Assembly (NCBI RefSeq): GCF_005233835.1
Contig: NZ_SZQA01000002.1
Coordinates: 62,001 to 126,000, forward strand
DNA: 64,000 nt
Origin: Herbidospora galbida
GTDB taxonomy: Bacteria > Actinomycetota > Actinomycetes > Streptosporangiales > Streptosporangiaceae
Direction: 5' to 3'
Position numbers and translations under genes: made by a program. Every line of letters starts with the position of its first letter. The first letter of the stretch is position 1. This document shows positions 1 to 64,000 of the stretch, one piece after another. A model generated the notes under the pieces. It was not told where the DNA came from, ran no database searches, and was given only the letters and a program-made list of their open reading frames with translations.

Positions 1-173
1 ACGATCGTGCGCAGCAGGTCGTCGCGCGAGGAGAAGTGGTAGTAGAGCGCCGGTTTGGTGATCCCGAGCCGGTCGGCGATGTGCTGGAGGCTGGTGTCGC
101 GCACCCCCTTCTCCAGGAAGAGCTCCCGGGCGGTGGCCAGGATGCGGTCGCGGGTGTCGGTCGGCCTCGCCAT
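1..173 (-). CDS. TetR/AcrR family transcriptional regulator, N-terminal part (gene runs off the window)
   Basis: The visible 57 residues form a TetR-type helix-turn-helix: an opening MARPTDTRDRIL helix, an ARELFLEKG segment, then recognition-helix residues ITKPALYYHF. The ATG at 173 is the only sensible start. The C-terminal ligand domain lies outside the window, so the inducer cannot be guessed. It is divergent from an FAD monooxygenase, and the 68 bp between them hold two copies of a palindromic 20-mer, the usual layout of a local repressor that controls itself and the neighbouring enzyme. The family call is secure; the target assignment is inference. Confidence 0.9.
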   Translation of the reverse strand, partial: MARPTDTRDRILATARELFLEKGVRDTSLQHIADRLGITKPALYYHFSSRDDLLRTI

Positions 174-187
174 GGAACTCACCCTGG

Positions 188-230
188 CTTACCATCCGTT
201 AAGTAAGCAACTTACCGACTGTTAAGTAAG
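188..230. promoter_or_regulatory. Duplicated TetR-type operator
   Basis: Two tandem 20-bp copies read CTTACC-N4-GTTAAGTAAG at 188-207 and 211-230. Each is an inverted repeat with arms CTTAC and GTAAG separated by 10 bp. The inner arms also form GTAAG-CAA-CTTAC at 203-215. The second copy overlaps the AAGGAG ribosome-binding site of the monooxygenase, so bound repressor would block both divergent genes. Confidence 0.75.
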
Positions 231-241
231 GAGCTTCTCGG

Positions 242-1426
242 ATGCGGATTCTGATCTCCGGCGCGAGCGTCGCGGGCCCGCTCGCCGCCTACTGGCTCGC
301 CCGGTACGGCCACGCCGTCACCGTCGTCGAAAAGGCCCCCCAACTGCGCAAAGCCGGGGGACACGCGGTCGACCTGTTCCGTCCCGCACTGGAGATCGCC
401 CGCCGCATGGGCGTGTACGACCAGATCAGGGCCCGCCGCACCCGCGTCGAACTCCTGTCGTTCCGCCGCCCCGCCGACACCCGCCCGGCCGAGATCCGCA
501 TCGGCGCGCTGATGGCGCGATCGGCGGGCGACCACGTCGAGATCATGCGCGACGACCTCAGCGAGATCCTCTACGAAGCGAGCCGCGACCACGTCGACTA
601 CGTCTTCGGCGACTCGATCGCGGCCGTCGACGACCGCGTGGTGAGCTTCGAGAACGGCCCTCCCCGGGAGTTCGACCTGGTGATCGGCGCCGACGGGCTG
701 CACTCCAACGTCCGCCGCCTGACCTTCGGCCCCGAGTCCGACTACGCGACCTGGATCGGCGCCTACCTCGCCGTGCTGACCCTGACCGACCACCCCGGCC
801 CGCCCGGCCGGGTCGACGGGATCGTCGCGGTGAACCGGATGGCGATGATCTACCACGACCACGCGAACGCGCGCGGCTTCTTCATGTTCCGCCCCCCGGC
901 CCGGCTCGACTACCACCACCGCGACGTGCCGAAGCAGAAGACCCTGGTCAAGGAGCACTTCGGCGACCTCGGCGGCGAGGCGGCCTGGCTGCTCGACCGC
1001 CTCGACGCCACCCCCGCCTTCTACTTCGACTCGGTGACCCAATTACGCATGGACACCTGGTCGAAGGGCCGGGTCACCCTGGTCGGCGACGCCGGCTACT
1101 GCCCCGGCCCGGCCGTGGGCGGCAGCACCAGCCTGGCCATGGTCGGGGCCTACGTCCTGGCCGGCGAACTGTCGCGCTTCCCCGACCACACCCACGCCTT
1201 CGCCTCCTACGAGCGGGAGCTCGCGGGCTACGTACAGAAGAGCAGGGCCTTCGCGATCGGCGCGGCCAAGCGGCTGGTGCCCGGGAGCGAACGGGCCCTG
1301 CGCAATCTCCTGTACGGAACGCGCCTGCTCAACCGCCTCCCCGCTCCGGCGGTCCGGCTCGTGACGGCGTCGAGCGTGGGCCTGCGGTTGCACACTTCGT
1401 TCCGGCTCAAGGACTACCCCGGTTAG
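242..1426 (+). CDS. FAD-dependent monooxygenase (PHBH fold)
   Basis: This 394-residue flavoprotein resembles aromatic and antibiotic hydroxylases of the PHBH class. A Rossmann FAD loop (ISGASVAGPLAAYWLA) lies at the N-terminus, followed by a VIGADGLHSNVRR segment (the DG motif) near residue 155. A LVGDAGYCPGP segment (the GD motif binding FAD ribityl) lies near residue 280. These enzymes use NAD(P)H and O2 to hydroxylate a small aromatic or drug-like substrate in the cytoplasm. AAGGAG sits at good spacing before the ATG. The divergent TetR gene and operator suggest induction by a xenobiotic, but the substrate is unknown. The stop overlaps the next convergent gene by 4 bp. Confidence 0.85.
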   Translation: MRILISGASVAGPLAAYWLARYGHAVTVVEKAPQLRKAGGHAVDLFRPALEIARRMGVYDQIRARRTRVELLSFRRPADTRPAEIRIGALMARSAGDHVEIMRDDLSEILYEASRDHVDYVFGDSIAAVDDRVVSFENGPPREFDLVIGADGLHSNVRRLTFGPESDYATWIGAYLAVLTLTDHPGPPGRVDGIVAVNRMAMIYHDHANARGFFMFRPPARLDYHHRDVPKQKTLVKEHFGDLGGEAAWLLDRLDATPAFYFDSVTQLRMDTWSKGRVTLVGDAGYCPGPAVGGSTSLAMVGAYVLAGELSRFPDHTHAFASYERELAGYVQKSRAFAIGAAKRLVPGSERALRNLLYGTRLLNRLPAPAVRLVTASSVGLRLHTSFRLKDYPG

Positions 1427-1989
1427 AACCGGCGGCACTGGTCTTCCTTGTCGCCCCCGGCCTTGTTGCCGCCGCCGGTCGGCCGGGGCGAGTTCTCCTT
1501 GCACTGGAGGTTGCCCTTGAGCTTGTTGTTCTTGATCTGCGCGCCGCCCTTGTTGCCCACGACCTGGATCGACCCGCCGACCCGGTTCGAGACGACCTTC
1601 AGGTAGCGCCGGTTGGCGTCGAGCTGGATGTCGGAGTCGATCCGCGACGACGTCACCGTGGCCGCCCCGCCCTGCTTGACCTGCACACTGCCCTTGACGT
1701 GCGAGCCGGCGAGCACGCTGACGGCCTTGGCGTTCTCACCCTGGACGTTGCCCTCGACCCTGACGCCCCGGGCGACCAGCGTGGCCCCGCGCTCGACCTT
1801 GAGCGTGCCCTTGACCCGCGTGCCGACCAGCGTGCACGTGGCCCCCGAGGGCACGCGCAGGTTGTCGACGGTCACGGCCCGCATGGTCTTCCGGCACGAC
1901 CGCTCCTCGGCCACCGCCGGCGCCACCAGCCCGACACCGCCGAGCACCGCACCCAGCACGACCCCGCCCAGCAGAACCTTCGCGTTCAC
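1423..1989 (-). CDS. Small secreted protein with beta-solenoid-like repeats
   Basis: This is a 188-residue protein with a signal peptide (about residues 1-27, ending APAVAEE). The body has repeating short strands of the type GTLKVERGATLVARGVRVEGNV, GSVQVKQGGAATVTSSRIDSDIQ and GSIQVVGNKGGAQIKNNKLKGNLQ. This periodicity, with regular Val, Ile and Gly, resembles a right-handed beta-helix or a bactofilin-like solenoid. The C-terminus is Gly/Asn-rich, and Cys residues at both ends may form disulfides. No catalytic motif is visible. It is probably exported as a structural or surface-associated protein; the exact family is not recognised. Confidence 0.6.
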   Translation of the reverse strand: MNAKVLLGGVVLGAVLGGVGLVAPAVAEERSCRKTMRAVTVDNLRVPSGATCTLVGTRVKGTLKVERGATLVARGVRVEGNVQGENAKAVSVLAGSHVKGSVQVKQGGAATVTSSRIDSDIQLDANRRYLKVVSNRVGGSIQVVGNKGGAQIKNNKLKGNLQCKENSPRPTGGGNKAGGDKEDQCRRF

Positions 1990-2090
1990 AGCAACCCCTC
2001 CCCATCGGCGACGGGCGCTCCGCCCGCCTGAGAAAGAGCTTCGGGGACAGGGGTGAGTACCCGATGAGCCGCCGATGAGCGGCCTCTCAT

Positions 2091-2290
2091 CTAGGGGGAG
2101 CCGTACCAGACGATCGAAATGAGCTCCACGCGACGCCGATATTCGATGATCAAGTAGGTGATCAACCCCGCGCCACCGTCACCGAAAATGAGTGTGCGGA
2201 CCGGCGTGTCGGGGCGCTCTTTGACGAAGGAGACGCGGGCAGTGCCGCGATCTGCTCTTCGACGTCCTTGCCCGTGCCGATGTCGTACAT
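2091..2290 (-). pseudogene. Decayed RelE/ParE-like toxin (internal deletion with frameshift)
   Basis: An ATG at 2290 directly follows the stop of the DUF6247 gene. The frame reads MYDIGTGKDVEEQIAALP and then shifts. In the next frame the sequence resumes as ERPDTPVRTLIFGDGGAG and ends ITYLIIEYRRRVELISIVWY. The two parts match the beginning and end of a roughly 100-residue actinobacterial RelE/ParE-like toxin. The middle 30 or so residues are missing, and the junction near 2235 changes frame. As it stands, translation from 2290 stops after about 42 residues. I infer an inactivated toxin whose antitoxin partner survives. Confidence 0.6.
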
Positions 2291-2626
2291 CTAGCGGGGA
2301 GGCTCCTGCCCGAGTTCGGCGGCGCGTTCGGCCAGAATCTCGCGCCAGGGGCGGCCGGATCCGGTCTCGCCCCGGTCGGCCGCCTCCTGGATCGCCGCGG
2401 CGCGGGTCAGGACGGCCTCGTATTCCCCGGTGGTCTTCATGAGCGCGATGTGCCACCAATGGGCCAGCACGTCGTTGACCGGGGTCAGGTCGAGTTCGTC
2501 GCTCGCTTGCGCCATCGCCCGCTGGAAGTCTGTATCGAATCGGGTGCGGTCGTCGCCGGGCAGGCAGGCCCGGATGTTGCGGGGGCTTCGGTCGGCCATC
2601 AGCGACTCCACCACGTGCACGGACAC
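2291..2626 (-). CDS. DUF6247 family protein, probable antitoxin
   Basis: This 111-residue acidic, mostly helical protein has the DUF6247 layout: an RSPRNIRACLPGDDRTRFDTDF segment in two parts, then a DLTPVNDVLAHWWHIAL helix. Such genes in actinomycetes commonly precede a RelE/ParE-like toxin gene, which is exactly the arrangement here (stop 2291-2293, toxin remnant ATG at 2290). The GTG start at 2626 is preceded by GGAGG at 6 nt. The antitoxin role comes from context; the protein could now be an orphan, since the toxin looks broken. Confidence 0.65.
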   Translation of the reverse strand: MSVHVVESLMADRSPRNIRACLPGDDRTRFDTDFQRAMAQASDELDLTPVNDVLAHWWHIALMKTTGEYEAVLTRAAAIQEAADRGETGSGRPWREILAERAAELGQEPPR

Positions 2627-2692
2627 GGAAGACCTCCGGTGCAGAGATTCAGCTCACAACTGTAGATCCCGGCAGCGCAAGGACCGGTGCGG

Positions 2693-2726
2693 AAAAGGGA
2701 AAGCCCGGCGCCGTCGGCGCCGGGCT
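2693..2726 (-). terminator. Rho-independent terminator of the GH95-like gene
   Basis: An 11-bp perfect stem (AGCCCGGCGCC / GGCGCCGGGCT, 2702-2726) with a 3-nt loop is followed on the minus strand by TTTCCCTTTT. It lies 15 bp past the stop at 2741. Confidence 0.8.
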
Positions 2727-2740
2727 CCCTCAACCGCGTC

Positions 2741-5473
2741 TTACTGGGCGGGTGTGAACGTGTACGTCGCGCCCTTAGCGGCGTTGATCCGGAGCGTCGA
2801 CTTCCCGGCGCCCACGTTGCTCGCCGTTCCGTCGTCGGCCGAGACGTTGACCTTCGTGCCCTGCCAGGGGTTCTTGACCTCGAAGACGCCGCCCTGCTCG
2901 CTCTTCACGGTGATGTACTCCACCGCGTCGCCGGTCCGGGCCGCGCTCACGACCAGGCCGCCCTTCTCGCGGAGGTTGTGGAAGGCGCCGCTCTTGCCGG
3001 CCGGCCACACCGGGAAGACCTGGACGAGGCCGTTCCAGCTCTGCAGCAGCAGGTTGTTCAGCGCCTCGATCGCGCCGGCCTTCTCCAGGCCGTGGTTGCC
3101 GTCGGCGATCCGCAGGTTGGCCATCGAGTGCTGGTTGATCTGCTGCTTCAGGCGGTCGATGATCGTCTGGCCCGGGTAGCCGACCCGGGCGGCCTGGGTG
3201 AAGATCTTCGGGAAGCTGTTGTCCTGGCCCCACGAGTTCATCGCGTTGATCGTGTCGATGGCCGTCTGCCGCTCCGCCGCCGGGGAGCCGATGCCGATCT
3301 GGCCGCCCGGGTGGACGAACTCCAGGTTGACCGTGTTGTCGCCGGGGCGGATCGCGCGGTCGTCGCTGATGGTGCCGGGCTCGCCGAGGGCGTACACCGT
3401 CTTGCCCTGGTAGGTCGTCGTGGGGATGGCGGGCAGGTTGCGGAGCATCTTGCCCCACACCCAGCGGTGGTCGGCGTCGAGGCCGAGCCTGGTGCTGGTG
3501 TCCTCCAGCGTGGTCAGCAGGAGCTTCAGCATGCCCAGGTCGGCGCTGGGGTTCTTGGCCCAGGTGATCTCGTGGGGGCCGCCCCAGAACGACAGCGCGC
3601 CGGTGGCCGGGTCTTCCTCCACCCAGTTCTCGAAGAACGCGGCGACCTCCTTCATGAAGGGGTAGCCGGTCTCGCGGAGCCACTGCTCGTCCTGGGTGTA
3701 CTGCCAGTACTCGATGTGCTGGGTCACCGTGAACAGGGCGTTGGCCACCTGGTTGTGGTAGTTGTCGTCGCTCGTCGTGCCGAACGGGCTGATGCCGACC
3801 GGGAACAGCACGCCGCTCTTGACGCCGCCGCTCGGGAAGCGGGCGTCGACGTAGTCGGGCTTCACCCGGCGCAGGTCCTCGGCGGCCCGGCGGCGGGCTT
3901 CGGGCACGAAGGCGTCGACCGCGTCGAAGTAGGGCAGCGCCAGCTCCGGACGGTTGGAGCTGTAGACGCCGTAGTAGTTGGCCTGCCAGTTGTAGTTGAG
4001 GTGGAAGTCGCCGCCCCACTGCGGGAAGTCGGTGGTGGCCCAGATGCCGTACAGGCCCGAGGCGGTCTTGCCCTCGCGCAGCGAGCTGCCGAGGAAGTAC
4101 AGCGAGCTGTAGTAGAAGCGCTCCAGCACGTCGTCGTCGAGGTCGACGTAGGAGCGCAGCCAGTAGTTCTTCCACCAGTCGAGGTGGGCGGCGTAGAGGT
4201 CGTCGACCGACGCGGCGGTCTGGGCCCCCGCCAGGGCGATCGCGGCCGGGCCGGGGTCGGCCGGGTTGACGCCGCCGCCCGCGACGGCGGTGACGACGTC
4301 GACGGTCTGGCCGGGGGCGAGCTCGAAGTCGACGCGGCCGTTCGAGACGGTCGGGTCGCCGCCGATCACCCTTGTCGCCAGCGACGCCCGCGAGACGCCG
4401 CGCGGGCTGGCCGGGGTCTGTCGGGTGGCCCACAGGGTGTCGCCCTGGACGCCGGAGGTCTGCACCATGCCGCCGCGCGCGTCGGGGGTGCCGACGACGG
4501 TCGAGGCGCGCAGCCGGACCGGCTTGTCGCCCTGCGAGGTGATGGAGGTGACGACCACGTTGCTGTCGGCGCCGGTGAAGGTCTTCATCGTCACGGGGAC
4601 GCCGCCGAGCTGCATGGACGTGTCGACGTCGCCCTTGAGGAGGTTCTGCTCCTCCAGGAAGTTCCCGGTGGGCTGGGTGGGGCCCTCGGCGTCGTACAGC
4701 TCGAAGGCGCCGACGCGGGCGCGGGGGTTGTTGATCGAGTCGGCGGTGGTGCCCTGGGTCGGCTCGGTCAGGTTCAGGCGCAGGTAACGGGCGGTCACCG
4801 GGGCGAACGTGCGGTCGGTCGCGGCGGCCGTGTTGCCGGTGACGGTGTCGATCGTGTTCCAGCTCTGGCCGTCGGTGCTGGCTTCGAGCGTCCAGTTCTT
4901 GGCGTTGTTGGCGGCCTCGCCGGGGCGGGCGGCCTGGTCGTGCTTGAGGATGTAGCGGCGGAAGGTCTTCGCCGAGCCCAGGTCAAGGCGCAGCCACTGC
5001 GGCTTGCCCACATCGGAGACCCAGCCCTCGAAACCGGAGCCCCAGGCGCCCGAGACCGCGCGCGACGGCGGGAAGGACGGGTGGCTGCTGGACGCCGTCG
5101 CGGTCGACCCCAGGGCCAGGTTCGTGGCCGTGACCGTGGTGTCGGCCTGGATGGTCACGTTGCCGAGAGCCACCAGGGAGGGGCTGCCGGCGGACGTCCA
5201 GAAGTCGCCCTTGGAGATGTAGAAGGTCTTGCCGCCCTGGCTGCCGCCGGAGGTCACGCCGATGTCGCCGTTGCCGAGGAGGGCCGTGTCGGGCATGGTG
5301 CGGTTGACCGCGCCGGAGTAGTTCTGGTTCGTCCAGCGGCCCTTGACCGCGCCGACGAGCTGCTGGATCTCGGCCCACTGCTGGTCGGCGGCCGGGACCG
5401 CCGCGTTCGCGGGAAGGGCCGTCAGGAGAGAAGCGGCGACCGCCGCCGCCAGGATGCCTCGGGTAGTTCTCAT
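2741..5473 (-). CDS. Secreted GH95-like glycoside hydrolase with inserted F5/8-type C (CBM32-like) domain
   Basis: This 910-residue secreted enzyme has a signal peptide ending near ANAAVPAA (residue 26). After a short N-terminal segment it carries a discoidin/F5/8-type C module (about residues 115-265: ALGSTATASSSHPSFPPSRA, then GKPQWLRLDLGSAKTFRRY). The rest is a six-hairpin (alpha/alpha)6 catalytic domain. HLNYNWQANYY matches the conserved Asn-x-Asn segment of GH95, and GGPHEITWAKN may carry the acid. GH95 enzymes are inverting fucosidases or galactosidases acting on plant or host glycans. The sugar specificity here is uncertain. It is divergent from a GH3 enzyme across palindromic operators, suggesting shared control by glycan breakdown products. 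Confidence 0.75.
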   Translation of the reverse strand: MRTTRGILAAAVAASLLTALPANAAVPAADQQWAEIQQLVGAVKGRWTNQNYSGAVNRTMPDTALLGNGDIGVTSGGSQGGKTFYISKGDFWTSAGSPSLVALGNVTIQADTTVTATNLALGSTATASSSHPSFPPSRAVSGAWGSGFEGWVSDVGKPQWLRLDLGSAKTFRRYILKHDQAARPGEAANNAKNWTLEASTDGQSWNTIDTVTGNTAAATDRTFAPVTARYLRLNLTEPTQGTTADSINNPRARVGAFELYDAEGPTQPTGNFLEEQNLLKGDVDTSMQLGGVPVTMKTFTGADSNVVVTSITSQGDKPVRLRASTVVGTPDARGGMVQTSGVQGDTLWATRQTPASPRGVSRASLATRVIGGDPTVSNGRVDFELAPGQTVDVVTAVAGGGVNPADPGPAAIALAGAQTAASVDDLYAAHLDWWKNYWLRSYVDLDDDVLERFYYSSLYFLGSSLREGKTASGLYGIWATTDFPQWGGDFHLNYNWQANYYGVYSSNRPELALPYFDAVDAFVPEARRRAAEDLRRVKPDYVDARFPSGGVKSGVLFPVGISPFGTTSDDNYHNQVANALFTVTQHIEYWQYTQDEQWLRETGYPFMKEVAAFFENWVEEDPATGALSFWGGPHEITWAKNPSADLGMLKLLLTTLEDTSTRLGLDADHRWVWGKMLRNLPAIPTTTYQGKTVYALGEPGTISDDRAIRPGDNTVNLEFVHPGGQIGIGSPAAERQTAIDTINAMNSWGQDNSFPKIFTQAARVGYPGQTIIDRLKQQINQHSMANLRIADGNHGLEKAGAIEALNNLLLQSWNGLVQVFPVWPAGKSGAFHNLREKGGLVVSAARTGDAVEYITVKSEQGGVFEVKNPWQGTKVNVSADDGTASNVGAGKSTLRINAAKGATYTFTPAQ

Positions 5474-5529
5474 GGGGGGTGCCTTTCTACCCCTGCCTGG
5501 GCAGGCTCCACCGGGCTGGTTGGACCGGT

Positions 5530-5547
5530 CGAGATAACGTTATCTCG
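5530..5547. promoter_or_regulatory. 18-bp perfect palindrome, LacI-type operator
   Basis: CGAGATAACGTTATCTCG is fully self-complementary with a central CG, the hallmark of LacI/GalR-family operators. It lies 57 bp upstream of the GH95-like start, where it would overlap the promoter. Confidence 0.65.
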
Positions 5548-5651
5548 AAACCATAGAGTGTTTCCCGCGTGTTTCTGAAGACATCCGCACATAACAGGTT
5601 CATCACGCGCCCCACCGGCGAAAACTTATGCCGATGTCAGCCCGACCTGCT

Positions 5652-5665
5652 GGAGAACGCTCTCC
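5652..5665. promoter_or_regulatory. Imperfect palindrome, LacI-like operator
   Basis: The sequence GGAGA-ACGC-TCTCC has 5-bp arms around a 4-bp centre. Its half-sites resemble those of the element at 5731, so the same or a related regulator may bind. Confidence 0.45.
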
Positions 5666-5730
5666 CGCTGACTTAATTCACATCATGGGATTTCCTTGAT
5701 CAAGCCCGTGTGCTGCGACTTCTCTCTGAG

Positions 5731-5740
5731 AGAGCGCTCT
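5731..5740. promoter_or_regulatory. Palindrome AGAGCGCTCT upstream of the GH3 promoter
   Basis: This perfect 10-bp palindrome has a GCGC core, a type common in actinomycete LacI-family sites near glycosidase genes. It ends 10 bp before the -35 element at 5751. Confidence 0.5.
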
Positions 5741-5750
5741 TGTGAACATA

Positions 5751-5779
5751 TTGACTCGGTCCAGTAACACGGTCAGGAT
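5751..5779 (+). promoter_or_regulatory. Sigma70-like promoter of the GH3 gene
   Basis: TTGACT (5751-5756), a 17-bp spacer and CAGGAT (5774-5779) fit a vegetative promoter. It would start transcription near 5786, which favours the ATG at 5799 over the in-frame GTG at 5742. Confidence 0.5.
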
Positions 5780-5798
5780 TCGGCGTGTGCAGCCCTCC

Positions 5799-8411
5799 AT
5801 GCGAAAGAGACGCTTCGCCGTCCTCAGTGGTTTGTCCCTGCTGTTAAGCGCCGTCGTCGCCTCACCGGGGCCCGCGACGGCCGCCGAACCCCCGGTCGCC
5901 GGTCCGCCCGTCCTCGAGAACGGGTGCGCGAAGATCGAGGACACCCTGCCGACCTACAGCGACTGGCCGAAGGTCGAGAGCAAGATCGAGAAAGACCCCG
6001 CCATCGAGCGGAAGGTCGCGCGCCTCGTCGCCGACATGACCCTGGCCGAGAAGGTCGGCCAGATGACCCAGCCCGAGATCAACGCGATCACCCCGGCCGA
6101 GGTGAAGCAGTACTTCATCGGGTCGGTCCTCAACGGCGGCGGCTCGTGGCCCGGCGGGAACAAGCACGCCACGGTCGACAGCTGGCTCGGCCTCGCCGAC
6201 GCCTACTACGACGCCTCCGTGACGACCCGCACGAAGATCCCCGTGATCTGGGGCATCGACGCCGTCCACGGCAACAACAACGTCTACGGCGCGACGATCT
6301 TCCCCCACAACATCGGCCTGGGCGCCGCCGCCGACCCGTGCCTGATCCGCAAGATCAGCGAGGCCACGGCCGAGCAGCTCCGCGTGACCGGCCAGGACTG
6401 GGCCTTCGCGCCCACCCTCGCCGTCGTCCGCGACGACCGCTGGGGCCGCACCTACGAGGGCTACGCCGAAGACCCCAACCTCGCCCGCGCCTACGGATAC
6501 GAGGCCGTCCAGGGCCTCCAGGACTCCAGCTGGCGTCGCATGGGCAACCGCGGCGTCATCGCCACCGCCAAGCACTTCATCGGCGACGGCGGCACCCGCA
6601 ACGGTGTCGACCAGGGCGTCAACCCCTCCTCCGAGGCCGAGATGATCAACATCCACGGCCAGGGCTACTACGGCGCGCTCGCGGCCGGCGCCCAGTCGGT
6701 CATGGTGTCGTTCAACAGCTGGACCAACGAGGACCTCGGCATCAACGAGGGCAAGCTGCACGGCAGCAAGAAGGCCATCACCGACATCCTCAAGGGCAAG
6801 ATGGGCTTCGACGGCCTGGTCGTGTCCGACTGGAACGGCATCGGCCAGGTGGCCGGCTGCACCAACGCGAGCTGCGCCCAGGCCATCAACGCCGGCATGG
6901 ACATCGTGATGGTGCCGAACGAGTGGAAGGCGTTCATCGCCAACACGATCGCCCAGGTCGAGTCGGGCGAGATCGCCATGTCCCGCATCGACGACGCCGT
7001 CACCCGCATCCTGCGCGTCAAGTACCGCGCCGGCATCTTCGACGGCCGCCGTCCCTCCGACCGCGTGCTCGCCGGCGACGAGTCGCGCCTCCAGGACGCC
7101 AAGCTGGCCCGCGAGGCCGTGCGCAAGTCGCAGGTGCTGCTGAAGAACAACGGCAACGTGCTGCCGCTGGCGAAGAACGCGAAGGTCCTGGTCGTCGGCA
7201 AGAGCGCCGACAACCTGCAGAACCAGACCGGCGGCTGGTCGCTGACCTGGCAGGGCACCGGCAACACCAACGCCGACTTCCCCAACGGGACGACCATCCT
7301 CGCGGGCCTCCGCCAGGCCCTCGGCGCCGCCAACGTGACCTTCAGCGAGACCGCCGACGGGGTCGACCCGTCGCAGTTCGACGCCGTCGTCGCCGTCCTC
7401 GGCGAGACCCCCTACGCCGAAGGCGTCGGCGACCTGGCGCGGCGGACCCTCGAAGCGGCCAAGCTCTACCCCGGTGACCTGGCCGTCCTCGACAAGGTGG
7501 CCGGCAAGGGCGCCCCCGTGGTGACCGTCTACGTCACCGGCCGTCCCCTGTACGTCAACAAGGAGCTCAACCGCTCCGACGCCTTCGTCGCGGCCTGGCT
7601 CCCCGGCACCGAAGGAGGCGGCGTCGCCGACGTGCTGGTCGGGCGGCACGACTTCACCGGCAAGCTGTCCTACTCCTGGCCCAAGAGCGCCTGCCAGTCG
7701 CCGCTGAACCCCGGCGACCCCGGCTACGACCCGCTGTTCCCGGCCGGCTACGGCCTGGCGAAGGGGCAGACCGGTAGCGTCGGCACGCTCGACGAGACCT
7801 CCCACGAGTTCCCCTCGTGCACCTCCACGGGTGGCGGCGGCACCGCCACCGAGGACCTGGAGGTCTTCGTCCGGACCGACGTGCCGCCGTACAAGAGCTT
7901 CATCGGCTCCCCCGAGAACTGGGGCGGCACCGAGATCGGCCCCGACGGCGCCGCCGCCCACGCCAACATCAACACGACGCCCGCCGACGTGAACGTCCAG
8001 GGCGACGCGCTGAAGACGACCTGGGCCGGAACCGGCCCCGGACAGATCTACTACCAGAACCCCGCGGGCGGCACCGACCTGCGCGGATACCTGAACGCCA
8101 ACGCCGCCCTGGTCTTCGACACCATCGTCCACTCCGCCCCTGCGGCCCGGACGGTGATCAGCGCCCACTGCGTCTACCCGTGCTTCGCCGAGGTGGTGGC
8201 GACGAACCTGTTCACCGGCCTGGCCGGCGACGGCAAGTCGACGGTGAAGATCCCGGTGTCGTGCTTCGCGAACGGCCTCGACTTCGAGAACGTGAACACG
8301 CCCTTCCTGGTCTACACGGAGGGGGCGTTCTCGGCCTCGTTCGCCAACGTGCGGTGGGTCCCGCAGGCGGCGGACGACCCGGACGCACTGGCGTGTTCTG
8401 ACCTGACGTAG
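5799..8411 (+). CDS. Secreted GH3 beta-glucosidase / exo-beta-glucanase (ExoP type)
   Basis: This 870-residue exported enzyme removes beta-linked glucose from glucans or cello-oligosaccharides. The signal peptide starts MRKRRFAVLSG and is cleaved near TAAEPP. The GH3 N-terminal barrel includes DMTLAEKVGQMTQPE, HFIGDGGT and the nucleophile motif GLVVSDWNG (Asp344). The alpha/beta sandwich domain follows, with VLPLAKNAKVLVVG and a late PAGYGLAKGQ segment. A C-terminal domain of about 180 residues matches the galactose-binding-like module of ExoP enzymes. An in-frame GTG at 5742 would add 19 residues, but a promoter lies between the two starts. It is probably co-regulated with the divergent GH95-like gene. 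Confidence 0.88.
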   Translation: MRKRRFAVLSGLSLLLSAVVASPGPATAAEPPVAGPPVLENGCAKIEDTLPTYSDWPKVESKIEKDPAIERKVARLVADMTLAEKVGQMTQPEINAITPAEVKQYFIGSVLNGGGSWPGGNKHATVDSWLGLADAYYDASVTTRTKIPVIWGIDAVHGNNNVYGATIFPHNIGLGAAADPCLIRKISEATAEQLRVTGQDWAFAPTLAVVRDDRWGRTYEGYAEDPNLARAYGYEAVQGLQDSSWRRMGNRGVIATAKHFIGDGGTRNGVDQGVNPSSEAEMINIHGQGYYGALAAGAQSVMVSFNSWTNEDLGINEGKLHGSKKAITDILKGKMGFDGLVVSDWNGIGQVAGCTNASCAQAINAGMDIVMVPNEWKAFIANTIAQVESGEIAMSRIDDAVTRILRVKYRAGIFDGRRPSDRVLAGDESRLQDAKLAREAVRKSQVLLKNNGNVLPLAKNAKVLVVGKSADNLQNQTGGWSLTWQGTGNTNADFPNGTTILAGLRQALGAANVTFSETADGVDPSQFDAVVAVLGETPYAEGVGDLARRTLEAAKLYPGDLAVLDKVAGKGAPVVTVYVTGRPLYVNKELNRSDAFVAAWLPGTEGGGVADVLVGRHDFTGKLSYSWPKSACQSPLNPGDPGYDPLFPAGYGLAKGQTGSVGTLDETSHEFPSCTSTGGGGTATEDLEVFVRTDVPPYKSFIGSPENWGGTEIGPDGAAAHANINTTPADVNVQGDALKTTWAGTGPGQIYYQNPAGGTDLRGYLNANAALVFDTIVHSAPAARTVISAHCVYPCFAEVVATNLFTGLAGDGKSTVKIPVSCFANGLDFENVNTPFLVYTEGAFSASFANVRWVPQAADDPDALACSDLT

Positions 8412-8422
8412 CCGAAGAAACG

Positions 8423-8454
8423 AGCCGGGCCGGTCGTCACGACCGGCCCGGCTT
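8423..8454. terminator. Bidirectional hairpin terminator
   Basis: A 13-14 bp GC-rich stem (8423-8436 with 8440-8453) and a 3-nt loop lie between the convergent GH3 and surface-protein genes. It has GTTTCTTC on the minus side and CTTCGTT on the plus side. Confidence 0.7.
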
Positions 8455-8481
8455 CGTTACTGCTCCCGCCCACCCTGCTCC

Positions 8482-9273
8482 CTACGGCATCGAACGGCGG
8501 CTTCTGCGAAGGGCCAGGCCGGTCATCGCGGCGAGGACCACCGTGGCGCCGAAGAGCACGACCACCCGGCCGTCGGGACCGGCCGAACCGCCGCCACCGG
8601 TGGCGACGCCGCCTTCGGGGGTCTCCATCTCGGTCTCTTCGTCGATCGGCTCGTCGCCGGCCGCTTCCTCGGTGACGGTCTCGGTGACCGTCGCGGTCGG
8701 GGTCGGGGTCGTGGACGAACTGGGAGTGGCCGAGGTCCCGCCGTCGCCGACGACGACCTGGTAGGTGGTGAGATCGTCGCGGTTGAGCACCTCGCATTCG
8801 ATCAACGGCTGCGAGGCCGTGAGGCCGAAGTTGATCGCGGCGGGACGGACGACACCGGTTCCTGCGGTGTTCGGCGTCGACGTCACCTGGGTGGTGCCCG
8901 TGGGGAGGGTGATCTCACCACCGGCCGCGACCGGACCGACGACGGCTCCCTCGCCGGTGCCCGAGGTGAAGCCGGGGAACTCGCTGATGCCGACGTAGGC
9001 GAACATCTTCGTCCCGGCGGGCAGCGCGTCGCCGGCGCGGATCCTGCCCGAGTCGGCATAGGTCGCGCGGTGCTGGAATGCCAGCGCGACGCCCGGCTGG
9101 GCGCCGGTGGGCATGGTGAGCTCGACGCGGATGTTCACGGTCTGCGCGGTTCCGCCGTCGGGAGTGCACTCGTATTCGACGATGTCGGTCGCCGCGTAGG
9201 CGGGCGGGCACAGCGACATGAGGCCCGCCAAGCCGATGGACGCGTATAAAGCTCGTCGAATGCGCACTGCCAC
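8482..9273 (-). CDS. Secreted, membrane-anchored surface protein (DUF6801-like)
   Basis: This 263-residue protein has a signal peptide (MAVRIRRALYASIGLAGL..., cleaved near PAYAATD). Its extracellular domain of about 150 residues contains two conserved cysteines (YECTPDG, LIECEVL). A Thr/Glu-rich stalk (residues about 185-225) follows, then a transmembrane helix (VVVLFGATVVLAAMTGLAL) and the basic tail RRSRRS. There is no LPXTG motif, so anchoring is by the helix. The globular part resembles actinobacterial DUF6801-type surface domains of unknown role. It is divergent from the ankyrin gene, with nothing notable in the spacer. Confidence 0.65.
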   Translation of the reverse strand: MAVRIRRALYASIGLAGLMSLCPPAYAATDIVEYECTPDGGTAQTVNIRVELTMPTGAQPGVALAFQHRATYADSGRIRAGDALPAGTKMFAYVGISEFPGFTSGTGEGAVVGPVAAGGEITLPTGTTQVTSTPNTAGTGVVRPAAINFGLTASQPLIECEVLNRDDLTTYQVVVGDGGTSATPSSSTTPTPTATVTETVTEEAAGDEPIDEETEMETPEGGVATGGGGSAGPDGRVVVLFGATVVLAAMTGLALRRSRRSMP

Positions 9274-9419
9274 TCCTCATTCCGCCAAGGCACATTGAAG
9301 ACGGCCGGGTTCGCCATGGGGTTGACGACGACTCACGAATCACCGGCGGCCCCAAGGGTTCTGTCGGTGGCGATCGTTAGCGTTCGGGCGGTCGCACGGA
9401 TTCGAAGGGAGGGCTCGCG

Positions 9420-10322
9420 GTGGGCGCGGAATGGTCTGGCATGGGTGGGTACGCGTGGTCTGACCTAAGCGAGGTCCGTGCCCGGCTGGCAGCCGGCGCC
9501 GATCCGAACGGGACTGACTACTGGGGCCCGGTCCTGTTCCAGGCGTCCGCCCACGGCAGCCCCGAGGTGGTCGCCGAACTGGCCGATCGGGTCGACGACG
9601 TCGACGCCTTCGACGAAGGCCACACCGCCCTGTGGTCGGCGGTCTTCCACCGCCGGCCCGACAACGCCCGCGCCCTGGTCGAGGCTGGCGCCGATCCGTG
9701 GCGTCCGATGATGGACGGGTGGTCCCCGGCCCGGCTCGCCCTCGCGGGCCCGACCCCCGACCTCTTCCCGCCGAGCGACCTCGCCCTCTCGCCCGAGGAG
9801 GCGGCGGCCGTGGCCCTGTCGGAAGACCTGATCACCGCACTGGAGGCCATCGAAGACGACGGCCACAGCATCACCTGCGTCGCGGGCGTCACCGCCGCCG
9901 AGGCGACGCGTCGGCTGGGCGGCACGGTCGTCGACGACGTCGACGATCGATTCGAGTGGGTCGTCGGCGTCACCGACGTGACCGGCGGCTGTGTGATCAC
10001 CCAGCCGTGGGGCTGGCACGCGTCGGAGGAATCGCTGCTCAGAAAGCTCACCCGGGGCACCCGCGGCTACGCCCTGTACGCCAACCCCAAGAGCGGCGAC
10101 CAGGGCGCCGGCGCGGTCGACGGCGAGATCACCGACTGGGACACGATCCTGGGCCTCGCTCCGCCCACCGACGCCGACCCGGCCGAAGAGACGCTCCGGA
10201 GGTTCCTCTACCAAGAACACGCGGAGGCCTACTGCTGCGGCTACGCCGGGCTCCGCCTCACCGACGCGCGCCCGATCCTGGGCCCGCCCGACCTCTGGGT
10301 GCGGCTGAGTCCCACCCGCTGA
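9420..10322 (+). CDS. Ankyrin repeat protein
   Basis: This is a 300-residue cytoplasmic protein. Residues about 13-110 contain ankyrin-type repeats (VRARLAAGADPNGTDYWGP, GHTALWSAVFHRRPDNARAL, VEAGADPWRPMMDGWSP). The remainder is an uncharacterised domain with WVVGVTDVTGGCVITQPWGW and a Cys-Cys pair (AYCCGYAG) near the end. Ankyrin repeats mediate protein binding, but the partner is unknown. The GTG start has a strong AAGGGAGG site at 9405-9412. It may be co-transcribed with the downstream reductase 70 bp away. Confidence 0.7.
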   Translation: MGAEWSGMGGYAWSDLSEVRARLAAGADPNGTDYWGPVLFQASAHGSPEVVAELADRVDDVDAFDEGHTALWSAVFHRRPDNARALVEAGADPWRPMMDGWSPARLALAGPTPDLFPPSDLALSPEEAAAVALSEDLITALEAIEDDGHSITCVAGVTAAEATRRLGGTVVDDVDDRFEWVVGVTDVTGGCVITQPWGWHASEESLLRKLTRGTRGYALYANPKSGDQGAGAVDGEITDWDTILGLAPPTDADPAEETLRRFLYQEHAEAYCCGYAGLRLTDARPILGPPDLWVRLSPTR

Positions 10323-10391
10323 AAACCAGTGGCGCCGCGCCGGAGCCGGTCGGTTCACTGTCCGGCGGGTTTCCGCACACCGAGGAGTTTC

Positions 10392-11153
10392 ATGTACGCA
10401 GTCACCGCCGCCACCGGCCACCTCGGCCGCCTGGTTCTCGACCGGCTCAAGGGTGACGTGGTCGCCGTCGCGCGGGACGTCTCCCGCGTCCCGTCGGGTG
10501 TCGAGGCGCGGCACGGCGACTACGACGACCCGAACAGCCTCCGCGCGGCGTTCGCGGGCGTCGACCGGCTGCTGCTGATCTCCTCCCCGGAACTCGACGC
10601 CGCCCGCCGGACCGCCCAGCACCGCAACGCGATCGACGCCGCCGTGGCGGCGGGCGTGACCGCCGTCGTCTACACGAGCTTCCTCGACGCCGACACCGTC
10701 GCGACCGGCATGACCGAGGCCCACCACGCCACCGAGCAGGCGATCTTCGCCGGCGGCCTGGCGTACACGATCCTGCGCAACCCGTTCTACGGCGACGCCT
10801 TCCTGCCCCAGGTCGCCGACGGCGTCATCCGCAGCAGCACCGGCGGCCGGGGCCTGAACACCGCCTTCCGCGAAGACCTTGCCCAGGCGGCGGCCAACGC
10901 CCTGACCGGCGAGGGCCACCTCGGCCGCGCCTACGACCTCACGGGCCCGCTGTGGACCTACCCGCAGGTCGCCGAGGCGCTGGGCATCGCCTACGAGGAG
11001 GTCCCCGACGCGGAACCCGGGCCGATGGCCTGGCTGAACGGGATGGTCCGCGCGGGCGCCCTCGAACGCCAGACCGGCGACCTGGAGTCGCTGCTGGGCC
11101 GCCCGGCCGAGACGGTGGTCGAGCGGCTGACGACCTTGCGCGGGATCTTCTAG
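10392..11153 (+). CDS. NmrA-like NAD(P)-binding protein (atypical SDR)
   Basis: This 253-residue Rossmann-fold protein opens MYAVTAATGHLGRLVLDRLK, the glycine-rich NAD(P) loop of NmrA/QorB-type atypical SDRs. A YTSFLDAD segment and a PFYGDAFLP motif fit the quinone-reductase-like (QorB) or azoreductase-like subgroup. These proteins sense NADP(H) or reduce quinones. The ATG at 10392 is preceded by GAGGAG. The alternative upstream ATG at 10329 adds 21 residues that do not look like part of the fold. No partner gene fixes its substrate. Confidence 0.75.
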   Translation: MYAVTAATGHLGRLVLDRLKGDVVAVARDVSRVPSGVEARHGDYDDPNSLRAAFAGVDRLLLISSPELDAARRTAQHRNAIDAAVAAGVTAVVYTSFLDADTVATGMTEAHHATEQAIFAGGLAYTILRNPFYGDAFLPQVADGVIRSSTGGRGLNTAFREDLAQAAANALTGEGHLGRAYDLTGPLWTYPQVAEALGIAYEEVPDAEPGPMAWLNGMVRAGALERQTGDLESLLGRPAETVVERLTTLRGIF

Positions 11154-11163
11154 GGTGCGGTCC

Positions 11164-11350
11164 GTGGGAGTCGTCAACGCCTATGTCAGCGTCCCGGCCG
11201 ACTACCTGGCCGCCACCCCCTGGGAGTCGCTCGACCGCGACCTCCCCGACCACGAGGCCGACTACGTCAGAGACCACTACGAGCGGCTGCGGGCCTTCTT
11301 CGCCCGGGGCCGCCGAAGCGGGGCACGCCGTCGTCATCGTCCAGACGTGA
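11164..11350 (+). pseudogene. Small gene interrupted by a +1 base in a G-run (frameshift or sequencing error)
   Basis: From GTG 11164 the frame reads MGVVNAYVSVPADYLAA and continues with good codon usage to YERLRAFFAR at about 11305. There the run CGGGGCC (11305-11311) throws it out of frame. With one G removed it continues AAEAGHAVVIVQT and stops at 11350, giving a coherent 61-residue protein. Unshifted, it runs to 11427 antisense to the neighbouring gene with poor composition. I recognise no family. The end overlaps the convergent glycosylase-like gene by 17 bp. Confidence 0.45.
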
Positions 11351-12194
11351 GCCGGTCGCACCAGGCGATCAGTTCGGCGCGCAGCGGGGCCGCCCGGCCG
11401 GCGAATTCCCGCTGCGTCGCCGCGTAGGCCGTGCGGCCCTCGGCCGTCTCGATCGGGATCGGCTCGTAGCCCAGGTGCCGCAGGTCGTAGGGGCTGGCGC
11501 GCATGTCGACCGCTCTGATGTCCCAGGCCAGTTCGAAGCAGTCGGCCACCAGTTCGCCGGGCACCAGGGGCGAGAGTTTGACCGCCCACTTGTAGAGGTC
11601 CATGTTCGCGTGCAGGCAGCCGGGCTGTTCGGTCGCGGGCTGGAGTTCGCGCGAGAGCGGCAGCGCGTTCAGGGGCCGGGCCGGTTCGGTGAAGAAGCGG
11701 TAGGCGTCGAAGTGGGTGCACTTCAGCGGCCGTTCCTCGACGGCCGCGGCCACCCGCTGCGGCGACAGGCGGAGGGGCTGGGCGGAGTGCCTGATCTCCT
11801 CGGTCCGGTAGACCATGGCCCATTCGTGCATGCCGAAGCAGCCGAACTGACCGGCCCGGGAGGCGGTGCGCCGCAGCAGGTCGGCGATCCAGGTGATCGA
11901 TTCGAGCCGCCGGGCGACCAGGTCGGCGACGTCGAGGGTCTGGCCGCCGGGGACGGCGACGTATCCGGTCCCGAAGTCGGCGGCGCCCTCCAGCACGGTG
12001 AACGCGCCGGGGTGCCAGCGCCGCAACCGGCTGGGGCGGTAGCCGTAGTAGCTGAACAGGAAGTCCTCGACCGGGTGGGCCTGGGATCGCCTGCGGCGTT
12101 CGAGGTGGGGCTCGATCCACGCGTCCACCCGGGTGTGGTGGGCCTCCTGGCGGGCCCGCCACTCTCGCTCCTCCAGCCTTGTCACGCGCATCAT
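11334..12194 (-). CDS. 3-methyladenine DNA glycosylase-annotated conserved protein
   Basis: This roughly 286-residue cytoplasmic protein belongs to the actinobacterial family usually annotated as 3-methyladenine DNA glycosylase. Its hallmarks are HPVEDFLFSYYGYRPSRLRR and WHPG near the N-terminus, then FGMHEWAMVY, CTHFDAYRFF and GCLHANMDLYKW. I see no helix-hairpin-helix or other proven glycosylase motif, so the activity is doubtful. Starts at 12203, 12194 or 12191 are all possible and none has a clear Shine-Dalgarno. The start region overlaps that of the divergent SDR gene, so at least one transcript is probably leaderless. Confidence 0.65.
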   Translation of the reverse strand: MMRVTRLEEREWRARQEAHHTRVDAWIEPHLERRRRSQAHPVEDFLFSYYGYRPSRLRRWHPGAFTVLEGAADFGTGYVAVPGGQTLDVADLVARRLESITWIADLLRRTASRAGQFGCFGMHEWAMVYRTEEIRHSAQPLRLSPQRVAAAVEERPLKCTHFDAYRFFTEPARPLNALPLSRELQPATEQPGCLHANMDLYKWAVKLSPLVPGELVADCFELAWDIRAVDMRASPYDLRHLGYEPIPIETAEGRTAYAATQREFAGRAAPLRAELIAWCDRLTSGR

Positions 12195-12201
12195 GCTAGA
12201 C

Positions 12202-12921
12202 ATGCGACGTACCTATGTGGTCACCGGAGGAGGCCGGGGGATCGGCCGGGCCATCGCCGAGCGGCTGTCACGTGACGGCCGGGTGGTGGTGGTCGACCTC
12301 GATCCGGGGCCGGTCGGGATCCCCGTGACGGGCGACGCGGCCGATCCGGCCGTCGCCGAGAGGGCCGCGGACTTGGCCGAGGAGCACGGCGATCTGGTCG
12401 GCTGGGTCAACAACGCGGCGATGTTCCGGGACGTGTCCCTGCATGATCATCCGCCCCGGGAGGTCCTCGACGTCATCGGGCTCAACCTCGATCCCGTCGT
12501 GGTGGGCTGCGCGGCGGCGATCAGGAGGTTCCTGCCGAAGAGCCGGGGCGCGATCGTCAACGTCTCCTCCCACCAGGCGCAGCGGCCGGTCAGGGGCGCG
12601 ATGGCCTACGCGACGGCGAAGGCCGCCACCGAAGGTCTGACGAAGGCGCTCGCCGTCGACTACGGGCCTCAGGGGGTGCGGGTCAACGCGGTCGCGCTGG
12701 GCTCGATCTGGACCGAGCGCTACGGGGCGTACGAGCAGGAGCGCGAATGGGTGGAGGAGGAGATGCGCCGCCTCCACCCGATCGGGCGCGTCGGGCGGCC
12801 GGAGGAGGTCGCCGACACCGTCGCCTACCTGCTCTCCGACGCCGCCTCGTTCGTCAGCGGGGCCGTCGTGCCCGTCGACGGCGGGCGGTCGGTGCTCGGG
12901 CGTGACCCCGAGGAGCGATAG
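12202..12921 (+). CDS. Short-chain dehydrogenase/reductase
   Basis: This 239-residue classical SDR has VTGGGRGIGRAIAERL (cofactor loop), NNAAMF, a catalytic Ser in IVNVSSHQAQ and YATAKAATEG (YxxxK). The C-terminus reads FVSGAVVPVDGG. Acidic Asp after the second strand (VVVDLDPG) favours NAD over NADP. The substrate is unknown. It begins within 10 bp of the divergent glycosylase-like gene, with no room for a leader. Confidence 0.85.
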   Translation: MRRTYVVTGGGRGIGRAIAERLSRDGRVVVVDLDPGPVGIPVTGDAADPAVAERAADLAEEHGDLVGWVNNAAMFRDVSLHDHPPREVLDVIGLNLDPVVVGCAAAIRRFLPKSRGAIVNVSSHQAQRPVRGAMAYATAKAATEGLTKALAVDYGPQGVRVNAVALGSIWTERYGAYEQEREWVEEEMRRLHPIGRVGRPEEVADTVAYLLSDAASFVSGAVVPVDGGRSVLGRDPEER

Positions 12922-13062
12922 GTCGCGGAGCGATGCCGGGATAGGTCATGACCAGGCCCGACGGGTCGTAGTCGAGGCGGCGGTAGGTGTCGAACGCGTG
13001 CCGTCGCGGGCCTCGACGTTCCGTCAGGCGGCCGCTGCCGGGAGGCTCTCGAAGGGCTTCAC
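12922..13062 (-). pseudogene. Remnant of a third gene of the ArsR-SRPBCC operon
   Basis: A GTG at 13062 overlaps the SRPBCC stop (GTGA) and opens MKPFESLPAAAA, then hits TGA. Beyond it, RNVEARDGT and, after a frame change, FDTYRRLDYDPSGLVMTYPG read as coherent protein. The pieces look like the decayed start of a coupled downstream gene. The family is not recognised, and the fragment is short enough to be chance. Confidence 0.35.
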
Positions 13063-13619
13063 CCCGCGTACTGCTGCAGGGCCATCTGCCGGGCCGTCTC
13101 GATCTCGTCGGGCGTCGCGGTGCCGGACGTCTCGATCGCCGTGACCCAGGCCGCGACCGTGGCCCGGCCGTATTCGGGGGTGACCTGGCCCTGCGCCTCC
13201 TTGCCGGTGAGGAAGAGCTCCAGGGCCAGGAACGCCTCGTCCCAGCCGGGGCCCACCCAGAGCGCGCCCGCGCCGCTCTGGGCCATCGCGAGCGGGACGG
13301 AGTGGATCAGTTCGAGCGTGGTCGCGTCGTCTTCAGCGGTCAGGGTGACCGTCACGATGCTCGTCTCGCCGCCGTAGGTGACCTTCAGCGACGGTTTCTC
13401 GCAGGTCAGGATCGTGCCCCCGGCCCCGCCCTCGGTGGTGAAGGCGCCGCCGGGCCGCAGGTCGCCGCTGACCGGGAGGAACCAGCGCTTCAGGCGTTCG
13501 GGGTCGGTCAGGGCGTCCCAGACGTCGTCGAGGGGGGAGCCGAAGTCGCGGCGCAGGACGACGGCGACGGTCTCGTCGTCGCGGGTGACCTCGCGGGAGG
13601 TCCAGCCTATGTCGATCAT
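13059..13619 (-). CDS. SRPBCC (AHSA1-type START-like) domain protein
   Basis: This 186-residue helix-grip protein has the AHSA1/activator-of-Hsp90-like signature: FGSPLDDVWDALTDPERLKRWF, then GDLRPGGAFTT and WDEAFLALELFL. Such proteins bind a hydrophobic ligand. In actinobacteria they are often paired with an ArsR regulator, as here, where the ATG at 13619 overlaps the ArsR stop (ATGA). A longer frame starting upstream would only duplicate ArsR coding sequence. Ligand and role are unknown. Confidence 0.8.
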   Translation of the reverse strand: MIDIGWTSREVTRDDETVAVVLRRDFGSPLDDVWDALTDPERLKRWFLPVSGDLRPGGAFTTEGGAGGTILTCEKPSLKVTYGGETSIVTVTLTAEDDATTLELIHSVPLAMAQSGAGALWVGPGWDEAFLALELFLTGKEAQGQVTPEYGRATVAAWVTAIETSGTATPDEIETARQMALQQYAG

Positions 13620-13960
13620 TTCCTTCTCCTCGTGCGGGCCAGCTCGGTCTCCAGGGCGTCGAGGCGCTGCGACCAGAAGCGGCGGAATCGGTCGAGCCAC
13701 ACGTCGACTTCCCCGAACGGGGCGGAGTCCACGACGTAGAGGCGTCGGGTGCCTTCGGCGCGCACGGTCGCGAAGCCGCTCTCGCGCAGCACCCGCAGGT
13801 GCTGCGCCACGGCCGAATGCGAGATCCCGAACTCGGCCCGCACGGTCGCGGTGATCGCGCCCGAGGTCAGCTCGCCCTCGCTGAGCAGCTCGATGATGCG
13901 GCGGCGCACGGGATCGCCCAACACGTCGAAGGCGTTCACCCGGCCGACTATGTCAGGCAC
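13616..13960 (-). CDS. ArsR-family winged-helix regulator
   Basis: This 114-residue DNA-binding protein has VNAFDVLGDPVRRRIIELL, the recognition helix region ISHSAVAQHLRVLRESG and the wing AEGTRRLYVVD. It lacks the classical metal-binding ELCVC box, so it is probably one of the non-metal ArsR proteins paired with SRPBCC partners. It heads a two-gene operon and likely represses its own promoter. Upstream bases GACTTATATAAGTC (13961-13976 region) hold a TTATATAA core that could be its operator. Confidence 0.85.
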   Translation of the reverse strand: MPDIVGRVNAFDVLGDPVRRRIIELLSEGELTSGAITATVRAEFGISHSAVAQHLRVLRESGFATVRAEGTRRLYVVDSAPFGEVDVWLDRFRRFWSQRLDALETELARTRRRK

Positions 13961-14010
13961 GTCTTATATAAGTCAACACCGACTCTTGTGGCTCAGGACG
14001 TACACACGCG

Positions 14011-14047
14011 AAAAAAGAAGGGCCCGCGCGGGGAACGCGGGCCCTTC
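14011..14047 (-). terminator. Rho-independent terminator of the double-amidase gene
   Basis: A 12-bp perfect stem (14017-14028 / 14036-14047) and 7-nt loop are followed on the minus strand by six T residues (14016-14011). It lies 12 bp beyond the stop. Confidence 0.9.
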
Positions 14048-14058
14048 TCCACTGGTTG

Positions 14059-17000
14059 TCAGCCCTTGTAACGCGGGGCCAGGCGGTCGCCCGGCAGGCA
14101 GAACTCGCCCGTGAAGAACGTGCTCTCCGGGACGCAGCGCCACATGCTGGGGTTGGTGTAGCTGGGCGCGAGGCGGTCGTCGATCGCCTGCTCCAGCGCG
14201 TAGCCGCCGGACAGCAGCTGCGCCTCCGAGAAGGCGCCGCCGATCAGCGTCACCCCGATGGGGTTGCGGCCCGCCGAGCTCTGCTGCGCGCCATACCCGG
14301 CGGGGATGGTGAGCGCGGGGTAGCCGGCGCGGTCGGCGTAGCCGATCACGTTGCTGCCGCTCGGGACCAGGATCAGGTCGTAACCGCTCAGGACGCTGTC
14401 GAGGACGGCCTTGTTGGCGGCCTTGCCGGCCTCCAGGTCGGCCGTGTACTTGGCGTTCGTCGCGGGGTCGGACAGGTCGACCGCCTGGGCGGCCAGCAGC
14501 TGACCCTGCTGGTACTTCAGGCCCTCGACCGGGTTGGCGAGGTTGTAGTCGATGATGCTCTGCAGCGTCGTGCCCGGCTTGGCCTCCGCCAGGTAGGCGT
14601 TCAGGTCACGCTTGAACTCGGTCGCGACGACGCTGTCGGTCGCGGCCGGGGTGGCGATCGAGACCTGGGTGACGGTCGCGCCGAGGCCCTGCAGCTTGGC
14701 GACCGCCTCCTGGTAGGGGGCGCTCGTGCTGGAGACCACGGCGATCTTCTTGCCCTGCAGCGCGGTCGCCGACAGACCCGCCGTGTAGTCGACCGGGGTA
14801 GCCGGGTCGGCGATCACGTTGAGGATCGTCGCGGCGTCGCCGACGCTGCGGGTGATCGGGCCGGGGGCGTCCTGCGACGCGGCCACCGGCAGCACGCCGG
14901 CCGTGCTGACCAGGCCGACGGTCGGCTTGAGGCCCACCACGCCGGCCGCGTCGGCCGGGGCGAGGAGCTGCGCCGAGTCGGGCGAGGTCTCCATGCCGAT
15001 GGTGATCGCGGCCAGACCCGAGGCGGTGGCCGCCGCGGCGCCGGCCGACGAACCCGCCGGGGTCTTGTCGGTGTCGTTCGGGAGCAGGACCTGGCCGCCG
15101 AGCGAGGAGTAGCCCTTGGGCAGGTTGGCGTCGAAGACGCCGTTCAGCTCGGTGACGTTGGTCTTGCCGAGCACGATCGCGCCGGCGGCCTTCAGCTTCG
15201 CCGCGATGGCCGAGTCGTCGGCGGGCTTGAGGCCCTGGAGGGCGATCGAGCCGCCCGTGGTCGACAGCGACGTGGCGTCGATCGTGTCGTTGAGCAGCAC
15301 CGGCAGGCCCCAGAGCGCGGGACGCAGCGGGCGCGTGTCGTTCGGGCTGGTCGGCTCGCCGGTGCGGTACTTCCACCGCTCCTGGTCGAGCTTGCGGGCC
15401 TCCTTGATCGCGTCGGCGTTGATCTCACGCACGGCCTGGAGGGCGGGGCCCTCGGCGTTGGTCAGCGCGATGCGGTCGAGGTAGGCGCGGGTGAGCTCCT
15501 CGGCCGAGACCTCGTCCTTGTTCAGCTTCTGGATCAGGCTCTGCGCCGTCTCGGTCTCCAGCGAGAAGCCGAGCGGACGGGAGTCGTAGCCGGTCACCTT
15601 GAGGACGGCGTCGTAGTCGGGGTTGCAGGCGCCGCGCGCGGCGAACGGCGGGGCCGGGGTCGTCTTGGCGCAGCGGTACATGCTCGGGTTGACCAGCGAG
15701 GCGGGCTGACGGAGCTTGGTGGCCTGCTCGATGACGTAGGCGACGCCGAGGATGTCGAACTCGTCGTAGGCGGCGCCGTGGACCTGCACGTTCTGGGCGC
15801 GGCGCTGGGTCGCGGTGTAGCCCATCGGGATCGTGATGGTCGGGTAACCGGCCTGCGGGGCGCTCGGCGTGCTGCCCAGGATGGCGATGACCGGGTCGGC
15901 CGGCTGCGCCGGGTTCGAGTTGGTGTAGGTCATCATGTCGTCGATGGCCTTGTGCCAGGCGGCCTTACGGATCGCGAGGTTGGTCCGGTACGCCTGCTCG
16001 TTGGCGCCGCCCGGGGTCACGTCCGACAACGACGAGTTCAGGTGGTTGACGTTGCCGAACTTCAGCGCCTGGTGCGCCTCGGCCTGGTTGACCTGCACCT
16101 CTTCGACGAGCGACTTGATGGGCGCGTTCGGGCCGAGCCGCTTGTAGTACTCGTCGATGCTCTTGTGCTGCTCGTAGCCGCTGGGCAGCGCGGGCAGCGA
16201 CGGGATCGTCGCCGTCGGGCGGGGCACCATGACGGCGCCGGCGGCGACCAGGGCGTCGTACGCGATCTTGAGCGGGCTGCCCTCGGTGAGGGTGCCGTTG
16301 TAACCGATCTTCTTGCCCCGGACGAAGTCGAGGTCGAGGGCCTTCATGTAGTCGGGCAGCGTGGCGGGGAGCGCCGGGATGATGCCCTTCTCGATGTAGT
16401 CGTCGCCGAACATGGCCTTGTACCCGGCGTCGGCCACCGGGTCGGGCCCGGCGATCGAGGCCAGCGTGAGCGCGGCGTCGGAGACGCTGCGGACCATCGG
16501 GCCGGCGATGTCCTGCGAGGCCGAGATGGGCGCGATGCCGTACCCGGGGACGAGGCCGACGGTGGGGCGGAGACCGACCAGAGACTGCGTGTTCGACGGG
16601 GAGATGATCGAACCCGAGGTCTCGGTGCCGATGCCCAGCGTCGACAGGGCCGCGGCCATGGCCGCGCCGGTGCCCGACGACGAACCCGAGGGGTTCTGGT
16701 CGGCGTCGATGCCGTTGATGACCTGGCCGCCGTAGTTGCCGAAGCCGGAGGGCTGGTTGCCGAAGCTGTTGGCGTACTCCGACAGGCCCACCTTGCCGAG
16801 GATCACGACGCCGCGTTCCTTCAGCTTCTTGGTGATGCCGGCGTCGCTCTCGGGGAACGACTGCCGCAGCGACCAGTTGTTCGCCGTCGTGGGCATGCCC
16901 TCGACGTCGATCAGGTCCTTGAGCAGGATCGGCAGCCCCATGGCCGGGCCGAGCGACTTGCCCTTCTTACGGAGGCGGTCGTACGCCTCCGCTTCCTTTA

Positions 17001-17244
17001 ACGCGTTCGGGTTGAGGTCGGTGACCGCGTTGAGCCCCGGCCCGCGCTTGTTCAGCGCGGTGATCCGGTCGATGTACGCCTTGGTCAGCTCGACGGAGGT
17101 GAGTTTGCCGGCGGCCATGAGGGAGATGGCCTCGACACCGGTCAGCGTTTCGAGGTCGAGCTCGACCTTGGCGGCTGCCGGCTGGGCGTGCAGTGTGACG
17201 AGGGCGAGGGAGAGGGTGGTGAGGGAGATCAGGACTTTGCGCAC
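14059..17244 (-). CDS. Secreted tandem amidase-signature protein (active N-half, degenerate C-half)
   Basis: This is a 1061-residue exported protein, about twice the usual amidase length. The GTG at 17244 has AAGGAG at 6 nt and opens a signal peptide (LISLTTLSLALVTLHA, cleaved after PAAA). The first amidase-signature domain (residues ~28-545) has Lys109 (LLKDLID), cis-Ser188 (NPSGSSSGTG) and nucleophile Ser212 (GTETSGS). The second (residues ~560-1061) keeps the fold motifs, but Lys is Asn652 (LLNDTID) and the nucleophile segment reads GMETSPDS, so it is probably inactive. Each half ends in a similar Cys-containing tail (NPSMYRC / NPSMWRC). The substrate, an extracellular amide, is unknown. 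Confidence 0.8.
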   Translation of the reverse strand: MRKVLISLTTLSLALVTLHAQPAAAKVELDLETLTGVEAISLMAAGKLTSVELTKAYIDRITALNKRGPGLNAVTDLNPNALKEAEAYDRLRKKGKSLGPAMGLPILLKDLIDVEGMPTTANNWSLRQSFPESDAGITKKLKERGVVILGKVGLSEYANSFGNQPSGFGNYGGQVINGIDADQNPSGSSSGTGAAMAAALSTLGIGTETSGSIISPSNTQSLVGLRPTVGLVPGYGIAPISASQDIAGPMVRSVSDAALTLASIAGPDPVADAGYKAMFGDDYIEKGIIPALPATLPDYMKALDLDFVRGKKIGYNGTLTEGSPLKIAYDALVAAGAVMVPRPTATIPSLPALPSGYEQHKSIDEYYKRLGPNAPIKSLVEEVQVNQAEAHQALKFGNVNHLNSSLSDVTPGGANEQAYRTNLAIRKAAWHKAIDDMMTYTNSNPAQPADPVIAILGSTPSAPQAGYPTITIPMGYTATQRRAQNVQVHGAAYDEFDILGVAYVIEQATKLRQPASLVNPSMYRCAKTTPAPPFAARGACNPDYDAVLKVTGYDSRPLGFSLETETAQSLIQKLNKDEVSAEELTRAYLDRIALTNAEGPALQAVREINADAIKEARKLDQERWKYRTGEPTSPNDTRPLRPALWGLPVLLNDTIDATSLSTTGGSIALQGLKPADDSAIAAKLKAAGAIVLGKTNVTELNGVFDANLPKGYSSLGGQVLLPNDTDKTPAGSSAGAAAATASGLAAITIGMETSPDSAQLLAPADAAGVVGLKPTVGLVSTAGVLPVAASQDAPGPITRSVGDAATILNVIADPATPVDYTAGLSATALQGKKIAVVSSTSAPYQEAVAKLQGLGATVTQVSIATPAATDSVVATEFKRDLNAYLAEAKPGTTLQSIIDYNLANPVEGLKYQQGQLLAAQAVDLSDPATNAKYTADLEAGKAANKAVLDSVLSGYDLILVPSGSNVIGYADRAGYPALTIPAGYGAQQSSAGRNPIGVTLIGGAFSEAQLLSGGYALEQAIDDRLAPSYTNPSMWRCVPESTFFTGEFCLPGDRLAPRYKG

Positions 17245-17366
17245 CAGGTGCTCCTTGTGGAACCAGGTAATGCGCTGGACGCTATAGATCATCCGTTACG
17301 GTGATATGTCATATATGTTCCTTGGGCGAAACCGCCCGTACTGATGGGTTCATTACGGTGAGCCAC

Positions 17367-17885
17367 ATGGTCGAGCAGATCTCCACCCGCGTCGTGTACG
17401 CCAACGCCTGGATGACCGTCCACGAAGACGAGATCGTCCTGCCCGACGGCACCCCTGGCATCTACGGCTACGTCGAACGCTCCGACTTCGTGCTGGTCAT
17501 CCCCGAGGAGAACGACGGCTTCCACCTGGTCGAGGAGTACCGCTACCCGATCAGGCGCCGCTCGTGGAGCTTCCCCCAGGGCTCGGCGAAGGCCCCCACC
17601 CGCGAAGCCGAGGCCCGCATCGAACTCGCGGAGGAGACCGGCCTGCGGGCCGAGAACCTGCGGTTCCTCGGCCGGCTCGACAACTCCCACGGCCTGAGCA
17701 CCCAGTCGATGCACGCCTTCGTGGCGACCGGCCTGACCGCCGGCGAGACGGCTCGCGAGGTCACCGAACAGGACATGCGCCAGAAGTGGGTGTCACGCGC
17801 GGATTTCGAGCAGATGATCCTGTGCGGCGACGTTACCGACGCGTCATCTGTGGCGGCCTACGGCCTGCTGCGGCTGCGCGGCTGA
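17367..17885 (+). CDS. Nudix hydrolase, ADP-ribose pyrophosphatase-like
   Basis: This 172-residue protein of the ADP-sugar-type Nudix group hydrolyses nucleoside diphosphate derivatives. The Nudix box region GSAKAPTREAEARIELAEETG keeps the metal-binding EExG core, but the usual Arg of the REx2EE motif is Ile. A YRYPIRRRSWSFPQG strand precedes it, as in ADP-ribose pyrophosphatases. The start may be ATG 17367 or GTG 17358 (two residues before). It ends 2 bp from the convergent acyl-CoA synthetase gene. No partner suggests a pathway. Confidence 0.8.
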   Translation: MVEQISTRVVYANAWMTVHEDEIVLPDGTPGIYGYVERSDFVLVIPEENDGFHLVEEYRYPIRRRSWSFPQGSAKAPTREAEARIELAEETGLRAENLRFLGRLDNSHGLSTQSMHAFVATGLTAGETAREVTEQDMRQKWVSRADFEQMILCGDVTDASSVAAYGLLRLRG

Positions 17886-17887
17886 GC

Positions 17888-19735
<1,848 letters not shown>

Positions 19736-19780
19736 GAACTTCACAGTACGCCTGCCCTGTTCCCGGGTCAGGATGGACAT

Positions 19781-20530
19781 ATGAGTCTTTCTGATACAGA
19801 ACTCGCCATTGCCGCTGCCGAAGCGGGTGCCGCCGTGGTCCGCTCCCTTTACGGCAAGCCGGTGCCCCGATACGACAAGACGTCCGTCGACTTCGCCACC
19901 GCCGCCGACCTGGAGGCCGAGCAGGCGATCCTGGACGTGATCAGGGAACACCGCCCCGACGACGCCTTCCTCGGCGAGGAGTCCGGCCTGAGCGGCTCCT
20001 CCGACCGGACGTGGATGGTCGACGCCCTGTGCGGCACCCTGAACTTCGCCGCCCAGACCCCCTTGATCGCCGTGAACGTCGCCCTCCGCGTCGGCGGCCG
20101 GGACGTGGCCGCGGCGGCGGCCGACCCGATCAGTGGGGAGGTCTTCTGGACCGACGGCGTCCGCGCCCAGCTCGGCGACCAGCGCTTGACCCCCTCGCCC
20201 GCTTCGAAGTTGGTCGACTTCAACCTCGACCCGCCCTACGGTGACCTGCTGTCGGTGATCGCGGCTCCCGGGTTCGCCGACAGGTTCAGCCCTCGGGTCA
20301 TGTCGACGTCTTTGGCCTGTTTCTGGGTGGCGGCCGGCCGGCGGGTGGCCTATCTGAGCGACGGGGACAAGCGGGACAGCGTCCACTTCGCGGCGGCGCT
20401 GGCGGTGTGCCGGGCGGCGGGGTGCGTGGTGACCGACCTCAAGGGGGGTCCGTTCGAGACGGGGGAGGGTCTGCTGGTGGCGGCGGACCGGGAGACGCAT
20501 GAGGCGCTGCTCGGGATGATTCCGCGTTGA
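19781..20530 (+). CDS. Inositol monophosphatase-family protein with altered metal site
   Basis: This 249-residue IMPase-fold protein retains FLGEESG, one metal-ligand motif. The second motif, normally DPxDGT, reads WMVDALCGTLNF, with the second Asp replaced by Cys. The third motif, WDxAAG in active enzymes, reads SVHFAAAL without the Asp. The cytosolic fold is clear, but Mg-dependent phosphatase activity is doubtful; it could be a regulatory or sugar-phosphate-binding relative. The start ATG lies 45 bp from the divergent prpE. Its last 92 bp overlap the convergent gene. Confidence 0.7.
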   Translation: MSLSDTELAIAAAEAGAAVVRSLYGKPVPRYDKTSVDFATAADLEAEQAILDVIREHRPDDAFLGEESGLSGSSDRTWMVDALCGTLNFAAQTPLIAVNVALRVGGRDVAAAAADPISGEVFWTDGVRAQLGDQRLTPSPASKLVDFNLDPPYGDLLSVIAAPGFADRFSPRVMSTSLACFWVAAGRRVAYLSDGDKRDSVHFAAALAVCRAAGCVVTDLKGGPFETGEGLLVAADRETHEALLGMIPR

Positions 20531-20852
20531 CCATGAGGGCGCGGGCGTGGGAGGCGAGCCTGCGGGTCTCGGCCCAGCGTGGATTCGCCTTCAGCGCCTC
20601 CTCGGTCCACGCGTCGTCGCCTTCGTCCGTGAGCACGGTCAGCAACCGGTTGATCTCGGCGAGAACCGCGTCGAGCTCGGGAGAGATCCAGCCCGCTTCG
20701 CGGAGGCTCCAGATGGCGGGATAGATGCCGTCGTAGTCGAGTGCGAGCTCGTCGACCGGCAGGCGCCCGTTCAGCCAGGCGATCTGCCGGTCGGCCGTCC
20801 AGGAGAGCTGCGTGAGGGTCTCACGCAGCTGAAAGTAGACCCAATCGGTCAT
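20439..20852 (-). CDS. Hypothetical small acidic protein
   Basis: This 137-residue protein opens MTDWVYFQLRETLTQLSW, followed by WTADRQIAWLNGRLPVDELALDYD. It is helical and Trp-rich, and the last 35 residues are Pro/Ser-rich and low complexity. No family is recognised. The final 92 bp are antisense to the IMPase gene, so the true stop may be annotated differently elsewhere. An upstream extension to 21092 lacks coding character. Confidence 0.5.
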   Translation of the reverse strand: MTDWVYFQLRETLTQLSWTADRQIAWLNGRLPVDELALDYDGIYPAIWSLREAGWISPELDAVLAEINRLLTVLTDEGDDAWTEEALKANPRWAETRRLASHARALMVNAESSRAAPHASPGPPPPADPPPSRTDPP

Positions 20853-20923
20853 GGCTGCCCCGCCGGCACCTGATCCGCTCCCACTCGATGCTGCTTCTGC
20901 CGTACCCCTGATCTTATCTCGGC

Positions 20924-21044
20924 CGAAACCTTTCGATCCGAAGCCCGTCTGAAACGCGATGATTTCAGCTAGTTTCGGCCGACGCTGAAATGTGCATCGA
21001 CATCGGAGCAGGTCTAGGCCGTCCGGAGGGTCGAAAACGTTTCG
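20924..21044. promoter_or_regulatory. Repeated CGAAA/TTTCG inverted repeats upstream of the CE15 esterase
   Basis: CGAAA-CC-TTTCG (20924-20935) and CGAAA-ACG-TTTCG (21032-21044) are near-identical inverted repeats. Between them, ATTTCAGC (20962-20969) pairs with GCTGAAAT (20984-20991). Related CGAA/TTCG palindromes are known regulatory sites near actinomycete xylanase genes, which fits a glucuronoyl esterase downstream. The binding protein is unknown. Confidence 0.5.
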
Positions 21045-21119
21045 TCCTGGCGTTGACGACTTTCGGGCCCCTTCACACACTGGGCCAGCCACCCACCACC
21101 CTCCCGAAGGGAGAGCCCA

Positions 21120-22733
21120 GTGTCCTTCCGCTCGATGGTCGTCGTGTGCACGACGGCCATCCTCACGATCGCCGGAGCGGTCGCACTGTCACCCGCCTCG
21201 GCGGCCTCCACGGTCGAGAACGAGGGCGCCGACTGCGCCATGACCCTGCCCGACGCCGGATCGCTCCCGACCAACTCCCGGCTCCCCGACCCGTTCAGAC
21301 GGCTGGACAACACCCGGATCACCAGCAAGGCCGACTGGCGCTGCCGCCGGGAGGAGATCAAGCGCCTCTCGGAGCGCTTCGTCTACGGCGAGAAGCCGGC
21401 CAAGCCGTCGAGCGTCACGGGCACCGTCTCCCGGACCAGCATCACCGTCAACGTCTCCCACCAGGGCCGCAGCTCCAGTTTCTCCGCTCCGGTCGAGGTG
21501 CCCAGCGGCAACGGGCCGTTCCCCGTCGTCGTCGTGTACGGGGGATTCGGCGCCGACGTCAACGCCATCAAGGCCGCCGGGGTGGCCGTCATCAGGTACG
21601 ACCCCTACACGGTCGGCCGCGAGGGCACCCCGCGCAACAACAAGCAGGGCGCCTTCTACAGCATCTACGGCGCGCAGAGCCAGACCGGGCTGCTGGTCGC
21701 CTGGGGCTGGGGCGTCTCCCGCATCATCGACGTCATCGAGTCGTCGGGCAGCGCCGTCCTCAAGGCCGACGCGACCGGCGTGACCGGATGCTCCCGCTTC
21801 GGCAAGGGCGCGTTCGTCGCGGGCGCGTTCGACCAGCGCATCGCGCTGACCATGCCGATCGAATCGGGGACGGCCGGCGTACCGATCCTTCGCGGGGTCC
21901 CGGGTGAGGGCGCGCAGAGCCTGAGCAGCGCCTACGGCGAGCAGCCGTGGTTCGGCGACGCGTTCGGCTCGTTCACCGGCAGCCCGGCGCGACTGCCCGT
22001 CGACACGCACTCGGTGGTCGCCATGATCGCTCCGCGCGGCCTGTATGTCATGGACAACCCCCACATCGCCAATCTCGGCCCGCGCTCGGCCAGCGTCGCG
22101 GCCCTGGCCGGAGCCGAGGTCTACAAGGCGCTCGGCGCGGGCGGCGACATCTCCTACTGGTCGGATGTCGCCGACGGCACCCACTGCGCCAACCGCGCGG
22201 AGTGGCGCGACCAGCTCACCAAGAACCTGCGCAAGCACCTGCTGAAGACCGGCAACGACGCGGGCGCGATCCGCGTCTCGTCGCGGGCGTCGGGCAACCT
22301 GGCCGAGTGGCGCGACTGGACCACCCCCACCCTGACCGACGGCCCGAACCCGACCCCCACGCCCACCCCCACCCCGACTCCGACGCCCACGCCGACCCCC
22401 ACGCCCACCCCGACCCCCACGCCCACCCCGACCCCCGGTGGGGCGTGCTCGGCGACGTACCGGCAGGTCAACTCGTGGCCGCAGGGCTTCCAGGGTGAGG
22501 TGACGGTACGGGCCGGCACCGCCGCCGTCCAGGGCTGGACCGTGACCTGGACCTGGCCCGGTTCCCAGACCATCACCCAGATCTGGGGCGGGGTGCGGTC
22601 GGGCGCCGGTCAGAACGTGACGATCAGGAACGAGACCTACAACGGCAACCTCGGCGCCAACGCCAGCACCACGTTCGGCTTCACCGGCGGCGGCTCGGCC
22701 GTCACACCTGCTCTGACCTGCACCAGCCCGTGA
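21120..22733 (+). CDS. Secreted CE15 glucuronoyl esterase with C-terminal CBM2
   Basis: This 537-residue exported esterase cleaves ester links between glucuronoxylan and lignin. It has a signal peptide (residues 1-29, ending SPASAAS). The CE15 alpha/beta-hydrolase domain (about 30-405) carries the diagnostic GCSRFGKGA with nucleophile Ser225, candidate Glu248 (IESGTAG) and His355 (DGTHCANR). A Pro-Thr linker (about 408-439) leads to a family 2 cellulose-binding module (WPQGFQGEVTVRAG, WTVTWTWPG). The GTG start has an AAGGGAG site. Upstream inverted repeats suggest induction by xylan products. A strong terminator follows. Confidence 0.88.
   Translation: MSFRSMVVVCTTAILTIAGAVALSPASAASTVENEGADCAMTLPDAGSLPTNSRLPDPFRRLDNTRITSKADWRCRREEIKRLSERFVYGEKPAKPSSVTGTVSRTSITVNVSHQGRSSSFSAPVEVPSGNGPFPVVVVYGGFGADVNAIKAAGVAVIRYDPYTVGREGTPRNNKQGAFYSIYGAQSQTGLLVAWGWGVSRIIDVIESSGSAVLKADATGVTGCSRFGKGAFVAGAFDQRIALTMPIESGTAGVPILRGVPGEGAQSLSSAYGEQPWFGDAFGSFTGSPARLPVDTHSVVAMIAPRGLYVMDNPHIANLGPRSASVAALAGAEVYKALGAGGDISYWSDVADGTHCANRAEWRDQLTKNLRKHLLKTGNDAGAIRVSSRASGNLAEWRDWTTPTLTDGPNPTPTPTPTPTPTPTPTPTPTPTPTPTPTPGGACSATYRQVNSWPQGFQGEVTVRAGTAAVQGWTVTWTWPGSQTITQIWGGVRSGAGQNVTIRNETYNGNLGANASTTFGFTGGGSAVTPALTCTSP
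22350..22436 (+). repeat. CCNACN (Pro-Thr) codon repeat
   Basis: Roughly 14 Pro-Thr dipeptide repeats (ccgacccccacgcccacc-type units) encode the flexible linker between the esterase and CBM2. Such runs are prone to length variation and assembly collapse. Confidence 0.9.
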
Positions 22734-22749
22734 CATCCACCCGATGAGA

Positions 22750-22775
22750 GGGCCCGTGGCGACACGGGCCCTTTT
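22750..22775 (+). terminator. Rho-independent terminator after the CE15 gene
   Basis: A 9-bp stem GGGCCCGTG / CACGGGCCC with GCGA loop is followed by TTTT, 17 bp after the stop. Confidence 0.9.
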
Positions 22776-22781
22776 CGTGAC

Positions 22782-22810
22782 TTGCCGGTTTACAACGCTC
22801 CCGGCACGAT
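22782..22810 (+). promoter_or_regulatory. Promoter of the first metallopeptidase-like paralogue (leaderless)
   Basis: TTGCCG, a 17-bp spacer and CACGAT stand 9 bp before the GTG at 22820. The third paralogue has the same arrangement (TTGCGC, 18 bp, CACGAT, 9 bp, GTG) with a shared GGGCTTGTG block. The distance implies transcription starts at or next to the start codon. Confidence 0.55.
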
Positions 22811-22819
22811 GTGGGGCTT

Positions 22820-23590
22820 GTGAGACGAACCCTCATCCCCGGCCTGGTCTTAACCGTCGCCCTGGCAGGACTCGCGACGCCCGCACACGCAGACCCCGCC
22901 GACGACCCCCAGCTCACCAGGAACGCCCTCTACACGAGTGGGACGATCCCCCGTTCCACCTGCGCCGAGAAGCCGATCAAGCGGCGCAACGACGTGGCGG
23001 CCGCGAAGGCCTACGTCACCCTCCTGGTGGGGTGCCTCGACCGCGTGTGGTCCAAGCAGCTCGCCAAGGCGGGCGTCAAGTTCAGGAAGCCCAAGGTCAA
23101 GCTGCTCACGAAGGACCCGGCGAGCTACTGCGGGCTGAAGTGGGGCAAGGCCGACTACTCCGACTATTGCGAGGACAAGAGGGAGATCCTGTTCGTCCTC
23201 GACCGGACCCTGCTCAACGTCGACCCCGACGACCTGTGGCTCTGGATCTCGGTCGCCAGCAGGTACGCGGAGCACGTGCAGTACCTCACCGGCATCGAGA
23301 AGGCGATGTTCAAGGTCCTTCCGGAGGAGGGCGAACCCGGCTACGACGAGACCCTCCGCCGCACCTTCCTCCAGGCTTACTGCCTCACCGGCGCCTTCAC
23401 CGGCAGCGTCTACCAGTCGATGCCGCGACGGGCGTCCGACTGGCGGAGCATCGTGAAGGACTGGGCCGGGCCCGGCGACAAGACCATGGGGAGTGTCAAG
23501 AGCGTCACCTACTGGATGAACCGCGGCTTCAACTCGCGCAACCCCAAGTACTGCAACACCTGGACCGCCTCGAACGCGCTGGTCGCGTGA
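22820..23590 (+). CDS. Secreted neutral zinc metallopeptidase-family protein lacking the zinc site (paralogue 1)
   Basis: This 256-residue exported protein has a signal peptide ending PAHADP. The body has the layout of the actinobacterial Zn_peptidase (PF04228-type) family: LTRNALYTSG, STCAEKP, a GCLDRVWSKQL helix, AEHVQYLTGI and the closing YWMNRGFNSRNPKYCNTW. In active members the helix reads AHEYGHHVQ with a later LQAECFAGA ligand. Here it is ASRYAEHVQ (146-154) and LQAYCLTGA (Tyr187), so both His/Glu ligands and the third Glu are gone. Six cysteines are kept, suggesting a stable but non-catalytic extracellular protein. A leaderless GTG start is likely. Confidence 0.75.
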   Translation: MRRTLIPGLVLTVALAGLATPAHADPADDPQLTRNALYTSGTIPRSTCAEKPIKRRNDVAAAKAYVTLLVGCLDRVWSKQLAKAGVKFRKPKVKLLTKDPASYCGLKWGKADYSDYCEDKREILFVLDRTLLNVDPDDLWLWISVASRYAEHVQYLTGIEKAMFKVLPEEGEPGYDETLRRTFLQAYCLTGAFTGSVYQSMPRRASDWRSIVKDWAGPGDKTMGSVKSVTYWMNRGFNSRNPKYCNTWTASNALVA

Positions 23591-23603
23591 CGCTATGGGA
23601 ATC

Positions 23604-24386
23604 ATGAAGCGCACTCTCGTCCCCGCCCTGGTCCTGACCGTCGCCCTCGCCGGACTGCCGACCCCCGCGCACGCCGACCCGGCCGACGACCCCAGGCTCA
23701 CCGACAACGCCCTCTACCACGCCGGACCGATCGCCCGCTCGACCTGCGCGGAGAAGCCGATCACCAGGCGGAACCACTATCCGACGGCCAAGGCCTACGT
23801 CACCTTCGCCGTGAAGTGCCTCGAACGCACGTGGACGAAGCACCTGGCCAAGGCGAAGTTCCCGTTCAAGAGGCCCAAGGTCTCGCTGCTCTCCAAGATC
23901 CCGGCGAGGTTCTGCGGCTACAAGCCGGGCAAGTACCTGATCTCCGACTACTGCGAGACGAACAGCACGATCCTGATCGTCCTCGACCGGCGGCTGCTCA
24001 ACCTCGGCCCGAGCGACCTGTACATCTTCAACCTCACGTCGAGCCTCTACGCCGAGCACCTCCAGACCATCACCGGCATCGAGTCGGGCTGGTCGGCGAC
24101 CTTCCCCGAAAAGGACGACCCCGGCTACGAGGACTACCAGGACGACATCACCCGGCGGGCCTACCTCCAGTCCTTCTGCTTCTCCGGCGCCTTCCTCGCG
24201 AGCGTCTACACGTCGATGCCGCGCGATACCGCCGACTGGAGGCACATCGTGCGGGAGCGGCAGAAGGAGGCGGGGGTGACCTACGGCTCGGCCAAGAACA
24301 TCGGCTACTGGATGAACCGCGGGTTCAACTCGCGCAACCTCAAGTACTGCAACACCTGGTCGGCCTCCGCCTCGGCGGTCGCCTAA
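23604..24386 (+). CDS. Secreted neutral zinc metallopeptidase-family protein lacking the zinc site (paralogue 2)
   Basis: This 260-residue tandem copy begins 13 bp after paralogue 1 (or 4 bp if ATG 23595 is used) and is presumably co-transcribed. The signal peptide (MKRTLVPALVLTVALAGL) and opening DPADDPRLTDNALYHAG are near copies of its neighbour. The zinc motif is replaced by SSLYAEHLQ and the third ligand by LQSFCFSGA. The cysteine pattern (STCAEKP, KCLERTW, DYCET, FCFSG, YCNTW) is conserved. The role is unknown; a protein-binding or inhibitor-like function is inference. Confidence 0.75.
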   Translation: MKRTLVPALVLTVALAGLPTPAHADPADDPRLTDNALYHAGPIARSTCAEKPITRRNHYPTAKAYVTFAVKCLERTWTKHLAKAKFPFKRPKVSLLSKIPARFCGYKPGKYLISDYCETNSTILIVLDRRLLNLGPSDLYIFNLTSSLYAEHLQTITGIESGWSATFPEKDDPGYEDYQDDITRRAYLQSFCFSGAFLASVYTSMPRDTADWRHIVRERQKEAGVTYGSAKNIGYWMNRGFNSRNLKYCNTWSASASAVA

Positions 24387-24395
24387 CCGCGCGGC

Positions 24396-24421
24396 GCCCG
24401 CGGCCGAATCCCGCCGCGGGC
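24396..24421 (+). terminator. Possible terminator after paralogue 2
   Basis: The stem GCCCGCGGC / GCCGCGGGC (9 bp) with an 8-nt loop is followed only by CCTTG, so termination may be weak. It separates paralogue 2 from the promoter of paralogue 3. Confidence 0.45.
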
Positions 24422-24423
24422 CC

Positions 24424-24453
24424 TTGCGCGTTCTCGTCCGGGCCCGCCACGAT
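24424..24453 (+). promoter_or_regulatory. Promoter of paralogue 3 (leaderless)
   Basis: TTGCGC (24424-24429), 18 bp and CACGAT (24448-24453) precede GTG 24463 by 9 bp. This copies the arrangement upstream of paralogue 1. Confidence 0.5.
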
Positions 24454-24462
24454 CTTGGGCTT

Positions 24463-25245
24463 GTGCGACGAATTCTGCTCTCCGTCCTGGTGCTGTGCCT
24501 GGTGACGGCGGCGCCGGCCTACGCCGATCCGTCCAGAGACCACCGGCTCACCGACAACCCCCTCTACGCCGCGGGACCGATTCCCCGCTCCTCCTGCGCC
24601 GAGAAGCCGATCGGCCGACCCAACCACGTGCCGACCGCGCGGAAGTACGTGACTTTCGTGCTGGGCTGCCTCGACCGGGTCTGGTCCAGGCAACTCGCCA
24701 AGGCGGGCGTCACATACAAGAAGCCCAGGATCAGGATTCTCGACAAGGACCCCAAGAGCTACTGCGGTCAGGACTTCTGGGAGCCGGACCGCTTCTTCTC
24801 GCTCTACTGCGAGGACCGCAGAGAGATCATGATCGTGCTCGACCGTACCCTGCTCAGCCGGAATCCCGACGACCTGTACATCTTCACCCTTCTCGCACAC
24901 CACTACGCCGAGCACGTGCAGTACCTCACCGGCATCGAACAGGCCATGTACCAGCACGACGAGAAGGACCGGCCCGAGCTCTGGGAGTACTTCCGCCGCT
25001 TCTACCTGCAGAGCGCCTGTCTCTCCGGCGCCTTCACCGGCAGCGTCTACCGGTCGATGCCGCGCGACGCGGCCGACTGGAAGGCCGTCGTGCGGGTGAA
25101 GGGCAAGGAGCAGAACATCTACTACGGGTCGGCGAAGGACATCTCGTACTGGATGAACCGCGGTTTCACCCTCCGTAACCCCGAGCACTGCAACACGTGG
25201 ACCGCCATGAACTCGCTGGTCGCCGGGCCCTACTACCCGAGCTGA
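24463..25245 (+). CDS. Secreted neutral zinc metallopeptidase-family protein lacking the zinc site (paralogue 3)
   Basis: This is a 260-residue third copy with its own promoter. The signal peptide is MRRILLSVLVLCLVTAAPAYA. The zinc helix reads AHHYAEHVQ (145-153): the first His is kept, but the catalytic Glu is His147 and the second His is Glu150. The third ligand is lost (LQSACLSGA). Of the three it is closest to the active-family sequence, suggesting decay from an active ancestor. The fold and disulfide cysteines remain. It is exported with unknown function. Confidence 0.75.
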   Translation: MRRILLSVLVLCLVTAAPAYADPSRDHRLTDNPLYAAGPIPRSSCAEKPIGRPNHVPTARKYVTFVLGCLDRVWSRQLAKAGVTYKKPRIRILDKDPKSYCGQDFWEPDRFFSLYCEDRREIMIVLDRTLLSRNPDDLYIFTLLAHHYAEHVQYLTGIEQAMYQHDEKDRPELWEYFRRFYLQSACLSGAFTGSVYRSMPRDAADWKAVVRVKGKEQNIYYGSAKDISYWMNRGFTLRNPEHCNTWTAMNSLVAGPYYPS

Positions 25246-25321
25246 AATCTCAGGCTCTTGCCAAGAAGGGTCCCTATCGTCCCGAGCGCCACAACCGCTC
25301 ACACGAAAGGGAATCCCTCCC

Positions 25322-25852
25322 ATGCGGCGTAGTACCTTCGTCCCCGCTCTGCTCGGCGCGGCTCTGGCCGGCGCCACCCTGATCGCCGTCGCCCCCGCCT
25401 CGGCGACCACGGGCACCCCGTGCGAGAAGGCCCCCTGGCTCGGCCAGGTGCAGGGCAAGCCGGCGGGCCTCGGCGCGGGATCGCGGGCCGGCAACTACTT
25501 CTGGCACGACAAGAACGGCTTCCACCTGCGCATCACCCAGGCGAAGCCGCGCAAGGCGACGACCTACACCGGCACCATCACCTCGAACACCCCGATCCGC
25601 GACTTCAAGTGGGTCAAGCTCGAGGAGAAGCAGGACTCGGTCGTGCTGTCCGAGGACAAGCTCAGCATCACCTTCAAGGTCGTCAACCACGGCCGGCTCG
25701 ACGGCTTCTCGTTCCGCACCACCTGCGCGGACACGCTGACCGTCTCGGGGCTGACCATCAACGCCAAGACGCTGCCGCTCGGCAAGGTCTACCTGGGCAA
25801 GACCAAGGCTCACCCGGCCTCCATCCCCTTCACGGTGCACCGTAAGGCCTAA
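25322..25852 (+). CDS. Secreted hypothetical protein
   Basis: This 176-residue exported protein has a signal peptide (MRRSTFVPALLGAALAGATL, cleaved near ASATTG). The mature part has two cysteines (TPCEKAP, TTCADTL) likely paired, and beta-rich sequence (FHLRITQAKPRKATTYTGTI, VVLSEDKLSITFKVV). It resembles small actinobacterial immunoglobulin-like secreted proteins, but I recognise no named family. GAAAGGGAA lies before the ATG. It sits upstream of a two-component system 41 bp away, but co-regulation is not shown. Confidence 0.6.
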   Translation: MRRSTFVPALLGAALAGATLIAVAPASATTGTPCEKAPWLGQVQGKPAGLGAGSRAGNYFWHDKNGFHLRITQAKPRKATTYTGTITSNTPIRDFKWVKLEEKQDSVVLSEDKLSITFKVVNHGRLDGFSFRTTCADTLTVSGLTINAKTLPLGKVYLGKTKAHPASIPFTVHRKA

Positions 25853-25893
25853 ACTGCCAGGTCCGGCCGCATATGGCCGGAGGAGGTAAGCAG

Positions 25894-26577
25894 ATGGGCG
25901 CACACCGGATCCTGGCCGTGGACGACGACCCGGCGATCCTGCGGGTGCTGCGGCGGGGGCTCACCCTGGAGGGCTTCACCGTGGAGGCGGCCGGCGGCGG
26001 CCAGGCCGCGCTGGAGATAGCCGACCGGGTGGACGCGATCGTCCTGGACGTCTCGATGCCCGGTGTATCGGGCATCGAGGTGTGCGCCGAACTGCGCCGC
26101 CGGGGCTCCGAGGTCCCGATCCTCATGCTGTCGGCCCTCGACGAGGTCGCCGACCGCGTCGCCGGTCTCACCGCCGGGGCCGACGACTACATGGTCAAGC
26201 CGTTCGACCTCACCGAACTGGCGCTGCGGCTGCGGGCGCTGCTGCGCCGTTCGGGCGCGGCGACGCCGGTCGGGTCGGGCGTGCGGGCCGGCGGGCTGGT
26301 CCTCGACACCGACGGCCGGGGCGCCGTCTTCAACGGCCGGACGCTGGCCCTCACCCGGCGGGAGTTCGACCTGCTGGAGGTGCTGGCCAGGAACCACGGC
26401 ATCGTGCTGTCGCGTGAGGTGCTGCTCGAACGCGTCTGGGGATACGACTTCGCGGTCACCGCCAACGCCGTGGAGACGTTCATCGGCTACCTGCGCAGAA
26501 AGCTCGAAGCCGAGGGCGAACCGAGGATCCTGGAAACGGTTCGTGGCGTCGGCTACGTCCTGCGGGTCCGGTCGTGA
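25894..26577 (+). CDS. OmpR/PhoB-family response regulator
   Basis: This 227-residue regulator has receiver residues Asp10-Asp12, phospho-acceptor Asp52 (IVLDVSMPG), a Ser/Thr switch (LMLSALD) and Lys102 (MVKPFDL). The C-terminal winged helix (LALTRREFDLLEVLA, RKLEAEGEPRILETVRGVGY) binds DNA. The ATG at 25894 has an ideal AGGAGG at 7 nt. The stop overlaps the histidine kinase GTG (GTGA), so the pair is translationally coupled. It resembles MprA/TcrA-like actinobacterial regulators; the signal is unknown. Confidence 0.93.
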   Translation: MGAHRILAVDDDPAILRVLRRGLTLEGFTVEAAGGGQAALEIADRVDAIVLDVSMPGVSGIEVCAELRRRGSEVPILMLSALDEVADRVAGLTAGADDYMVKPFDLTELALRLRALLRRSGAATPVGSGVRAGGLVLDTDGRGAVFNGRTLALTRREFDLLEVLARNHGIVLSREVLLERVWGYDFAVTANAVETFIGYLRRKLEAEGEPRILETVRGVGYVLRVRS

Positions 26578-27929
26578 GGCTGTCGACCAGGTTCGCGCTG
26601 GGCGTGGCCGTGCTGATGCCGCTGCTGGTCGGATTGGCGGGCCTGCTCTTCGTCCGGCTGTCGGTCGACGACCTGCACACCGCCCGCGACGAGCGGCTGA
26701 CCCAGCGCCTCCAGGCGTTCACCCCGCTGGCTCTGAACTACACGCAGCGCCCGGTCCGGCTCCGCCCGGCGGAGGGCGATCCGTCCGAGGGCCTGTACGT
26801 CGATCCCGTCCGGGGCCAGCCGCTCGTCATCGGCGCCGTCCCGCCGAAGCTGCCGGCCCCGGCGACGGCCCCCGCGACCGCCGGGACCTGGCGTTACGTC
26901 AGCACCGACCTGGGCCGACGGGGCCGCCTGTGGATCTTCGAGGAGCAGGGCCCGCTCGACGCCCAGATCTCCGACCTGTACGACCAGCTCCTGATCGCCA
27001 CCCTGATCGCGCTGGCCGTGGGGGCCGCCGCCGGCCTGACCCTCGGCCGGTTCACGCTCCGCCCGCTGACCCGCCTGACCAAGGACGTGAAGGCGGGCAA
27101 CGGCCGGCTGACCCGCAAAACCCGAGCCCGGGAGATCGACGAGCTCGCCGGCCTGGTCAACCGCCTGCTCGACCGCCGCGACGAGGCCGTCCACCGCACC
27201 GCCGAGGCGCTGGAGACCGCTCGCGCCTTCGCCGCCACCGCGGCCCACGAACTGCGCACCCCGCTGACCAGCATGGGCGGCAACATCGCCCTGCTCGGCT
27301 ACCCGACCCTGCCGCCGGAGGACCGCGTCGAGGTCATCCGCGACCTGGCCATGGAACAGGCCCGGCTCGAACGCCTCATCACGATGCTCCGCCAGCTGGC
27401 CAGGGGCGAGCTCATGGAACCCGACTCGCTGAAGGACGTCGACCTGGCGGGGGTGAGCGAGGTGGCCGTACAGGAGGCGACCCGAAGGCACCGCCACGCC
27501 CGCTTCGTCGCCCACCTCCCCGACGCGGCCATGGTCAGAGGCTGGCCCGAGGGCCTGCGCATGATCGTCGACAACCTGCTGGAGAACGCGGCCGTCCACG
27601 GGGTCGGCCCCCACGGGACGGTCCGGGTGGAGCTGACGGTCCGGGTCGAGGGCACGGTGGCGCTGCTGCGCGTCGCCGACGACGGCCCCGGCATGCCCCG
27701 CGAACTGCACCAGGAGGCCTTCAACCGCTTCAGCCGGCGCGCGGGCAGCCCCGGGACGGGCCTCGGCCTGACTTTGATCCACCAGCAGGTGGTGCTGCAC
27801 GGCGGCACGGTCGAGATCGAGCCGTCGTCGGGGCGGGGGCTGTCGGTGCTGGTCCAGATGCCGATCGCCTGGCGACCCGACGGGCCCAGCGACGGGCTGT
27901 CGTGGCTGTCGCTGCACCAGAAGATCTGA
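26574..27929 (+). CDS. Sensor histidine kinase
   Basis: This 451-residue membrane kinase partners with the upstream regulator. It has TM1 at residues ~7-28 (FALGVAVLMPLLVGLAGLL) and an extracellular segment of about 110 residues. TM2 (LIATLIALAVGAAAGLTL) leads into a HAMP-like linker. The H-box FAATAAHELRTPLTS has phospho-acceptor His225. ATPase motifs are NLLENAAVHG (N box), VADDGPGMP (G1) and GTGLGLTL (G2). The extracellular sensor shows no recognised fold. The start overlaps the regulator stop. Confidence 0.93.
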   Translation: MRLSTRFALGVAVLMPLLVGLAGLLFVRLSVDDLHTARDERLTQRLQAFTPLALNYTQRPVRLRPAEGDPSEGLYVDPVRGQPLVIGAVPPKLPAPATAPATAGTWRYVSTDLGRRGRLWIFEEQGPLDAQISDLYDQLLIATLIALAVGAAAGLTLGRFTLRPLTRLTKDVKAGNGRLTRKTRAREIDELAGLVNRLLDRRDEAVHRTAEALETARAFAATAAHELRTPLTSMGGNIALLGYPTLPPEDRVEVIRDLAMEQARLERLITMLRQLARGELMEPDSLKDVDLAGVSEVAVQEATRRHRHARFVAHLPDAAMVRGWPEGLRMIVDNLLENAAVHGVGPHGTVRVELTVRVEGTVALLRVADDGPGMPRELHQEAFNRFSRRAGSPGTGLGLTLIHQQVVLHGGTVEIEPSSGRGLSVLVQMPIAWRPDGPSDGLSWLSLHQKI

Positions 27930-28059
27930 TCACGCGTCTCCGCGCATCAGAAGATCCAGAGGTTGCCTGTACGCGCCAGATGTGACGTCACGGGTCGGGG
28001 TCGCCCGGCCGGCACGGCAGACTGACACCGATCTGTCAGCGCCAAGCAGGGACGGTGTC

Positions 28060-29532
28060 ATGTCGACGGTCGACGACGCGTGGGCCGTCACGGTGCCGAC
28101 CGGCTATCGGGTGGGGGAGTGGGAGGTCACCCGGCCGATCGCGTCCGGGAGCTGGGCCAGCGTCTACGAGGGCCGGCGGTCGTGCGGGCGGGTGTCGGCG
28201 CTGAAGTTCCTGCCGACCGGGACGGTCACCCGCAGGCAGGTGCGGCACCTGCGCGACATGGCCCAGCGTGAGATCCGGGCGCACGACCGGCTCCGGCACG
28301 ACCGTCTCATCGGGCTGCACGAGATCATCACGGTCGACGACGCCGAACGTCCGGAGCTCGACGGGGCCTGTGTGCTGGTCACCGAGCGGGCCGAGCGGTC
28401 GCTGGCCGATCTGGTCACTCAAGGCGTTCCGGTACGCCGCACGCCCCGCATCCTGGCCGAGGTCTGCGAGGGTCTCGCGCACATGCACAGTGAGAAGTGG
28501 GTGCACGGCGACCTGAAGCCCAGCAACATCCTGCTGATGGCCGACGGGTCGGTGCGGCTGGCCGACTTCGGGCTGAGCGCCGAACTGCAGGGCACCCACG
28601 GCTACCTGCCGCCGATCGGGTCGATGGACCATCTGCCGCCGGAGCGCTGGGGCGAGCCCCTCACCGTGAAGGGGAACGCGGTCCGCACGTCGGCCGACAT
28701 CTGGGCCCTCGGCGTCACCGCCTGCCAGCTGTTCACCGGGCGCTATCCGTTCGCCGCGCCGACCGCGCGGGGGCGCTACGTCGCCGCGGCCGAGTACGCC
28801 GCCGGGCACCGCGGCCTCGACCTGCCCGCGTCGATCCCCGAGGGCTGGCGGGCGTGGATCGCCGCGTGCCTGGCCCGGGACGTGCGGGCGCGGCCGACCG
28901 CCTTCGAGCTGCTGCACCGGGCGCGGGTGCTCAACGGCGCCCCCGATCCGACGACCCCGCTCCCGCGCCGGGTGGCCCGGTCGATCGTGGCCGGTCTTCT
29001 GGTCGTCGGCTGTACGGCCGCCTCGACCGTCCAGGACGTCTACCACGACCCCTTCGCGCGGTGGCTGAACCCGGCGGCGACCGACATCCCCGACCAGTAC
29101 AAGGGACTGATCGTCGAGGCCGGCACGATGTGCGACGAGCCGGGGCTCAGCCCGGCCCTGGTCGCCGGGATGCTGAAGGTCGAGAGCGGCTTCGACCCCG
29201 GGCTGTCCGACCCGGCCGGCAACGAGTACGGCATCGCCCGCTGGACACCCGCCGTGCTGCAGTACTACCTGCCGAACGACCGGCGGGGCACCGTCCCGTC
29301 GCTGCCGCTCACGGTGGAGGACTCGATCCCGGCGGTCGGGCGCTACCTGTGCGTCAGGCTGCCGCTGATGTCGTCGGTGCCCGGCGACCCGGGGCTGCTG
29401 GGGGCGGCGGCGTTCCGGAGTTCCGACGACGTCATCCGCAGGGAGAACGGGGTGCCCGAGCGGATCCGCGCCCACGTCGAGAAGGTGCGGGCGGCCCGCG
29501 ACCGCTATCTGCCCACGTCAGCCGTCGAGTAG
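28060..29532 (+). CDS. Ser/Thr protein kinase fused to a lytic-transglycosylase-like domain
   Basis: This is a 490-residue membrane protein. Residues ~15-290 form a Hanks-type kinase: glycine loop IASGSWASVYEG, Lys49, catalytic HGDLKPSN (Asp151; the Arg of HRD is Gly150) and DFG 169-171. A single hydrophobic segment (~308-323, IVAGLLVVGCTAAS) follows. An extracytoplasmic region of about 160 residues then has GLSPALVAGMLKVESGFDPG and AGNEYGIARWTP, resembling the SLT lysozyme-like fold with Glu375 as candidate catalytic acid. Such a joining of cytosolic kinase and wall hydrolase would link peptidoglycan turnover to phosphorylation. The convergent neighbour encodes an FHA phosphothreonine reader. 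Confidence 0.8.
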   Translation: MSTVDDAWAVTVPTGYRVGEWEVTRPIASGSWASVYEGRRSCGRVSALKFLPTGTVTRRQVRHLRDMAQREIRAHDRLRHDRLIGLHEIITVDDAERPELDGACVLVTERAERSLADLVTQGVPVRRTPRILAEVCEGLAHMHSEKWVHGDLKPSNILLMADGSVRLADFGLSAELQGTHGYLPPIGSMDHLPPERWGEPLTVKGNAVRTSADIWALGVTACQLFTGRYPFAAPTARGRYVAAAEYAAGHRGLDLPASIPEGWRAWIAACLARDVRARPTAFELLHRARVLNGAPDPTTPLPRRVARSIVAGLLVVGCTAASTVQDVYHDPFARWLNPAATDIPDQYKGLIVEAGTMCDEPGLSPALVAGMLKVESGFDPGLSDPAGNEYGIARWTPAVLQYYLPNDRRGTVPSLPLTVEDSIPAVGRYLCVRLPLMSSVPGDPGLLGAAAFRSSDDVIRRENGVPERIRAHVEKVRAARDRYLPTSAVE

Positions 29533-30228
29533 CTTCAGGTGCTCTTCGCGGACGAGGTCGAAGCGCAGCGCGATCGACACCAGCGAGGCGCGCTGCCAGT
29601 CGGCCTTCCCGGCCTCGCCGTCGTGTCTGACGCGAAGCTTGGTGCGGGCCAGGTAGTCGATGTGGAAGTTGACGCCGGCACGGGTCAGGTCGGTGGCGCC
29701 GATCCGGTCGAGGATCTGCGGGACGGTGGGGATCACGGTCGAGGCGCAGTCGCGCAGCCGGGGCTCGCAGAGGGCCACCAGCACGAGGAAGTACTTGGCC
29801 GTCTCGTCGAGCGAGAACATCGACAGCGTCGGCTCGCCCTCGCGGGGCCGGTCACGGTCGACGAAGCTGTGCTGCGGCGCGAACACGAGGAACGCGCACT
29901 GGCCGACGGCGACCGGAAGGACGACCCGCGCGAACTCGAAGGGGATGGGCGCGGCGGCCCGGCCGGGCGCCACTTTGACGAACTCCCCGCCGCCCTCGGG
30001 GTTCTCGACGACCAGTGTGGCGTCGTGGCTGTGATTGGTCAGCAGCCAGAAGTCCTGAACCGCGGTGACGGCCCCGGCGAGGCGCGAGACCTCGGGGTGG
30101 ACGAGCGGGAAGTCGACGGGCCGGCTCTCGGTGCCCCGGCCGAAGGTGGCCTCCTGGCCGGGGTTCAGCCAGAGGGTGCCCGAAGCGGATCTCTCGCCCT
30201 GCAGCAGAACTGTCCCGTCGGCGGCCAC
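29518..30228 (-). CDS. FHA domain-containing protein
   Basis: This 236-residue cytosolic protein has an N-terminal FHA-like fold: ATFGRGTESRPVDFPL (the GR motif), HPEVSRLAGAV (conserved Ser-Arg) and LLTNHSHDATLVV (Asn-His-Ser). FHA domains read phosphothreonine. The C-terminal part (PQILDRIGATDLTRAGVNFH, HIDYLARTKLRVR) resembles winged-helix segments seen in actinobacterial FHA proteins linked to kinase genes. It converges on the kinase gene with a 15-bp overlap, so it may recognise its phosphorylated targets. That link is inference from position. Confidence 0.75.
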   Translation of the reverse strand: MAADGTVLLQGERSASGTLWLNPGQEATFGRGTESRPVDFPLVHPEVSRLAGAVTAVQDFWLLTNHSHDATLVVENPEGGGEFVKVAPGRAAAPIPFEFARVVLPVAVGQCAFLVFAPQHSFVDRDRPREGEPTLSMFSLDETAKYFLVLVALCEPRLRDCASTVIPTVPQILDRIGATDLTRAGVNFHIDYLARTKLRVRHDGEAGKADWQRASLVSIALRFDLVREEHLKLLDG

Positions 30229-30237
30229 CCTCCGAGC

Positions 30238-30405
30238 TTACGGCCGGGCTCTGCCGGCGGCTGTTTCCCGGCTGCCAGGCCAGGCCCGGCTGTGGGGCAC
30301 CGCCACCTGCAGGCCGTGGCCGGGGGCGACCGAGCCCTGCAGCACCAGGGCCGCGCCGCCGATGGCCGCCCTGTTGTCGGTACGGACTGCTTTGATGATC
30401 TCCAT
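30238..30405 (-). CDS. Small hypothetical ORF upstream of the FHA gene
   Basis: This is a 55-residue frame opening MEIIKAVRTDNRAAIGGAAL and ending in a Pro/Arg-rich tail. AAGGGG lies 8 nt before the ATG. It ends 9 bp before the FHA start. Its ATG shares the CCATGG at 30402-30407 with a possible start of the divergent DUF4132 gene. The first 35 residues look coding and the tail does not; no family is recognised. Confidence 0.35.
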   Translation of the reverse strand: MEIIKAVRTDNRAAIGGAALVLQGSVAPGHGLQVAVPHSRAWPGSRETAAGRARP

Positions 30406-32779
30406 GGCGATGGCCCCTTATGGGAGATTCCTCACCTCGGACGAGTGGCAGAGGACAGGCGTTTACACCGGTTTCGACGAGGGGCGCGCCCCCGAAACCG
30501 CGGAGGAGTGGCGGCTCTACGGACACTGGGCACAGCTCCAGCTGGGCCTCGGAGCCGCCGGCGAGCACGACGAGCGGGTGCTGGAGCTGGTCCGCTCGGT
30601 GGCCGAGCGCGACATCGAGTGGACGCTCGAAGACTTCCGCATGCTCCTCTACCGGGCGGGCAGCCTCGCCGACTCCGGCCTGACCCGATACGAGGAGCTC
30701 TTCCGGATCCCCCTCGCGGCGGCCGCCCGCTTCGGCTACCAGGATCGTCGTGAGCTGCTGCACTCGTACACGTCGCTCGGGCGCACCCCGCGGAACCCGA
30801 GACCGTGGGAGGCGCGGGCCCTGGCGATCGAGGCGGCCCTCGCCCCGCAGGTCGAGGCGCTGACCACCGAACCGGCCGAGCACGGACCGGCCGGAGCGGT
30901 CAGGAACGAGATCTGGGACTGCGACCCCTTCGCCCGGATGCTGGCCGAAGACTACGGCCATCGCCTGGTCGAGGTCATGCCGCTGCTGCGCCACTGGAAC
31001 ACCGCCCGCTCGACCAAGCCGAGCGCCAGATGGCTCAAGACCGCCGCGTCGCTGCTCACCCCCGAGGCGACCGAGCTGGTCCGGGAACTGCTCACCCGGC
31101 TCGCCGCCTACCGGGAGAGGAGGCTCGACCAGCACTACGGCGAGATGGAGTGGACCGACACAGTGTTCCTCAAGGAGCGCACGATCGTCCCGCTGCGCGG
31201 CCTCATCTGGACCTGCCAGGTGATCGAGGACCGCTGGGTGAACTCGCTGCTCACGAACGTCGGGCTGACCTGCGCCACCGGCAGCAACGGCATGGGCTCC
31301 ACCTGCCGCTGCGAACCCCTCGCCAACGCGATCGTCGGGGTGCTGAGCCGCCGGGGCGGGCCGGCGGCGATCGTGCCGCTGGCCAGGATCCAGGCGAAGG
31401 CGCGGTCGAGATCCGTACAGAACAATCTCACCAAGGCGCTCGCCGCGGTCGCCGACGAGACCGGGCTGACGCGGGAGCAGTTGCTCGACCGCACGGTGCC
31501 GACCTTCGGCCTCGACACCCACGGCGTCCGCGAGGAGCGGATCGACGGCCACCTCGTGCGGCTGACCGTCGACGGCCCCGCGCTGAGCTACGTGAACGCG
31601 GCGGGAAAGCCGGTGAAGTCGGCCCCGCAGGCGATCCGCAAGGACCCGGCCCTGGCCGACCTGAAGATCGTCGTCAAGGAGATCCGGCAGGCCCAGACGG
31701 CCGAACGGTTCCGCCTGGAGCAGGCCCTCGTGCACGAACGCGAATGGCCGTGGCACGAGGTCGTCGAATACTTCCTCGACCACCCCCTCACCGGCGCCTA
31801 CGCCCGCACCCTGGTCTGGCGGGCCGAGCAGGGCCCGGCGGGCCTGCCGGTCAGAACCGGCACCGGCTGGGCGCTCACCACCCCCGGCGGCGAACGCCAC
31901 GAGCCCACCACCCCGGTCAGGCTCTGGCACCCGATCCACGCGACCGCCGACGAGGTGCGGGCCTGGCGCGACCACCTGCTGGAGACCGGCGTACGCCAGC
32001 CGTTCAAGCAGGTCTTCCGCGAGCTCTACCTGCTGACCCCCGCCGAGGAGGCGACCGCCACCTACTCCACCCGCTTCGCCGGCCACGTCCTGCGCTACGG
32101 CCAGGCCAAGACCCTGCTGGTCGACCGAGGCTGGACCGGCCTGGCCATCGGCCACTGGAGCTCCTCGGGCGACGGCGACCAGGGCGCCGCGACCAGAGAA
32201 CTGGCGGGCTGGCGGGCGAGCTGGGACATGCACCTCGCCTCCAGCTGGGAGGCCGACAACGGGGGCACCGCGTCGCTCTGCGCCACCGGCCGCATCACCT
32301 TCTCCGCCGACGTGCGGCAGATCCCGCCGCTGGTCCTGTCGGAACTCCTGCGCGAGTGCGACCTGGCCGTGGGCGTGGCCTCGGTCGGCCGCGACGCCCA
32401 GGCGCTGGGCGGGCACGAGGCGTACTGGCACTCCTACGGCTTCGGCGAACTCACCGAGAGCGCCGCGACCCGACGCGACGTGCTGACCCGCCTGCTGCCG
32501 AAACTCCGCATCGCCGACCGGGCCGACCTGACCGACCGCTTCCTCCGGGTACGCGGCGACCTGCGGACCTACAAGATCCATCTGGGCTCGGGCAACATCC
32601 TGATGGAACCCAACGACGCCTACCTGTGCATCGTGCCGGGCGCCGACCGGGACCGGGTCTTCCTGCCCTTCGAGGAGGACGGCGGCATGCTGTCGGTCAT
32701 CCTCTCGAAGGCCCTGCTGCTGGCCGACGACACCGCCATCACCGACCCGACGATCACCCGTCAGATCAACGCCGCATGA
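30404..32779 (+). CDS. DUF4132 domain protein (MolR-like)
   Basis: This 791-residue cytosolic protein has a DUF4132 C-terminal region, the domain of E. coli MolR and its relatives. Diagnostic segments are VRLWHPIHATADEVRAW, RQPFKQVFRELYLLTPAEE, and the closing SGNILMEPNDAYLCIVPG with VFLPFEEDGG. The N-terminal half is helical and contains several Trp/Arg-rich segments. The function of the family is unknown, and the old link to molybdate control is weak. Start ATGs at 30404 and 30410 are equally possible, with no good ribosome site. The stop overlaps the next gene (ATGA), so the two are coupled. Confidence 0.8.
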   Translation: MAMAPYGRFLTSDEWQRTGVYTGFDEGRAPETAEEWRLYGHWAQLQLGLGAAGEHDERVLELVRSVAERDIEWTLEDFRMLLYRAGSLADSGLTRYEELFRIPLAAAARFGYQDRRELLHSYTSLGRTPRNPRPWEARALAIEAALAPQVEALTTEPAEHGPAGAVRNEIWDCDPFARMLAEDYGHRLVEVMPLLRHWNTARSTKPSARWLKTAASLLTPEATELVRELLTRLAAYRERRLDQHYGEMEWTDTVFLKERTIVPLRGLIWTCQVIEDRWVNSLLTNVGLTCATGSNGMGSTCRCEPLANAIVGVLSRRGGPAAIVPLARIQAKARSRSVQNNLTKALAAVADETGLTREQLLDRTVPTFGLDTHGVREERIDGHLVRLTVDGPALSYVNAAGKPVKSAPQAIRKDPALADLKIVVKEIRQAQTAERFRLEQALVHEREWPWHEVVEYFLDHPLTGAYARTLVWRAEQGPAGLPVRTGTGWALTTPGGERHEPTTPVRLWHPIHATADEVRAWRDHLLETGVRQPFKQVFRELYLLTPAEEATATYSTRFAGHVLRYGQAKTLLVDRGWTGLAIGHWSSSGDGDQGAATRELAGWRASWDMHLASSWEADNGGTASLCATGRITFSADVRQIPPLVLSELLRECDLAVGVASVGRDAQALGGHEAYWHSYGFGELTESAATRRDVLTRLLPKLRIADRADLTDRFLRVRGDLRTYKIHLGSGNILMEPNDAYLCIVPGADRDRVFLPFEEDGGMLSVILSKALLLADDTAITDPTITRQINAA

Positions 32780-33549
32780 GGCGCGTCGTCGCCCGTCCGG
32801 GCGTCCCCACCTTCCGGGAGTGGGCATCGGCCAACGGGCACCCGGTGAGCGCACGGGGCCGGATTCCCCAGCACCTGGCCGAGGCCTACTTCGCGGCCCA
32901 CCCCGGAGGCTTCGCGGTGCGGGTGTCGCCGAGGGACTTCGGCGTCGGCCCCGACCTGTACGACTGGCCGGAAGACGGTCCGCTCGGCGCCCACTACGCC
33001 GTGCTCTTCGTACGTGGTCTGGCCATGCGCGACGTGCTGCTCCGCCTGGGCGCCGAGGCGACGGACCTCCGGCTCGTCTCCGACGAGGAGGTCGGGGGAG
33101 CGGAGGACGTCGTCAGGGTCGCCCAGTCGGGCGACTGGACGGTCGCCGAACACAAGGGCCGCAGCGAAGGCTGGCGCGAGATCGCCGAGTCGCTGTCATC
33201 CGGTGGCGAGGCGATCGTGGTCCAGCGCAACCCCGTGACCGAAGGCGTCTTCGTCCACGCCGTCGACGGCCGGACGTCGACCATGTTCGTCCCGTCCCGC
33301 CCCTTCGAACGCACCGGCTCCGCCCCCGACGCCCTGAACCACCACCTGCACGGCCTCGGCATCGACCCCGACGTGGACGACCTCATCCACAACGCCGTCC
33401 CGGCCGCCCTGGCCCTGGCCTGCCGGACCAGCGGCGTCGTGGTCCTCGACGCCCGCCTGCCCGGCCCCGACCTGTACGTCGAGTCGGCGATCGTTTACCA
33501 GGAACCCACCCGGCTGGGCGCCATGCTGCGTTCTCATGGGCGCCGTTGA
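32776..33549 (+). CDS. Lsr2-like DNA-binding domain fused to DUF6461-like domain
   Basis: This is a 257-residue protein. Residues ~10-42 (VPTFREWASANGHPVSARGR, then IPQHLAEAYFAAHP) match the C-terminal DNA-binding domain of Lsr2, including the RGR AT-hook-like motif that enters the minor groove. The rest resembles DUF6461 (DWTVAEHKGRSEGWREI, VHAVDGRTSTMFVP, LNHHLHGLGIDPD). Translational coupling to DUF4132 suggests a joint function. A role as an AT-rich-DNA-targeted sensor or silencer is speculation. Family assignments are by motif reading only. Confidence 0.6.
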   Translation: MRRVVARPGVPTFREWASANGHPVSARGRIPQHLAEAYFAAHPGGFAVRVSPRDFGVGPDLYDWPEDGPLGAHYAVLFVRGLAMRDVLLRLGAEATDLRLVSDEEVGGAEDVVRVAQSGDWTVAEHKGRSEGWREIAESLSSGGEAIVVQRNPVTEGVFVHAVDGRTSTMFVPSRPFERTGSAPDALNHHLHGLGIDPDVDDLIHNAVPAALALACRTSGVVVLDARLPGPDLYVESAIVYQEPTRLGAMLRSHGRR

Positions 33550-33555
33550 CGCGGC

Positions 33556-33783
33556 TCAGAGAGTGATGAGGCAGTACAGGCGATGGTGCCGTGCTGCGGT
33601 TCTGGCGGCCAGGTCTCGCAGGGTCACCAGCGCCTCGGTGATCTCATCGACGTCGTCCCAGTTCCACAGTGCCCCCGATCTGGACCACGGCCCGGCCACG
33701 GCGCGGAGCCTGGCGTCCCACCAGCCGTGGACGGCCGCGGCCTCGGCGTCGTCGGCGGCGCTGAAGTAGTTGAACTTGGTCAC
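33556..33783 (-). CDS. Small hypothetical protein, possibly truncated
   Basis: This 75-residue protein opens MTKFNYFSAADDAEAAAVHG. The start resembles larger actinobacterial proteins that begin with an aromatic-rich strand and an AADDAEAAA helix, so it may be a shortened relative. GTG 33783 overlaps the stop of the upstream small gene (GTGA), indicating a two-gene operon. The function is unknown. Confidence 0.45.
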   Translation of the reverse strand: MTKFNYFSAADDAEAAAVHGWWDARLRAVAGPWSRSGALWNWDDVDEITEALVTLRDLAARTAARHHRLYCLITL

Positions 33784-33998
33784 GTCAGAGATTCAGATGG
33801 AACCAGGCCATGCGCCGCAAGGGCCTTGAGGGCCTTTTCCAGGCACTCTTCGGCTGAGAAGGCGTCCACTCGCAGGGACCATTCGCCGTTGGTCGCGTGG
33901 AAGGTCCACGGGCGGACGCCGCCGCGGTCCGCGTCCACTCGGAGGATCGCGTTGACGTCGCACTCCAGCAGCCAGTCGAGCAGGGCGATCGCATCCAT
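33780..33998 (-). CDS. Small hypothetical protein
   Basis: This 72-residue acidic protein runs MDAIALLDWLLECDVNAILR, then GGVRPWTFHATNGEWSLRVD and a helical tail AEECLEKALKALAAHG. A GTG at 34016 would add 6 residues, and neither start has a good ribosome site. It is coupled to the downstream gene. No family is recognised; it resembles small immunity-like or domain-of-unknown-function proteins. Confidence 0.5.
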   Translation of the reverse strand: MDAIALLDWLLECDVNAILRVDADRGGVRPWTFHATNGEWSLRVDAFSAEECLEKALKALAAHGLVPSESLT

Positions 33999-34144
33999 CA
34001 CGGCACGGTACAGCACCCCTTGACGATCAGGCCGATACGCGGTCTTGTGGGTGAAGCGGTCTTCACAAGATCTTGACTCCGTCAGTGAGTCGTGTTGTCA
34101 TCGGAATACCCTCCATTACCTGCCAGTTTGATAGGAAATTCCGC

Positions 34145-35398
34145 ATGCGCAGACTCCGCCGGGTAGCGATCACGACCGCAGTTCTCTTAGCCGCGGCAGG
34201 CCTCAACGTCATCCAGAGCAGCGCGGCGCAGGCCGCGCTTCCGACCGCGGCCGTCGCGCTCGGCGACAGCTTCGTCAGCGGTGAGGGCGCGGGCGACTAC
34301 CAGCCCGTCGTCGACGCCAACGGCGCCTCGCAGGGCTTCCCCGGCTGGTCGGCGCCCAACGACAACGCCTACTTCTGCCACCGTTCGGCCAACGCCTCCC
34401 TGTTCAAGGCGAACCTCCCCGGCATCCAGGACCGCTTCAACCTGGCCTGCTCCGGCGGCCAGCCGCACGACGTCGCCAACGCCTCCAGCGCCCGCGCCAA
34501 CGGCCGCACCGTCAAGTCGCAGCTCGACCAGCTGCGCGCCGTCGCCCAGACGCACGACATCGACGTCGTCCTCATCGGTCTCGGCTCCAACAACAGCCAG
34601 TTCACCTTCGGCGACGTGGCCACGCTGTGCGCCAACCGCTTCATCGCCGACGCCTGGACCGGCTGGTGGGAGTTCTGGGCCTACCTCGGGGGAGACGTCC
34701 CGCAGGAGCCGTGCACGGTGTCCGACCTCGGCAGCCCGGCGGAGGTCGCCACGGCCACCGACGAGACCACCGCAGCCCTGCGGCAGATCCTCGACACCCT
34801 CGCCCAGGTCGACGCCGACGGCGTGCACCAGGTGGTGCTCCAGACGTACACGAACCCCCTGCCTCTGGACGTCGCCACGCAGTACCGCGACGAAGACGGC
34901 CGCACCGACACCCGTGACAAGTTCCGCGACCTGGGCGCGGAACGGTACGCCGCCGGCTGCCCCATCCACCGCGCCAGCCTCGCCCCCGGGCACGTCTTCT
35001 CGACCAACCTCGGCGAGCTGGTCAAGAACGCGTACAACACCCTGGCCGCCGAGCGCCCGGCCGCCAACCTGCGCGTGCTCGACGTGCAGCGGGCCTTCGA
35101 CGGCGCCCGCCTGTGCGAGAACCCGGGCAGCCCGTCGGGCACCCTCGCCACGCCGGTCAGGGTGATGGAGGGCCCGACCGGAAACCACGTCACGAGCCTG
35201 TCGGGCTGGGACAAGATCCGCATCCAGCGCGCCGCCAACGCCTGCGTGACCTACTTCCAGACCTGCCAGGAGTCGTGGCACCCCAACGCCGCGGGGCACA
35301 CCGTCCTCGGCCAGTGCCTCTCGGGCGCGCTGACCGCCGCTACCCGGACGGTCGTGACGTGCGCACGGAACGCCAACGGGACTCTGTCCATCTCCTGA
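34145..35398 (+). CDS. Secreted SGNH/GDSL hydrolase
   Basis: This 417-residue exported esterase or lipase has a signal peptide ending SSAAQAALP. Block I, VALGDSFVSGEG, carries the catalytic Ser. LACSGGQ gives the block II Gly, VVLIGLGSNNSQF the block III Asn region, and SWHPNAAGH the block V Asp/His equivalent. Conserved cysteine pairs fit the actinomycete secreted-lipase type (SCO7513-like). The substrate is likely an acyl ester in the environment. The start is ATG 34145. The last 59 bp overlap the convergent PAP2 gene. Confidence 0.85.
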   Translation: MRRLRRVAITTAVLLAAAGLNVIQSSAAQAALPTAAVALGDSFVSGEGAGDYQPVVDANGASQGFPGWSAPNDNAYFCHRSANASLFKANLPGIQDRFNLACSGGQPHDVANASSARANGRTVKSQLDQLRAVAQTHDIDVVLIGLGSNNSQFTFGDVATLCANRFIADAWTGWWEFWAYLGGDVPQEPCTVSDLGSPAEVATATDETTAALRQILDTLAQVDADGVHQVVLQTYTNPLPLDVATQYRDEDGRTDTRDKFRDLGAERYAAGCPIHRASLAPGHVFSTNLGELVKNAYNTLAAERPAANLRVLDVQRAFDGARLCENPGSPSGTLATPVRVMEGPTGNHVTSLSGWDKIRIQRAANACVTYFQTCQESWHPNAAGHTVLGQCLSGALTAATRTVVTCARNANGTLSIS

Positions 35399-36026
35399 CC
35401 CCGATCGCGGTGGCGAGCAGCGCGACGCTCGCCACCAGGTCGAGCACGTAGTGGTTGCCCGTGACGACGACCACCACCGCCATCCCGACGGGAAACGCCC
35501 ACGCCAGGACCGCCAGGCGTGGGCGTGCGGCCCAGACGGCGTAGGCGGCCCAGAGCGACCAGCCGAAATGCAGGCTGGGAAAAGCGGAATAGAGGTTCTC
35601 GCCGCGCGACCCGACGATGTCGACGACGCCCGGAAGGGCGAATCGCGGCGGCGACATCGGGATGGTGAAGAAGACGACGAGAGCGAGCGCGCCCATCAGC
35701 AGCATGGTGCGCCGGGCTTTCAGATAGACACTCGGGCGGCGGACGTAGAGCCAGATCAGAACGCCGGCCAGGACGACGTAATAGAGCCGGTAGTAGTAAA
35801 TCGCCGGCTGGACGAGCGCCGGGTGGCGGGTGAGCCACTGATTCGCGGCGAGTTCGATGTCCAGCCGCAGCGCGCGTTCCCACGACTGCAGGGTGAGCGC
35901 GTTGGCCGTGGCCCTTTCGGCGACGCCCACTCCGGCGGCGGCGTGCAGGCGCGAGAAGAGCAGAAACGCGAAGACCAATAAGGCCACTTCGGCGGCGATC
36001 GATATCAGCCGGCGGTTTCCGCTCAT
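35340..36026 (-). CDS. PAP2-family membrane phosphatase
   Basis: This 228-residue membrane protein has about six hydrophobic segments. Conserved PAP2 residues are present: SAFPSLHFGW (motif with catalytic His) and TGNHYVLDLVAS (motif with the second His and Asp). The first motif (KxxxxxxRP) is read as RRPSVYLKARR, in altered order. These enzymes dephosphorylate lipid phosphates at the membrane, and members of this actinobacterial subgroup are close to inositol-phosphoceramide-synthase-like proteins. It is the first gene after the HEAT protein, with 9 bp between them. Confidence 0.8.
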   Translation of the reverse strand: MSGNRRLISIAAEVALLVFAFLLFSRLHAAAGVGVAERATANALTLQSWERALRLDIELAANQWLTRHPALVQPAIYYYRLYYVVLAGVLIWLYVRRPSVYLKARRTMLLMGALALVVFFTIPMSPPRFALPGVVDIVGSRGENLYSAFPSLHFGWSLWAAYAVWAARPRLAVLAWAFPVGMAVVVVVTGNHYVLDLVASVALLATAIGVRRWTESRWRSVRTSRPSG

Positions 36027-36035
36027 GCGCCGACC

Positions 36036-36725
36036 CTAATTCGTGGAATGGGCCCGCAGTTCTTCGACGGTCCATTCGATGACCGAGCACGTGTAATCGT
36101 TGTCGTCGGGCGCGGCGAGATAGCGGCCGACCACCTGTTCGGCCCGCCGGTCACCCCGTCTGGCCAGGCCGTAGGCCGCCTCCGCGGCGACGACCAGGCT
36201 CGCGTCGTCGAGCCGGGCCAGCAGGGCCGCCCGGATGGTCGCGTCGTCGGCGTCGAGCCCCGCGAGAGCGGTCGTCGCGCAGTCGCGGTTGTCGTCGTCG
36301 GCCTCCCGGCTGATCTCGACGAGCGCCGCGACGGCGTCGGGGTCGTCGTCGGGCATCACGTTCGGCAGGCTCCACGCGGCGGCGTAGCGAACGCCGGGGT
36401 GGTCATGACCGGCCAGACCGAGCACCTCGGGGAATGCGCGCTTGTCGCCGAGATGCCCCAGCGCGATCAGCACCGAACGGAGCACCGTGGGATCGGCTTC
36501 CCGCCGCGCCATGTCCCGCAGGACCGGCAGGCTCTGCGGGTTACCGAGCTGCGCCAGGACGTCGGCCCCGAGTTCGCGCTCTTCGCTCCGGTCGCCTGCG
36601 CACAGCCGGGCGGCCGCTTCGAAGGTCCCGGCGTCGCCGCGCCTGTGCAGCGCCGTGACGATCTCCCACCGCTCGTCGTCGGTGTTCGGGAGGAGGAGAG
36701 CCCGATCGAGCGCGTTCGCGTCCAT
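36036..36725 (-). CDS. HEAT-repeat protein
   Basis: This 229-residue all-helical repeat protein has units such as LGADVLAQLGNPQSLPVLRD, LIALGHLGDKRAFPEVLGLA and GVRYAAAWSLPNVMPDDDPD. They match HEAT/PBS-lyase repeats, used for protein binding. The C-terminal YTCSVIEWTVEELRAHS is conserved in this actinobacterial group. There is no enzymatic motif. It could be co-transcribed with PAP2, but the functional link is unknown. Confidence 0.75.
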   Translation of the reverse strand: MDANALDRALLLPNTDDERWEIVTALHRRGDAGTFEAAARLCAGDRSEERELGADVLAQLGNPQSLPVLRDMARREADPTVLRSVLIALGHLGDKRAFPEVLGLAGHDHPGVRYAAAWSLPNVMPDDDPDAVAALVEISREADDDNRDCATTALAGLDADDATIRAALLARLDDASLVVAAEAAYGLARRGDRRAEQVVGRYLAAPDDNDYTCSVIEWTVEELRAHSTN

Positions 36726-36786
36726 GTCGGCAAGTGTGAAAAAAGGGGCACGCCGTGTAAAGCGATTAACCCTAAGATCACCGTTT

Positions 36787-37488
36787 ATGGCGTCATGGGC
36801 TGCGCGCTACAAAGCCGGTGAATGGTTCGCCGTCTGGGACGAACTTCGCCGGCATGTTCCCGAGAAGTCGGCGGAGGACGCGGCGGAGGTGGCGCGGGAG
36901 ACCATGCGGCGCGTGGCGGTCAACGCGGACACCGTCGTTGAGCGGCTGGCCGCCGCCGGCTACTCCTTCGCCTTCCCCGCATGGGTCAGGCAGGCTCCCA
37001 CGCCTGACGACCTGGCGGCCGTACAGAAAGCGGAGCGGGTGATCGGCCCGTTGCCCCTGGCGCTGCGGGCCTGTCTGGAGGTCGTGGGCGGGGTCAACCT
37101 CTGCGGCGACGGCGGCGACGTCCTCCCGCACGTCGGCTATCACCGCGTGCCGAAGCAGGAAGCCGACTTCTACCCCGACCCGCTGGTGCTCCCCCCGGGA
37201 CGCCACCTGTGGGCGGACTGGGAGACGTGGGGCGACGCCGACCAGGAGGGCCACACGTTCTCCTTCGCCCCGGACGAGATCCACAAGGCCAACGTCAGCG
37301 GGGGCGTGCAGGACGTCGAGCTGCCGAGCAGGGCGGCCGATCCCGAGCTGCTGGGCGCCCGGCCGGGCGTGACCCTCGTCGACTACCTGCGCATCTCGTT
37401 CGCCTGGGGCGGCTTCCCCGGCCACGACGCGCTCGCCGTGGCCCCGAGGGCCGTCGAGGACCTGCGCCGTGACCTGCTGATGTTCTGA
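36787..37488 (+). CDS. SMI1/KNR4-like hypothetical protein
   Basis: This is a 233-residue cytosolic protein. The central VIGPLPLALRACLEVVGGVN resembles the SMI1/KNR4 (SUKH) opening helix and turn, in which a small protein binds a partner, often as an immunity protein to a toxin. The remainder (LPHVGYHRVPKQEADFYPDP) has no recognised motif. A short AT-rich leader (36,726-36,786) precedes it. No toxin gene is nearby, so an immunity role is speculative. Confidence 0.5.
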   Translation: MASWAARYKAGEWFAVWDELRRHVPEKSAEDAAEVARETMRRVAVNADTVVERLAAAGYSFAFPAWVRQAPTPDDLAAVQKAERVIGPLPLALRACLEVVGGVNLCGDGGDVLPHVGYHRVPKQEADFYPDPLVLPPGRHLWADWETWGDADQEGHTFSFAPDEIHKANVSGGVQDVELPSRAADPELLGARPGVTLVDYLRISFAWGGFPGHDALAVAPRAVEDLRRDLLMF

Positions 37489-37490
37489 GG

Positions 37491-38420
37491 CTAGGCCGGC
37501 GCGTCGGCCAGCAGCCGGTCGAGGCAGCGTTTGCCCAGGTGGGACATGACCGGATTGGTTCTGACGTAGTACCAGACGCACCCCATCGCCTGCACGAACG
37601 CCCACGCCTTGCCCCGCTCCCATTCGAGGTCGTCGACCCCGAGCAGTTCACGGAAGACCGCACGCGGCCCGCTTTCGAGCAGGTTCCAGGCGCTCAGCAG
37701 ATCGAGCGCGGGGTCGGCCGCCCCGAACCCGCCGACGTCGAGGATCCCGGTCAGCCGTCCACCCGACACCAGCACGTTGCCGGGCAGCAGATCGCCGTGC
37801 GTCATCACGTCGGCAGACCGGCGCGGCAGCACCCGGAAGTCCGCCCACAGCTTGCGCAGCCTCGGCACGTCCAGCAGCGCCTCGCTCTGCCGCAGGCAGG
37901 TCTCCACCCACTCGTCGTGTACGTCGATCTCACCGCCCCGCCCGCCGCCGGAGAACGTCCGGCCACGGGTGTCGATCGCCCGCAGGTCGGTGACGAGATC
38001 GGCCAGGTCGTGCGCGAACTTGGCCGACTCCCCGGGATGGTCGTCGATGGCAACCACCCCGGGCAGCCACGTCTGCACCGACCACGGCACCGGGTAACCC
38101 GCCCCCGGTTCACCCAGCGCGACCGGCTCGGGCGTGGGAAACCGCGTCAGCCCGGCCAGCTCCCGCGCCGCCTCGGCCTCGGCTTCGAGCCACCGCCGCG
38201 TCGGCTCGACACCGCCGGGAGGCTCCAGGGGAAAGCGCGCGGTGTAGCGGTCGCCGATCCGGAAGATCGCGTTGACCGTCCCGTGGGAGACGACGCCCGT
38301 GACGGGGAGGTCGCGCCATTGGGGGAACTGTTCGTCGACCAACGCGCGCACCATCCGGGGCGACACCGTCAGCTGGTTGGCATGCATCTCCACGAGCGTT
38401 CCGGCCGCCCGGCCCGTCAT
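37491..38420 (-). CDS. Aminoglycoside phosphotransferase-family kinase
   Basis: This 309-residue APH/ChoK-like kinase has the catalytic loop MTHGDLLPGNVLV (His-Gly-Asp with Asn) and metal-binding LDVGGFGAADPALDLL. The N-lobe (VVSHGTVNAIFRIGDRYTAR) holds the nucleotide loop and Lys/Arg. Many such genes have substrates other than drugs, and resistance is not implied. ATG 38387 (MHANQLTVSP) would remove 11 residues and is a good alternative. It is divergent from the RmlD-like gene, with a 35-bp spacer. Confidence 0.8.
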   Translation of the reverse strand: MTGRAAGTLVEMHANQLTVSPRMVRALVDEQFPQWRDLPVTGVVSHGTVNAIFRIGDRYTARFPLEPPGGVEPTRRWLEAEAEAARELAGLTRFPTPEPVALGEPGAGYPVPWSVQTWLPGVVAIDDHPGESAKFAHDLADLVTDLRAIDTRGRTFSGGGRGGEIDVHDEWVETCLRQSEALLDVPRLRKLWADFRVLPRRSADVMTHGDLLPGNVLVSGGRLTGILDVGGFGAADPALDLLSAWNLLESGPRAVFRELLGVDDLEWERGKAWAFVQAMGCVWYYVRTNPVMSHLGKRCLDRLLADAPA

Positions 38421-38455
38421 GCAACGTGTTTTCCGTCGCTGTTACGGTCGCTGGC

Positions 38456-39280
38456 ATGAAGATCCTCGTCGTTGGCGGCACCGGCTTCCTGGGTGCCGAA
38501 CTCGTGCGGCAGGCGACGGCCCTCGGTCATGTCGTGGCCGCGACCTGCTTCACCCGTCCGGGGGCGGCGGCCGAGGCCGACTGGCGGTCGCTCGACATCC
38601 GTGACCGCGCCGACGTGGCTCGCCTGGTCGCCGACGTCGCCCCCGACGTCGTGGTCAACGCGGCCTACCGCCAGTCCGACTGGGGCATCACGGCCGTGGG
38701 CGCCGCCAACGTCGCGCTCGCGACGGCTCCGGGCGTCCGGTTGGTGCAGGTGTCCAGTGACGCCGTCTTCTCCGGGGCGGCGGTCACCTACGCCGAGGAC
38801 GCCGTCCCCGACCCCGACAGCCCCTACGGCGCGGCGAAGGCGGCGGCGGAGGTCATGATCCAGGCGACCAACCCCACGGCGGTGATCGCCCGGACCTCGC
38901 TGATCATCGGTGACGGCGGCTCGCCGCACGAGGCCCTGGTGCACACGCTGGCCTCGGGTGAGCGGCCCGGGATCCTGTTCACCGACGACGTGCGCTGCCC
39001 CGTCCACGTCGCCGACCTCGCGGCGGCGCTGCTGGAGCTCGCGGACTCCGATCGCGCGGGCGTCCACCACCTGGCCGGAACCGACGCGCTGAGCCGCTAC
39101 GAACTCGGCCTGCTGATCGCCCGGCGAGACGGCGTCGACCCGGCCCGGCTGCCGTCGGGGGCGCGGGCCGACGTGGGGCTCGCGGGGCGGCGTGACGTGC
39201 GGCTCGACTGCGAGCTGACCCGGCGGCACCTGAAGACCAGGCTGCGCGGAGCCCGGGAGTTCCTGTCGTGCCGGGAGTAG
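38456..39280 (+). CDS. RmlD-like NAD(P)-dependent sugar reductase
   Basis: This 274-residue extended SDR begins MKILVVGGTGFLGAELVRQA. It has VSSDAVFSG (Ser) and SPYGAAKAAAE (YxxxK), typical of dTDP-4-dehydrorhamnose reductase-like proteins. The order and C-terminal VDPARLPSG segment fit the actinobacterial sugar nucleotide-binding group. No other rhamnose genes are near, so the substrate is uncertain. It is a single gene converging on an NADPH-binding reductase. Confidence 0.8.
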   Translation: MKILVVGGTGFLGAELVRQATALGHVVAATCFTRPGAAAEADWRSLDIRDRADVARLVADVAPDVVVNAAYRQSDWGITAVGAANVALATAPGVRLVQVSSDAVFSGAAVTYAEDAVPDPDSPYGAAKAAAEVMIQATNPTAVIARTSLIIGDGGSPHEALVHTLASGERPGILFTDDVRCPVHVADLAAALLELADSDRAGVHHLAGTDALSRYELGLLIARRDGVDPARLPSGARADVGLAGRRDVRLDCELTRRHLKTRLRGAREFLSCRE

Positions 39281-39318
39281 ACCGCGCCGACGGTCCGGCG
39301 GCACGCGTGTGGGCCCGG

Positions 39319-39999
39319 TCAGCGCTGGGCGGCGTCCAGCTTCGCCTGGACCGTCGCGGCGGCGGTGGGCACGCCCGGCGACTCCCAGAAGTTCTCGGTC
39401 TCGCCGGCGTAGAGGCCGCCGTAGGCCGGGGTCCCCGGCTGGTAACGCCACCCGTCGGCGAGCGTCCCGGCGTCGACGGCGTCGTAGCCGATCCGGTCGA
39501 GGAACGTGGTCACCGCCGCCTTCGCGTCGGCGTCGTCGCCCGCGACGGCGAGCGCGCTGCGGTCGGCCGCGCCCGGGGGCCGCGGCAGCGCCCGCAGGTG
39601 CACGAAGTAGATGTTGTTGAAGACCTTGACGACCTTGGACGTCGGCAGGTGCTCCTGCAGCAGCTCGCTGGACGTGGTGGAAGCGGCGTCGAGCTCCGGG
39701 AAGACCCCGTCGCGGTCGGGGTAGTAGTTGTTCGTGTCGATCACGGTCTTGCCGGCGAGCGGCTCCACCGGGACCTTGCGGTAGGCGCCCAGCGGAACGC
39801 TGACGACCACGAGGTCGCCCGCCGCGGCGGCCTCGGCGGCGGTCGCGGCCCTGGCCTTGGGCCCGAGCTCGCCGACCAGCTCCTGCAGCGTCTCCGGGCC
39901 ACGCGAGTTGCTCAGGACGACGTCGTAACCTGCCGCGACGGCGAGCCGGGCGAGGGTGCCGCCGATGTGCCCGCTGCCGATGAATGCAACTGTTGTCAT
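39319..39999 (-). CDS. NADPH-dependent F420 reductase-like / NADP oxidoreductase
   Basis: This 226-residue protein is built on a Rossmann fold opening FIGSGHIGGTLARLAVAAGY and SNSRGPE. The latter pair (Asn-Ser-Arg) binds the NADP phosphate, as in Fno and 6-phosphogluconate-type NADP oxidoreductases. IDTNNYYPDRDG and KVFNNIYFVHL follow the family pattern. In actinomycetes it could reduce F420 or an unknown substrate. ATG 39999 is chosen because the upstream extension is not conserved-looking. Confidence 0.8.
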   Translation of the reverse strand: MTTVAFIGSGHIGGTLARLAVAAGYDVVLSNSRGPETLQELVGELGPKARAATAAEAAAAGDLVVVSVPLGAYRKVPVEPLAGKTVIDTNNYYPDRDGVFPELDAASTTSSELLQEHLPTSKVVKVFNNIYFVHLRALPRPPGAADRSALAVAGDDADAKAAVTTFLDRIGYDAVDAGTLADGWRYQPGTPAYGGLYAGETENFWESPGVPTAAATVQAKLDAAQR

Positions 40000-40058
40000 A
40001 CGAGCTGCCAACCTCTGCAGGCCGCCCCGCATTCCGCCCCTCCTGGTAGTTTCCCGGC

Positions 40059-41015
40059 GTGTTCTCGTTGCTCGAACCCCCGATTTTCACCCGGCTCAGG
40101 CAGGCGCGACGCGTTCTCGTGGCCGGAGCCGGCGGCGGATTCGACGTCTTCGCCGGGCTGCCGCTCGCCGTGGAACTGTGGGCGGCGGGCAAGGAGGTGC
40201 ACCTGGCCAACCTGTCGTTCAGCCGCCTCCACGGCCTCGACCTCGACGTCTGGCTCGACGAGAACGTGGCCGAGATCGTCCCCGAGACGGTCACCCGGGA
40301 CTCCTACTTCCCCGAACGCTCGCTCGCCCGCTGCCTCCGGAAGCACGGCCTGCCCTCCACCGTGTACGCCTTCCCCAAGGTCGGCGTCGCCCCTTTACGG
40401 GCGGCCTACCGGACGCTGACCGACCGCCTCGGCCTCGACGCCGTCGTGCTGGTCGACGGCGGCACCGACATCCTGCTCCGGGGAGACGAGGCCGGCCTGG
40501 GCACCCCCGAGGAGGACATGGCCAGCCTGGCCGCCGTCCACGGGCTCGACGTGGCCGAGAAGATCGTCGTCTGCCTGGGCTTCGGCGTCGACGCCTATCA
40601 CGGCGTCAACCACGTCCAGGTGCTGGAGAACCTGGCGGCGCTCGACCGCGAGGGCGCCTATCTGGGCGCCTTCTCCATCCCCCGGGCCAGCCGGGCGGCG
40701 GAGCTCTATCTGGACGCCGTCGCGTGCGCCCAGGCCGACACCCCGGAACGTCCGAGCATCGTGAACGGCTCGATCGCGGCCGCCCTGACCGGGAGGTTCG
40801 GCGACGCCCAGTTCACCACGCGCACCAAGGGCAGCGAACTGTTCGTCAACCCCCTGATGACCCTCTATTGGGCCGTCGACGCCGGCGCACTGGCCCGCCG
40901 CTCGCTCTACCTGGACCGCCTCGAAGACACCGTCCTGATGCGCCAGATCGCCTCCGTCATCGAGGGCTTCCGCTGGGAGATCACCCCGCGCCCGCCCCGG
41001 GCGTTTCCGCACTGA
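40059..41015 (+). CDS. DUF1152 domain protein
   Basis: This 318-residue cytosolic protein has the DUF1152 pattern: VLVAGAGGGFDVFAGLPLAV (nucleotide-like loop), VLVDGGTDILLRGDE, VVCLGFGVDAYHGVNH and TRTKGSELFVNPLM. The glycine-rich beginning suggests a nucleotide-binding fold, but the function of the family is unknown. The GTG start is 59 bp from the divergent reductase. The last 35 bp overlap a convergent gene. Confidence 0.8.
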   Translation: MFSLLEPPIFTRLRQARRVLVAGAGGGFDVFAGLPLAVELWAAGKEVHLANLSFSRLHGLDLDVWLDENVAEIVPETVTRDSYFPERSLARCLRKHGLPSTVYAFPKVGVAPLRAAYRTLTDRLGLDAVVLVDGGTDILLRGDEAGLGTPEEDMASLAAVHGLDVAEKIVVCLGFGVDAYHGVNHVQVLENLAALDREGAYLGAFSIPRASRAAELYLDAVACAQADTPERPSIVNGSIAAALTGRFGDAQFTTRTKGSELFVNPLMTLYWAVDAGALARRSLYLDRLEDTVLMRQIASVIEGFRWEITPRPPRAFPH

Positions 41016-41694
41016 CGACGCGATGGGTCTCCAGAGCGTCGGAAAGCGTCCGCGCCACCTCGGGCGATCCGGCGGAGAAGAACGCCCGCTCCAGGATCGC
41101 CGCAGGTGCCGGTCCCATGATCCAGTCGGTCAGGAGCGCGTACCACTCGGCGCCGTGCCCGCTCGCGACGGTGTAGTCGTGCAGGAGCCACGCCAGGTGA
41201 CGTGCCGCCGGCTCCGTGGTGTTCGCCTCCCATGCGGCCAGATAGGGGGCCAGGTCGAGCCCGAGCGAGGCGGCGATGATCTCGATCATCTTCATGACGT
41301 CGACGTCACGCGGATAGTGGTTCAGCGTGCGGTTCCACCAGGCGCCGACGACGGCGATGATCGCCTCGCGCTCCCGCGGCCTCCAGTCGTCCCATCTGGC
41401 GCCGAGTCGGTCCAGCACCACGTCCGCGTACCAGCCATCGAGCTCTTCGAGGACGAGCAGTTCCAGGATCCGGGGCAGGAAGTGCCGGAACTCGTCGACG
41501 TCACCCCAGGTCGACAGGGCGTTGCCGGCGTAGGGCGCCAGCGCCGATGCCGTGAGCACGCGCAGCGGAGCCGCGCGCGTCGCGCGGACCTGCTCCGGTG
41601 ACACGCAGTGGTCGCACGCGTCGGTCTCGGCGGGCAGCGGATAGCGGGAGAAGGCCGTGTAGAGGGCGTCCACCGCCTGATCGAGATCAGCCAC
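40981..41694 (-). CDS. Hypothetical protein coupled to lysyl-tRNA synthetase
   Basis: This is a 237-residue acidic, helical protein. It has a C-x-H-C-type segment (TDACDHCVSPEQVRA) near the N-terminus that could bind metal. Trp-rich central helices follow (LDGWYADVVLDRLGARWDDW, AWWNRTLNHYPRDVDVMKM). GTG 41694 lies inside the end of lysK (8-bp overlap), implying co-expression. The protein resembles uncharacterised actinobacterial proteins of similar length; the function is unknown. Confidence 0.55.
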   Translation of the reverse strand: MADLDQAVDALYTAFSRYPLPAETDACDHCVSPEQVRATRAAPLRVLTASALAPYAGNALSTWGDVDEFRHFLPRILELLVLEELDGWYADVVLDRLGARWDDWRPREREAIIAVVGAWWNRTLNHYPRDVDVMKMIEIIAASLGLDLAPYLAAWEANTTEPAARHLAWLLHDYTVASGHGAEWYALLTDWIMGPAPAAILERAFFSAGSPEVARTLSDALETHRVVSAETPGAGAG

Positions 41695-43345
41695 CGAGCA
41701 GCAGCCGGATCCGGTCGGCGCCGAGCGCCAGCAGCAGCGTCGGCAGCCGGGGACCGGCGTCGCGCCCGACCAGCAGCGTGTAGACCAGCACGAAGAACTG
41801 TCGCTGGGCGACCTTCACCTCTGGAGTCGGCTTGGCGTCGGCGTCGAGGCCGGCCATCACCTTCGGCACGCTGTACACGAGCGTGGTCAGGCCCTCCAGC
41901 GACCAGGCGGCGTCGAGCCCGTCGAGCAGCAGCCGCAGCGATTCGCGCTGCGACGCGTCGAGGGATTCGAGGAGCGCGGTGTCGGGCTCGTCGCGGACCT
42001 GGGTGCGCTGTTCGGCCGGCACCTGGGTCGCCGTCCAGTGGGCGGCCCGGTCGAGGCGGGGACGCGTTTCGTCGAGGGAGGTGATCGGGTCGTCGGGGTC
42101 GAGGTCGGTCAGGATCCGCAGCATCTGCTCGTCGTGGCCGGTCGTGATGTCGGCGACCGACGCGAGCATCCGGTAGGGGAGCGGCCGGGGGGTGGTCGGC
42201 AGCGGCCCCGACGCGGTGCGGACCGCGCGGTCACTGGCGATCGCGTCCAGCGGGTCGGCCGTCCCGGCGGCCACCTTGCGCTGGAGGGAGTCCCATTCGT
42301 CGTACAGGCGGAGGATCTCCTGATCGAAGGCGATCTTGAACGACTGGTTCGGGCGGCGGCGGGCGTACAGCCACCGCAGCAGCGGCGCCTCCATGATCTC
42401 CAGGGCGTCCGACGGAGTCGGGACGCTGCCCCTGGAGCTGCTCATCTTGGCCATGCCGCTGATGCCGACGAACGCGTACATCGGCCCGATGGGCTGGGGC
42501 GCCTGGAACACCTCCCGCACGATCTGGCCGCCGACCACGAACGACGACCCGGGCGAGGAGTGGTCGACCCCGGAGGGCTCGAAGACCACGCCCTCATAGG
42601 CCCACCGCATCGGCCAGTCGACCTTCCACACGAGCTTGCCCCAGTCGTGCTCCGCCAGCCGGACCGTCTCGCCGTGGCCGCACGCGCAGGTGTACGTGAG
42701 CATCGTGCTCTCGTCGTCGTAAGCGGTGACCGTGGTGGTGTCCCGCTGGCAGACCGAGCAGTAGGGCTTGTAGGGGGAGTAGCCGGCCGCGCTGAGCCCG
42801 TTGTCCTCGTCGGGCACGGGGTCGGGCGTGGCGGCGTTCTTGGTCCGGTATTGGTCGAGGATGCCGTTGATGCGCTTGCGCTCCCGCATCGCCAGGAGGA
42901 TCTGCTCGCGGTAGGCGCCCGAGGTGTACATCTCGGTCTGGCTGACGACGCGGACCTCGACGCCGAGCTCGCCGAGGGCGGTCAGCAGGGGAGCCTTGAA
43001 GTGCTGGGCCCAGTTGGGATAAGGGCTGCCAGGAGGGGGCGGCACCGACGTCAGGGGCTTGCCGATGTGCTCACTCCACGACGGGTCGACCCCGGCCGGA
43101 ACCTTGCGGAACCGGTCGAAGTCGTCGCACGAGAGGATGTGCACGCAGTCGTGGCCACGCCGCCTGATCTCGTCGGCCACCAGGTGGGGAGTGAGCACCT
43201 CGCGCAGGTTGCCGAGGTGGATCGGCCCCGAGGGGCTCAGCCCCGAGGCGCAGACGATCGGCCGCCCCGGCGCCCGCTTCCCGGCCGCCTCGATGACCTC
43301 GTCGGCGAACCGCGAGACCCAGTCGATCTCGGTCCTCTCAGCCAT
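41687..43345 (-). CDS. lysK: Class I lysyl-tRNA synthetase
   Basis: This 552-residue synthetase is of the archaeal or spirochaete type, unrelated to class II LysS. The HIGH-type motif is PIHLGN (41-46) and the KMSKS-type motif is KMSSS (300-304). Four Cys in YCSVCQ and TCACGH (196, 199, 220, 222) form a probable zinc site. It attaches lysine to tRNA-Lys in the cytoplasm. Many actinomycetes carry it besides class II LysS; whether it is the sole copy here cannot be seen. The ATG at 43345 has GGAAG at 8 nt; GTG 43354 is less likely. There is no T-box leader. Confidence 0.93.
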   Translation of the reverse strand: MAERTEIDWVSRFADEVIEAAGKRAPGRPIVCASGLSPSGPIHLGNLREVLTPHLVADEIRRRGHDCVHILSCDDFDRFRKVPAGVDPSWSEHIGKPLTSVPPPPGSPYPNWAQHFKAPLLTALGELGVEVRVVSQTEMYTSGAYREQILLAMRERKRINGILDQYRTKNAATPDPVPDEDNGLSAAGYSPYKPYCSVCQRDTTTVTAYDDESTMLTYTCACGHGETVRLAEHDWGKLVWKVDWPMRWAYEGVVFEPSGVDHSSPGSSFVVGGQIVREVFQAPQPIGPMYAFVGISGMAKMSSSRGSVPTPSDALEIMEAPLLRWLYARRRPNQSFKIAFDQEILRLYDEWDSLQRKVAAGTADPLDAIASDRAVRTASGPLPTTPRPLPYRMLASVADITTGHDEQMLRILTDLDPDDPITSLDETRPRLDRAAHWTATQVPAEQRTQVRDEPDTALLESLDASQRESLRLLLDGLDAAWSLEGLTTLVYSVPKVMAGLDADAKPTPEVKVAQRQFFVLVYTLLVGRDAGPRLPTLLLALGADRIRLLLGG

Positions 43346-43443
43346 CGGCGGCACTTCCTTCCCTGGTCAACTGACGCTTCTATGGTCGCGCGTCATCGCA
43401 GTGCTCCCGACCGACCCCGATGGCCAGGAACCGCCTTCCGGCC

Positions 43444-44028
43444 TCAAGCGGTGCTCACCCGGGAATCGGTGCGGGAGCGCAGAATGCCCTCGATTCCCCG
43501 GAGGAACGTCTCGCCGACGGCGGCCGGGTCGGACAGGCAGCCCGCCGCCATCGCGCCGTCTCGCAGCATGACGAAATGCCGGCCCTCGAACTCGGCCGGC
43601 GGCTGCCCGACCTGCGAGAGCAGGTCGGTGACGGTGAGCAGGAACCACTCCCGGTGCGCCAGCACCGCTTGGTGGACGGGATGCCCGGGATCCGGATACT
43701 CCGCCACGGCGTTGAGGAACGCGCACCCGCGAAACCCGGGCGAACCGATGTCCTGGGCGATCCCCCCGGCGATGAGCCGCAGGACCTCGACGGCGGGCCT
43801 GCCGCTGCCGACGGCCTCCCCGACCCGGTCGCGGATGGCCTGGTCGGCCTCCCGCAGATAGGCGACGACGAGCTCGTCTTTGCCCGTGAAGTGCCGGTAG
43901 AGCGTCGCGCGGGTCACCTTCGCCTCGGCGACGATCCGGTCGACCCCCACCGAATGGAGCCCTTCCATGTAGAAGAGCCGGGTGGCGGTGCCGAGGAGCC
44001 GAGCTCGCGCTTCGGAGGTCTTCACCAT
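43444..44028 (-). CDS. TetR-family regulator
   Basis: This 194-residue repressor has the helix-turn-helix segment VGVDRIVAEAKVTRATLYRH, followed by FTGKDELVVAYL. The C-terminal domain contains FRGCAFLNAVAEYPDPGHPV, the signature of the TetR_C group controlling membrane or redox genes. It is divergent from a DUF308 protein across a spacer with two inverted 16-bp operators, so local autoregulation is likely. The ligand is unknown. Confidence 0.9.
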   Translation of the reverse strand: MVKTSEARARLLGTATRLFYMEGLHSVGVDRIVAEAKVTRATLYRHFTGKDELVVAYLREADQAIRDRVGEAVGSGRPAVEVLRLIAGGIAQDIGSPGFRGCAFLNAVAEYPDPGHPVHQAVLAHREWFLLTVTDLLSQVGQPPAEFEGRHFVMLRDGAMAAGCLSDPAAVGETFLRGIEGILRSRTDSRVSTA

Positions 44029-44040
44029 CGCGAGATTAGC

Positions 44041-44111
44041 AGATAGAACGTTCGGTCTTGACGTGCCGATGTCAGAGTGCCACCCTTGCAGCGATACCGA
44101 ACGTTCTATCT
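44041..44111. promoter_or_regulatory. Paired inverted operators AGATAGAACGTTCGGT
   Basis: AGATAGAACGTTCGGT (44041-44056) and its exact inverse ACCGAACGTTCTATCT (44096-44111) flank a 39-bp spacer. Each includes the palindrome GAACGTTC. They lie directly before the TetR start and the DUF308 start, so repressor binding at both would shut each promoter. Confidence 0.75.
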
Positions 44112-44129
44112 CTCTCGTAAGGACTCCTC

Positions 44130-44678
44130 ATGAGCACCGTCACCGCCTCCGCCGTCGCCAGCCCCCTCCGCCGGCTCTACTTCGTCCGTTTCGGCTTCGC
44201 GCTCGTCTGGGCCGGCCTGCTGGTCGCCACCGCGTCGAGCCTCACCCCGGTCAGCATCGCGCTGCTGGTGCTCTATCCCCTGTTCGACGGCGTCGCCGCC
44301 GTCGTCGACGCCCGCTCGTCGAAGGAGAAGGCCCCGACACTGAGCCTGTACGCCAACATCGCCATCAGCTGGCTCACCGCCGCCGGCCTGGCCGTCGCCG
44401 CGACGTCGGGCATCCCGGCGGTGCTGCGCGTGTGGGGCGCCTGGGCCGTCGTGTCCGGCATCACCCAGCTGGCCGTCGGCGTGATCCGCCGCAACCTCGA
44501 CGGCCACTGGCCCATGATCCTCAGCGGCGGCATCTCCACCGTCGCCGGCACCACGTTCATCCTGCAGGCGGCCCAGGAAGGCGCGTCGCTGGTCAACCTC
44601 GCCGGCTACGCCACCCTCGGCGGCCTGTTCTTCCTCGCCTCCGCCCTGCGCCTCGGCCGCGCCACCCGTGGGCGCTGA
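44130..44678 (+). CDS. DUF308 (HdeD-like) membrane protein
   Basis: This 182-residue protein has about six predicted membrane helices (FVRFGFALVWAGLLVATASS, VSIALLVLYPLFDGVAAVVD, LSLYANIAISWLTAAGLAVA and following). The pattern of paired helices with a central WGAWAVVSGITQL matches DUF308. In enterobacteria HdeD aids acid resistance. Here the TetR neighbour suggests an inducible stress or export role, which is inference. The ribosome site is weak (AAGGACTC). Confidence 0.8.
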   Translation: MSTVTASAVASPLRRLYFVRFGFALVWAGLLVATASSLTPVSIALLVLYPLFDGVAAVVDARSSKEKAPTLSLYANIAISWLTAAGLAVAATSGIPAVLRVWGAWAVVSGITQLAVGVIRRNLDGHWPMILSGGISTVAGTTFILQAAQEGASLVNLAGYATLGGLFFLASALRLGRATRGR

Positions 44679-44764
44679 ACTTCACCTGCCGGTACGGCTT
44701 GCCGGCGCGCGGACGGCGGGCGAAGCTCGAAGATGCCGCACCCGCGTCTACGGGGAGCCCGCTC

Positions 44765-45595
44765 GTGACAGGCATCGCCTACTCGATCTGCCGGTGGATC
44801 GTCGCGCTGATCCTGCTTCAGTACGGCTTCGCCAAGCTCTTCGGCGCCCAGTTCACCGTGCTCGACTCCGAACTCGACAAGCCGATGGGCGAGGTCAGCG
44901 GGTTCTGGCTGACCTGGTACTACTTCGGTTACTCGCCGTTCTTCGGCACCCTGTTCGCGCTCCTGCAGATCGGCCTCGGCCTGGCGCTGGCGTTCCCCCG
45001 CACCGCGCTGCTCGGGGCCGCAGGAGCCGCACCGCTTCTCGCGGGGATCTCGGTCGTCAACCTCTCGTACCAGATCGCCGTCGACGCCCTGGTGGTCTCC
45101 CTGATCGGCGCCGGCTGCGCGACCTACGTGCTGTGGAAGCACCGCCGCGAACTGGCGGCGGTGTTCTGGCACGACCACGCCCCCGCTGCCGCGCCCGCTC
45201 GTCGCCGCTGGGCACGCGTCGTGCTCGTGGCGCTCGTGGCCGCGCTGCCGGCTTCGTGCTCGTACTACGTCGCCAACTACAACAACCGGTTGCCCACACC
45301 GCTCGACGGCGTGTGGGACGTGACGTCGGGCGCCTTCCAGCCGCCGGGCCTGCCGGGCCCCGCCGAGCGCGTCTACTTCGAGCACAACCGCGCTTACCAG
45401 ATCGTCGTGCGCAACGGCCAGACGTGGCAGACCCACCACTTCGAGGTCGACCCGGCCGCGTCCACCATCGCGATCTGGGAGACGTGGCTCAGCAAGGGCG
45501 AACAACTGCTTTCCGGACGGTACGTCCTCACGGGTGACCGACTGGTGATCACCACGGGATCGACCTCCTGGGAACTGCGGAAGGTGAGCCGGTGA
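44765..45595 (+). CDS. DoxX-like membrane protein with C-terminal extracytoplasmic domain
   Basis: This 276-residue protein's first 140 residues form four hydrophobic segments with ICRWIVALILLQYGFAKLFG and FGTLFALLQIGLGLALAFP, close to DoxX/DoxD-like proteins. A fifth helix (VVLVALVAALPASCSYYV) follows. A soluble domain of about 110 residues (GVWDVTSGAFQPPGLPG, GDRLVITTGSTSWELRKV) resembles a small lipocalin or META-like beta barrel. The GTG start has CGGGGAG at 8 nt. Its role is unknown, perhaps membrane redox. Confidence 0.65.
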   Translation: MTGIAYSICRWIVALILLQYGFAKLFGAQFTVLDSELDKPMGEVSGFWLTWYYFGYSPFFGTLFALLQIGLGLALAFPRTALLGAAGAAPLLAGISVVNLSYQIAVDALVVSLIGAGCATYVLWKHRRELAAVFWHDHAPAAAPARRRWARVVLVALVAALPASCSYYVANYNNRLPTPLDGVWDVTSGAFQPPGLPGPAERVYFEHNRAYQIVVRNGQTWQTHHFEVDPAASTIAIWETWLSKGEQLLSGRYVLTGDRLVITTGSTSWELRKVSR

Positions 45596-45622
45596 GATAT
45601 CCCTTCTCCATTCGAGGCTCAC

Positions 45623-45718
45623 GTGATCACTGCGGGTGAGCAGGTCGTTCGGCTCGACGCCATCACGAAGATCGCCCTAGACGGTTTCTACGTGACGGCT
45701 ACGATTGTGTGTTCATGA
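45623..45718 (+). CDS. Very short ORF overlapping the PH-domain gene
   Basis: This is a 31-residue frame opening MITAGEQVVRLDAITKIALD whose TGA overlaps the next ATG (ATGA at 45715-45718). The coupling is suggestive, but there is no Shine-Dalgarno and composition alone cannot show that it is expressed. It could be a leader peptide or a relic. Confidence 0.25.
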   Translation: MITAGEQVVRLDAITKIALDGFYVTATIVCS

Positions 45719-46128
45719 AGAGGGTGTGGCGCGTCCGCTTATGGGTGCGGGCGCTGTCGGTGCTCGTGCTCGCATATCCAGTGGCCGCGTTTCTCGTGCC
45801 GTCCTGGTTCAACCCGACGTGGGACGAAGGTCTCCCCGCCGAGGATCGGCCGTGGCTGATCGGCACATCTCTTATGATGCTGGTAGTGATGTGGGCCGCG
45901 TTCTACGCGCGAATAGAGGTGGCCGACGAAAAGGTTCGCGTGGTCAATCCGTGGCGGACGCACACCTTTCCCCTCCGCGACATCGTCGATATGCGGCCCG
46001 GACCTTTCGGGCTCGTCTTCGAGCTGAACTCCGGTGAGAGGATCTCCGCCTTCGCCGTCGGATGCACACGTACGATCGCCCGGGAGCCCCGCTGGGTCGG
46101 CGTGGCACGAACCGTGGCCGGCTTGTAG
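45715..46128 (+). CDS. PH domain-containing membrane protein (bPH_6 type)
   Basis: This 137-residue protein has two N-terminal transmembrane helices (ALSVLVLAYPVAAFLV and GTSLMMLVVMWAAFYARI). A C-terminal bacterial PH-like fold reads VADEKVRVVNPWRTHTFPLR, DIVDMRPGPFGLVF and SGERISAFAV. The family is common in actinomycetes, and its function is unknown. GTG 45709 in frame adds two residues. The final bases run into the region before a convergent regulator gene. Confidence 0.75.
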   Translation: MKRVWRVRLWVRALSVLVLAYPVAAFLVPSWFNPTWDEGLPAEDRPWLIGTSLMMLVVMWAAFYARIEVADEKVRVVNPWRTHTFPLRDIVDMRPGPFGLVFELNSGERISAFAVGCTRTIAREPRWVGVARTVAGL

Positions 46129-46163
46129 AACGGCGCTGGGCCGACTGGGCTGCGATCTCGGAT

Positions 46164-47123
46164 TCATCGGCTGGGCCGGTCTTCGCTCGTCGGATCGGAG
46201 AGCTTCGTGACCTCGCCGGACCTGGCGGTGTCGTAGCCGCCCAGCGAGGAGATCCTGGCACGCAGCGCCGGCGTGCGCAGCGCGGCGACGAGCTGAGCGG
46301 CCGAGCCGAGGGCGCTGCCGGTCAGCGCGATGTCGAAGGCCTCCCAGGTCAGCGGGATGAACTCGAGGTCCATGTCGGTCGCGGCCGACCGGACTCCGAG
46401 ACCGGCGTCGACGGTGCCGGTGGCGACGGCCAGGGCGACCTCGAGATGCGTACCGGCCTCGGGCCCTCGCAGGCCGTCGGGGTCGTGACCGGCGGTGAGG
46501 AGCAGCCGGTCGAGCAGGAGCCGGGTCCCGGTGCCCGGACGCCGGAGGGAGACCCGCCGCCCCGCGAGATCGGCGACGCCGGTGATGCCGTGGGGGTTCC
46601 CCGGCTGCACGATCAGCCCCTGCTCGCGCCGCCAGAGGTGGATCAGGTGGGGCTCAAGGCCCCGTAGCATCCCGAGCGCGAACGGCGCGTTGTAGACGCC
46701 GCTGTGGTGCAGCAGATGGATCGCGGCTCCGTCGGCGCGACCCTGGCGCACCGCGCCGAGGCCGGCCACGCTGCCCTCGCCGGCGACCATTCTCAGCTTG
46801 CCGTCGAGCGCGCCGCCGACGAGACCGAGGGCGGGGTCGTCGCTGCCGGTGAGGGTGAAGACCGTGTCGGCGTACAGGAACCGCCTGGCCGCGAGCGCGG
46901 CGCCGGGCGCCACGCGCGCACGGCGGCGGTCGGCCAGTTCGAGCACTCCGGCGTCGGCCAGCCGGCGCTGGGCCCGGCTGACCGTGGACGTGGTCGTGTG
47001 CCACTGCTGCGCCAGGTCACGGACACCCGGCAGTTCGTCGCCGGGGTGCAGGGTTCCCGCGCTGATCCGATGGGCGAGGTCGGCGCAGATCTCCCGGTAT
47101 CGGGTCACGCTTGCATACTGCAT
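46164..47123 (-). CDS. GntR-type HTH regulator with periplasmic-binding-protein-like domain (tungstate/molybdate regulator)
   Basis: This is a 319-residue regulator. The N-terminal winged HTH reads YREICADLAHRISAGTLHPG, then TSTVSRAQRRLADAGVLEL. Residues ~80-319 form a type-2 binding-protein fold (DGAAIHLLHHSGVYNAPFAL, GLIVQPGNPHGITGVADLAG, RRVSLRRPGTGTRLLLDRLL). This HTH plus oxyanion-sensing domain is usual beside tup or mod transporters. It is divergent from tupA with only 48 bp between, so it probably senses tungstate and controls tupABC. Confidence 0.85.
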   Translation of the reverse strand: MQYASVTRYREICADLAHRISAGTLHPGDELPGVRDLAQQWHTTTSTVSRAQRRLADAGVLELADRRRARVAPGAALAARRFLYADTVFTLTGSDDPALGLVGGALDGKLRMVAGEGSVAGLGAVRQGRADGAAIHLLHHSGVYNAPFALGMLRGLEPHLIHLWRREQGLIVQPGNPHGITGVADLAGRRVSLRRPGTGTRLLLDRLLLTAGHDPDGLRGPEAGTHLEVALAVATGTVDAGLGVRSAATDMDLEFIPLTWEAFDIALTGSALGSAAQLVAALRTPALRARISSLGGYDTARSGEVTKLSDPTSEDRPSR

Positions 47124-47126
47124 ACT
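47113..47126. promoter_or_regulatory. Tandem GCATACT repeat at the regulator start
   Basis: GCATACT-GCATACT (47113-47126) spans the start codon of the regulator. TTGCA also occurs at 47111 and 47134. The tandem repeat could be a regulator-binding site, but no clear palindrome is seen. Confidence 0.35.
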
Positions 47127-47171
47127 TTAATTCTTGCACTGTTCTGTAGTACCTCAGAAGGGGCCACAGTG

Positions 47172-48023
47172 ATGCGGAGAACGCTGACGGTTGTTGTCGC
47201 GTGGGTCGCGGCGGTCGTGCTCACGGGGTGTGGGACCACCGCGTCCGAGCCTCCGGCGCAGAAGTCGCTGATCCTGGCCACCACCACCAGCACCCAAGAC
47301 AGCGGCCTGCTCGACGAACTGTTGCCCGCCTTCACCCGCGACAGCGGCTGGCAGGTCAAGACCCTGGCGGTCGGCAGTGGCCAGGCCATCGAACTGGGCC
47401 GCCGCGGTGAGGCCGACGTGCTGCTGGTGCATTCCCCCGCGGCCGAGACGGAGTTCGTCGCCGAGGGCACCGCCGGCGCGCGGCGGCTGGTGATGCACAA
47501 CGACTTCGTCCTGGTCGGCCCCAAGGAAGACCCGGCCGACATCAAGAACGCGAACGCCGCGGAGGCGCTGAAGAAGATCGCGGCCGCGGAGGCCGTGTTC
47601 GTCTCCCGGGGCGATGAGTCGGGCACGCACGCCAAGGAGAAGGGCCTCTGGCCCAAGGCCGGGGTGACCCCGGGCGGCTCCTGGTATCAGTCGACCGGGC
47701 AGGGCATGGGCGAGACCCTGCGGGTCGCCAGCGAGAAGGCCGGTTACACCCTGTCTGACCGCGCCACCTATCTCGCCCAGCGCGGCACCCTGTCGCTGGA
47801 GGTGCTCAGCGAGGGCGATCCGGGCCTGCTGAACGTCTACCACGTCATCGAGATGACGAAGAAGGCCGGAGACCTGGTGCAGCCCGACGGCGCGAAGGCG
47901 TTCGCCGACTGGATCGTCGCCCCGCCGGCGCAGCGGCTCATCGGCGAGTTCGGACGGGCGAAGTTCGGCCAGCCGTTGTTCACCCCCGACGCCGGCAAGG
48001 ACGAGTCGACCCTGGGCCAGTGA
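47172..48023 (+). CDS. tupA: Tungstate ABC transporter substrate-binding lipoprotein
   Basis: This 283-residue exported lipoprotein has lipobox LTGC with Cys20. The diagnostic TTTSTQDSGLLDELLPAF appears directly after it; it is the TupA oxyanion-binding motif (Thr-Ser-Thr). SGQAIELGRRGEADVLLVHS and ESGTHAKE follow. It captures tungstate outside the membrane. The start is ATG 47172 (GTG 47169 is in frame one codon earlier), preceded by GAAGGGG. It is the first gene of tupABC; 1 bp separates it from tupB. Confidence 0.92.
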   Translation: MRRTLTVVVAWVAAVVLTGCGTTASEPPAQKSLILATTTSTQDSGLLDELLPAFTRDSGWQVKTLAVGSGQAIELGRRGEADVLLVHSPAAETEFVAEGTAGARRLVMHNDFVLVGPKEDPADIKNANAAEALKKIAAAEAVFVSRGDESGTHAKEKGLWPKAGVTPGGSWYQSTGQGMGETLRVASEKAGYTLSDRATYLAQRGTLSLEVLSEGDPGLLNVYHVIEMTKKAGDLVQPDGAKAFADWIVAPPAQRLIGEFGRAKFGQPLFTPDAGKDESTLGQ

Positions 48024-48024
48024 C

Positions 48025-48726
48025 ATGGACGTGCTGTTCAACGGGCTCGTCGACGCCGTCAGGCTGTTGCTCACCGGCGACCAGGACAGCTGGTCGATCA
48101 CCGCGCTGACCCTGCGCGTCTCGCTGACCGCGACCGCGATCGCCCTGCTGGTGGGACTGCCGCTGGGGGCGACCGTCGCACTGGCCCGTTTCCCGGGCCG
48201 GCGGCTCGCCCTGGCGGCGGTGAACACCGGGATGGGCATGCCGCCGGTGGTGGTCGGCCTGTTCGTCACCGTCCTGCTGTGGCGCAGCGGACCGGTCGGC
48301 GGTCTCGGGCTGCTCTACACCCCGACCGCGATGATCATCGCCCAGTCCGCGATCGCCACCCCCATCGTGATCGCCCTGGTCGCGGCCGCCCTGCAACAGG
48401 TCGACCCCGACTTCCGAGTACAGATGCAGGCTCTCGGAGCAACCCCGATCCGCGCCTTCGCCGCGCTCCTGGGCGAAGCCAGGTTGCCGCTGCTGGCCGC
48501 CGCGATGGCCGCGTTCGGCGCGGTGGTGAGCGAAGTCGGCGCCGCGCAGATGGTCGGCGGCAACCTGGCCGGACAGACCCGCGTGCTGACCACCGCCGCC
48601 GTGCTGGCCACCAGCCGGGGCCAGTTCTCGCTCGCGATCGCGTTCGGCCTGATCCTGCTGCTGATCGCGTTCTGCGTGAACCTGTCACTGACCCTGATCC
48701 AGCAACGGCAGACGGTCCCGCGATGA
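48025..48726 (+). CDS. tupB: Tungstate ABC transporter permease
   Basis: This is a 233-residue inner-membrane permease with about five helices. The cytoplasmic coupling motif EVGAAQMVGGNLAGQTRVL is the EAA-type loop contacting the ATPase. VGLPLGATVALARFPG and GMGMPPVVVGLFVTVLLWRS match TupB/WtpB-type permeases. Its stop overlaps the ATPase start (ATGA), so stoichiometry is translationally tied. Confidence 0.93.
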   Translation: MDVLFNGLVDAVRLLLTGDQDSWSITALTLRVSLTATAIALLVGLPLGATVALARFPGRRLALAAVNTGMGMPPVVVGLFVTVLLWRSGPVGGLGLLYTPTAMIIAQSAIATPIVIALVAAALQQVDPDFRVQMQALGATPIRAFAALLGEARLPLLAAAMAAFGAVVSEVGAAQMVGGNLAGQTRVLTTAAVLATSRGQFSLAIAFGLILLLIAFCVNLSLTLIQQRQTVPR

Positions 48727-49763
48727 GCACCGGAATCGGCTGCCGGAACCTGCGCGTGTACGCCGCCCGCAGGGAGTTGCTCAACGTGCCGGAGCTGGAC
48801 GTGGCGTCGGGACGCACACTGGCCGTGCTGGGCCCCAACGGCGCCGGCAAGTCCACCCTGCTGCGCGCACTGGGCCACGTCAGCAGCCACCGCGTCAGCG
48901 GAGAGATCCTGCTCGACGGCCGCCCCGCGACGCGGTCGCAGATGCGCGACGCGGTCGTGGCCGTCCTGCAACGCCCGATCATGCGCCGCGGCACCGTGGC
49001 CGCCAACGTCATCACCGGCCTGCGCTTCCGCGGCATGAGCCACCGCGAGGCCCGCACCCGCGCCCGGCCGTGGATCGAAGCGCTCGGCCTCGAACCCCTC
49101 GTCGACCGAGACGCCCGCAGCCTGTCCATAGGCGAGGCCCAGCGGGTCAGCATCACCCGCGCACTGGCGGTCGCCCCCCGCGTGCTGCTGCTCGACGAGC
49201 CGTTCAGCGGACTCGACAGCACCACCCGCGCCGACCTGCTGGCCGACCTGCGCGCCGCACTGACAGGGCAGCCGACCGCTACGATCCTGGTCACCCACGA
49301 CCGCCACGAGGCCCTCGCCCTGGCCGAGGACACCGCCCTGCTGATCGACGGCCGCATCCGCCAGCACGGCCCGACCGCCGAGGTGCTCGACCGCCCCGGC
49401 GACCCCGACACCGCCCGGCTGCTCGGCTACACCAACCTCCTCCCCCCGACTCTCACCGGCGGCCCGCACACCGTCGTGGCCCGACCCGAGCACACCCAGC
49501 TCGCCCTCCACGGCGTGGTCGAAAGCGATGACGCGTGGACGGTGACCGGAACCCTGCGCCGGACGGTCGCGCTCGGCGTCGCCACCCGCGTCGACGTCGA
49601 CACGTCTGCGGGCCCGCTGACCTGCCTGCACCCTGGTGACCTGCTCGCCACCGAGCTTCCCGCTGTGGGCGGCGAGGTCCGGGTCAGAGTCCGGCAGGCG
49701 CGGTCGCTGGCCACATCTGACCTCGTGGCACCCGGTCCCTTCAGGAGTGCCGATGGCGAATGA
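48723..49763 (+). CDS. tupC: Tungstate ABC transporter ATPase
   Basis: This is a 346-residue ATPase. Walker A is GPNGAGKST, the signature is LSIGEAQRVSI (Gly-Glu in place of the usual Gly-Gly), and Walker B is VLLLDEPFSGLDS. The switch His lies in LVTHDRHEA. A C-terminal extension after about residue 240 (VVARPEHTQLAL onward) is a TOBE-like regulatory domain, as in ModC. It powers tungstate import. The last 11 bp overlap the start of the next gene. Confidence 0.92.
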   Translation: MSTGIGCRNLRVYAARRELLNVPELDVASGRTLAVLGPNGAGKSTLLRALGHVSSHRVSGEILLDGRPATRSQMRDAVVAVLQRPIMRRGTVAANVITGLRFRGMSHREARTRARPWIEALGLEPLVDRDARSLSIGEAQRVSITRALAVAPRVLLLDEPFSGLDSTTRADLLADLRAALTGQPTATILVTHDRHEALALAEDTALLIDGRIRQHGPTAEVLDRPGDPDTARLLGYTNLLPPTLTGGPHTVVARPEHTQLALHGVVESDDAWTVTGTLRRTVALGVATRVDVDTSAGPLTCLHPGDLLATELPAVGGEVRVRVRQARSLATSDLVAPGPFRSADGE

Positions 49764-50232
49764 GAGAAGCTCCGACGTCACTCGCCTGCCGCGAGGTGCG
49801 ACGGGGTTCCGAGATCACGGGACGGAGCCACTGCAGGTGACGGATGCGCGAGCCTTCGCCTCGGCCTGCTACGAGGCCGCTCGGCTCGTGCGCGGCAAAG
49901 TTCTGGAGATCACGCCACCCGTCGTCACGCCCAACTTCCACACCGCTGTGATGAAGTGCGGAGAGTCGACCGTCGGGGTGCTGGGTCGCGTGCACCTACC
50001 GGTTGTCGCGATCGCCGAGGTGCCGACAGGTGATGTCGTCTTCGTCGACAGCCCTCATGGCCTTGAGAAAGCGCTGAGGGCGTCGGGGACCTTCCGGCTC
50101 CTGACCAGGGACGAGTTGGAGACCCCCATCGGCTTGATCGATACCTCAGATCTCGACGCGGCGGAACGCAGGGAGATCGCCTACTGGAAGCCCGCGATCC
50201 TTGGGCAGCTGCTGTTCAACTACTGGGATTGA
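49753..50232 (+). CDS. Hypothetical protein downstream of tupC
   Basis: This 159-residue cytosolic protein has ATG 49753 preceded by AGGAG at 5 nt, overlapping tupC by 11 bp. Sequence features: FASACYEAARLVRGKVLEIT, VVTPNFHTAVMKCGESTVGV and a YWKPAILGQLLFNYWD end. There is a conserved-looking Cys but no catalytic set. Position suggests co-transcription with tupABC, yet it resembles SUKH- or immunity-associated proteins rather than transport. The function is unknown. Confidence 0.55.
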   Translation: MANERSSDVTRLPRGATGFRDHGTEPLQVTDARAFASACYEAARLVRGKVLEITPPVVTPNFHTAVMKCGESTVGVLGRVHLPVVAIAEVPTGDVVFVDSPHGLEKALRASGTFRLLTRDELETPIGLIDTSDLDAAERREIAYWKPAILGQLLFNYWD

Positions 50233-50238
50233 GGCGGC

Positions 50239-50260
50239 ACCGGGGGTAGGGGCGCCCGGT
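50239..50260. terminator. Weak hairpin between convergent genes
   Basis: ACCGGG (50239-50244) pairs with CCCGGT (50255-50260) around a 10-nt loop. There is no T-run, so any termination would be modest. Confidence 0.3.
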
Positions 50261-50266
50261 TCCGTG

Positions 50267-51469
50267 TCATGAAGCGGTTCTCTCCCTTCGGCGCATGGCC
50301 TGCCGGTAGGCGGCGACGGTTTCGCGGGCGACGCGGTCCCAGCTGTAACGTGCGCTCGCCCGGTCGGCCCCCGCGATGCCGTAGGCCGCGGATCGGGCCG
50401 GGTCGTCCAGCAGCCGGCCGACCGCCTCGGCCAGTGACTCCGGACGGCGGGGGGCGACCAGCAGGCCGGTGACCCCGTCCACCACGGTGTCCTGCTGGCC
50501 TCCCACGGCGGAGGCGATCACCGGCACCCCGCAGGCCATCGCCTCCAGGACGACCATGCCGAAGGGCTCGTACCAGGGCACGCACACCACTGCGGTGGCC
50601 GAGCGCATCAGGCCCGGTACGTCGTCCCTGGCCACCTGGCCGGTGAAGATCACCCGGTCGGCCACGCCCAGCCGGTCGGCCGTCGCGCGCAGGCGGGTCG
50701 CCTCCTCGTCGCGGTGCAGGTCGGCGAGGGGCAGCCCGCCGCCCACCACGAGCTCCACGCCGGGCAGGTACGGCAGGGCCGCGATGATCGTGTCCACGCC
50801 CTTGCGGGGCACCAGCCGTCCGATCGACAGCAAGCGGGGTCGGTCGGGCCGTTCGGCGGGCGGTACGCCGGGATGGAAACGGTCCAGGTCCACGCCGCAC
50901 GGCACCACCTGGGTGCGGTGCCGGGCGATGCCCATTCTGACCAGCTCGTCCACCTCGTCGGGACAGGTCGAGACGATCACGTCGGCGCGGTGGCCGATGG
51001 CCGTCTCGGCGGCGATGCGGCCGGCCGGGCTGGTGTCCACGGCGCCCTGGTGGCGGCGCTTGACCGTGCCGAGGGCGTGGTAGGTGTGGGCGAACGGGAT
51101 GCCCAGCCGCCGGGCGGCGTCGAGGGTGGCGAGCCCGCTCATCCAGAAGTGGCTGTGGGCCACGTCCGGGCGGTCGAAGGTCCACTGTTCCCGCAGCCAT
51201 TCGGCGAACCTCGGCACCCAGGGCAGGATGTCGTCCTTCGGGATCGGCGCCGGCGGCCCGGCCGGGACGTGCGCCACCGTCACCCCCGGCGCGAACGGCA
51301 CCCGCTGCGGCGTCCGGGGATCGTCGCGCCGGGTGTAGACGGTCACCTCGTGACCGAGTGCGGCCACGGCGGTCGCCAGGGCCGCCACATGGACGTTCTG
51401 ACCTCCCGCGTCCGGGCTGCCCAGGGCGGCGAGCGGGCTGGCGTGCTCGGAGACCATGGCGATCCTCAT
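50267..51469 (-). CDS. GT4-type glycosyltransferase (GT-B, MshA-like)
   Basis: This 400-residue GT-B enzyme opens with EHASPLAALGSPDAGGQNVH, the start typical of retaining GT4 transferases such as MshA and sucrose-phosphate synthase relatives. It has FAHTYHALGTVKRRH and VVPCGVDLDRFHPG. LSIGRLVPRKGVDTIIAAL and PWYEPFGMVVLEAMACGVPV, the E-x7-E motif, bind the donor diphosphate. ATG 51469 overlaps the upstream GT stop (ATGA). It is the last gene of a three-transferase operon that probably works with the heptose genes. Confidence 0.88.
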   Translation of the reverse strand: MRIAMVSEHASPLAALGSPDAGGQNVHVAALATAVAALGHEVTVYTRRDDPRTPQRVPFAPGVTVAHVPAGPPAPIPKDDILPWVPRFAEWLREQWTFDRPDVAHSHFWMSGLATLDAARRLGIPFAHTYHALGTVKRRHQGAVDTSPAGRIAAETAIGHRADVIVSTCPDEVDELVRMGIARHRTQVVPCGVDLDRFHPGVPPAERPDRPRLLSIGRLVPRKGVDTIIAALPYLPGVELVVGGGLPLADLHRDEEATRLRATADRLGVADRVIFTGQVARDDVPGLMRSATAVVCVPWYEPFGMVVLEAMACGVPVIASAVGGQQDTVVDGVTGLLVAPRRPESLAEAVGRLLDDPARSAAYGIAGADRASARYSWDRVARETVAAYRQAMRRRERTAS

Positions 51470-52371
51470 CGCGCGACCTCCTTCAGCAGCCGGTCCCAGT
51501 CCGCGAGGAACCGGGCCAGGCCGTACCGTTCGAGCGCCGCCGCGCGGGCCGCCTTCCCGGTCTGACGGGCGAGTTCCGGGTCGTCGAGCAGCGCCCGCGC
51601 CGCCCTTGCGAGCCGGGCGGGATCGGTGGACAGTGCTCCGGCGTCCGGCGGCACGGCCTCGACCGCCTCGGTGGAGGCCACCGTCACCACCGGCATCCCC
51701 ATGGTCATCGCCTCCAGCAGGGACAGTCCCAATGACGTCCAGCGATAGGGGTGGACGTAGACCCGCCGCCGGGCCAGTTCGGTCAGCATGCGGTCGTGGG
51801 GGAGGTCGCCCTGGCCGTTCTCCAAGTCGTCGGTGCCGATGCCGAAGAGGTCGACGGGGGCGAACAGGGACAGCAGGTCGGTTCCGGCCACCCTGGTCCT
51901 CCGCACGGGCTCGTTGATCACGGCGGCGGCGCGGGGCAGTTCGCCGGTGTAGCGGTGGCCGGGGTCCGGGATCCCGTGCTCGATCACCGTGGTGGCGGCC
52001 CGGCCGTTGTCCCAGAAGAGCCGGTTGAAGTGGGTGACGTGCACGATCGGCACGCCGCTCTCGGCCATGGGATGGCGCGTGCGCACGTCGGGCGGGGTGT
52101 TGTGCTCGACGTAGACCGCCGGGACGTCGCGGCCCAGCCACCGGCGGGCCAGGTCGGCGTCCTGAGGGCGCTGCAGCACCACGACGTCCACGTCCTCGTC
52201 GCGGAGCCGGTCGGGAGTGACCTCGCGGGCGTTGTCCGGCCAGGCGTAGGTGAGGGCGCGGCCCCGGCCGTCGGGGCCCCGGTCCGGCGTCACCGGGACC
52301 AGGTAGTCGTGAGGGCCGTGGACGAAGGCGGTCATCCACGAGCCGTGCACGTGCCAGACCAGGATTCTCAC
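51466..52371 (-). CDS. GT4-like glycosyltransferase
   Basis: This is a 301-residue GT-B protein, shorter than usual GT4 enzymes. Key segments are ILVWHVHGSWMTAFVHGPHD, VYVEHNTPPDVRTRHPM, VIEHGIPDPGHRYTG and YVHPYRWTSLGLSLLEAMTM, the last being a donor-binding E-x7-E-type region. Cytosolic transfer of a sugar to the growing glycan is likely. GTG 52371 overlaps the GT9 stop (GTGA) and its own stop overlaps the next gene (ATGA). Longer upstream frames lie antisense or within the GT9 gene and are not used. Confidence 0.8.
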   Translation of the reverse strand: MRILVWHVHGSWMTAFVHGPHDYLVPVTPDRGPDGRGRALTYAWPDNAREVTPDRLRDEDVDVVVLQRPQDADLARRWLGRDVPAVYVEHNTPPDVRTRHPMAESGVPIVHVTHFNRLFWDNGRAATTVIEHGIPDPGHRYTGELPRAAAVINEPVRRTRVAGTDLLSLFAPVDLFGIGTDDLENGQGDLPHDRMLTELARRRVYVHPYRWTSLGLSLLEAMTMGMPVVTVASTEAVEAVPPDAGALSTDPARLARAARALLDDPELARQTGKAARAAALERYGLARFLADWDRLLKEVAR

Positions 52372-53354
52372 CGCATGACCTCCATGATCGCCTGATGGAC
52401 CTGGTCGGGAGTGACCGAGCTCAGGCACGGATGCCCCAGCAACGGGCAGACCGTGGCCCGGGTGTCGGCGCAGGCCGCCCGCTGGTCGCCGAGCACCCGG
52501 CGGCGTACTCCATAGGGAGCCCAGCGCACGGCGGGCACGGTCGGCGCGAACAGCGACACCACCGGGGTTCCCACGGCGGCGGCGAGGTGGGCCGGGCCGG
52601 TGTTGCCCGCCACGACGACCCGCGCCCCCGCCAGCGCTCCGGCCAGTTCGGCCAGGGTGGTCCGGCCGCCCAGATCGATCCCGTGCCGCCCGGCCACCCG
52701 GGCGGTCAGTTCCCGCTCGCCGGGGGAGCCCGTGACCACGACCCGGTGGCCGTGCCCGGTGAGCAGCTCGACGAGGGCGGCGCAGTGGCCCGGCGGCCAG
52801 GCGCGGGCGGGCACCGACGTGCCCGGATGGACGACGAGATAGCCGGAGGGCAGATCCGGCTCGGGGAGCGGGCCCCGTACGGACAGAGACGAACCGACCG
52901 GCGGATAGCCGGCGGCGGTGGTCAGGCTGAGGGCGCGCTCGGGCTCGGGGATGTCGTCGGGCACCTGGTGCCGCAGATCCAGGAGCGAGCCGGGGTAGTC
53001 GACGCTGATCGCGCCGATCCATGGGATCCGCGCCATCCGCAGCAACAGCGCCAGCGGGAGCGGCGACTGGTGGAAGGAGGTGAAGATCAGTGCCCGGTCG
53101 ACGTCCTCCACCATCTTGACCAGCAGGTTCAGCTGGTCAGGGTCGACGGGGCCGGGGTCGGGCTCGATCCAGGGCGCCGGCCACTCGAGCACGCGGTCGA
53201 CCCCCGGCAGCAGCTCGGCGGCGGCCCGCCCCCGTGGACCCGCCAGCAGGGTCACCCGTGCCGCGCCCGCCGCGACGGCCCGTACGGCGGGACCGGTGAG
53301 CAGGACGTCTCCCACGCTGTCGAGACGGGCCAGCAGTACATGATCAGATCGCAC
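52368..53354 (-). CDS. GT9 glycosyltransferase (ADP-heptose:heptosyltransferase-like)
   Basis: This is a 328-residue inverting GT-B enzyme. The GT9 pattern is LLARLDSVGDVLLTGPAVRA at the start, YLVVHPGTSVPARAWPPGH and VVAGNTGPAHLAAAVGTPVV. The latter is the heptosyltransferase ADP-sugar site (usually GDSGPxHLA). It probably transfers an ADP-activated sugar such as heptose, consistent with HldE and GmhA nearby. A late CADTRATVCPLLGHPC cluster of cysteines may bind metal. It is first in its operon after a 187-bp AT-rich spacer. Confidence 0.85.
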   Translation of the reverse strand: MRSDHVLLARLDSVGDVLLTGPAVRAVAAGAARVTLLAGPRGRAAAELLPGVDRVLEWPAPWIEPDPGPVDPDQLNLLVKMVEDVDRALIFTSFHQSPLPLALLLRMARIPWIGAISVDYPGSLLDLRHQVPDDIPEPERALSLTTAAGYPPVGSSLSVRGPLPEPDLPSGYLVVHPGTSVPARAWPPGHCAALVELLTGHGHRVVVTGSPGERELTARVAGRHGIDLGGRTTLAELAGALAGARVVVAGNTGPAHLAAAVGTPVVSLFAPTVPAVRWAPYGVRRRVLGDQRAACADTRATVCPLLGHPCLSSVTPDQVHQAIMEVMR

Positions 53355-53541
53355 CTGAGCCCCCCGGAGTGTGAGTGGTCGAATTACATAGGGCCATATC
53401 CGGCGTATTTAGTGTGAAACATCGGGAATATCTGTTCTATTGCTCTGAATTTCATGGCAGCAGGTCATTCCTTTGTCGGCGTTTCACGCTGATTGGCGCT
53501 GAAAAAGGAGAAGAATGGCTGACTGACCCTAAGGAGGCATC
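53355..53541. promoter_or_regulatory. AT-rich divergent promoter region
   Basis: This spacer between the GT operon and the isochorismatase gene contains the AT-rich stretch 53380-53470 (TCGAATTACATAGGGCCATA and onward). That is markedly lower GC than its surroundings, as promoters or Lsr2-bound DNA often are. An AAGGAGG ribosome site (53531-53537) serves the rightward gene. Confidence 0.4.
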
Positions 53542-54078
53542 GTGAGCGGTTCTGTCGCGGTCGTCGTGATGGACATGCTGAACGCCTACGATCACGACGA
53601 CGCCGATGCGCTCGTGGCGAACGTGGAGCGGGTGGTCGAGCCTCTCGCCGGGCTGATCGAGAAGGCCGTCCGGACCGACGCGGAGTTGTTCTTCGTCAAC
53701 GACAACCAGGGCGACTTCAACGCCACCCGCGACGACCTGGTGCGGCGTGCGTTGGCCGGGAAGCGTCCCGACCTGGTCGAACCGCTCCTGCCGCCGGACG
53801 GCTGTGCCTTCCTGCAGAAGGTGCGGCACAGCGTCTTCTACGGCACGGCGCTGGAATACGCCCTGCATCGCGAGCGCATCGAGACGGTGGTGCTGGCCGG
53901 TCAGGTCACCGAGCAGTGCGTGCTCTACAGCGCCCTCGACGCCTACGTGCGCGACTTCTCGGTACGGGTGGCGGTCGACGGCGTGGCTGCGATCCATGAA
54001 GACCTCGGGGCTGCGGCGTTGCGGATGATGGAGCGGAACATGCGGGCCGAACTCGTCCCGGCGGCCGACTGCCTGTGA
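53542..54078 (+). CDS. Isochorismatase-family cysteine hydrolase
   Basis: This 178-residue enzyme has the Asp-Lys-Cys triad layout of nicotinamidase and isochorismatase-like hydrolases. Asp11 lies in VVVMDMLNAYDH, Lys in FLQKVRHSVFYGT and Cys in VTEQCVLYSALDAY. The cis-peptide segment LAGQVTEQC is typical. It hydrolyses an amide or enol ether in the cytoplasm; the substrate is not evident. It lies alone on the plus strand between two minus-strand glycan operons. GTG start with AAGGAGG. Confidence 0.85.
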   Translation: MSGSVAVVVMDMLNAYDHDDADALVANVERVVEPLAGLIEKAVRTDAELFFVNDNQGDFNATRDDLVRRALAGKRPDLVEPLLPPDGCAFLQKVRHSVFYGTALEYALHRERIETVVLAGQVTEQCVLYSALDAYVRDFSVRVAVDGVAAIHEDLGAAALRMMERNMRAELVPAADCL

Positions 54079-54079
54079 G

Positions 54080-55024
54080 TCAGCCCTTCAGCGGCGCCAG
54101 CTCCTCGGCGAACCATCTGATCGTGCGGCGCAGGCCCTCGGTGGCGGGGACGCGTGGCCGCCAGCCCAGCCGGTCGGCGGCCAGCGAGGTGTCCGGGCAG
54201 CGTCGACGCGGGTCGTCGACCGGGCGGCCGATGTAGCTGACGGCAGAGGTGGAGCCGGCCAGGTCGCGGATCAGGCGGGCCAGTTCGATCATGGTCAGCT
54301 CGGCCGGGTTGCCGATGTTGACCGGGCCGGGGAAGTCGCTGTCGGCCAGCGCGAGGATGCCGTCGACCGTGTCCTGGACGTAGCAGATCGACCGGGTCTG
54401 GTCGCCGTCGCCCGTGACGGTGATGGCCTCTCCGGTGAGGGCCTGGCGGATGAACGTGGGGATCGCCCGCCCGTCGAACGGCCGCATCCGGGGCCCGTAG
54501 GTGTTGAAGATCCGGACGATCGCCGTGTCGACGCCCTGGGACTGCCGGTAGGCCGTCGTGAGCGATTCGGCGAAGCGCTTGGCCTCGTCGTACACGCTGC
54601 GGGGGCCGACGGGGTTGACGTTGCCCCAGTAGTCCTCGCGCTGGGGATGTTCGAAGGGGTCGCCGTAGACCTCGCTGGTGGAGGCCAGCAGGAACCGGGC
54701 GCCCTTCTCCCTGGCCAGGCCGAGCGCGCGGTGGGTGCCGAGGCTGCCGACCTTGAGCGTCTCGACGGGGTAGGCGAGGTAGTCGGCGGGGGAGGCCGCC
54801 GAGGCGAAGTGCAGGACGAGGTCGACGGGACCCGACACGTGCACGAAGCCCGTGACGTCACAGTCGACGAGCCGGAATCCCGGGTGTTCCATGAGGTGGG
54901 CGACGTTGTCGGGGTTTCCGGTGAGCAGGTTGTCCAGGCAGATCACCTCGTCACCCCGGCCGATCAGCCGCTCGCACAGATACGACCCCAGGAATCCGGC
55001 CCCGCCGGTCACCACGACCCTCAT
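54080..55024 (-). CDS. UDP-glucuronate decarboxylase-like NAD-dependent epimerase/dehydratase
   Basis: This 314-residue extended SDR has GGAGFLGSYLCERL, LHFASAASPADYLAYPVETL, ASTSEVYGDPFEHPQREDYW and YDEAKRFAESL (YxxxK). The run FNTYGPRMRPFDGR and GDGDQTRSICYV matches UDP-xylose synthases (UXS/ArnA-type decarboxylase). It probably forms UDP-xylose or a related sugar for the glycan. ATG 55024 overlaps the GT9 stop (ATGA). It is the last gene of the seven-gene heptose operon and shows no HldD epimerase signature. Confidence 0.85.
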   Translation of the reverse strand: MRVVVTGGAGFLGSYLCERLIGRGDEVICLDNLLTGNPDNVAHLMEHPGFRLVDCDVTGFVHVSGPVDLVLHFASAASPADYLAYPVETLKVGSLGTHRALGLAREKGARFLLASTSEVYGDPFEHPQREDYWGNVNPVGPRSVYDEAKRFAESLTTAYRQSQGVDTAIVRIFNTYGPRMRPFDGRAIPTFIRQALTGEAITVTGDGDQTRSICYVQDTVDGILALADSDFPGPVNIGNPAELTMIELARLIRDLAGSTSAVSYIGRPVDDPRRRCPDTSLAADRLGWRPRVPATEGLRRTIRWFAEELAPLKG

Positions 55025-55890
55025 GTCACCCTCACTTCCAGCAGGTCCCGGGCCGCGCCCAGCACCTCGTCGATCGTGATCTCCAGGAGCCCGGGGTCGG
55101 GTGCCCGGCCGTGCGGGTCGCCGGTGCGGCCGTGCCACAGCACGTGGTGGGGCCCCGGCGGCGGCCCCCACAGAACGGGCGGGGTGGGCCCGAACAGCAC
55201 CACGGACGGCGTCCCGAACGCACTGGCCAGGTGGGCCACCCCCGTGTCGCCGCAGATCAGCAGCCGTGCGCCGCGAACGAGCCCGGCCAGCTCACGAAGG
55301 GTCGGTGCGAGCGCCACGCCCTCGGGCCCGGCGGCCTGCTCCGCCAGCGCGCCCTCTCCCGGGCCGGCCGTCACCACCACGGGCCATCCCGCGCCGTGCA
55401 GCCACGTCGCCACCTCGGCGAAGCGGTCCGGCGGCCAGCGCCGGGCCGCCGAAGCCGCGCCGGGATGGATGACGACGGGCCCGGTCCGGCCGCCCGACCC
55501 CAGCCGGAGGTCCGCGGGATCGGCGTCGAGGCCGTACCAGCGGAGCAGGTCGCACCACCGGGTGACCTCGTGGACGCCGGGATCCCAAGGTGGGCCGGTC
55601 GTGTGGCTCATCAGCAGGCGCGGCCCGACGGCCCGCAGCGCCGCGACGCTCTGGGGCCCCCGCCCGTGCAGGTTGACGGCGATGTCACAGGTGTCGAGCG
55701 GCACCGGTCCCGGTCCGGAGACGTCGAGCCACGCGTCCACCTCGCCGCCCAGGATCTCCCGGTACGTCGTGGGCGCGGCCAGGACCAGACGGTGCCCCGG
55801 GAAGGCCCTCCGCAGGGCGCGCAGCGCGGGAAGTCCCGTCAGCAGGTCGCCGAGCCCGAGTCCCCGGAGCACCAGCAGGTCTAGGGCCAC
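55021..55890 (-). CDS. GT9 glycosyltransferase (heptosyltransferase-like), second copy
   Basis: This 289-residue transferase starts LLVLRGLGLGDLLTGLPALR, then has VVIHPGAASAARRWPPDRFA and LLICGDTGVAHLASAFGTPS. These are the GT9 donor-site motifs. It lies directly beside the epimerase, with ATGA coupling, and overlaps the SDR gene by 10 bp. With the copy at 52,368 it makes two potential ADP-heptose-using transferases in one locus. Donor and acceptor are unproven. Confidence 0.85.
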   Translation of the reverse strand: MALDLLVLRGLGLGDLLTGLPALRALRRAFPGHRLVLAAPTTYREILGGEVDAWLDVSGPGPVPLDTCDIAVNLHGRGPQSVAALRAVGPRLLMSHTTGPPWDPGVHEVTRWCDLLRWYGLDADPADLRLGSGGRTGPVVIHPGAASAARRWPPDRFAEVATWLHGAGWPVVVTAGPGEGALAEQAAGPEGVALAPTLRELAGLVRGARLLICGDTGVAHLASAFGTPSVVLFGPTPPVLWGPPPGPHHVLWHGRTGDPHGRAPDPGLLEITIDEVLGAARDLLEVRVT

Positions 55891-56561
55891 GAGGTCTCCA
55901 TCGAGTGGGCGACCACCAGTTCCCTGATCTCACACCCGGGGGGCTGGGACAGCGCGAAGACGACGGTCTCGGCGACGTCCTCGGCCCGGTTCAACTGGGC
56001 GTCGGGTCCCGGTCTGTACTGCTCGGGCCGGTCGTCGAAGAAGTGGGTGCTCATGCCGCCGGGGATCAGCATCGTCACGCCCACCTTCCCGGCCAGCTCG
56101 GCCGCGAGCGCGCGGGTGAAGCCGACCACGCCGAACTTGCTGGCGCAGTAGGCCGTGGCGTCGCCGACGGCCTTGATTCCGAGCGTGGACGCGCAGGTCA
56201 CCACCCTTCCCCGGCTCTCCGTCAGGTAGGGCAGCGCGGCCCGCACCACGGCGGCCGTGCCGAAGAGGTTGACCTTGACGACCCGCTCCCAGTCTTCGGC
56301 GGGGACGTCGGCGAGAGCGCCGCAGGAGTCGGTGCCGGCCGCGGTGAAGACCCCGTCGAGCCCACCGGCCCGGTCGGCCAGCGACCGCACGGCGGCGGCG
56401 GTCGCCGCGCCGTCGGCCAGATCGGCCCTGATGTGCTCAAGGTCGTCGTCGGGCGCGGCACGGTCGATGACGAGCGGCCGGCCGCCCGCTTTGGCCACGG
56501 CCTTGGCGGTCGCCAGGCCGAGACCCGACGCGCCTCCGGTGATCAGGATGTTTCCCAGCAT
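55881..56561 (-). CDS. Short-chain dehydrogenase/reductase in the heptose operon
   Basis: This 226-residue SDR has ITGGASGLGLATAKAVAKAG, FTAAGTDSCGALADVP, a catalytic Ser in VVTCASTLGIK and the YCASKFGVVGF active-site pair. It could oxidise or reduce a sugar or a glycan building block. ATG 56561 follows AAAGGA. It begins 11 bp after hldE and overlaps the GT9 start by 10 bp, so it is co-expressed with the pathway. Confidence 0.82.
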   Translation of the reverse strand: MLGNILITGGASGLGLATAKAVAKAGGRPLVIDRAAPDDDLEHIRADLADGAATAAAVRSLADRAGGLDGVFTAAGTDSCGALADVPAEDWERVVKVNLFGTAAVVRAALPYLTESRGRVVTCASTLGIKAVGDATAYCASKFGVVGFTRALAAELAGKVGVTMLIPGGMSTHFFDDRPEQYRPGPDAQLNRAEDVAETVVFALSQPPGCEIRELVVAHSMETSWP

Positions 56562-56572
56562 CGTCGGTCCTT

Positions 56573-57916
56573 TCAGGCGGTCACGCCCGTGGTACGGGCT
56601 GCGGTGATCAGTCGGGTGGTGGAGCGGCCGGGCACCGTCTCCAGCAGCACCGACTCGGCTCCGAGTTCGGCGAGCACCGCCGATTCCGGCAACTCCCGGC
56701 CGCCGTAGTCGGAGCCCTTGACCCAGATGTGCGGGCGCAGGGCCCTGATGGCGTCGGCCGGCGTGTCCTCGTCGAAGATCACGACGCCGTCCACGTCCTC
56801 GAGCGCGGCCAGCACCGCCATCCGGTCGCTCTGGCCGCAGACGGGCCGGCCGGCTCCTTTGAGCCGGCGTACCGACAGGTCGGAGTTGAGACACACGATC
56901 AGCAGGTCGCCCAGTCGCCTGGCCCGGCGCAGGAGGCTGACGTGCCCGGCGTGCAGCAGGTCGAAGCAGCCGCCGGTGGCGACCACCCGGCCGCCGGAGC
57001 GGCGGACCCGGTCGGCGAGGCGGAAGGCGTTCACGCCCTCGTCGGCGCCGCCGGTCCGGACGGACGAGGCGCCTCCTCCGGCGACGAACCGGGAGGCCGC
57101 CTCGGTCGCGGTCCGGACGGCCTCGGCGGCGACGGCCCCGCCGAGCAGGCCGGTGGCGGCGGACGCGGCGAACCGGTCGCCGGCGCCGCAGGTGTCGCCG
57201 CCGGTGACCGGCCGCACCACCGGCACCGGGAACGCCTGCTCTGGGGAGCGGAAGAAGGCCCCTCCGGCTCCCAGCGTGATCGCGACCGCCTCGCCGTCCA
57301 GCATGGTGAGCAGGCGGTAGGCGGCCGTCGCCGGTTCGCCGGCCCCGGTCATCGCGGCCGTCTCGGTGAGGTTGGGCGTCACCAGCGTGCACCCCGGCGG
57401 CGGCAGCGGGCCGCGCGGATGGGGATCCCACACCACGGGGGTGCCCGTCGACCGGCGGAGCGCGGGCAGCAGGCCGGTCACCAGGTCGGCGGTGCCGCGC
57501 CCGTAGTCGGAGACCAGGATCGTCCCGGCCTGGCCCAGGGCCGCCACCGCGCCTTCGGTCAGTCCGGCGGCCACGCCGTCGCCGGAGTCGACGCGGGTCA
57601 GCGTGGCGCCACCGGCTCTGATGCGGGTCTTGCGCACGGTCGTGCCGCGCATCGGAAGCGGGACGACGAACAGGTGGCGGCTCAGCATCCGGTGCAGCAG
57701 GCGGCCGTCCGGGTCGTCGCCGATCGGCGTGATCAGCACGACCTCCGCGCCGTCGGCCGCCGCCAGGAGCGCCGCCAGCCCGGCCCCGCCCGGCCTTACG
57801 CGTTCGAAGACGTCCTCGACGACGGGCGCGCCGGAGTCGGGCGCGACCCGCTCGCTGCGCCCGTCGAGATCGCAGTCGAGCAGGGTGTCGCCGATCACGA
57901 CGAGGGGACCGGTCAT
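56573..57916 (-). CDS. hldE: Bifunctional heptose-7-phosphate kinase / heptose-1-phosphate adenylyltransferase
   Basis: This 447-residue two-domain enzyme has N-terminal PfkB-type kinase residues ~1-300: GDTLLDCDLDGRSERVAPDS, LVSDYGRGTADL, VTPNLTETAAMTG and catalytic GAGDRFAASAATG. The C-terminal nucleotidyltransferase domain (~312-447) has GGCFDLLHAGHVSLLRRAR (GxFDxxHxGH) and GRSTTRLI. It phosphorylates sedoheptulose-derived heptose 7-phosphate, then makes ADP-heptose from heptose 1-phosphate. The domain order is as in Gram-negative HldE. The gene is coupled to gmhA (ATGA). Confidence 0.9.
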   Translation of the reverse strand: MTGPLVVIGDTLLDCDLDGRSERVAPDSGAPVVEDVFERVRPGGAGLAALLAAADGAEVVLITPIGDDPDGRLLHRMLSRHLFVVPLPMRGTTVRKTRIRAGGATLTRVDSGDGVAAGLTEGAVAALGQAGTILVSDYGRGTADLVTGLLPALRRSTGTPVVWDPHPRGPLPPPGCTLVTPNLTETAAMTGAGEPATAAYRLLTMLDGEAVAITLGAGGAFFRSPEQAFPVPVVRPVTGGDTCGAGDRFAASAATGLLGGAVAAEAVRTATEAASRFVAGGGASSVRTGGADEGVNAFRLADRVRRSGGRVVATGGCFDLLHAGHVSLLRRARRLGDLLIVCLNSDLSVRRLKGAGRPVCGQSDRMAVLAALEDVDGVVIFDEDTPADAIRALRPHIWVKGSDYGGRELPESAVLAELGAESVLLETVPGRSTTRLITAARTTGVTA

Positions 57917-58464
57917 GGCAGCGCCTCCTCGATCGCCTCGCAGAGCAGATGCACCATCACCAGATGCACTTCCTGCACCACGGCCGGGCTGGCCGACGGG
58001 ATCATGATCGCGTCGTCGCTCAGGCAGGCCAGGTCGTTGGGCGGTGGGCCGGTGAACGCCCAGGTCATCAGGCCGTGGTCGCGGGCGGCGCGGGCGGCGG
58101 CCAGTACGTTCGGGCTGGCGCCGCTGGTGGACAGGCAGATCAGCACGTCGCCGGGCCGTCCGTGGGCCTCGACCTGGCGGGCGAACACCTCGTCCGGGCC
58201 GTAGTCGTTGACGATCGCCGTCACCGAGGAGGTGTCGGCGTGCAGCGGGATGGCGGCGTAGGCGCGGCGGTCGGTGCGGAACCGCCCGACGAGTTCGGCC
58301 GTCAGGTGCTGCGCCTCGGCCGCCGATCCGCCGTTGCCGCAGGCCAGCAGCCGCCCGCCGTCGTCGAGGACCCCGGCCAGCTTGCGGCCCCACATCCGGA
58401 TCCGGATCGTCTCGTCGGCCAGCCGGGTCAGCACGTCGCTCAGGTCGATCAGGTGCGGATGCAC
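57913..58464 (-). CDS. gmhA: Sedoheptulose-7-phosphate isomerase
   Basis: This 183-residue SIS-domain enzyme performs the first step of heptose synthesis (sedoheptulose 7-phosphate to D-glycero-D-manno-heptose 7-phosphate). The pattern ACGNGGSAAEAQHLTAELVG contains the His/Glu that bind zinc. LSTSGASPNVLAAARAA holds the phosphate, and VVQEVHLVMVHLLCEAIEE supplies further catalytic residues. GTG 58464 has GGGGAG at 7 nt. It overlaps hldE (ATGA) and the GT2 gene (16 bp). Confidence 0.9.
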   Translation of the reverse strand: MHPHLIDLSDVLTRLADETIRIRMWGRKLAGVLDDGGRLLACGNGGSAAEAQHLTAELVGRFRTDRRAYAAIPLHADTSSVTAIVNDYGPDEVFARQVEAHGRPGDVLICLSTSGASPNVLAAARAARDHGLMTWAFTGPPPNDLACLSDDAIMIPSASPAVVQEVHLVMVHLLCEAIEEALP

Positions 58465-59414
58465 AGGCGGTCTCCCCTCAGCAGTAGTTCGCCGCGCAGG
58501 CGGTGGAGGCACGCGGCGGGCGGGATGAGCACGCTGGTCGCCACCATGCGGATCACCTCCTGCGCGGTACGCGGCCCCGGCGCGATCCGCGTCCAGGCGA
58601 ATTCGGCGGTGAGCCCGGCCCACCCCGCGAAAGCCACGGCGGGCACCCACCAGGCGCGCCGGGCCAGCACGGCCGACCCGATCGCGGCGACCCCGAACGC
58701 CGTGGTGAGCACGTGACGGCCCAACCGGCCGGAGCCGCCCACCCGGGACCGCCACCCGGGGCCGTGGACCCGGCGCATCAGCGCGTCGTCGGCGTTGCCC
58801 CGCTGCCGCCGCACGCTCGCCCAGAACCCGTCGTCCCGCACCGGATGGACGGTCGTCCGCTCTCCCCTCACGAGGCGGTGACCGGCCGCCGTCAGGCGCA
58901 GCGCCAGGTCGGCGTCCTCCCGGTAGGCGCGGGGAAACCGCTCGTCGAAGCCGCCCGCGCCGGCCAGGGCCGACCGCCGGTAGGCCATGTCGGCGGTGAT
59001 CCATTCGGCGGTGGCCAGTCCGGCCGTGTTGCGCTCGGCGTCGCTCGGCCGCCGGCCCGGGTCGAGGGGGACGACGATCCGCCCCTGCGACCCCGCCACT
59101 TCAGGCGGCAGCTCACGGAGATCGCCGTCGAGCGCGTCGGCCCAGCCCGGTGCGGGGACCACGTCGTCGTCGAGGAACACCACCCACTCCGCGGAGGCCG
59201 CGCGCCATCCCCGGTTCCTGGCGGCCGCCGGTCCGCGCCCGCCGGAGGCGATCACCGTGACGTCGGCCGCCAGGTCACCCATCGGCAGGGGAGCCGCGCC
59301 GGGACGGTCGTCCACGACGATCACCCGCATGCCCTCGGGCATCGCCGCCAGGACGGCACCCAGGCTGTCCCGCCCCACGGTGGGGATCACCACCGTGATC
59401 GAGAGATCCGTCAT
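58449..59414 (-). CDS. GT2 glycosyltransferase with C-terminal membrane helices
   Basis: This 321-residue GT-A enzyme has VVIPTVGRDSLGAVLAAMPE and AAARNRGWRAASAEWVVFLD with the DDD metal motif (FLDDDVVP). RVHGPGWRSRV and FPRAYREDADLALRLTAAGH (ED motif) follow. The C-terminal 90 residues include hydrophobic segments (VLTTAFGVAAIGSAVLA, WWVPAVAFAGWAGLT), suggesting membrane attachment. The gene is coupled by ATGA to the carbamoyltransferase. It probably starts or extends the glycan at the membrane. Confidence 0.85.
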   Translation of the reverse strand: MTDLSITVVIPTVGRDSLGAVLAAMPEGMRVIVVDDRPGAAPLPMGDLAADVTVIASGGRGPAAARNRGWRAASAEWVVFLDDDVVPAPGWADALDGDLRELPPEVAGSQGRIVVPLDPGRRPSDAERNTAGLATAEWITADMAYRRSALAGAGGFDERFPRAYREDADLALRLTAAGHRLVRGERTTVHPVRDDGFWASVRRQRGNADDALMRRVHGPGWRSRVGGSGRLGRHVLTTAFGVAAIGSAVLARRAWWVPAVAFAGWAGLTAEFAWTRIAPGPRTAQEVIRMVATSVLIPPAACLHRLRGELLLRGDRLCIRT

Positions 59415-61039
59415 ACCGACCGCCGCACCAGATAGGGCCCCAGGGCCAGCACGTCGACCGGCGCCGACCCGAAGCACTCCAGGGCGTCGCGCGGGTCGTC
59501 GACCATGGGCCGCCCGGCCGTGTTCAGCGAGGTGTTGACGACCACGGGCAGCCCGGTCAGCGACTCGAAGGCGTTCAGCATCGCGGCGAGCAGCCGATCC
59601 CGTCCGGCCGAGACCGTCTGGATGCGGGCGGTCCCGTCCACGTGGACGACGGCGGGGATCCGCCCCCGCCAGGCCGGGGCGACGTCGTGCACGAACAGCA
59701 TGTACGGACTGGGCACCGGCCCCCGGGAGAAGAGCTCGGCGGCTCGATGCTCCAGCACCATGGGCGCCACCGGCCGGAACTGTTCCCGGCCCTTCACGTC
59801 GTTGAGCCGCTCGGTGTTGCGCGGGTTGCCCGGGTGGGCCAGCAGAGAACGGCGGCCCAGGGCGCGGGGCCCGTACTCGCTGCGACCCTGGAACCAGGCC
59901 ACGATCCGGTCCTGCGCCAGCGCGTCGGCCACCGCGACCGCGATGTCGGGCGGGCGCGTGTACGGCACCTGGGCGATGTCGAGCCACGCGGCGAGTTCGG
60001 CCTCGCCGAACCCCCTGCCGAGATCGGCCCCCGGCATCGCCGCCACCGGTTCGCCGTGGGCCCTGGCCAGGTGGAGCGCGCCTCCCAGCGCCGTCCCCGA
60101 ATCGCCGGCGGCAGGTTGCGCCCACACCTCCCGGAACGGCCCCTGCTCGAAAAGCCGGGTGTTGGCCACGCAGTTCAGCGCGACGCCGCCGGCCAGGGCG
60201 AGCCGGTCCATGCCGGTGCGCTCGTGCAACCAGCAGGCCAGCTCGAGCAGCACCTCTTCCAGCCGGGCCTGGACGCTCGCCGCCAGGTCGGCGTGCTCGG
60301 CCGACCAGGGGTCGCCGCGCCGCAGCTGCTTGGCGAACACGTTCCAGTCGATCGGGCCGACGTGGAAGCCGCCGTCACCGGTCGCGCCCACCAGATCACG
60401 GAAGACCGGCAGATGCTTCGGCGTGCCGTACGACGCCATCGCCATGACCTTGTACTCGTCGCTCGACCGCAGGAAGCCGAGGTGCTCGGTGACCTCCTCG
60501 TACATGAGCCCGAGAGAGTGCGGCAGTTCCTGCGCGGCCAGGACGGTCAGCTCGCCGTCCACATAGACGCCGGACAGATGGGAGACCGCCTCGCCCCGCC
60601 CGTCGCACACCAGGACCGCGCAGTCGCCGAAGGGCGCGGCGAGCCCGGCCGACGCCGCGTGGGCGACGTGATGCGGTACGTAGCCGACCTGGGCCGGGTC
60701 GAGCCCCGGCAGCGCGCTGGCCAGGAAGTTCGGCGCGCGCTGGGCATAGGTGGTGCGCAAAGACTCCCAGCCCCGGTCCTGGCCCGGACCGCCCGGCACG
60801 ACCAGGGCCGGGTCGTAGGAGTAGGCCACTCCGTCGAGGTCCTCGGGCCGCAGACCGGCTTCCTCCAGGCACCACGCGGCGGCCATCTCGGGCAGTTCCC
60901 AGGCGGAGAAGGCGACCGGGCGTTTGCCGTGCTTCCTCCGGCTGAAGCGCTCTTCCTCGGCGGCGGCGACGATACGTCCGTCGACGACCAGCGCCGCCGA
61001 AGGATCATGGAATATGGCGTTGATTCCCAGAAACTTCAC
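59411..61039 (-). CDS. Carbamoyltransferase (NodU/CmcH/TobZ family)
   Basis: This 542-residue enzyme transfers a carbamoyl group from carbamoyl phosphate, via carbamoyl-adenylate, to a sugar hydroxyl. The N-terminal Kae1-like part has FHDPSAALVVDG, AAAEEERFSRRKHGKRP and VPHHVAHAASAG (metal/ATP His). The C-terminal YrdC-like part has WFQGRSEYGPRALGRRS and KGREQFRPVAPMVL. In antibiotics and Nod factors it decorates sugars. The GTG start at 61039 faces a divergent HAD phosphatase. It is the first gene of the heptose operon. Confidence 0.9.
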   Translation of the reverse strand: MKFLGINAIFHDPSAALVVDGRIVAAAEEERFSRRKHGKRPVAFSAWELPEMAAAWCLEEAGLRPEDLDGVAYSYDPALVVPGGPGQDRGWESLRTTYAQRAPNFLASALPGLDPAQVGYVPHHVAHAASAGLAAPFGDCAVLVCDGRGEAVSHLSGVYVDGELTVLAAQELPHSLGLMYEEVTEHLGFLRSSDEYKVMAMASYGTPKHLPVFRDLVGATGDGGFHVGPIDWNVFAKQLRRGDPWSAEHADLAASVQARLEEVLLELACWLHERTGMDRLALAGGVALNCVANTRLFEQGPFREVWAQPAAGDSGTALGGALHLARAHGEPVAAMPGADLGRGFGEAELAAWLDIAQVPYTRPPDIAVAVADALAQDRIVAWFQGRSEYGPRALGRRSLLAHPGNPRNTERLNDVKGREQFRPVAPMVLEHRAAELFSRGPVPSPYMLFVHDVAPAWRGRIPAVVHVDGTARIQTVSAGRDRLLAAMLNAFESLTGLPVVVNTSLNTAGRPMVDDPRDALECFGSAPVDVLALGPYLVRRSV

Positions 61040-61076
61040 GGGACCCCGCTTTCGCGTGGTACAGCATGACTCGGGC

Positions 61077-61103
61077 GAAGCGCTACTGAGAGAAGCGCTT
61101 CTC
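61077..61103. promoter_or_regulatory. Palindrome GAGAAGCGCTTCTC between the carbamoyltransferase and gmhB-like genes
   Basis: A perfect 14-bp palindrome at 61090-61103 has a second GAAGCGCT half-copy at 61077-61084. It sits centrally in a 128-bp divergent spacer, so one regulator could control both the heptose operon and the phosphatase. Confidence 0.55.
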
Positions 61104-61167
61104 GAACGTCCGCGCCCTGTTCGGCGGAGTTCGCATCGGCGACCGGGCCCCCGGGTAGCGCGAGATC

Positions 61168-61677
61168 ATGCTCGCGATTCTGTTCGACCGGGACGGGACC
61201 CTCGTCGACGACATCCCCTACAACAACGACGCCAAACGCGTGCGCCCGAAGCCCGGCGCGCGGGCCGCGCTCGATCGCCTGCGGGCGGCGGGGATCCCGA
61301 TCGGAGTGATCACCAACCAGTCGGGAGTGGCCAGAGGGCTGATCACCCTGCGTGAACTGGCGGCGGTCAACGCGCGCGTGGAGGAGCTGCTGGGGCCCTT
61401 CGACGTGTGGGAGGTCTGCGTACACGGCGAGGCCGACGGGTGCCCGTGCCGTAAGCCGGCCCCGGGCATGGTGCTGTCGGCGGCACGGCGACTGGGCGTG
61501 CCGCCGGGGGACTGTGTGGTGATCGGCGACATCGGCCGCGACATGGAGGCCGCCGAGGCCGCCGGAGCGCGCGGCATCCTCGTGCCCACACCGGTGACGA
61601 GGGCCGAGGAGGTCCGCGCGGCCAGGGAGACCGCCCCCGACCTGGCCGCCGCGGTCGAGGCGGCGCTGTCCGGATGA
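61168..61677 (+). CDS. gmhB: GmhB-like heptose bisphosphate phosphatase (HAD)
   Basis: This 169-residue HAD phosphatase begins LFDRDGTLVDDIPYNNDAKR, with nucleophile Asp in DRDGT. It has ITNQSGVARGLIT, the zinc loop CVHGEADGCPCRKPAPGM (Cys-x-His with two later Cys) and the IGDIGRDMEAAEAAG motif. GmhB removes the 7-phosphate from heptose 1,7-bisphosphate between the two HldE steps. Related HisB phosphatases share the fold, but the gmhA and hldE context favours GmhB. It is divergent from the carbamoyltransferase operon. Confidence 0.8.
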   Translation: MLAILFDRDGTLVDDIPYNNDAKRVRPKPGARAALDRLRAAGIPIGVITNQSGVARGLITLRELAAVNARVEELLGPFDVWEVCVHGEADGCPCRKPAPGMVLSAARRLGVPPGDCVVIGDIGRDMEAAEAAGARGILVPTPVTRAEEVRAARETAPDLAAAVEAALSG

Positions 61678-61751
61678 CCGAACCTTTGACGGCCGCTGGG
61701 AGGCGCACCACCGGAAGCGGGGCAGCGGATGCTTGAGGGAAGGGAGCGAAG

Positions 61752-62168
61752 ATGACAACCGCACGCGAGATCATGACCCCGAACGCCGAGTGCGTGAACG
61801 CAGGCCAGACCATCGCCGACGCCGCCGCGAAGATGCGCGGTCTCGACGTCGGCTCCCTGCCGATCTGCGGGGAGGACAACCGGCTCAAGGGCATGATCAC
61901 CGACCGAGACATCGTGGTGAAGGTGATCGCCCAGGGAAAGGACCCGAAGTCGTGCCTCGCCGGCGAACTGGGCGGCGACGAGGTCGTGACCATCGGGGCC
62001 GACGACGACGCCAGGGAGATCCTGCACACGATGGGCTCCCACAAGATCCGCCGACTGCCGGTGATCGACGATCACACGCTGGTGGGCATGGTGGCCCTGG
62101 CCGACGTGGCCAAGGCGCTGCCCGACACCCCGGTGGGCGAGCTGATGGACGCGCTGACCACCGACTGA
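61752..62168 (+). CDS. CBS-domain pair protein
   Basis: This 138-residue protein has two CBS motifs (NAGQTIADAAAKMRGLDVGS with GMITDRDIVV, and ADDDAREILHTMGSHKIRRL with VGMVALADVA). It has the length of stand-alone adenosine-ligand sensors. Such proteins bind AMP, ATP or SAM. GGGAGC precedes the ATG. There is no clear partner; it follows the HAD gene by 74 bp. Confidence 0.85.
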   Translation: MTTAREIMTPNAECVNAGQTIADAAAKMRGLDVGSLPICGEDNRLKGMITDRDIVVKVIAQGKDPKSCLAGELGGDEVVTIGADDDAREILHTMGSHKIRRLPVIDDHTLVGMVALADVAKALPDTPVGELMDALTTD

Positions 62169-62410
62169 CCGTTCGCCAGTCGCCTCCGAGCCGCATTCGA
62201 CCGGGGTCCGGAGAGCGCCGGACGAGCCCCGGTGGCCGCCGACGGGATGACCGGTTCGCCGAAGGCGGCGATGGCGGCCGGTGGCGTGGCGGGCGTCCTG
62301 GTGGGCCGCGCCAAGGGCGACATGAAGCGCTGCGCGGAGTTCATCGAGAAGCGGGGCGGCGAGACCGGCGCCTGGCGTGGCGACGTGCCCCGCCCGGGGG
62401 CGCGACGTTG
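62169..62410 (+). other. Region of unclear coding content
   Basis: A plus-strand frame from 62232 opens MAADGMTGSPKAAMAAGGVA and continues RAKGDMKRCAEFIEKRGGET with acceptable composition to about 62400. It then runs into low-quality sequence antisense to the decarboxylase remnant. No Shine-Dalgarno is visible. It may be a broken gene; no family is recognised. Confidence 0.3.
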
Positions 62411-62930
62411 TCAGTCGGCCCGGACCACGCGCATGCTGCGCAATGACGCGTCCATGGCGTCCGGTACTACCATCCCGGCGGCGACCCCGCTGTGGAGGTA
62501 GGCCGGCACGTCCTCGGTGAGGCGTTCACCCGGCAGTGCCGCCGGAACGCCCGGCGGACAGGGCGTCAGCATCTCGGCGGCGATCCGCCCCGCCGCCTTG
62601 TCGACGGGCACCTGCTCGGTTGGCGGCGAAGAACGCCTCCCGGGGCGGCATGGCCTGTTCCCGGCGCATGACCTCGGGCCCCCGCACGTCGGCGGCGGGG
62701 ATGTCGGCCACGTGCGCGGCCAGGCTGTCAGCGCGTCCAGCAGCACCTGCGCCGACTCGTCGTTGGCGCGGCGTAGCCCGACGCGCCGGACGCACGCACG
62801 TCGATGATGATCTGGAGCGGGACGCCGATCCGACGGCGTTGTGGGCGTCGCGGCCGATCAGCAGCTTCTCGCCCGGACCGGCCGCCGCCCATGATGGCCG
62901 TCTTCACCGACAAGGAGCTGCCGCTTCCCC
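62411..62930 (-). pseudogene. Decayed C-terminal part of an Orn/Lys/Arg decarboxylase
   Basis: Pieces in different frames read as a PLP-dependent decarboxylase tail. SVKTAIMGGG and LQIIIDVRASGASGYAA lie furthest upstream. IPAADVRGPEVMRREQAMPP and REAFFAA follow, then VPVDKAAGRIAAEMLTPCPP and SGVAAGMVVPDAMDASLRSM to a stop at 62411. Frameshifts separate these blocks. The N-terminal two-thirds is absent, replaced by the end of the alcohol dehydrogenase gene. The block order matches the family, so this is a remnant rather than chance. Confidence 0.6.
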
Positions 62931-62933
62931 CGA

Positions 62934-64000
62934 TCAGCCCAATTCGATGGCGACCTTGGTCCAGCCGGGCTCACGCCGGTCGAAGGCCTGGTACGCCTCC
63001 AGCACGCCGGGCATCGTCTCCTGCCGGGTGAGGATGGTGGTCGGATCGGCGGCACCGGCCGCGATCTTGCTGAGCAGGCCGGGCGCGTAGCGGCGGTGGT
63101 GGCAGTTGCCCATCTTGATCGTGAGATTGCGGTTCATGGCCGTACCCAGCGGAAACCTGTCGAAGCCCTGCGGGTAGACGCCGACGATGCCGATCGTCCC
63201 GGCCTTGTCGACCATCTCGACGGCCCAGCGCAACGCCTGGTCGGGCGCCTCCCTGGGCTGCCACAGCTCGTGCTCGGACCGCTCACGTTCACCGGCGGGC
63301 GGTTCGGCGTCGATGCCCACTGCGTCGATCACCCGGTCGGCGCCCACGCCGCCGGTCAGGTCCTTGACCGCCGCGACCGGGTCTTCGGCGTTGAAGTCGA
63401 CGGTCTCGGCGTTCTGGAGCCGGGCGGTCTCCAGGCGGTCGGCGTTGCCGTCCACGATGATGACGCGGCCTGCTCCCTGCATGCGCGCCGACAGGGCGGC
63501 GAGCTGACCGACCGGGCCCGCGCCCAGGACGACGACCACGTCCCCGGGGCCGACCTCGGCCAGGCGGGCACCGAACCAGGCGGTCGGGAAGATGTCGCTG
63601 ACCGTGATGGCCTGCTCGTCGCCGACCCCCGGCGGGATGGCGACCAGACCGGTGTGGGCGTAGGGGACGCGGGCGTACTCGGCCTGGAGCCCGTCGAAGG
63701 GACCGGTCGCCTCGGGACCGCCGAAGAACGCGGTCCCGGCCGCCGGGCCGTTGGGGTTGGCGACGTCACACTGGGCGTGGTAGCCCGCGCGGCAGTAGAC
63801 GCAGCGTCCGCAGCTGATCGTGGAACAGACGAGCACGCGGTCGCCGGGGTTGAAGTTGCGGACCTTCGAGCCGGTCGCCTCGACGACCCCGACCGCCTCG
63901 TGACCCAGGATCGTGCCGGGCCGCATGCCCGGCATGGTGCCGCGCACCATGTGCAGGTCGGTGCCGCAGATGGCGCTGGTCGTGATGCGGATGACCGCGT
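62934..64000 (-). CDS. Zinc-dependent alcohol/aldehyde dehydrogenase (5' end outside the window)
   Basis: At least 355 residues of an MDR-family dehydrogenase are visible; the start lies beyond 64000. Catalytic zinc ligands are Cys in SAICGTDLH and the Glu/His of LGHEAVG. The structural zinc loop is CSTISCGRCVYCRAGYHAQC. The NAD site is VVVLGAGPVGQLAALSARMQ. The pattern matches glutathione-independent formaldehyde or alcohol dehydrogenases of actinomycetes. The stop at 62934 abuts a decayed gene. Substrate not known. Confidence 0.85.
   Translation of the reverse strand, partial: AVIRITTSAICGTDLHMVRGTMPGMRPGTILGHEAVGVVEATGSKVRNFNPGDRVLVCSTISCGRCVYCRAGYHAQCDVANPNGPAAGTAFFGGPEATGPFDGLQAEYARVPYAHTGLVAIPPGVGDEQAITVSDIFPTAWFGARLAEVGPGDVVVVLGAGPVGQLAALSARMQGAGRVIIVDGNADRLETARLQNAETVDFNAEDPVAAVKDLTGGVGADRVIDAVGIDAEPPAGERERSEHELWQPREAPDQALRWAVEMVDKAGTIGIVGVYPQGFDRFPLGTAMNRNLTIKMGNCHHRRYAPGLLSKIAAGAADPTTILTRQETMPGVLEAYQAFDRREPGWTKVAIELG

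What the first reader, a model, noticed from the sequence alone, without database searches (positions are those of the whole stretch)
50267..61677. Compact heptose-based glycan locus with carbamoyl decoration in an actinomycete
Within 11 kb the locus holds gmhA, hldE and a gmhB-like phosphatase (the whole route from sedoheptulose 7-phosphate to an ADP-heptose). It also has two GT9 transferases of the heptosyltransferase family, three other glycosyltransferases, a UXS-like epimerase, an SDR and a carbamoyltransferase, with tight ATGA coupling throughout. ADP-heptose pathways belong to Gram-negative LPS, and this organism has no LPS. No HldD epimerase, flippase, polymerase or acceptor gene is visible, so the product may be a carbamoylated heptose glycolipid, a capped surface sugar or a secreted metabolite. 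Heptose-type enzymes together with a carbamoyltransferase recall natural-product sugar modules, though no NRPS or PKS is present in the window.
Basis: partly seen in the sequence, partly recalled or inferred. Interest (0 to 1): 0.8.

Follow-up and report, generated by a model that had tools for sequence, protein, structure and literature searches.

The report
Actinomycete cwg-type heptose envelope-glycan operon
This stretch of an actinomycete genome is the local version of a known but chemically unexplained gene cluster (cwg, "cell wall glycan") that probably builds a small carbamoylated sugar from heptose and xylose for the cell envelope of bacteria that have no LPS.

Summary
Window 50267-61677 carries gmhA, hldE, a gmhB-like phosphatase, two GT9 and three other glycosyltransferases, a UXS-type enzyme, an SDR and a carbamoyltransferase. 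No HldD reaches its cut-off in the genome. The locus is not an orphan: it corresponds to the Streptomyces coelicolor cwg operon (SCO6179-6190, putative cell wall glycan operon, vancomycin-induced). The bridge is a S. violaceorubidus locus with the same gene order and the published cwg promoter at 27 of 29 bases. Of 57 long named loci, chosen by the carbamoyltransferase, 48 hold at least 8 of 11 genes. New inferences: the second donor is probably UDP-xylose; HldE carries the arginine linked to broad nucleotide use; both GT9s largely keep the heptosyltransferase donor site. Against: enzymes score below equivalog cut-offs, no sigma-E-like site was found in this genus, and the late cwg GT2 genes were not found here. 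Product, carrier and export are unknown. Verdict: new member of a known, under-characterised kind.

The parts
59411..61039 (-). CARB, O-carbamoyltransferase (position of cwgB)
   Evidence: Pfam Carbam_trans_N/C; best PDB 7xb6, then 9s2t (decarbamoylnovobiocin carbamoyltransferase), TobZ, GdmN; 67-89% identity to 12 relatives, H11 D12 H123 H127 D146 invariant
58449..59414 (-). GT2-type glycosyltransferase (position of cwgC)
   Evidence: Pfam Glycos_transf_2; 4-base overlap with CARB; one weak PDB match, E 0.0024; hydropathy peak 1.38
57913..58464 (-). gmhA, sedoheptulose 7-phosphate isomerase (position of cwgH)
   Evidence: TIGR00441 E 7e-52, below its cut-off; best PDB phosphoheptose isomerase 1tk9 E 4.2e-41, ahead of DiaA; GNGGSAxxAQH...AEL and QExH kept
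56573..57916 (-). hldE, heptose 7-phosphate kinase / heptose 1-phosphate nucleotidyltransferase (position of cwgI)
   Evidence: GAGD, HxGH and GRSTT present
55881..56561 (-). SDR-family oxidoreductase, role unknown
   Evidence: adh_short; in 32 of 57 long named loci and in 0 of 23 Streptomyces loci, some of them short
55021..55890 (-). GT9a, heptosyltransferase-family transferase (position of cwgJ)
   Evidence: Glyco_transf_9 82.4 bits; the 5 PDB hits at E 0.01 or better are GT9/WaaC/WaaF
54080..55024 (-). EPI, UDP-glucuronate decarboxylase (UXS) type, probably making UDP-xylose (position of cwgA)
   Evidence: best PDB UDP-glucuronate decarboxylase E 2e-100; next different enzyme E 2.4e-38
53542..54078 (+). 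isochorismatase-like gene interrupting the operon; probably not part of the pathway
   Evidence: named by reading, no family scan; directly after GT4 in 4 of 5 same-genus relatives and elsewhere in the fifth, L039
52368..53354 (-). GT9b, heptosyltransferase-family transferase (position of cwgE)
   Evidence: Glyco_transf_9 90.2 bits; AlphaFold2 model pLDDT 91.3; first 9 fold matches are GT9 3tov, WaaF and WaaC chains
51466..52371 (-). GTb, short GT-B glycosyltransferase (position of cwgF)
   Evidence: Glycos_transf_1; model pLDDT 92.7; fold matches BshA, GlgM, PimB', sucrose-phosphate synthase
50267..51469 (-). GT4 glycosyltransferase (position of cwgG)
   Evidence: Pfam GT4/GT1 domains; best PDB Tll1590 E 4.5e-73, then 3c4q E 1.7e-44; one search names these sucrose-phosphate synthase and MshA
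61168..61677 (+). gmhB-like heptose 1,7-bisphosphate phosphatase, divergent (position of cwgD)
   Evidence: histidinol-phosphatase/HAD-IIIA domain over cut-off, GmhB models below; best PDB 4pnh D,D-heptose 1,7-bisphosphate phosphatase E 5.8e-20, nearly tied with 3l8h and 2o2x; DRDG and CxH..CxCRKP kept

Best explanation
The locus is this lineage's version of the cwg operon. It makes two activated sugars in the cytoplasm and assembles them, with a carbamoyl group, into a short envelope glycan. Inferred route: sedoheptulose 7-phosphate is turned by GmhA, HldE kinase, GmhB and HldE nucleotidyltransferase into an NDP-D-glycero-D-manno-heptose (ADP-, possibly also CDP- or UDP-heptose), which stays in the D,D form because there is no HldD. 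EPI converts UDP-glucuronate to UDP-xylose. GT9a and GT9b transfer heptose; GT4, GTb and GT2 add other sugars, one presumably xylose. CARB carbamoylates a hydroxyl, most likely on heptose, as in the Pseudomonas LPS core. No convincing membrane segment was seen in the 11 proteins, so the carrier or acceptor and the export step would be encoded elsewhere. The product would serve the envelope under wall stress. Shown: gene content, families, correspondence to cwg, conserved synteny, retained motifs. Inferred: sugar identities, carbamoyl site, carrier, export and function.
For: Families. Correspondence to cwg: L101 (S. violaceorubidus) has EPI-CARB-GT2-gmhB-GT9b-GTb-GT4-gmhA-hldE-GT9a and a further GT2-like gene; published names fit at positions 5, 7, 8 and 9: cwgE heptosyl transferase, cwgG glycosyltransferase, cwgH phosphoheptose isomerase, cwgI bifunctional synthase/transferase; the published cwg promoter is in L101 at 27 of 29 bases. 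Synteny: 5 of 6 same-genus genomes; 48 of 57 long named loci with at least 8 of 11 genes. In 296 Actinomycetota genomes (own genome included) CARB is in 29, HldE in 34, both in 24, and in 23 of those 24 within 10 kb. UXS; four nucleotide-sugar dehydrogenases over cut-off in the genome, and a gene of that type near the module in 11 of up to 110 loci (by reading). Motifs kept. GT9b fold. Heptose carbamoylation by WapO in Pseudomonas.
Against: HldE, GmhA, GmhB and the GT9s are below curated equivalog cut-offs, so a related but different sugar is possible; NCBIfam ranks EPI nearest dTDP-glucose 4,6-dehydratase, also below cut-off. The published label of cwgD, 'putative dehydratase', does not say phosphatase; a HisB-type name transfer could explain it (the gene also matches HisB), but that was not tested. 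The cwgK/L-like GT2 genes seen in 36 loci were not found in the window or its genus. The cwg promoter, searched in all loci held, came up in L101 only at up to 7 mismatches. No sigma-E-like site upstream in the window's genus; over all loci 15 of 94 CARB and 6 of 63 EPI upstreams match, against 9.5% of random stretches. GT9b has N where WaaC has D. Five of 57 long loci have CARB alone; 10 sampled genomes have HldE without CARB and 5 the reverse.
Confidence: 0.72

Rival explanations
1. The cluster makes a secreted small molecule (a heptose-containing natural product like septacidin or hygromycin B) rather than an envelope component.
For: Heptose enzymes with a carbamoyltransferase related to tobramycin, novobiocin and geldanamycin tailoring enzymes; ADP-heptose is an intermediate of septacidins; no carrier, flippase or ligase gene among the 11.
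Against: The module is conserved across many actinomycete families (48 of 57 long loci with at least 8 of 11 genes). Genes shared beside it in part of the loci read as a GT2-type transferase (36 loci), an aldehyde dehydrogenase (12), a protein of unknown kind (12) and a nucleotide-sugar dehydrogenase (11), not as scaffold genes (by reading). The Streptomyces counterpart is induced by wall-active antibiotic.
Confidence: 0.14
2. The enzymes use other sugars: the GmhA/HldE/GmhB-like proteins act on a non-heptose sugar phosphate and the GT9s are not heptosyltransferases.
For: Scores below equivalog cut-offs; WaaC K192 aligned to R in both GT9s and D261 to N in GT9b; weak sequence match to solved heptosyltransferases and GT9 proteins, best E 2.6e-10 and 9e-11.
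Against: gmhA, hldE and gmhB occur together in 41 of 57 long loci; best solved relatives of GmhA and GmhB are heptose enzymes; the GT9b model matches GT9, WaaF and WaaC best.
Confidence: 0.1
3. NDP-heptose itself or a soluble heptoside is the end product, used inside the cell (signal, protein glycosylation), and no envelope glycan is made.
For: No convincing membrane segment in the module (crude hydropathy); bacterial protein heptosylation exists, and TibC is among the GT9b fold matches.
Against: Five glycosyltransferases and a carbamoyltransferase in linkage suggest an oligosaccharide; the S. coelicolor counterpart responds to vancomycin.
Confidence: 0.07

Closest known systems
cwg operon of Streptomyces coelicolor (SCO6179-6190, cwgA-L)
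   Same: Gene content and, in the Streptomyces relatives mapped here, gene order; published names fit at cwgE, cwgG, cwgH and cwgI.
   Different: In the window the order is rearranged (gmhB divergent, EPI inside), there is an SDR and an isochorismatase-like insertion, cwgK/L-like GT2 genes were not found beside it, and no sigma-E-like site was found upstream.
Gram-negative ADP-heptose pathway and LPS inner-core heptosyltransferases (GmhA, HldE, GmhB, WaaC/WaaF)
   Same: Same enzyme set up to an NDP-D,D-heptose; GT9 fold and most of the donor-site pattern.
   Different: No HldD over cut-off; enzymes below equivalog cut-offs; no LPS acceptor expected in this organism.
Pseudomonas LPS core cluster with WapO carbamoyltransferase
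   Same: Heptosyltransferases near a putative carbamoyltransferase that decorates heptose (passages of PMC8005017).
   Different: A working parallel only; WapO was not compared by sequence here, and no heptose kinase of the LPS-core kind is in the module.
Septacidin / hygromycin B heptose biosynthesis in Streptomyces
   Same: Heptose from sedoheptulose 7-phosphate in an actinomycete.
   Different: No nucleoside or aminoglycoside scaffold gene among the module genes; the module is widely conserved.
Tridomain NDP-heptose synthetases of actinobacteria (Tang et al. 2022; title only)
   Same: Actinobacterial NDP-heptose synthesis already in print.
   Different: Here GmhA and the two-domain HldE are separate genes.

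Membership tests
cwg (cell wall glycan) operon | Gene set and order incl. transferases, heptosyltransferase, phosphoheptose isomerase and bifunctional HldE | tested here: met
   10 of the window's 11 module genes match L101, where they stand in the published order; SDR is the exception. Names from passages; the label 'putative dehydratase' for cwgD does not fit by name
cwg (cell wall glycan) operon | Identity of the bridging Streptomyces locus with cwg | tested here: met
   Published cwg promoter at 27 of 29 bases in L101 position 8710, EPI alignment starting at 8939; no other held locus within 7 mismatches. The S. coelicolor sequence itself was not fetched
cwg (cell wall glycan) operon | Late genes cwgK/cwgL (assumed GT2-type from Streptomyces loci) | tested here: not met
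   GT2-like cluster in 36 loci, not in the window (L072) or L035-L039; that it equals cwgK/L is inferred
cwg (cell wall glycan) operon | Sigma-E-dependent promoter upstream | tested here: not met
   No pattern match within 300 bases upstream of CARB or EPI in the window or 5 same-genus loci; the pattern also misses the L101 site, so the test is weak
cwg (cell wall glycan) operon | Induction by vancomycin / role in envelope stress | not testable with these tools
   Known for S. coelicolor only
NDP-D,D-heptose pathway (GmhA-HldE-GmhB) | All enzymes present with catalytic motifs | tested here: met
   roles of the motifs are recalled
NDP-D,D-heptose pathway (GmhA-HldE-GmhB) | Curated equivalog score | tested here: not met
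   HldE 241.9 of 521 bits, GmhA 175.6 of 209.45, GmhB 107.3 of 178
ADP-L,D-heptose pathway | HldD 6-epimerase | tested here: not met
   15 genome hits, none over 274.6 bits; best 111
UDP-glucuronate decarboxylase (UXS) | Closest solved relatives are UXS, clearly ahead of other enzymes of the fold | tested here: met
   339.7 bits against 135.8 for the next enzyme; NCBIfam gives no UXS model over cut-off
GT9 heptosyltransferase | GT9 profile and fold | tested here: met
   for both; fold for GT9b only
GT9 heptosyltransferase | Transfers heptose | not testable with these tools
   needs an assay
Known heptose antibiotic cluster | Scaffold and resistance genes beside the heptose genes | tested here: inconclusive
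   None among the module genes and none recognised by reading in flanking clusters; no BGC caller was run and window 1-44000 was not examined

The most novel reading that the evidence does not exclude
Actinomycetota widely make a dedicated non-LPS 'inner-core-like' envelope oligosaccharide: a carbamoylated D,D-heptose and xylose glycan, built from NDP-heptoses by a nucleotide-promiscuous HldE and raised under cell-wall attack. It would be a monoderm counterpart of the LPS core and a source of ALPK1-stimulating NDP-heptoses in organisms thought of as lacking them.
Probability: 0.4. Interest if true: 0.7.

Novelty: new member of a known kind. Interest (0 to 1): 0.42.

Why it matters
[quoted passage not shown] This analysis turns it into a concrete chemical prediction (NDP-D,D-heptose, UDP-xylose, carbamoyl) that can be tested in S. 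coelicolor, a laboratory organism, and shows the module in many actinomycete families. If right, heptose is a common envelope sugar in monoderm actinomycetes, relevant to how they meet wall antibiotics and to NDP-heptose sensing.

Tried and rejected
Natural-product reading: kept as a rival at low odds. The module is conserved in many families. Neighbouring genes are shared in part of the loci (a GT2-like gene in 36, others in 10-12), but none read as a scaffold gene. Some clusters look like antisense shadow frames and were left aside.

Sigma-E promoter conservation: not supported outside S. violaceorubidus. The pattern misses even the L101 site (which has CATCTT), so it is a weak test.

HldD hidden in the locus: rejected. 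EPI scores 59.8 bits for TIGR02197 against a cut-off of 274.6, and 339.7 bits to solved UXS.

Membrane anchor in GT2: hydropathy peak 1.38, below the 1.6 used; four stretches at 1.62-1.90 in GT4, HldE and CARB lie in soluble-family proteins. Crude and inconclusive.

WapO kinship of CARB: not tested; no WapO sequence was at hand.

The first gene caller labelled genes unreliably; I used tblastn maps instead. In one search a locus with one GT9 could count for both GT9a and GT9b, since the best hit per query was taken.

Odds: after rechecking, the confidence was lowered from 0.75 to 0.72 and the first rival raised from 0.13 to 0.14, because of the cwgD label, the missing cwgK/L-like genes and the shared neighbours.

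Papers: PMC11573728 and PMC11461863, part 1 of 2 of the text each. Search passages only: PMC5839063, PMC6767563, PMC5882110, PMC4630627, PMC3123327, PMC13011467, PMC8005017, PMC7300013, PMC10948575, PMC3902916. Hong et al. 2002, Tang et al. 2018 and Tang et al. 2022 were seen only as citations. Of the eight literature searches, those (5 of 5; 18 of 18) were listed in full; some searches were capped lists.

Full report
What is there. The window is bases 62001-126000 of contig C29 in an 8.3 Mb genome. On the minus strand, in transcription order, lie CARB, GT2, gmhA, hldE, SDR, GT9a and EPI, then, after an inserted plus-strand isochorismatase-like gene, GT9b, GTb and GT4; gmhB is divergent upstream of CARB. 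Five junctions overlap by four bases (coordinates). The heptose enzymes match their families strongly but lie below NCBI's equivalog cut-offs: HldE 241.9 of 521 bits, GmhA 175.6 of 209.45, GmhB 107.3 of 178.

Which sugars. GmhA is closest to solved phosphoheptose isomerases, ahead of the related DiaA. GmhB is closest to D,D-heptose 1,7-bisphosphate phosphatase 4pnh, nearly tied with two proteins of other names. HldE's nucleotidyltransferase half matches 5x9q (named putative cytidylyltransferase there) and its kinase half the heptose 7-phosphate kinase 4e84. GAGD and the two histidines of HxGH are invariant in the 12 aligned sequences, window included. No HldD reaches the cut-off in the genome (0 of 15 hits), so the expected product is the D-glycero form. 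HldE ends in TVPGRSTT. EPI is closest to UDP-glucuronate decarboxylase among solved structures (339.7 bits against 135.8 for the next enzyme), though NCBIfam's best model for it is dTDP-glucose 4,6-dehydratase, below cut-off. Four nucleotide-sugar dehydrogenase genes in the genome exceed their cut-off, and a gene of that type lies near the module in 11 of up to 110 loci (by reading). So UDP-xylose is the likely second donor.

The transferases. Both GT9s hit only GT9, WaaC and WaaF structures at E 0.01 or better. An AlphaFold2 model of GT9b (pLDDT 91.3) has GT9 3tov, WaaF and WaaC chains as its first nine matches; a plant NDH-PSI subunit is tenth, then TibC. Against WaaC, whose residue numbers and roles I recall rather than looked up, D13, E222 and H266 are kept in both, K192 becomes R in both, and D261 is kept in GT9a but N in GT9b (alignments; invariance of GT9b positions). 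GTb is a short GT-B fold like BshA, GlgM and PimB'. GT4 is nearest Tll1590, a sucrose-phosphate synthase, then 3c4q, an MshA (names). CARB belongs with TobZ, NovN-type and GdmN carbamoyltransferases. A crude hydropathy scan finds four stretches at 1.62-1.90 in GT4, HldE and CARB and none above 1.6 in the other eight proteins; I take none as a membrane anchor.

What it is. The genes lie together in 5 of 6 same-genus genomes and, rearranged, in other families; in the sixth, G006, no HldE like the window's was found. Of 57 loci of at least 19 kb, 48 carry at least 8 of 11 genes, 41 carry gmhA, hldE and gmhB together, and 5 carry CARB alone. In 296 Actinomycetota genomes, own genome included, CARB (E at most 1e-150) is in 29, HldE (E at most 1e-60) in 34, both in 24; in 23 of those 24 their starts lie 2.8-7.6 kb apart; 5 have CARB only and 10 HldE only (Fisher p about 1e-22, not corrected for kinship).

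In Streptomyces the common order is EPI, CARB, GT2, gmhB, GT9b, GTb, GT4, gmhA, hldE, GT9a, in L101 followed by another GT2-like gene. Published names for S. coelicolor SCO6179-6190, the cwg operon, fall on the same positions for cwgE (heptosyl transferase), cwgG (glycosyltransferase), cwgH (phosphoheptose isomerase) and cwgI (bifunctional synthase/transferase); cwgD is called 'putative dehydratase', which does not fit a phosphatase by name (passages). The cwg promoter printed in PMC6767563 occurs at 27 of 29 bases in the S. violaceorubidus locus L101, about 0.2 kb before the EPI alignment, and in no other locus then held at up to 7 mismatches. I conclude that the window locus is the cwg operon type in this lineage, without the cwgK/L-like GT2 genes. 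The S. coelicolor sequence itself was not fetched, so L101 is the bridge.

What is known about cwg. [quoted passage not shown] cwg genes are raised in an argR mutant and cwgA by salt. I found no report of its product in the held library (searches, most of them capped lists; not a complete survey). The sigma-E link could not be shown for this genus.

Mechanism proposed. Two nucleotide sugars are made, joined by five cytoplasmic transferases on an acceptor from elsewhere, and carbamoylated. The Pseudomonas LPS core offers a working parallel, a carbamoyltransferase decorating heptose, without any claim of membership. Carrier, export and final location are not encoded here and remain open.

Verdict. 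A real, conserved and interesting locus, but of a named kind. What is new is the sharper chemical prediction and the breadth of distribution. Interest 0.42.

Noticed in passing
G000:C106 about 98970-103560 (L066 6474-11057): A second locus in the same genome with a GT4 72% identical to the window's GT4, two GT9 genes and an HldE-like gene; the same set was seen in all 6 same-genus genomes, including G006, where no HldE like the window's was found.
   Followed up: partly
window 53542-54078: Isochorismatase-like gene inside the operon on the opposite strand; in four of five same-genus relatives it lies directly after GT4 on the operon's strand, in the fifth (L039) elsewhere. A relocation, or an assembly error.
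   Followed up: partly
23 Streptomyces loci among L100-L156: The SDR gene was found in none of 23 Streptomyces loci (some are short) but in 32 of 57 long loci overall.
   Followed up: partly
L101 20269-21252 and 35 other loci: A further GT2-like glycosyltransferase family lies near the module in 36 loci (probably cwgK/cwgL) but not in the window or its genus loci.
   Followed up: partly
L086, L093, L097, L098, L122: CARB of this clade stands without any other module gene within the fetched stretch (Modestobacter, Geodermatophilus and one Microtetraspora), so it may have a further role or the module is split.
   Followed up: no
L070 8889-12000 (G002:C13): Another gmhA-like and hldE-like pair with a distant carbamoyltransferase (38%) in a same-genus genome, possibly a different heptose cluster.
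   Followed up: no
window 46164-49763: A regulator and an ABC system that reads like tungstate uptake (TupABC) beside the locus; named by reading, and not found beside it in the five same-genus relatives.
   Followed up: no
L136, L159: Module genes on short contigs of MAGs labelled Methylomirabilota and Eremiobacterota; may be transfer or binning error.
   Followed up: no
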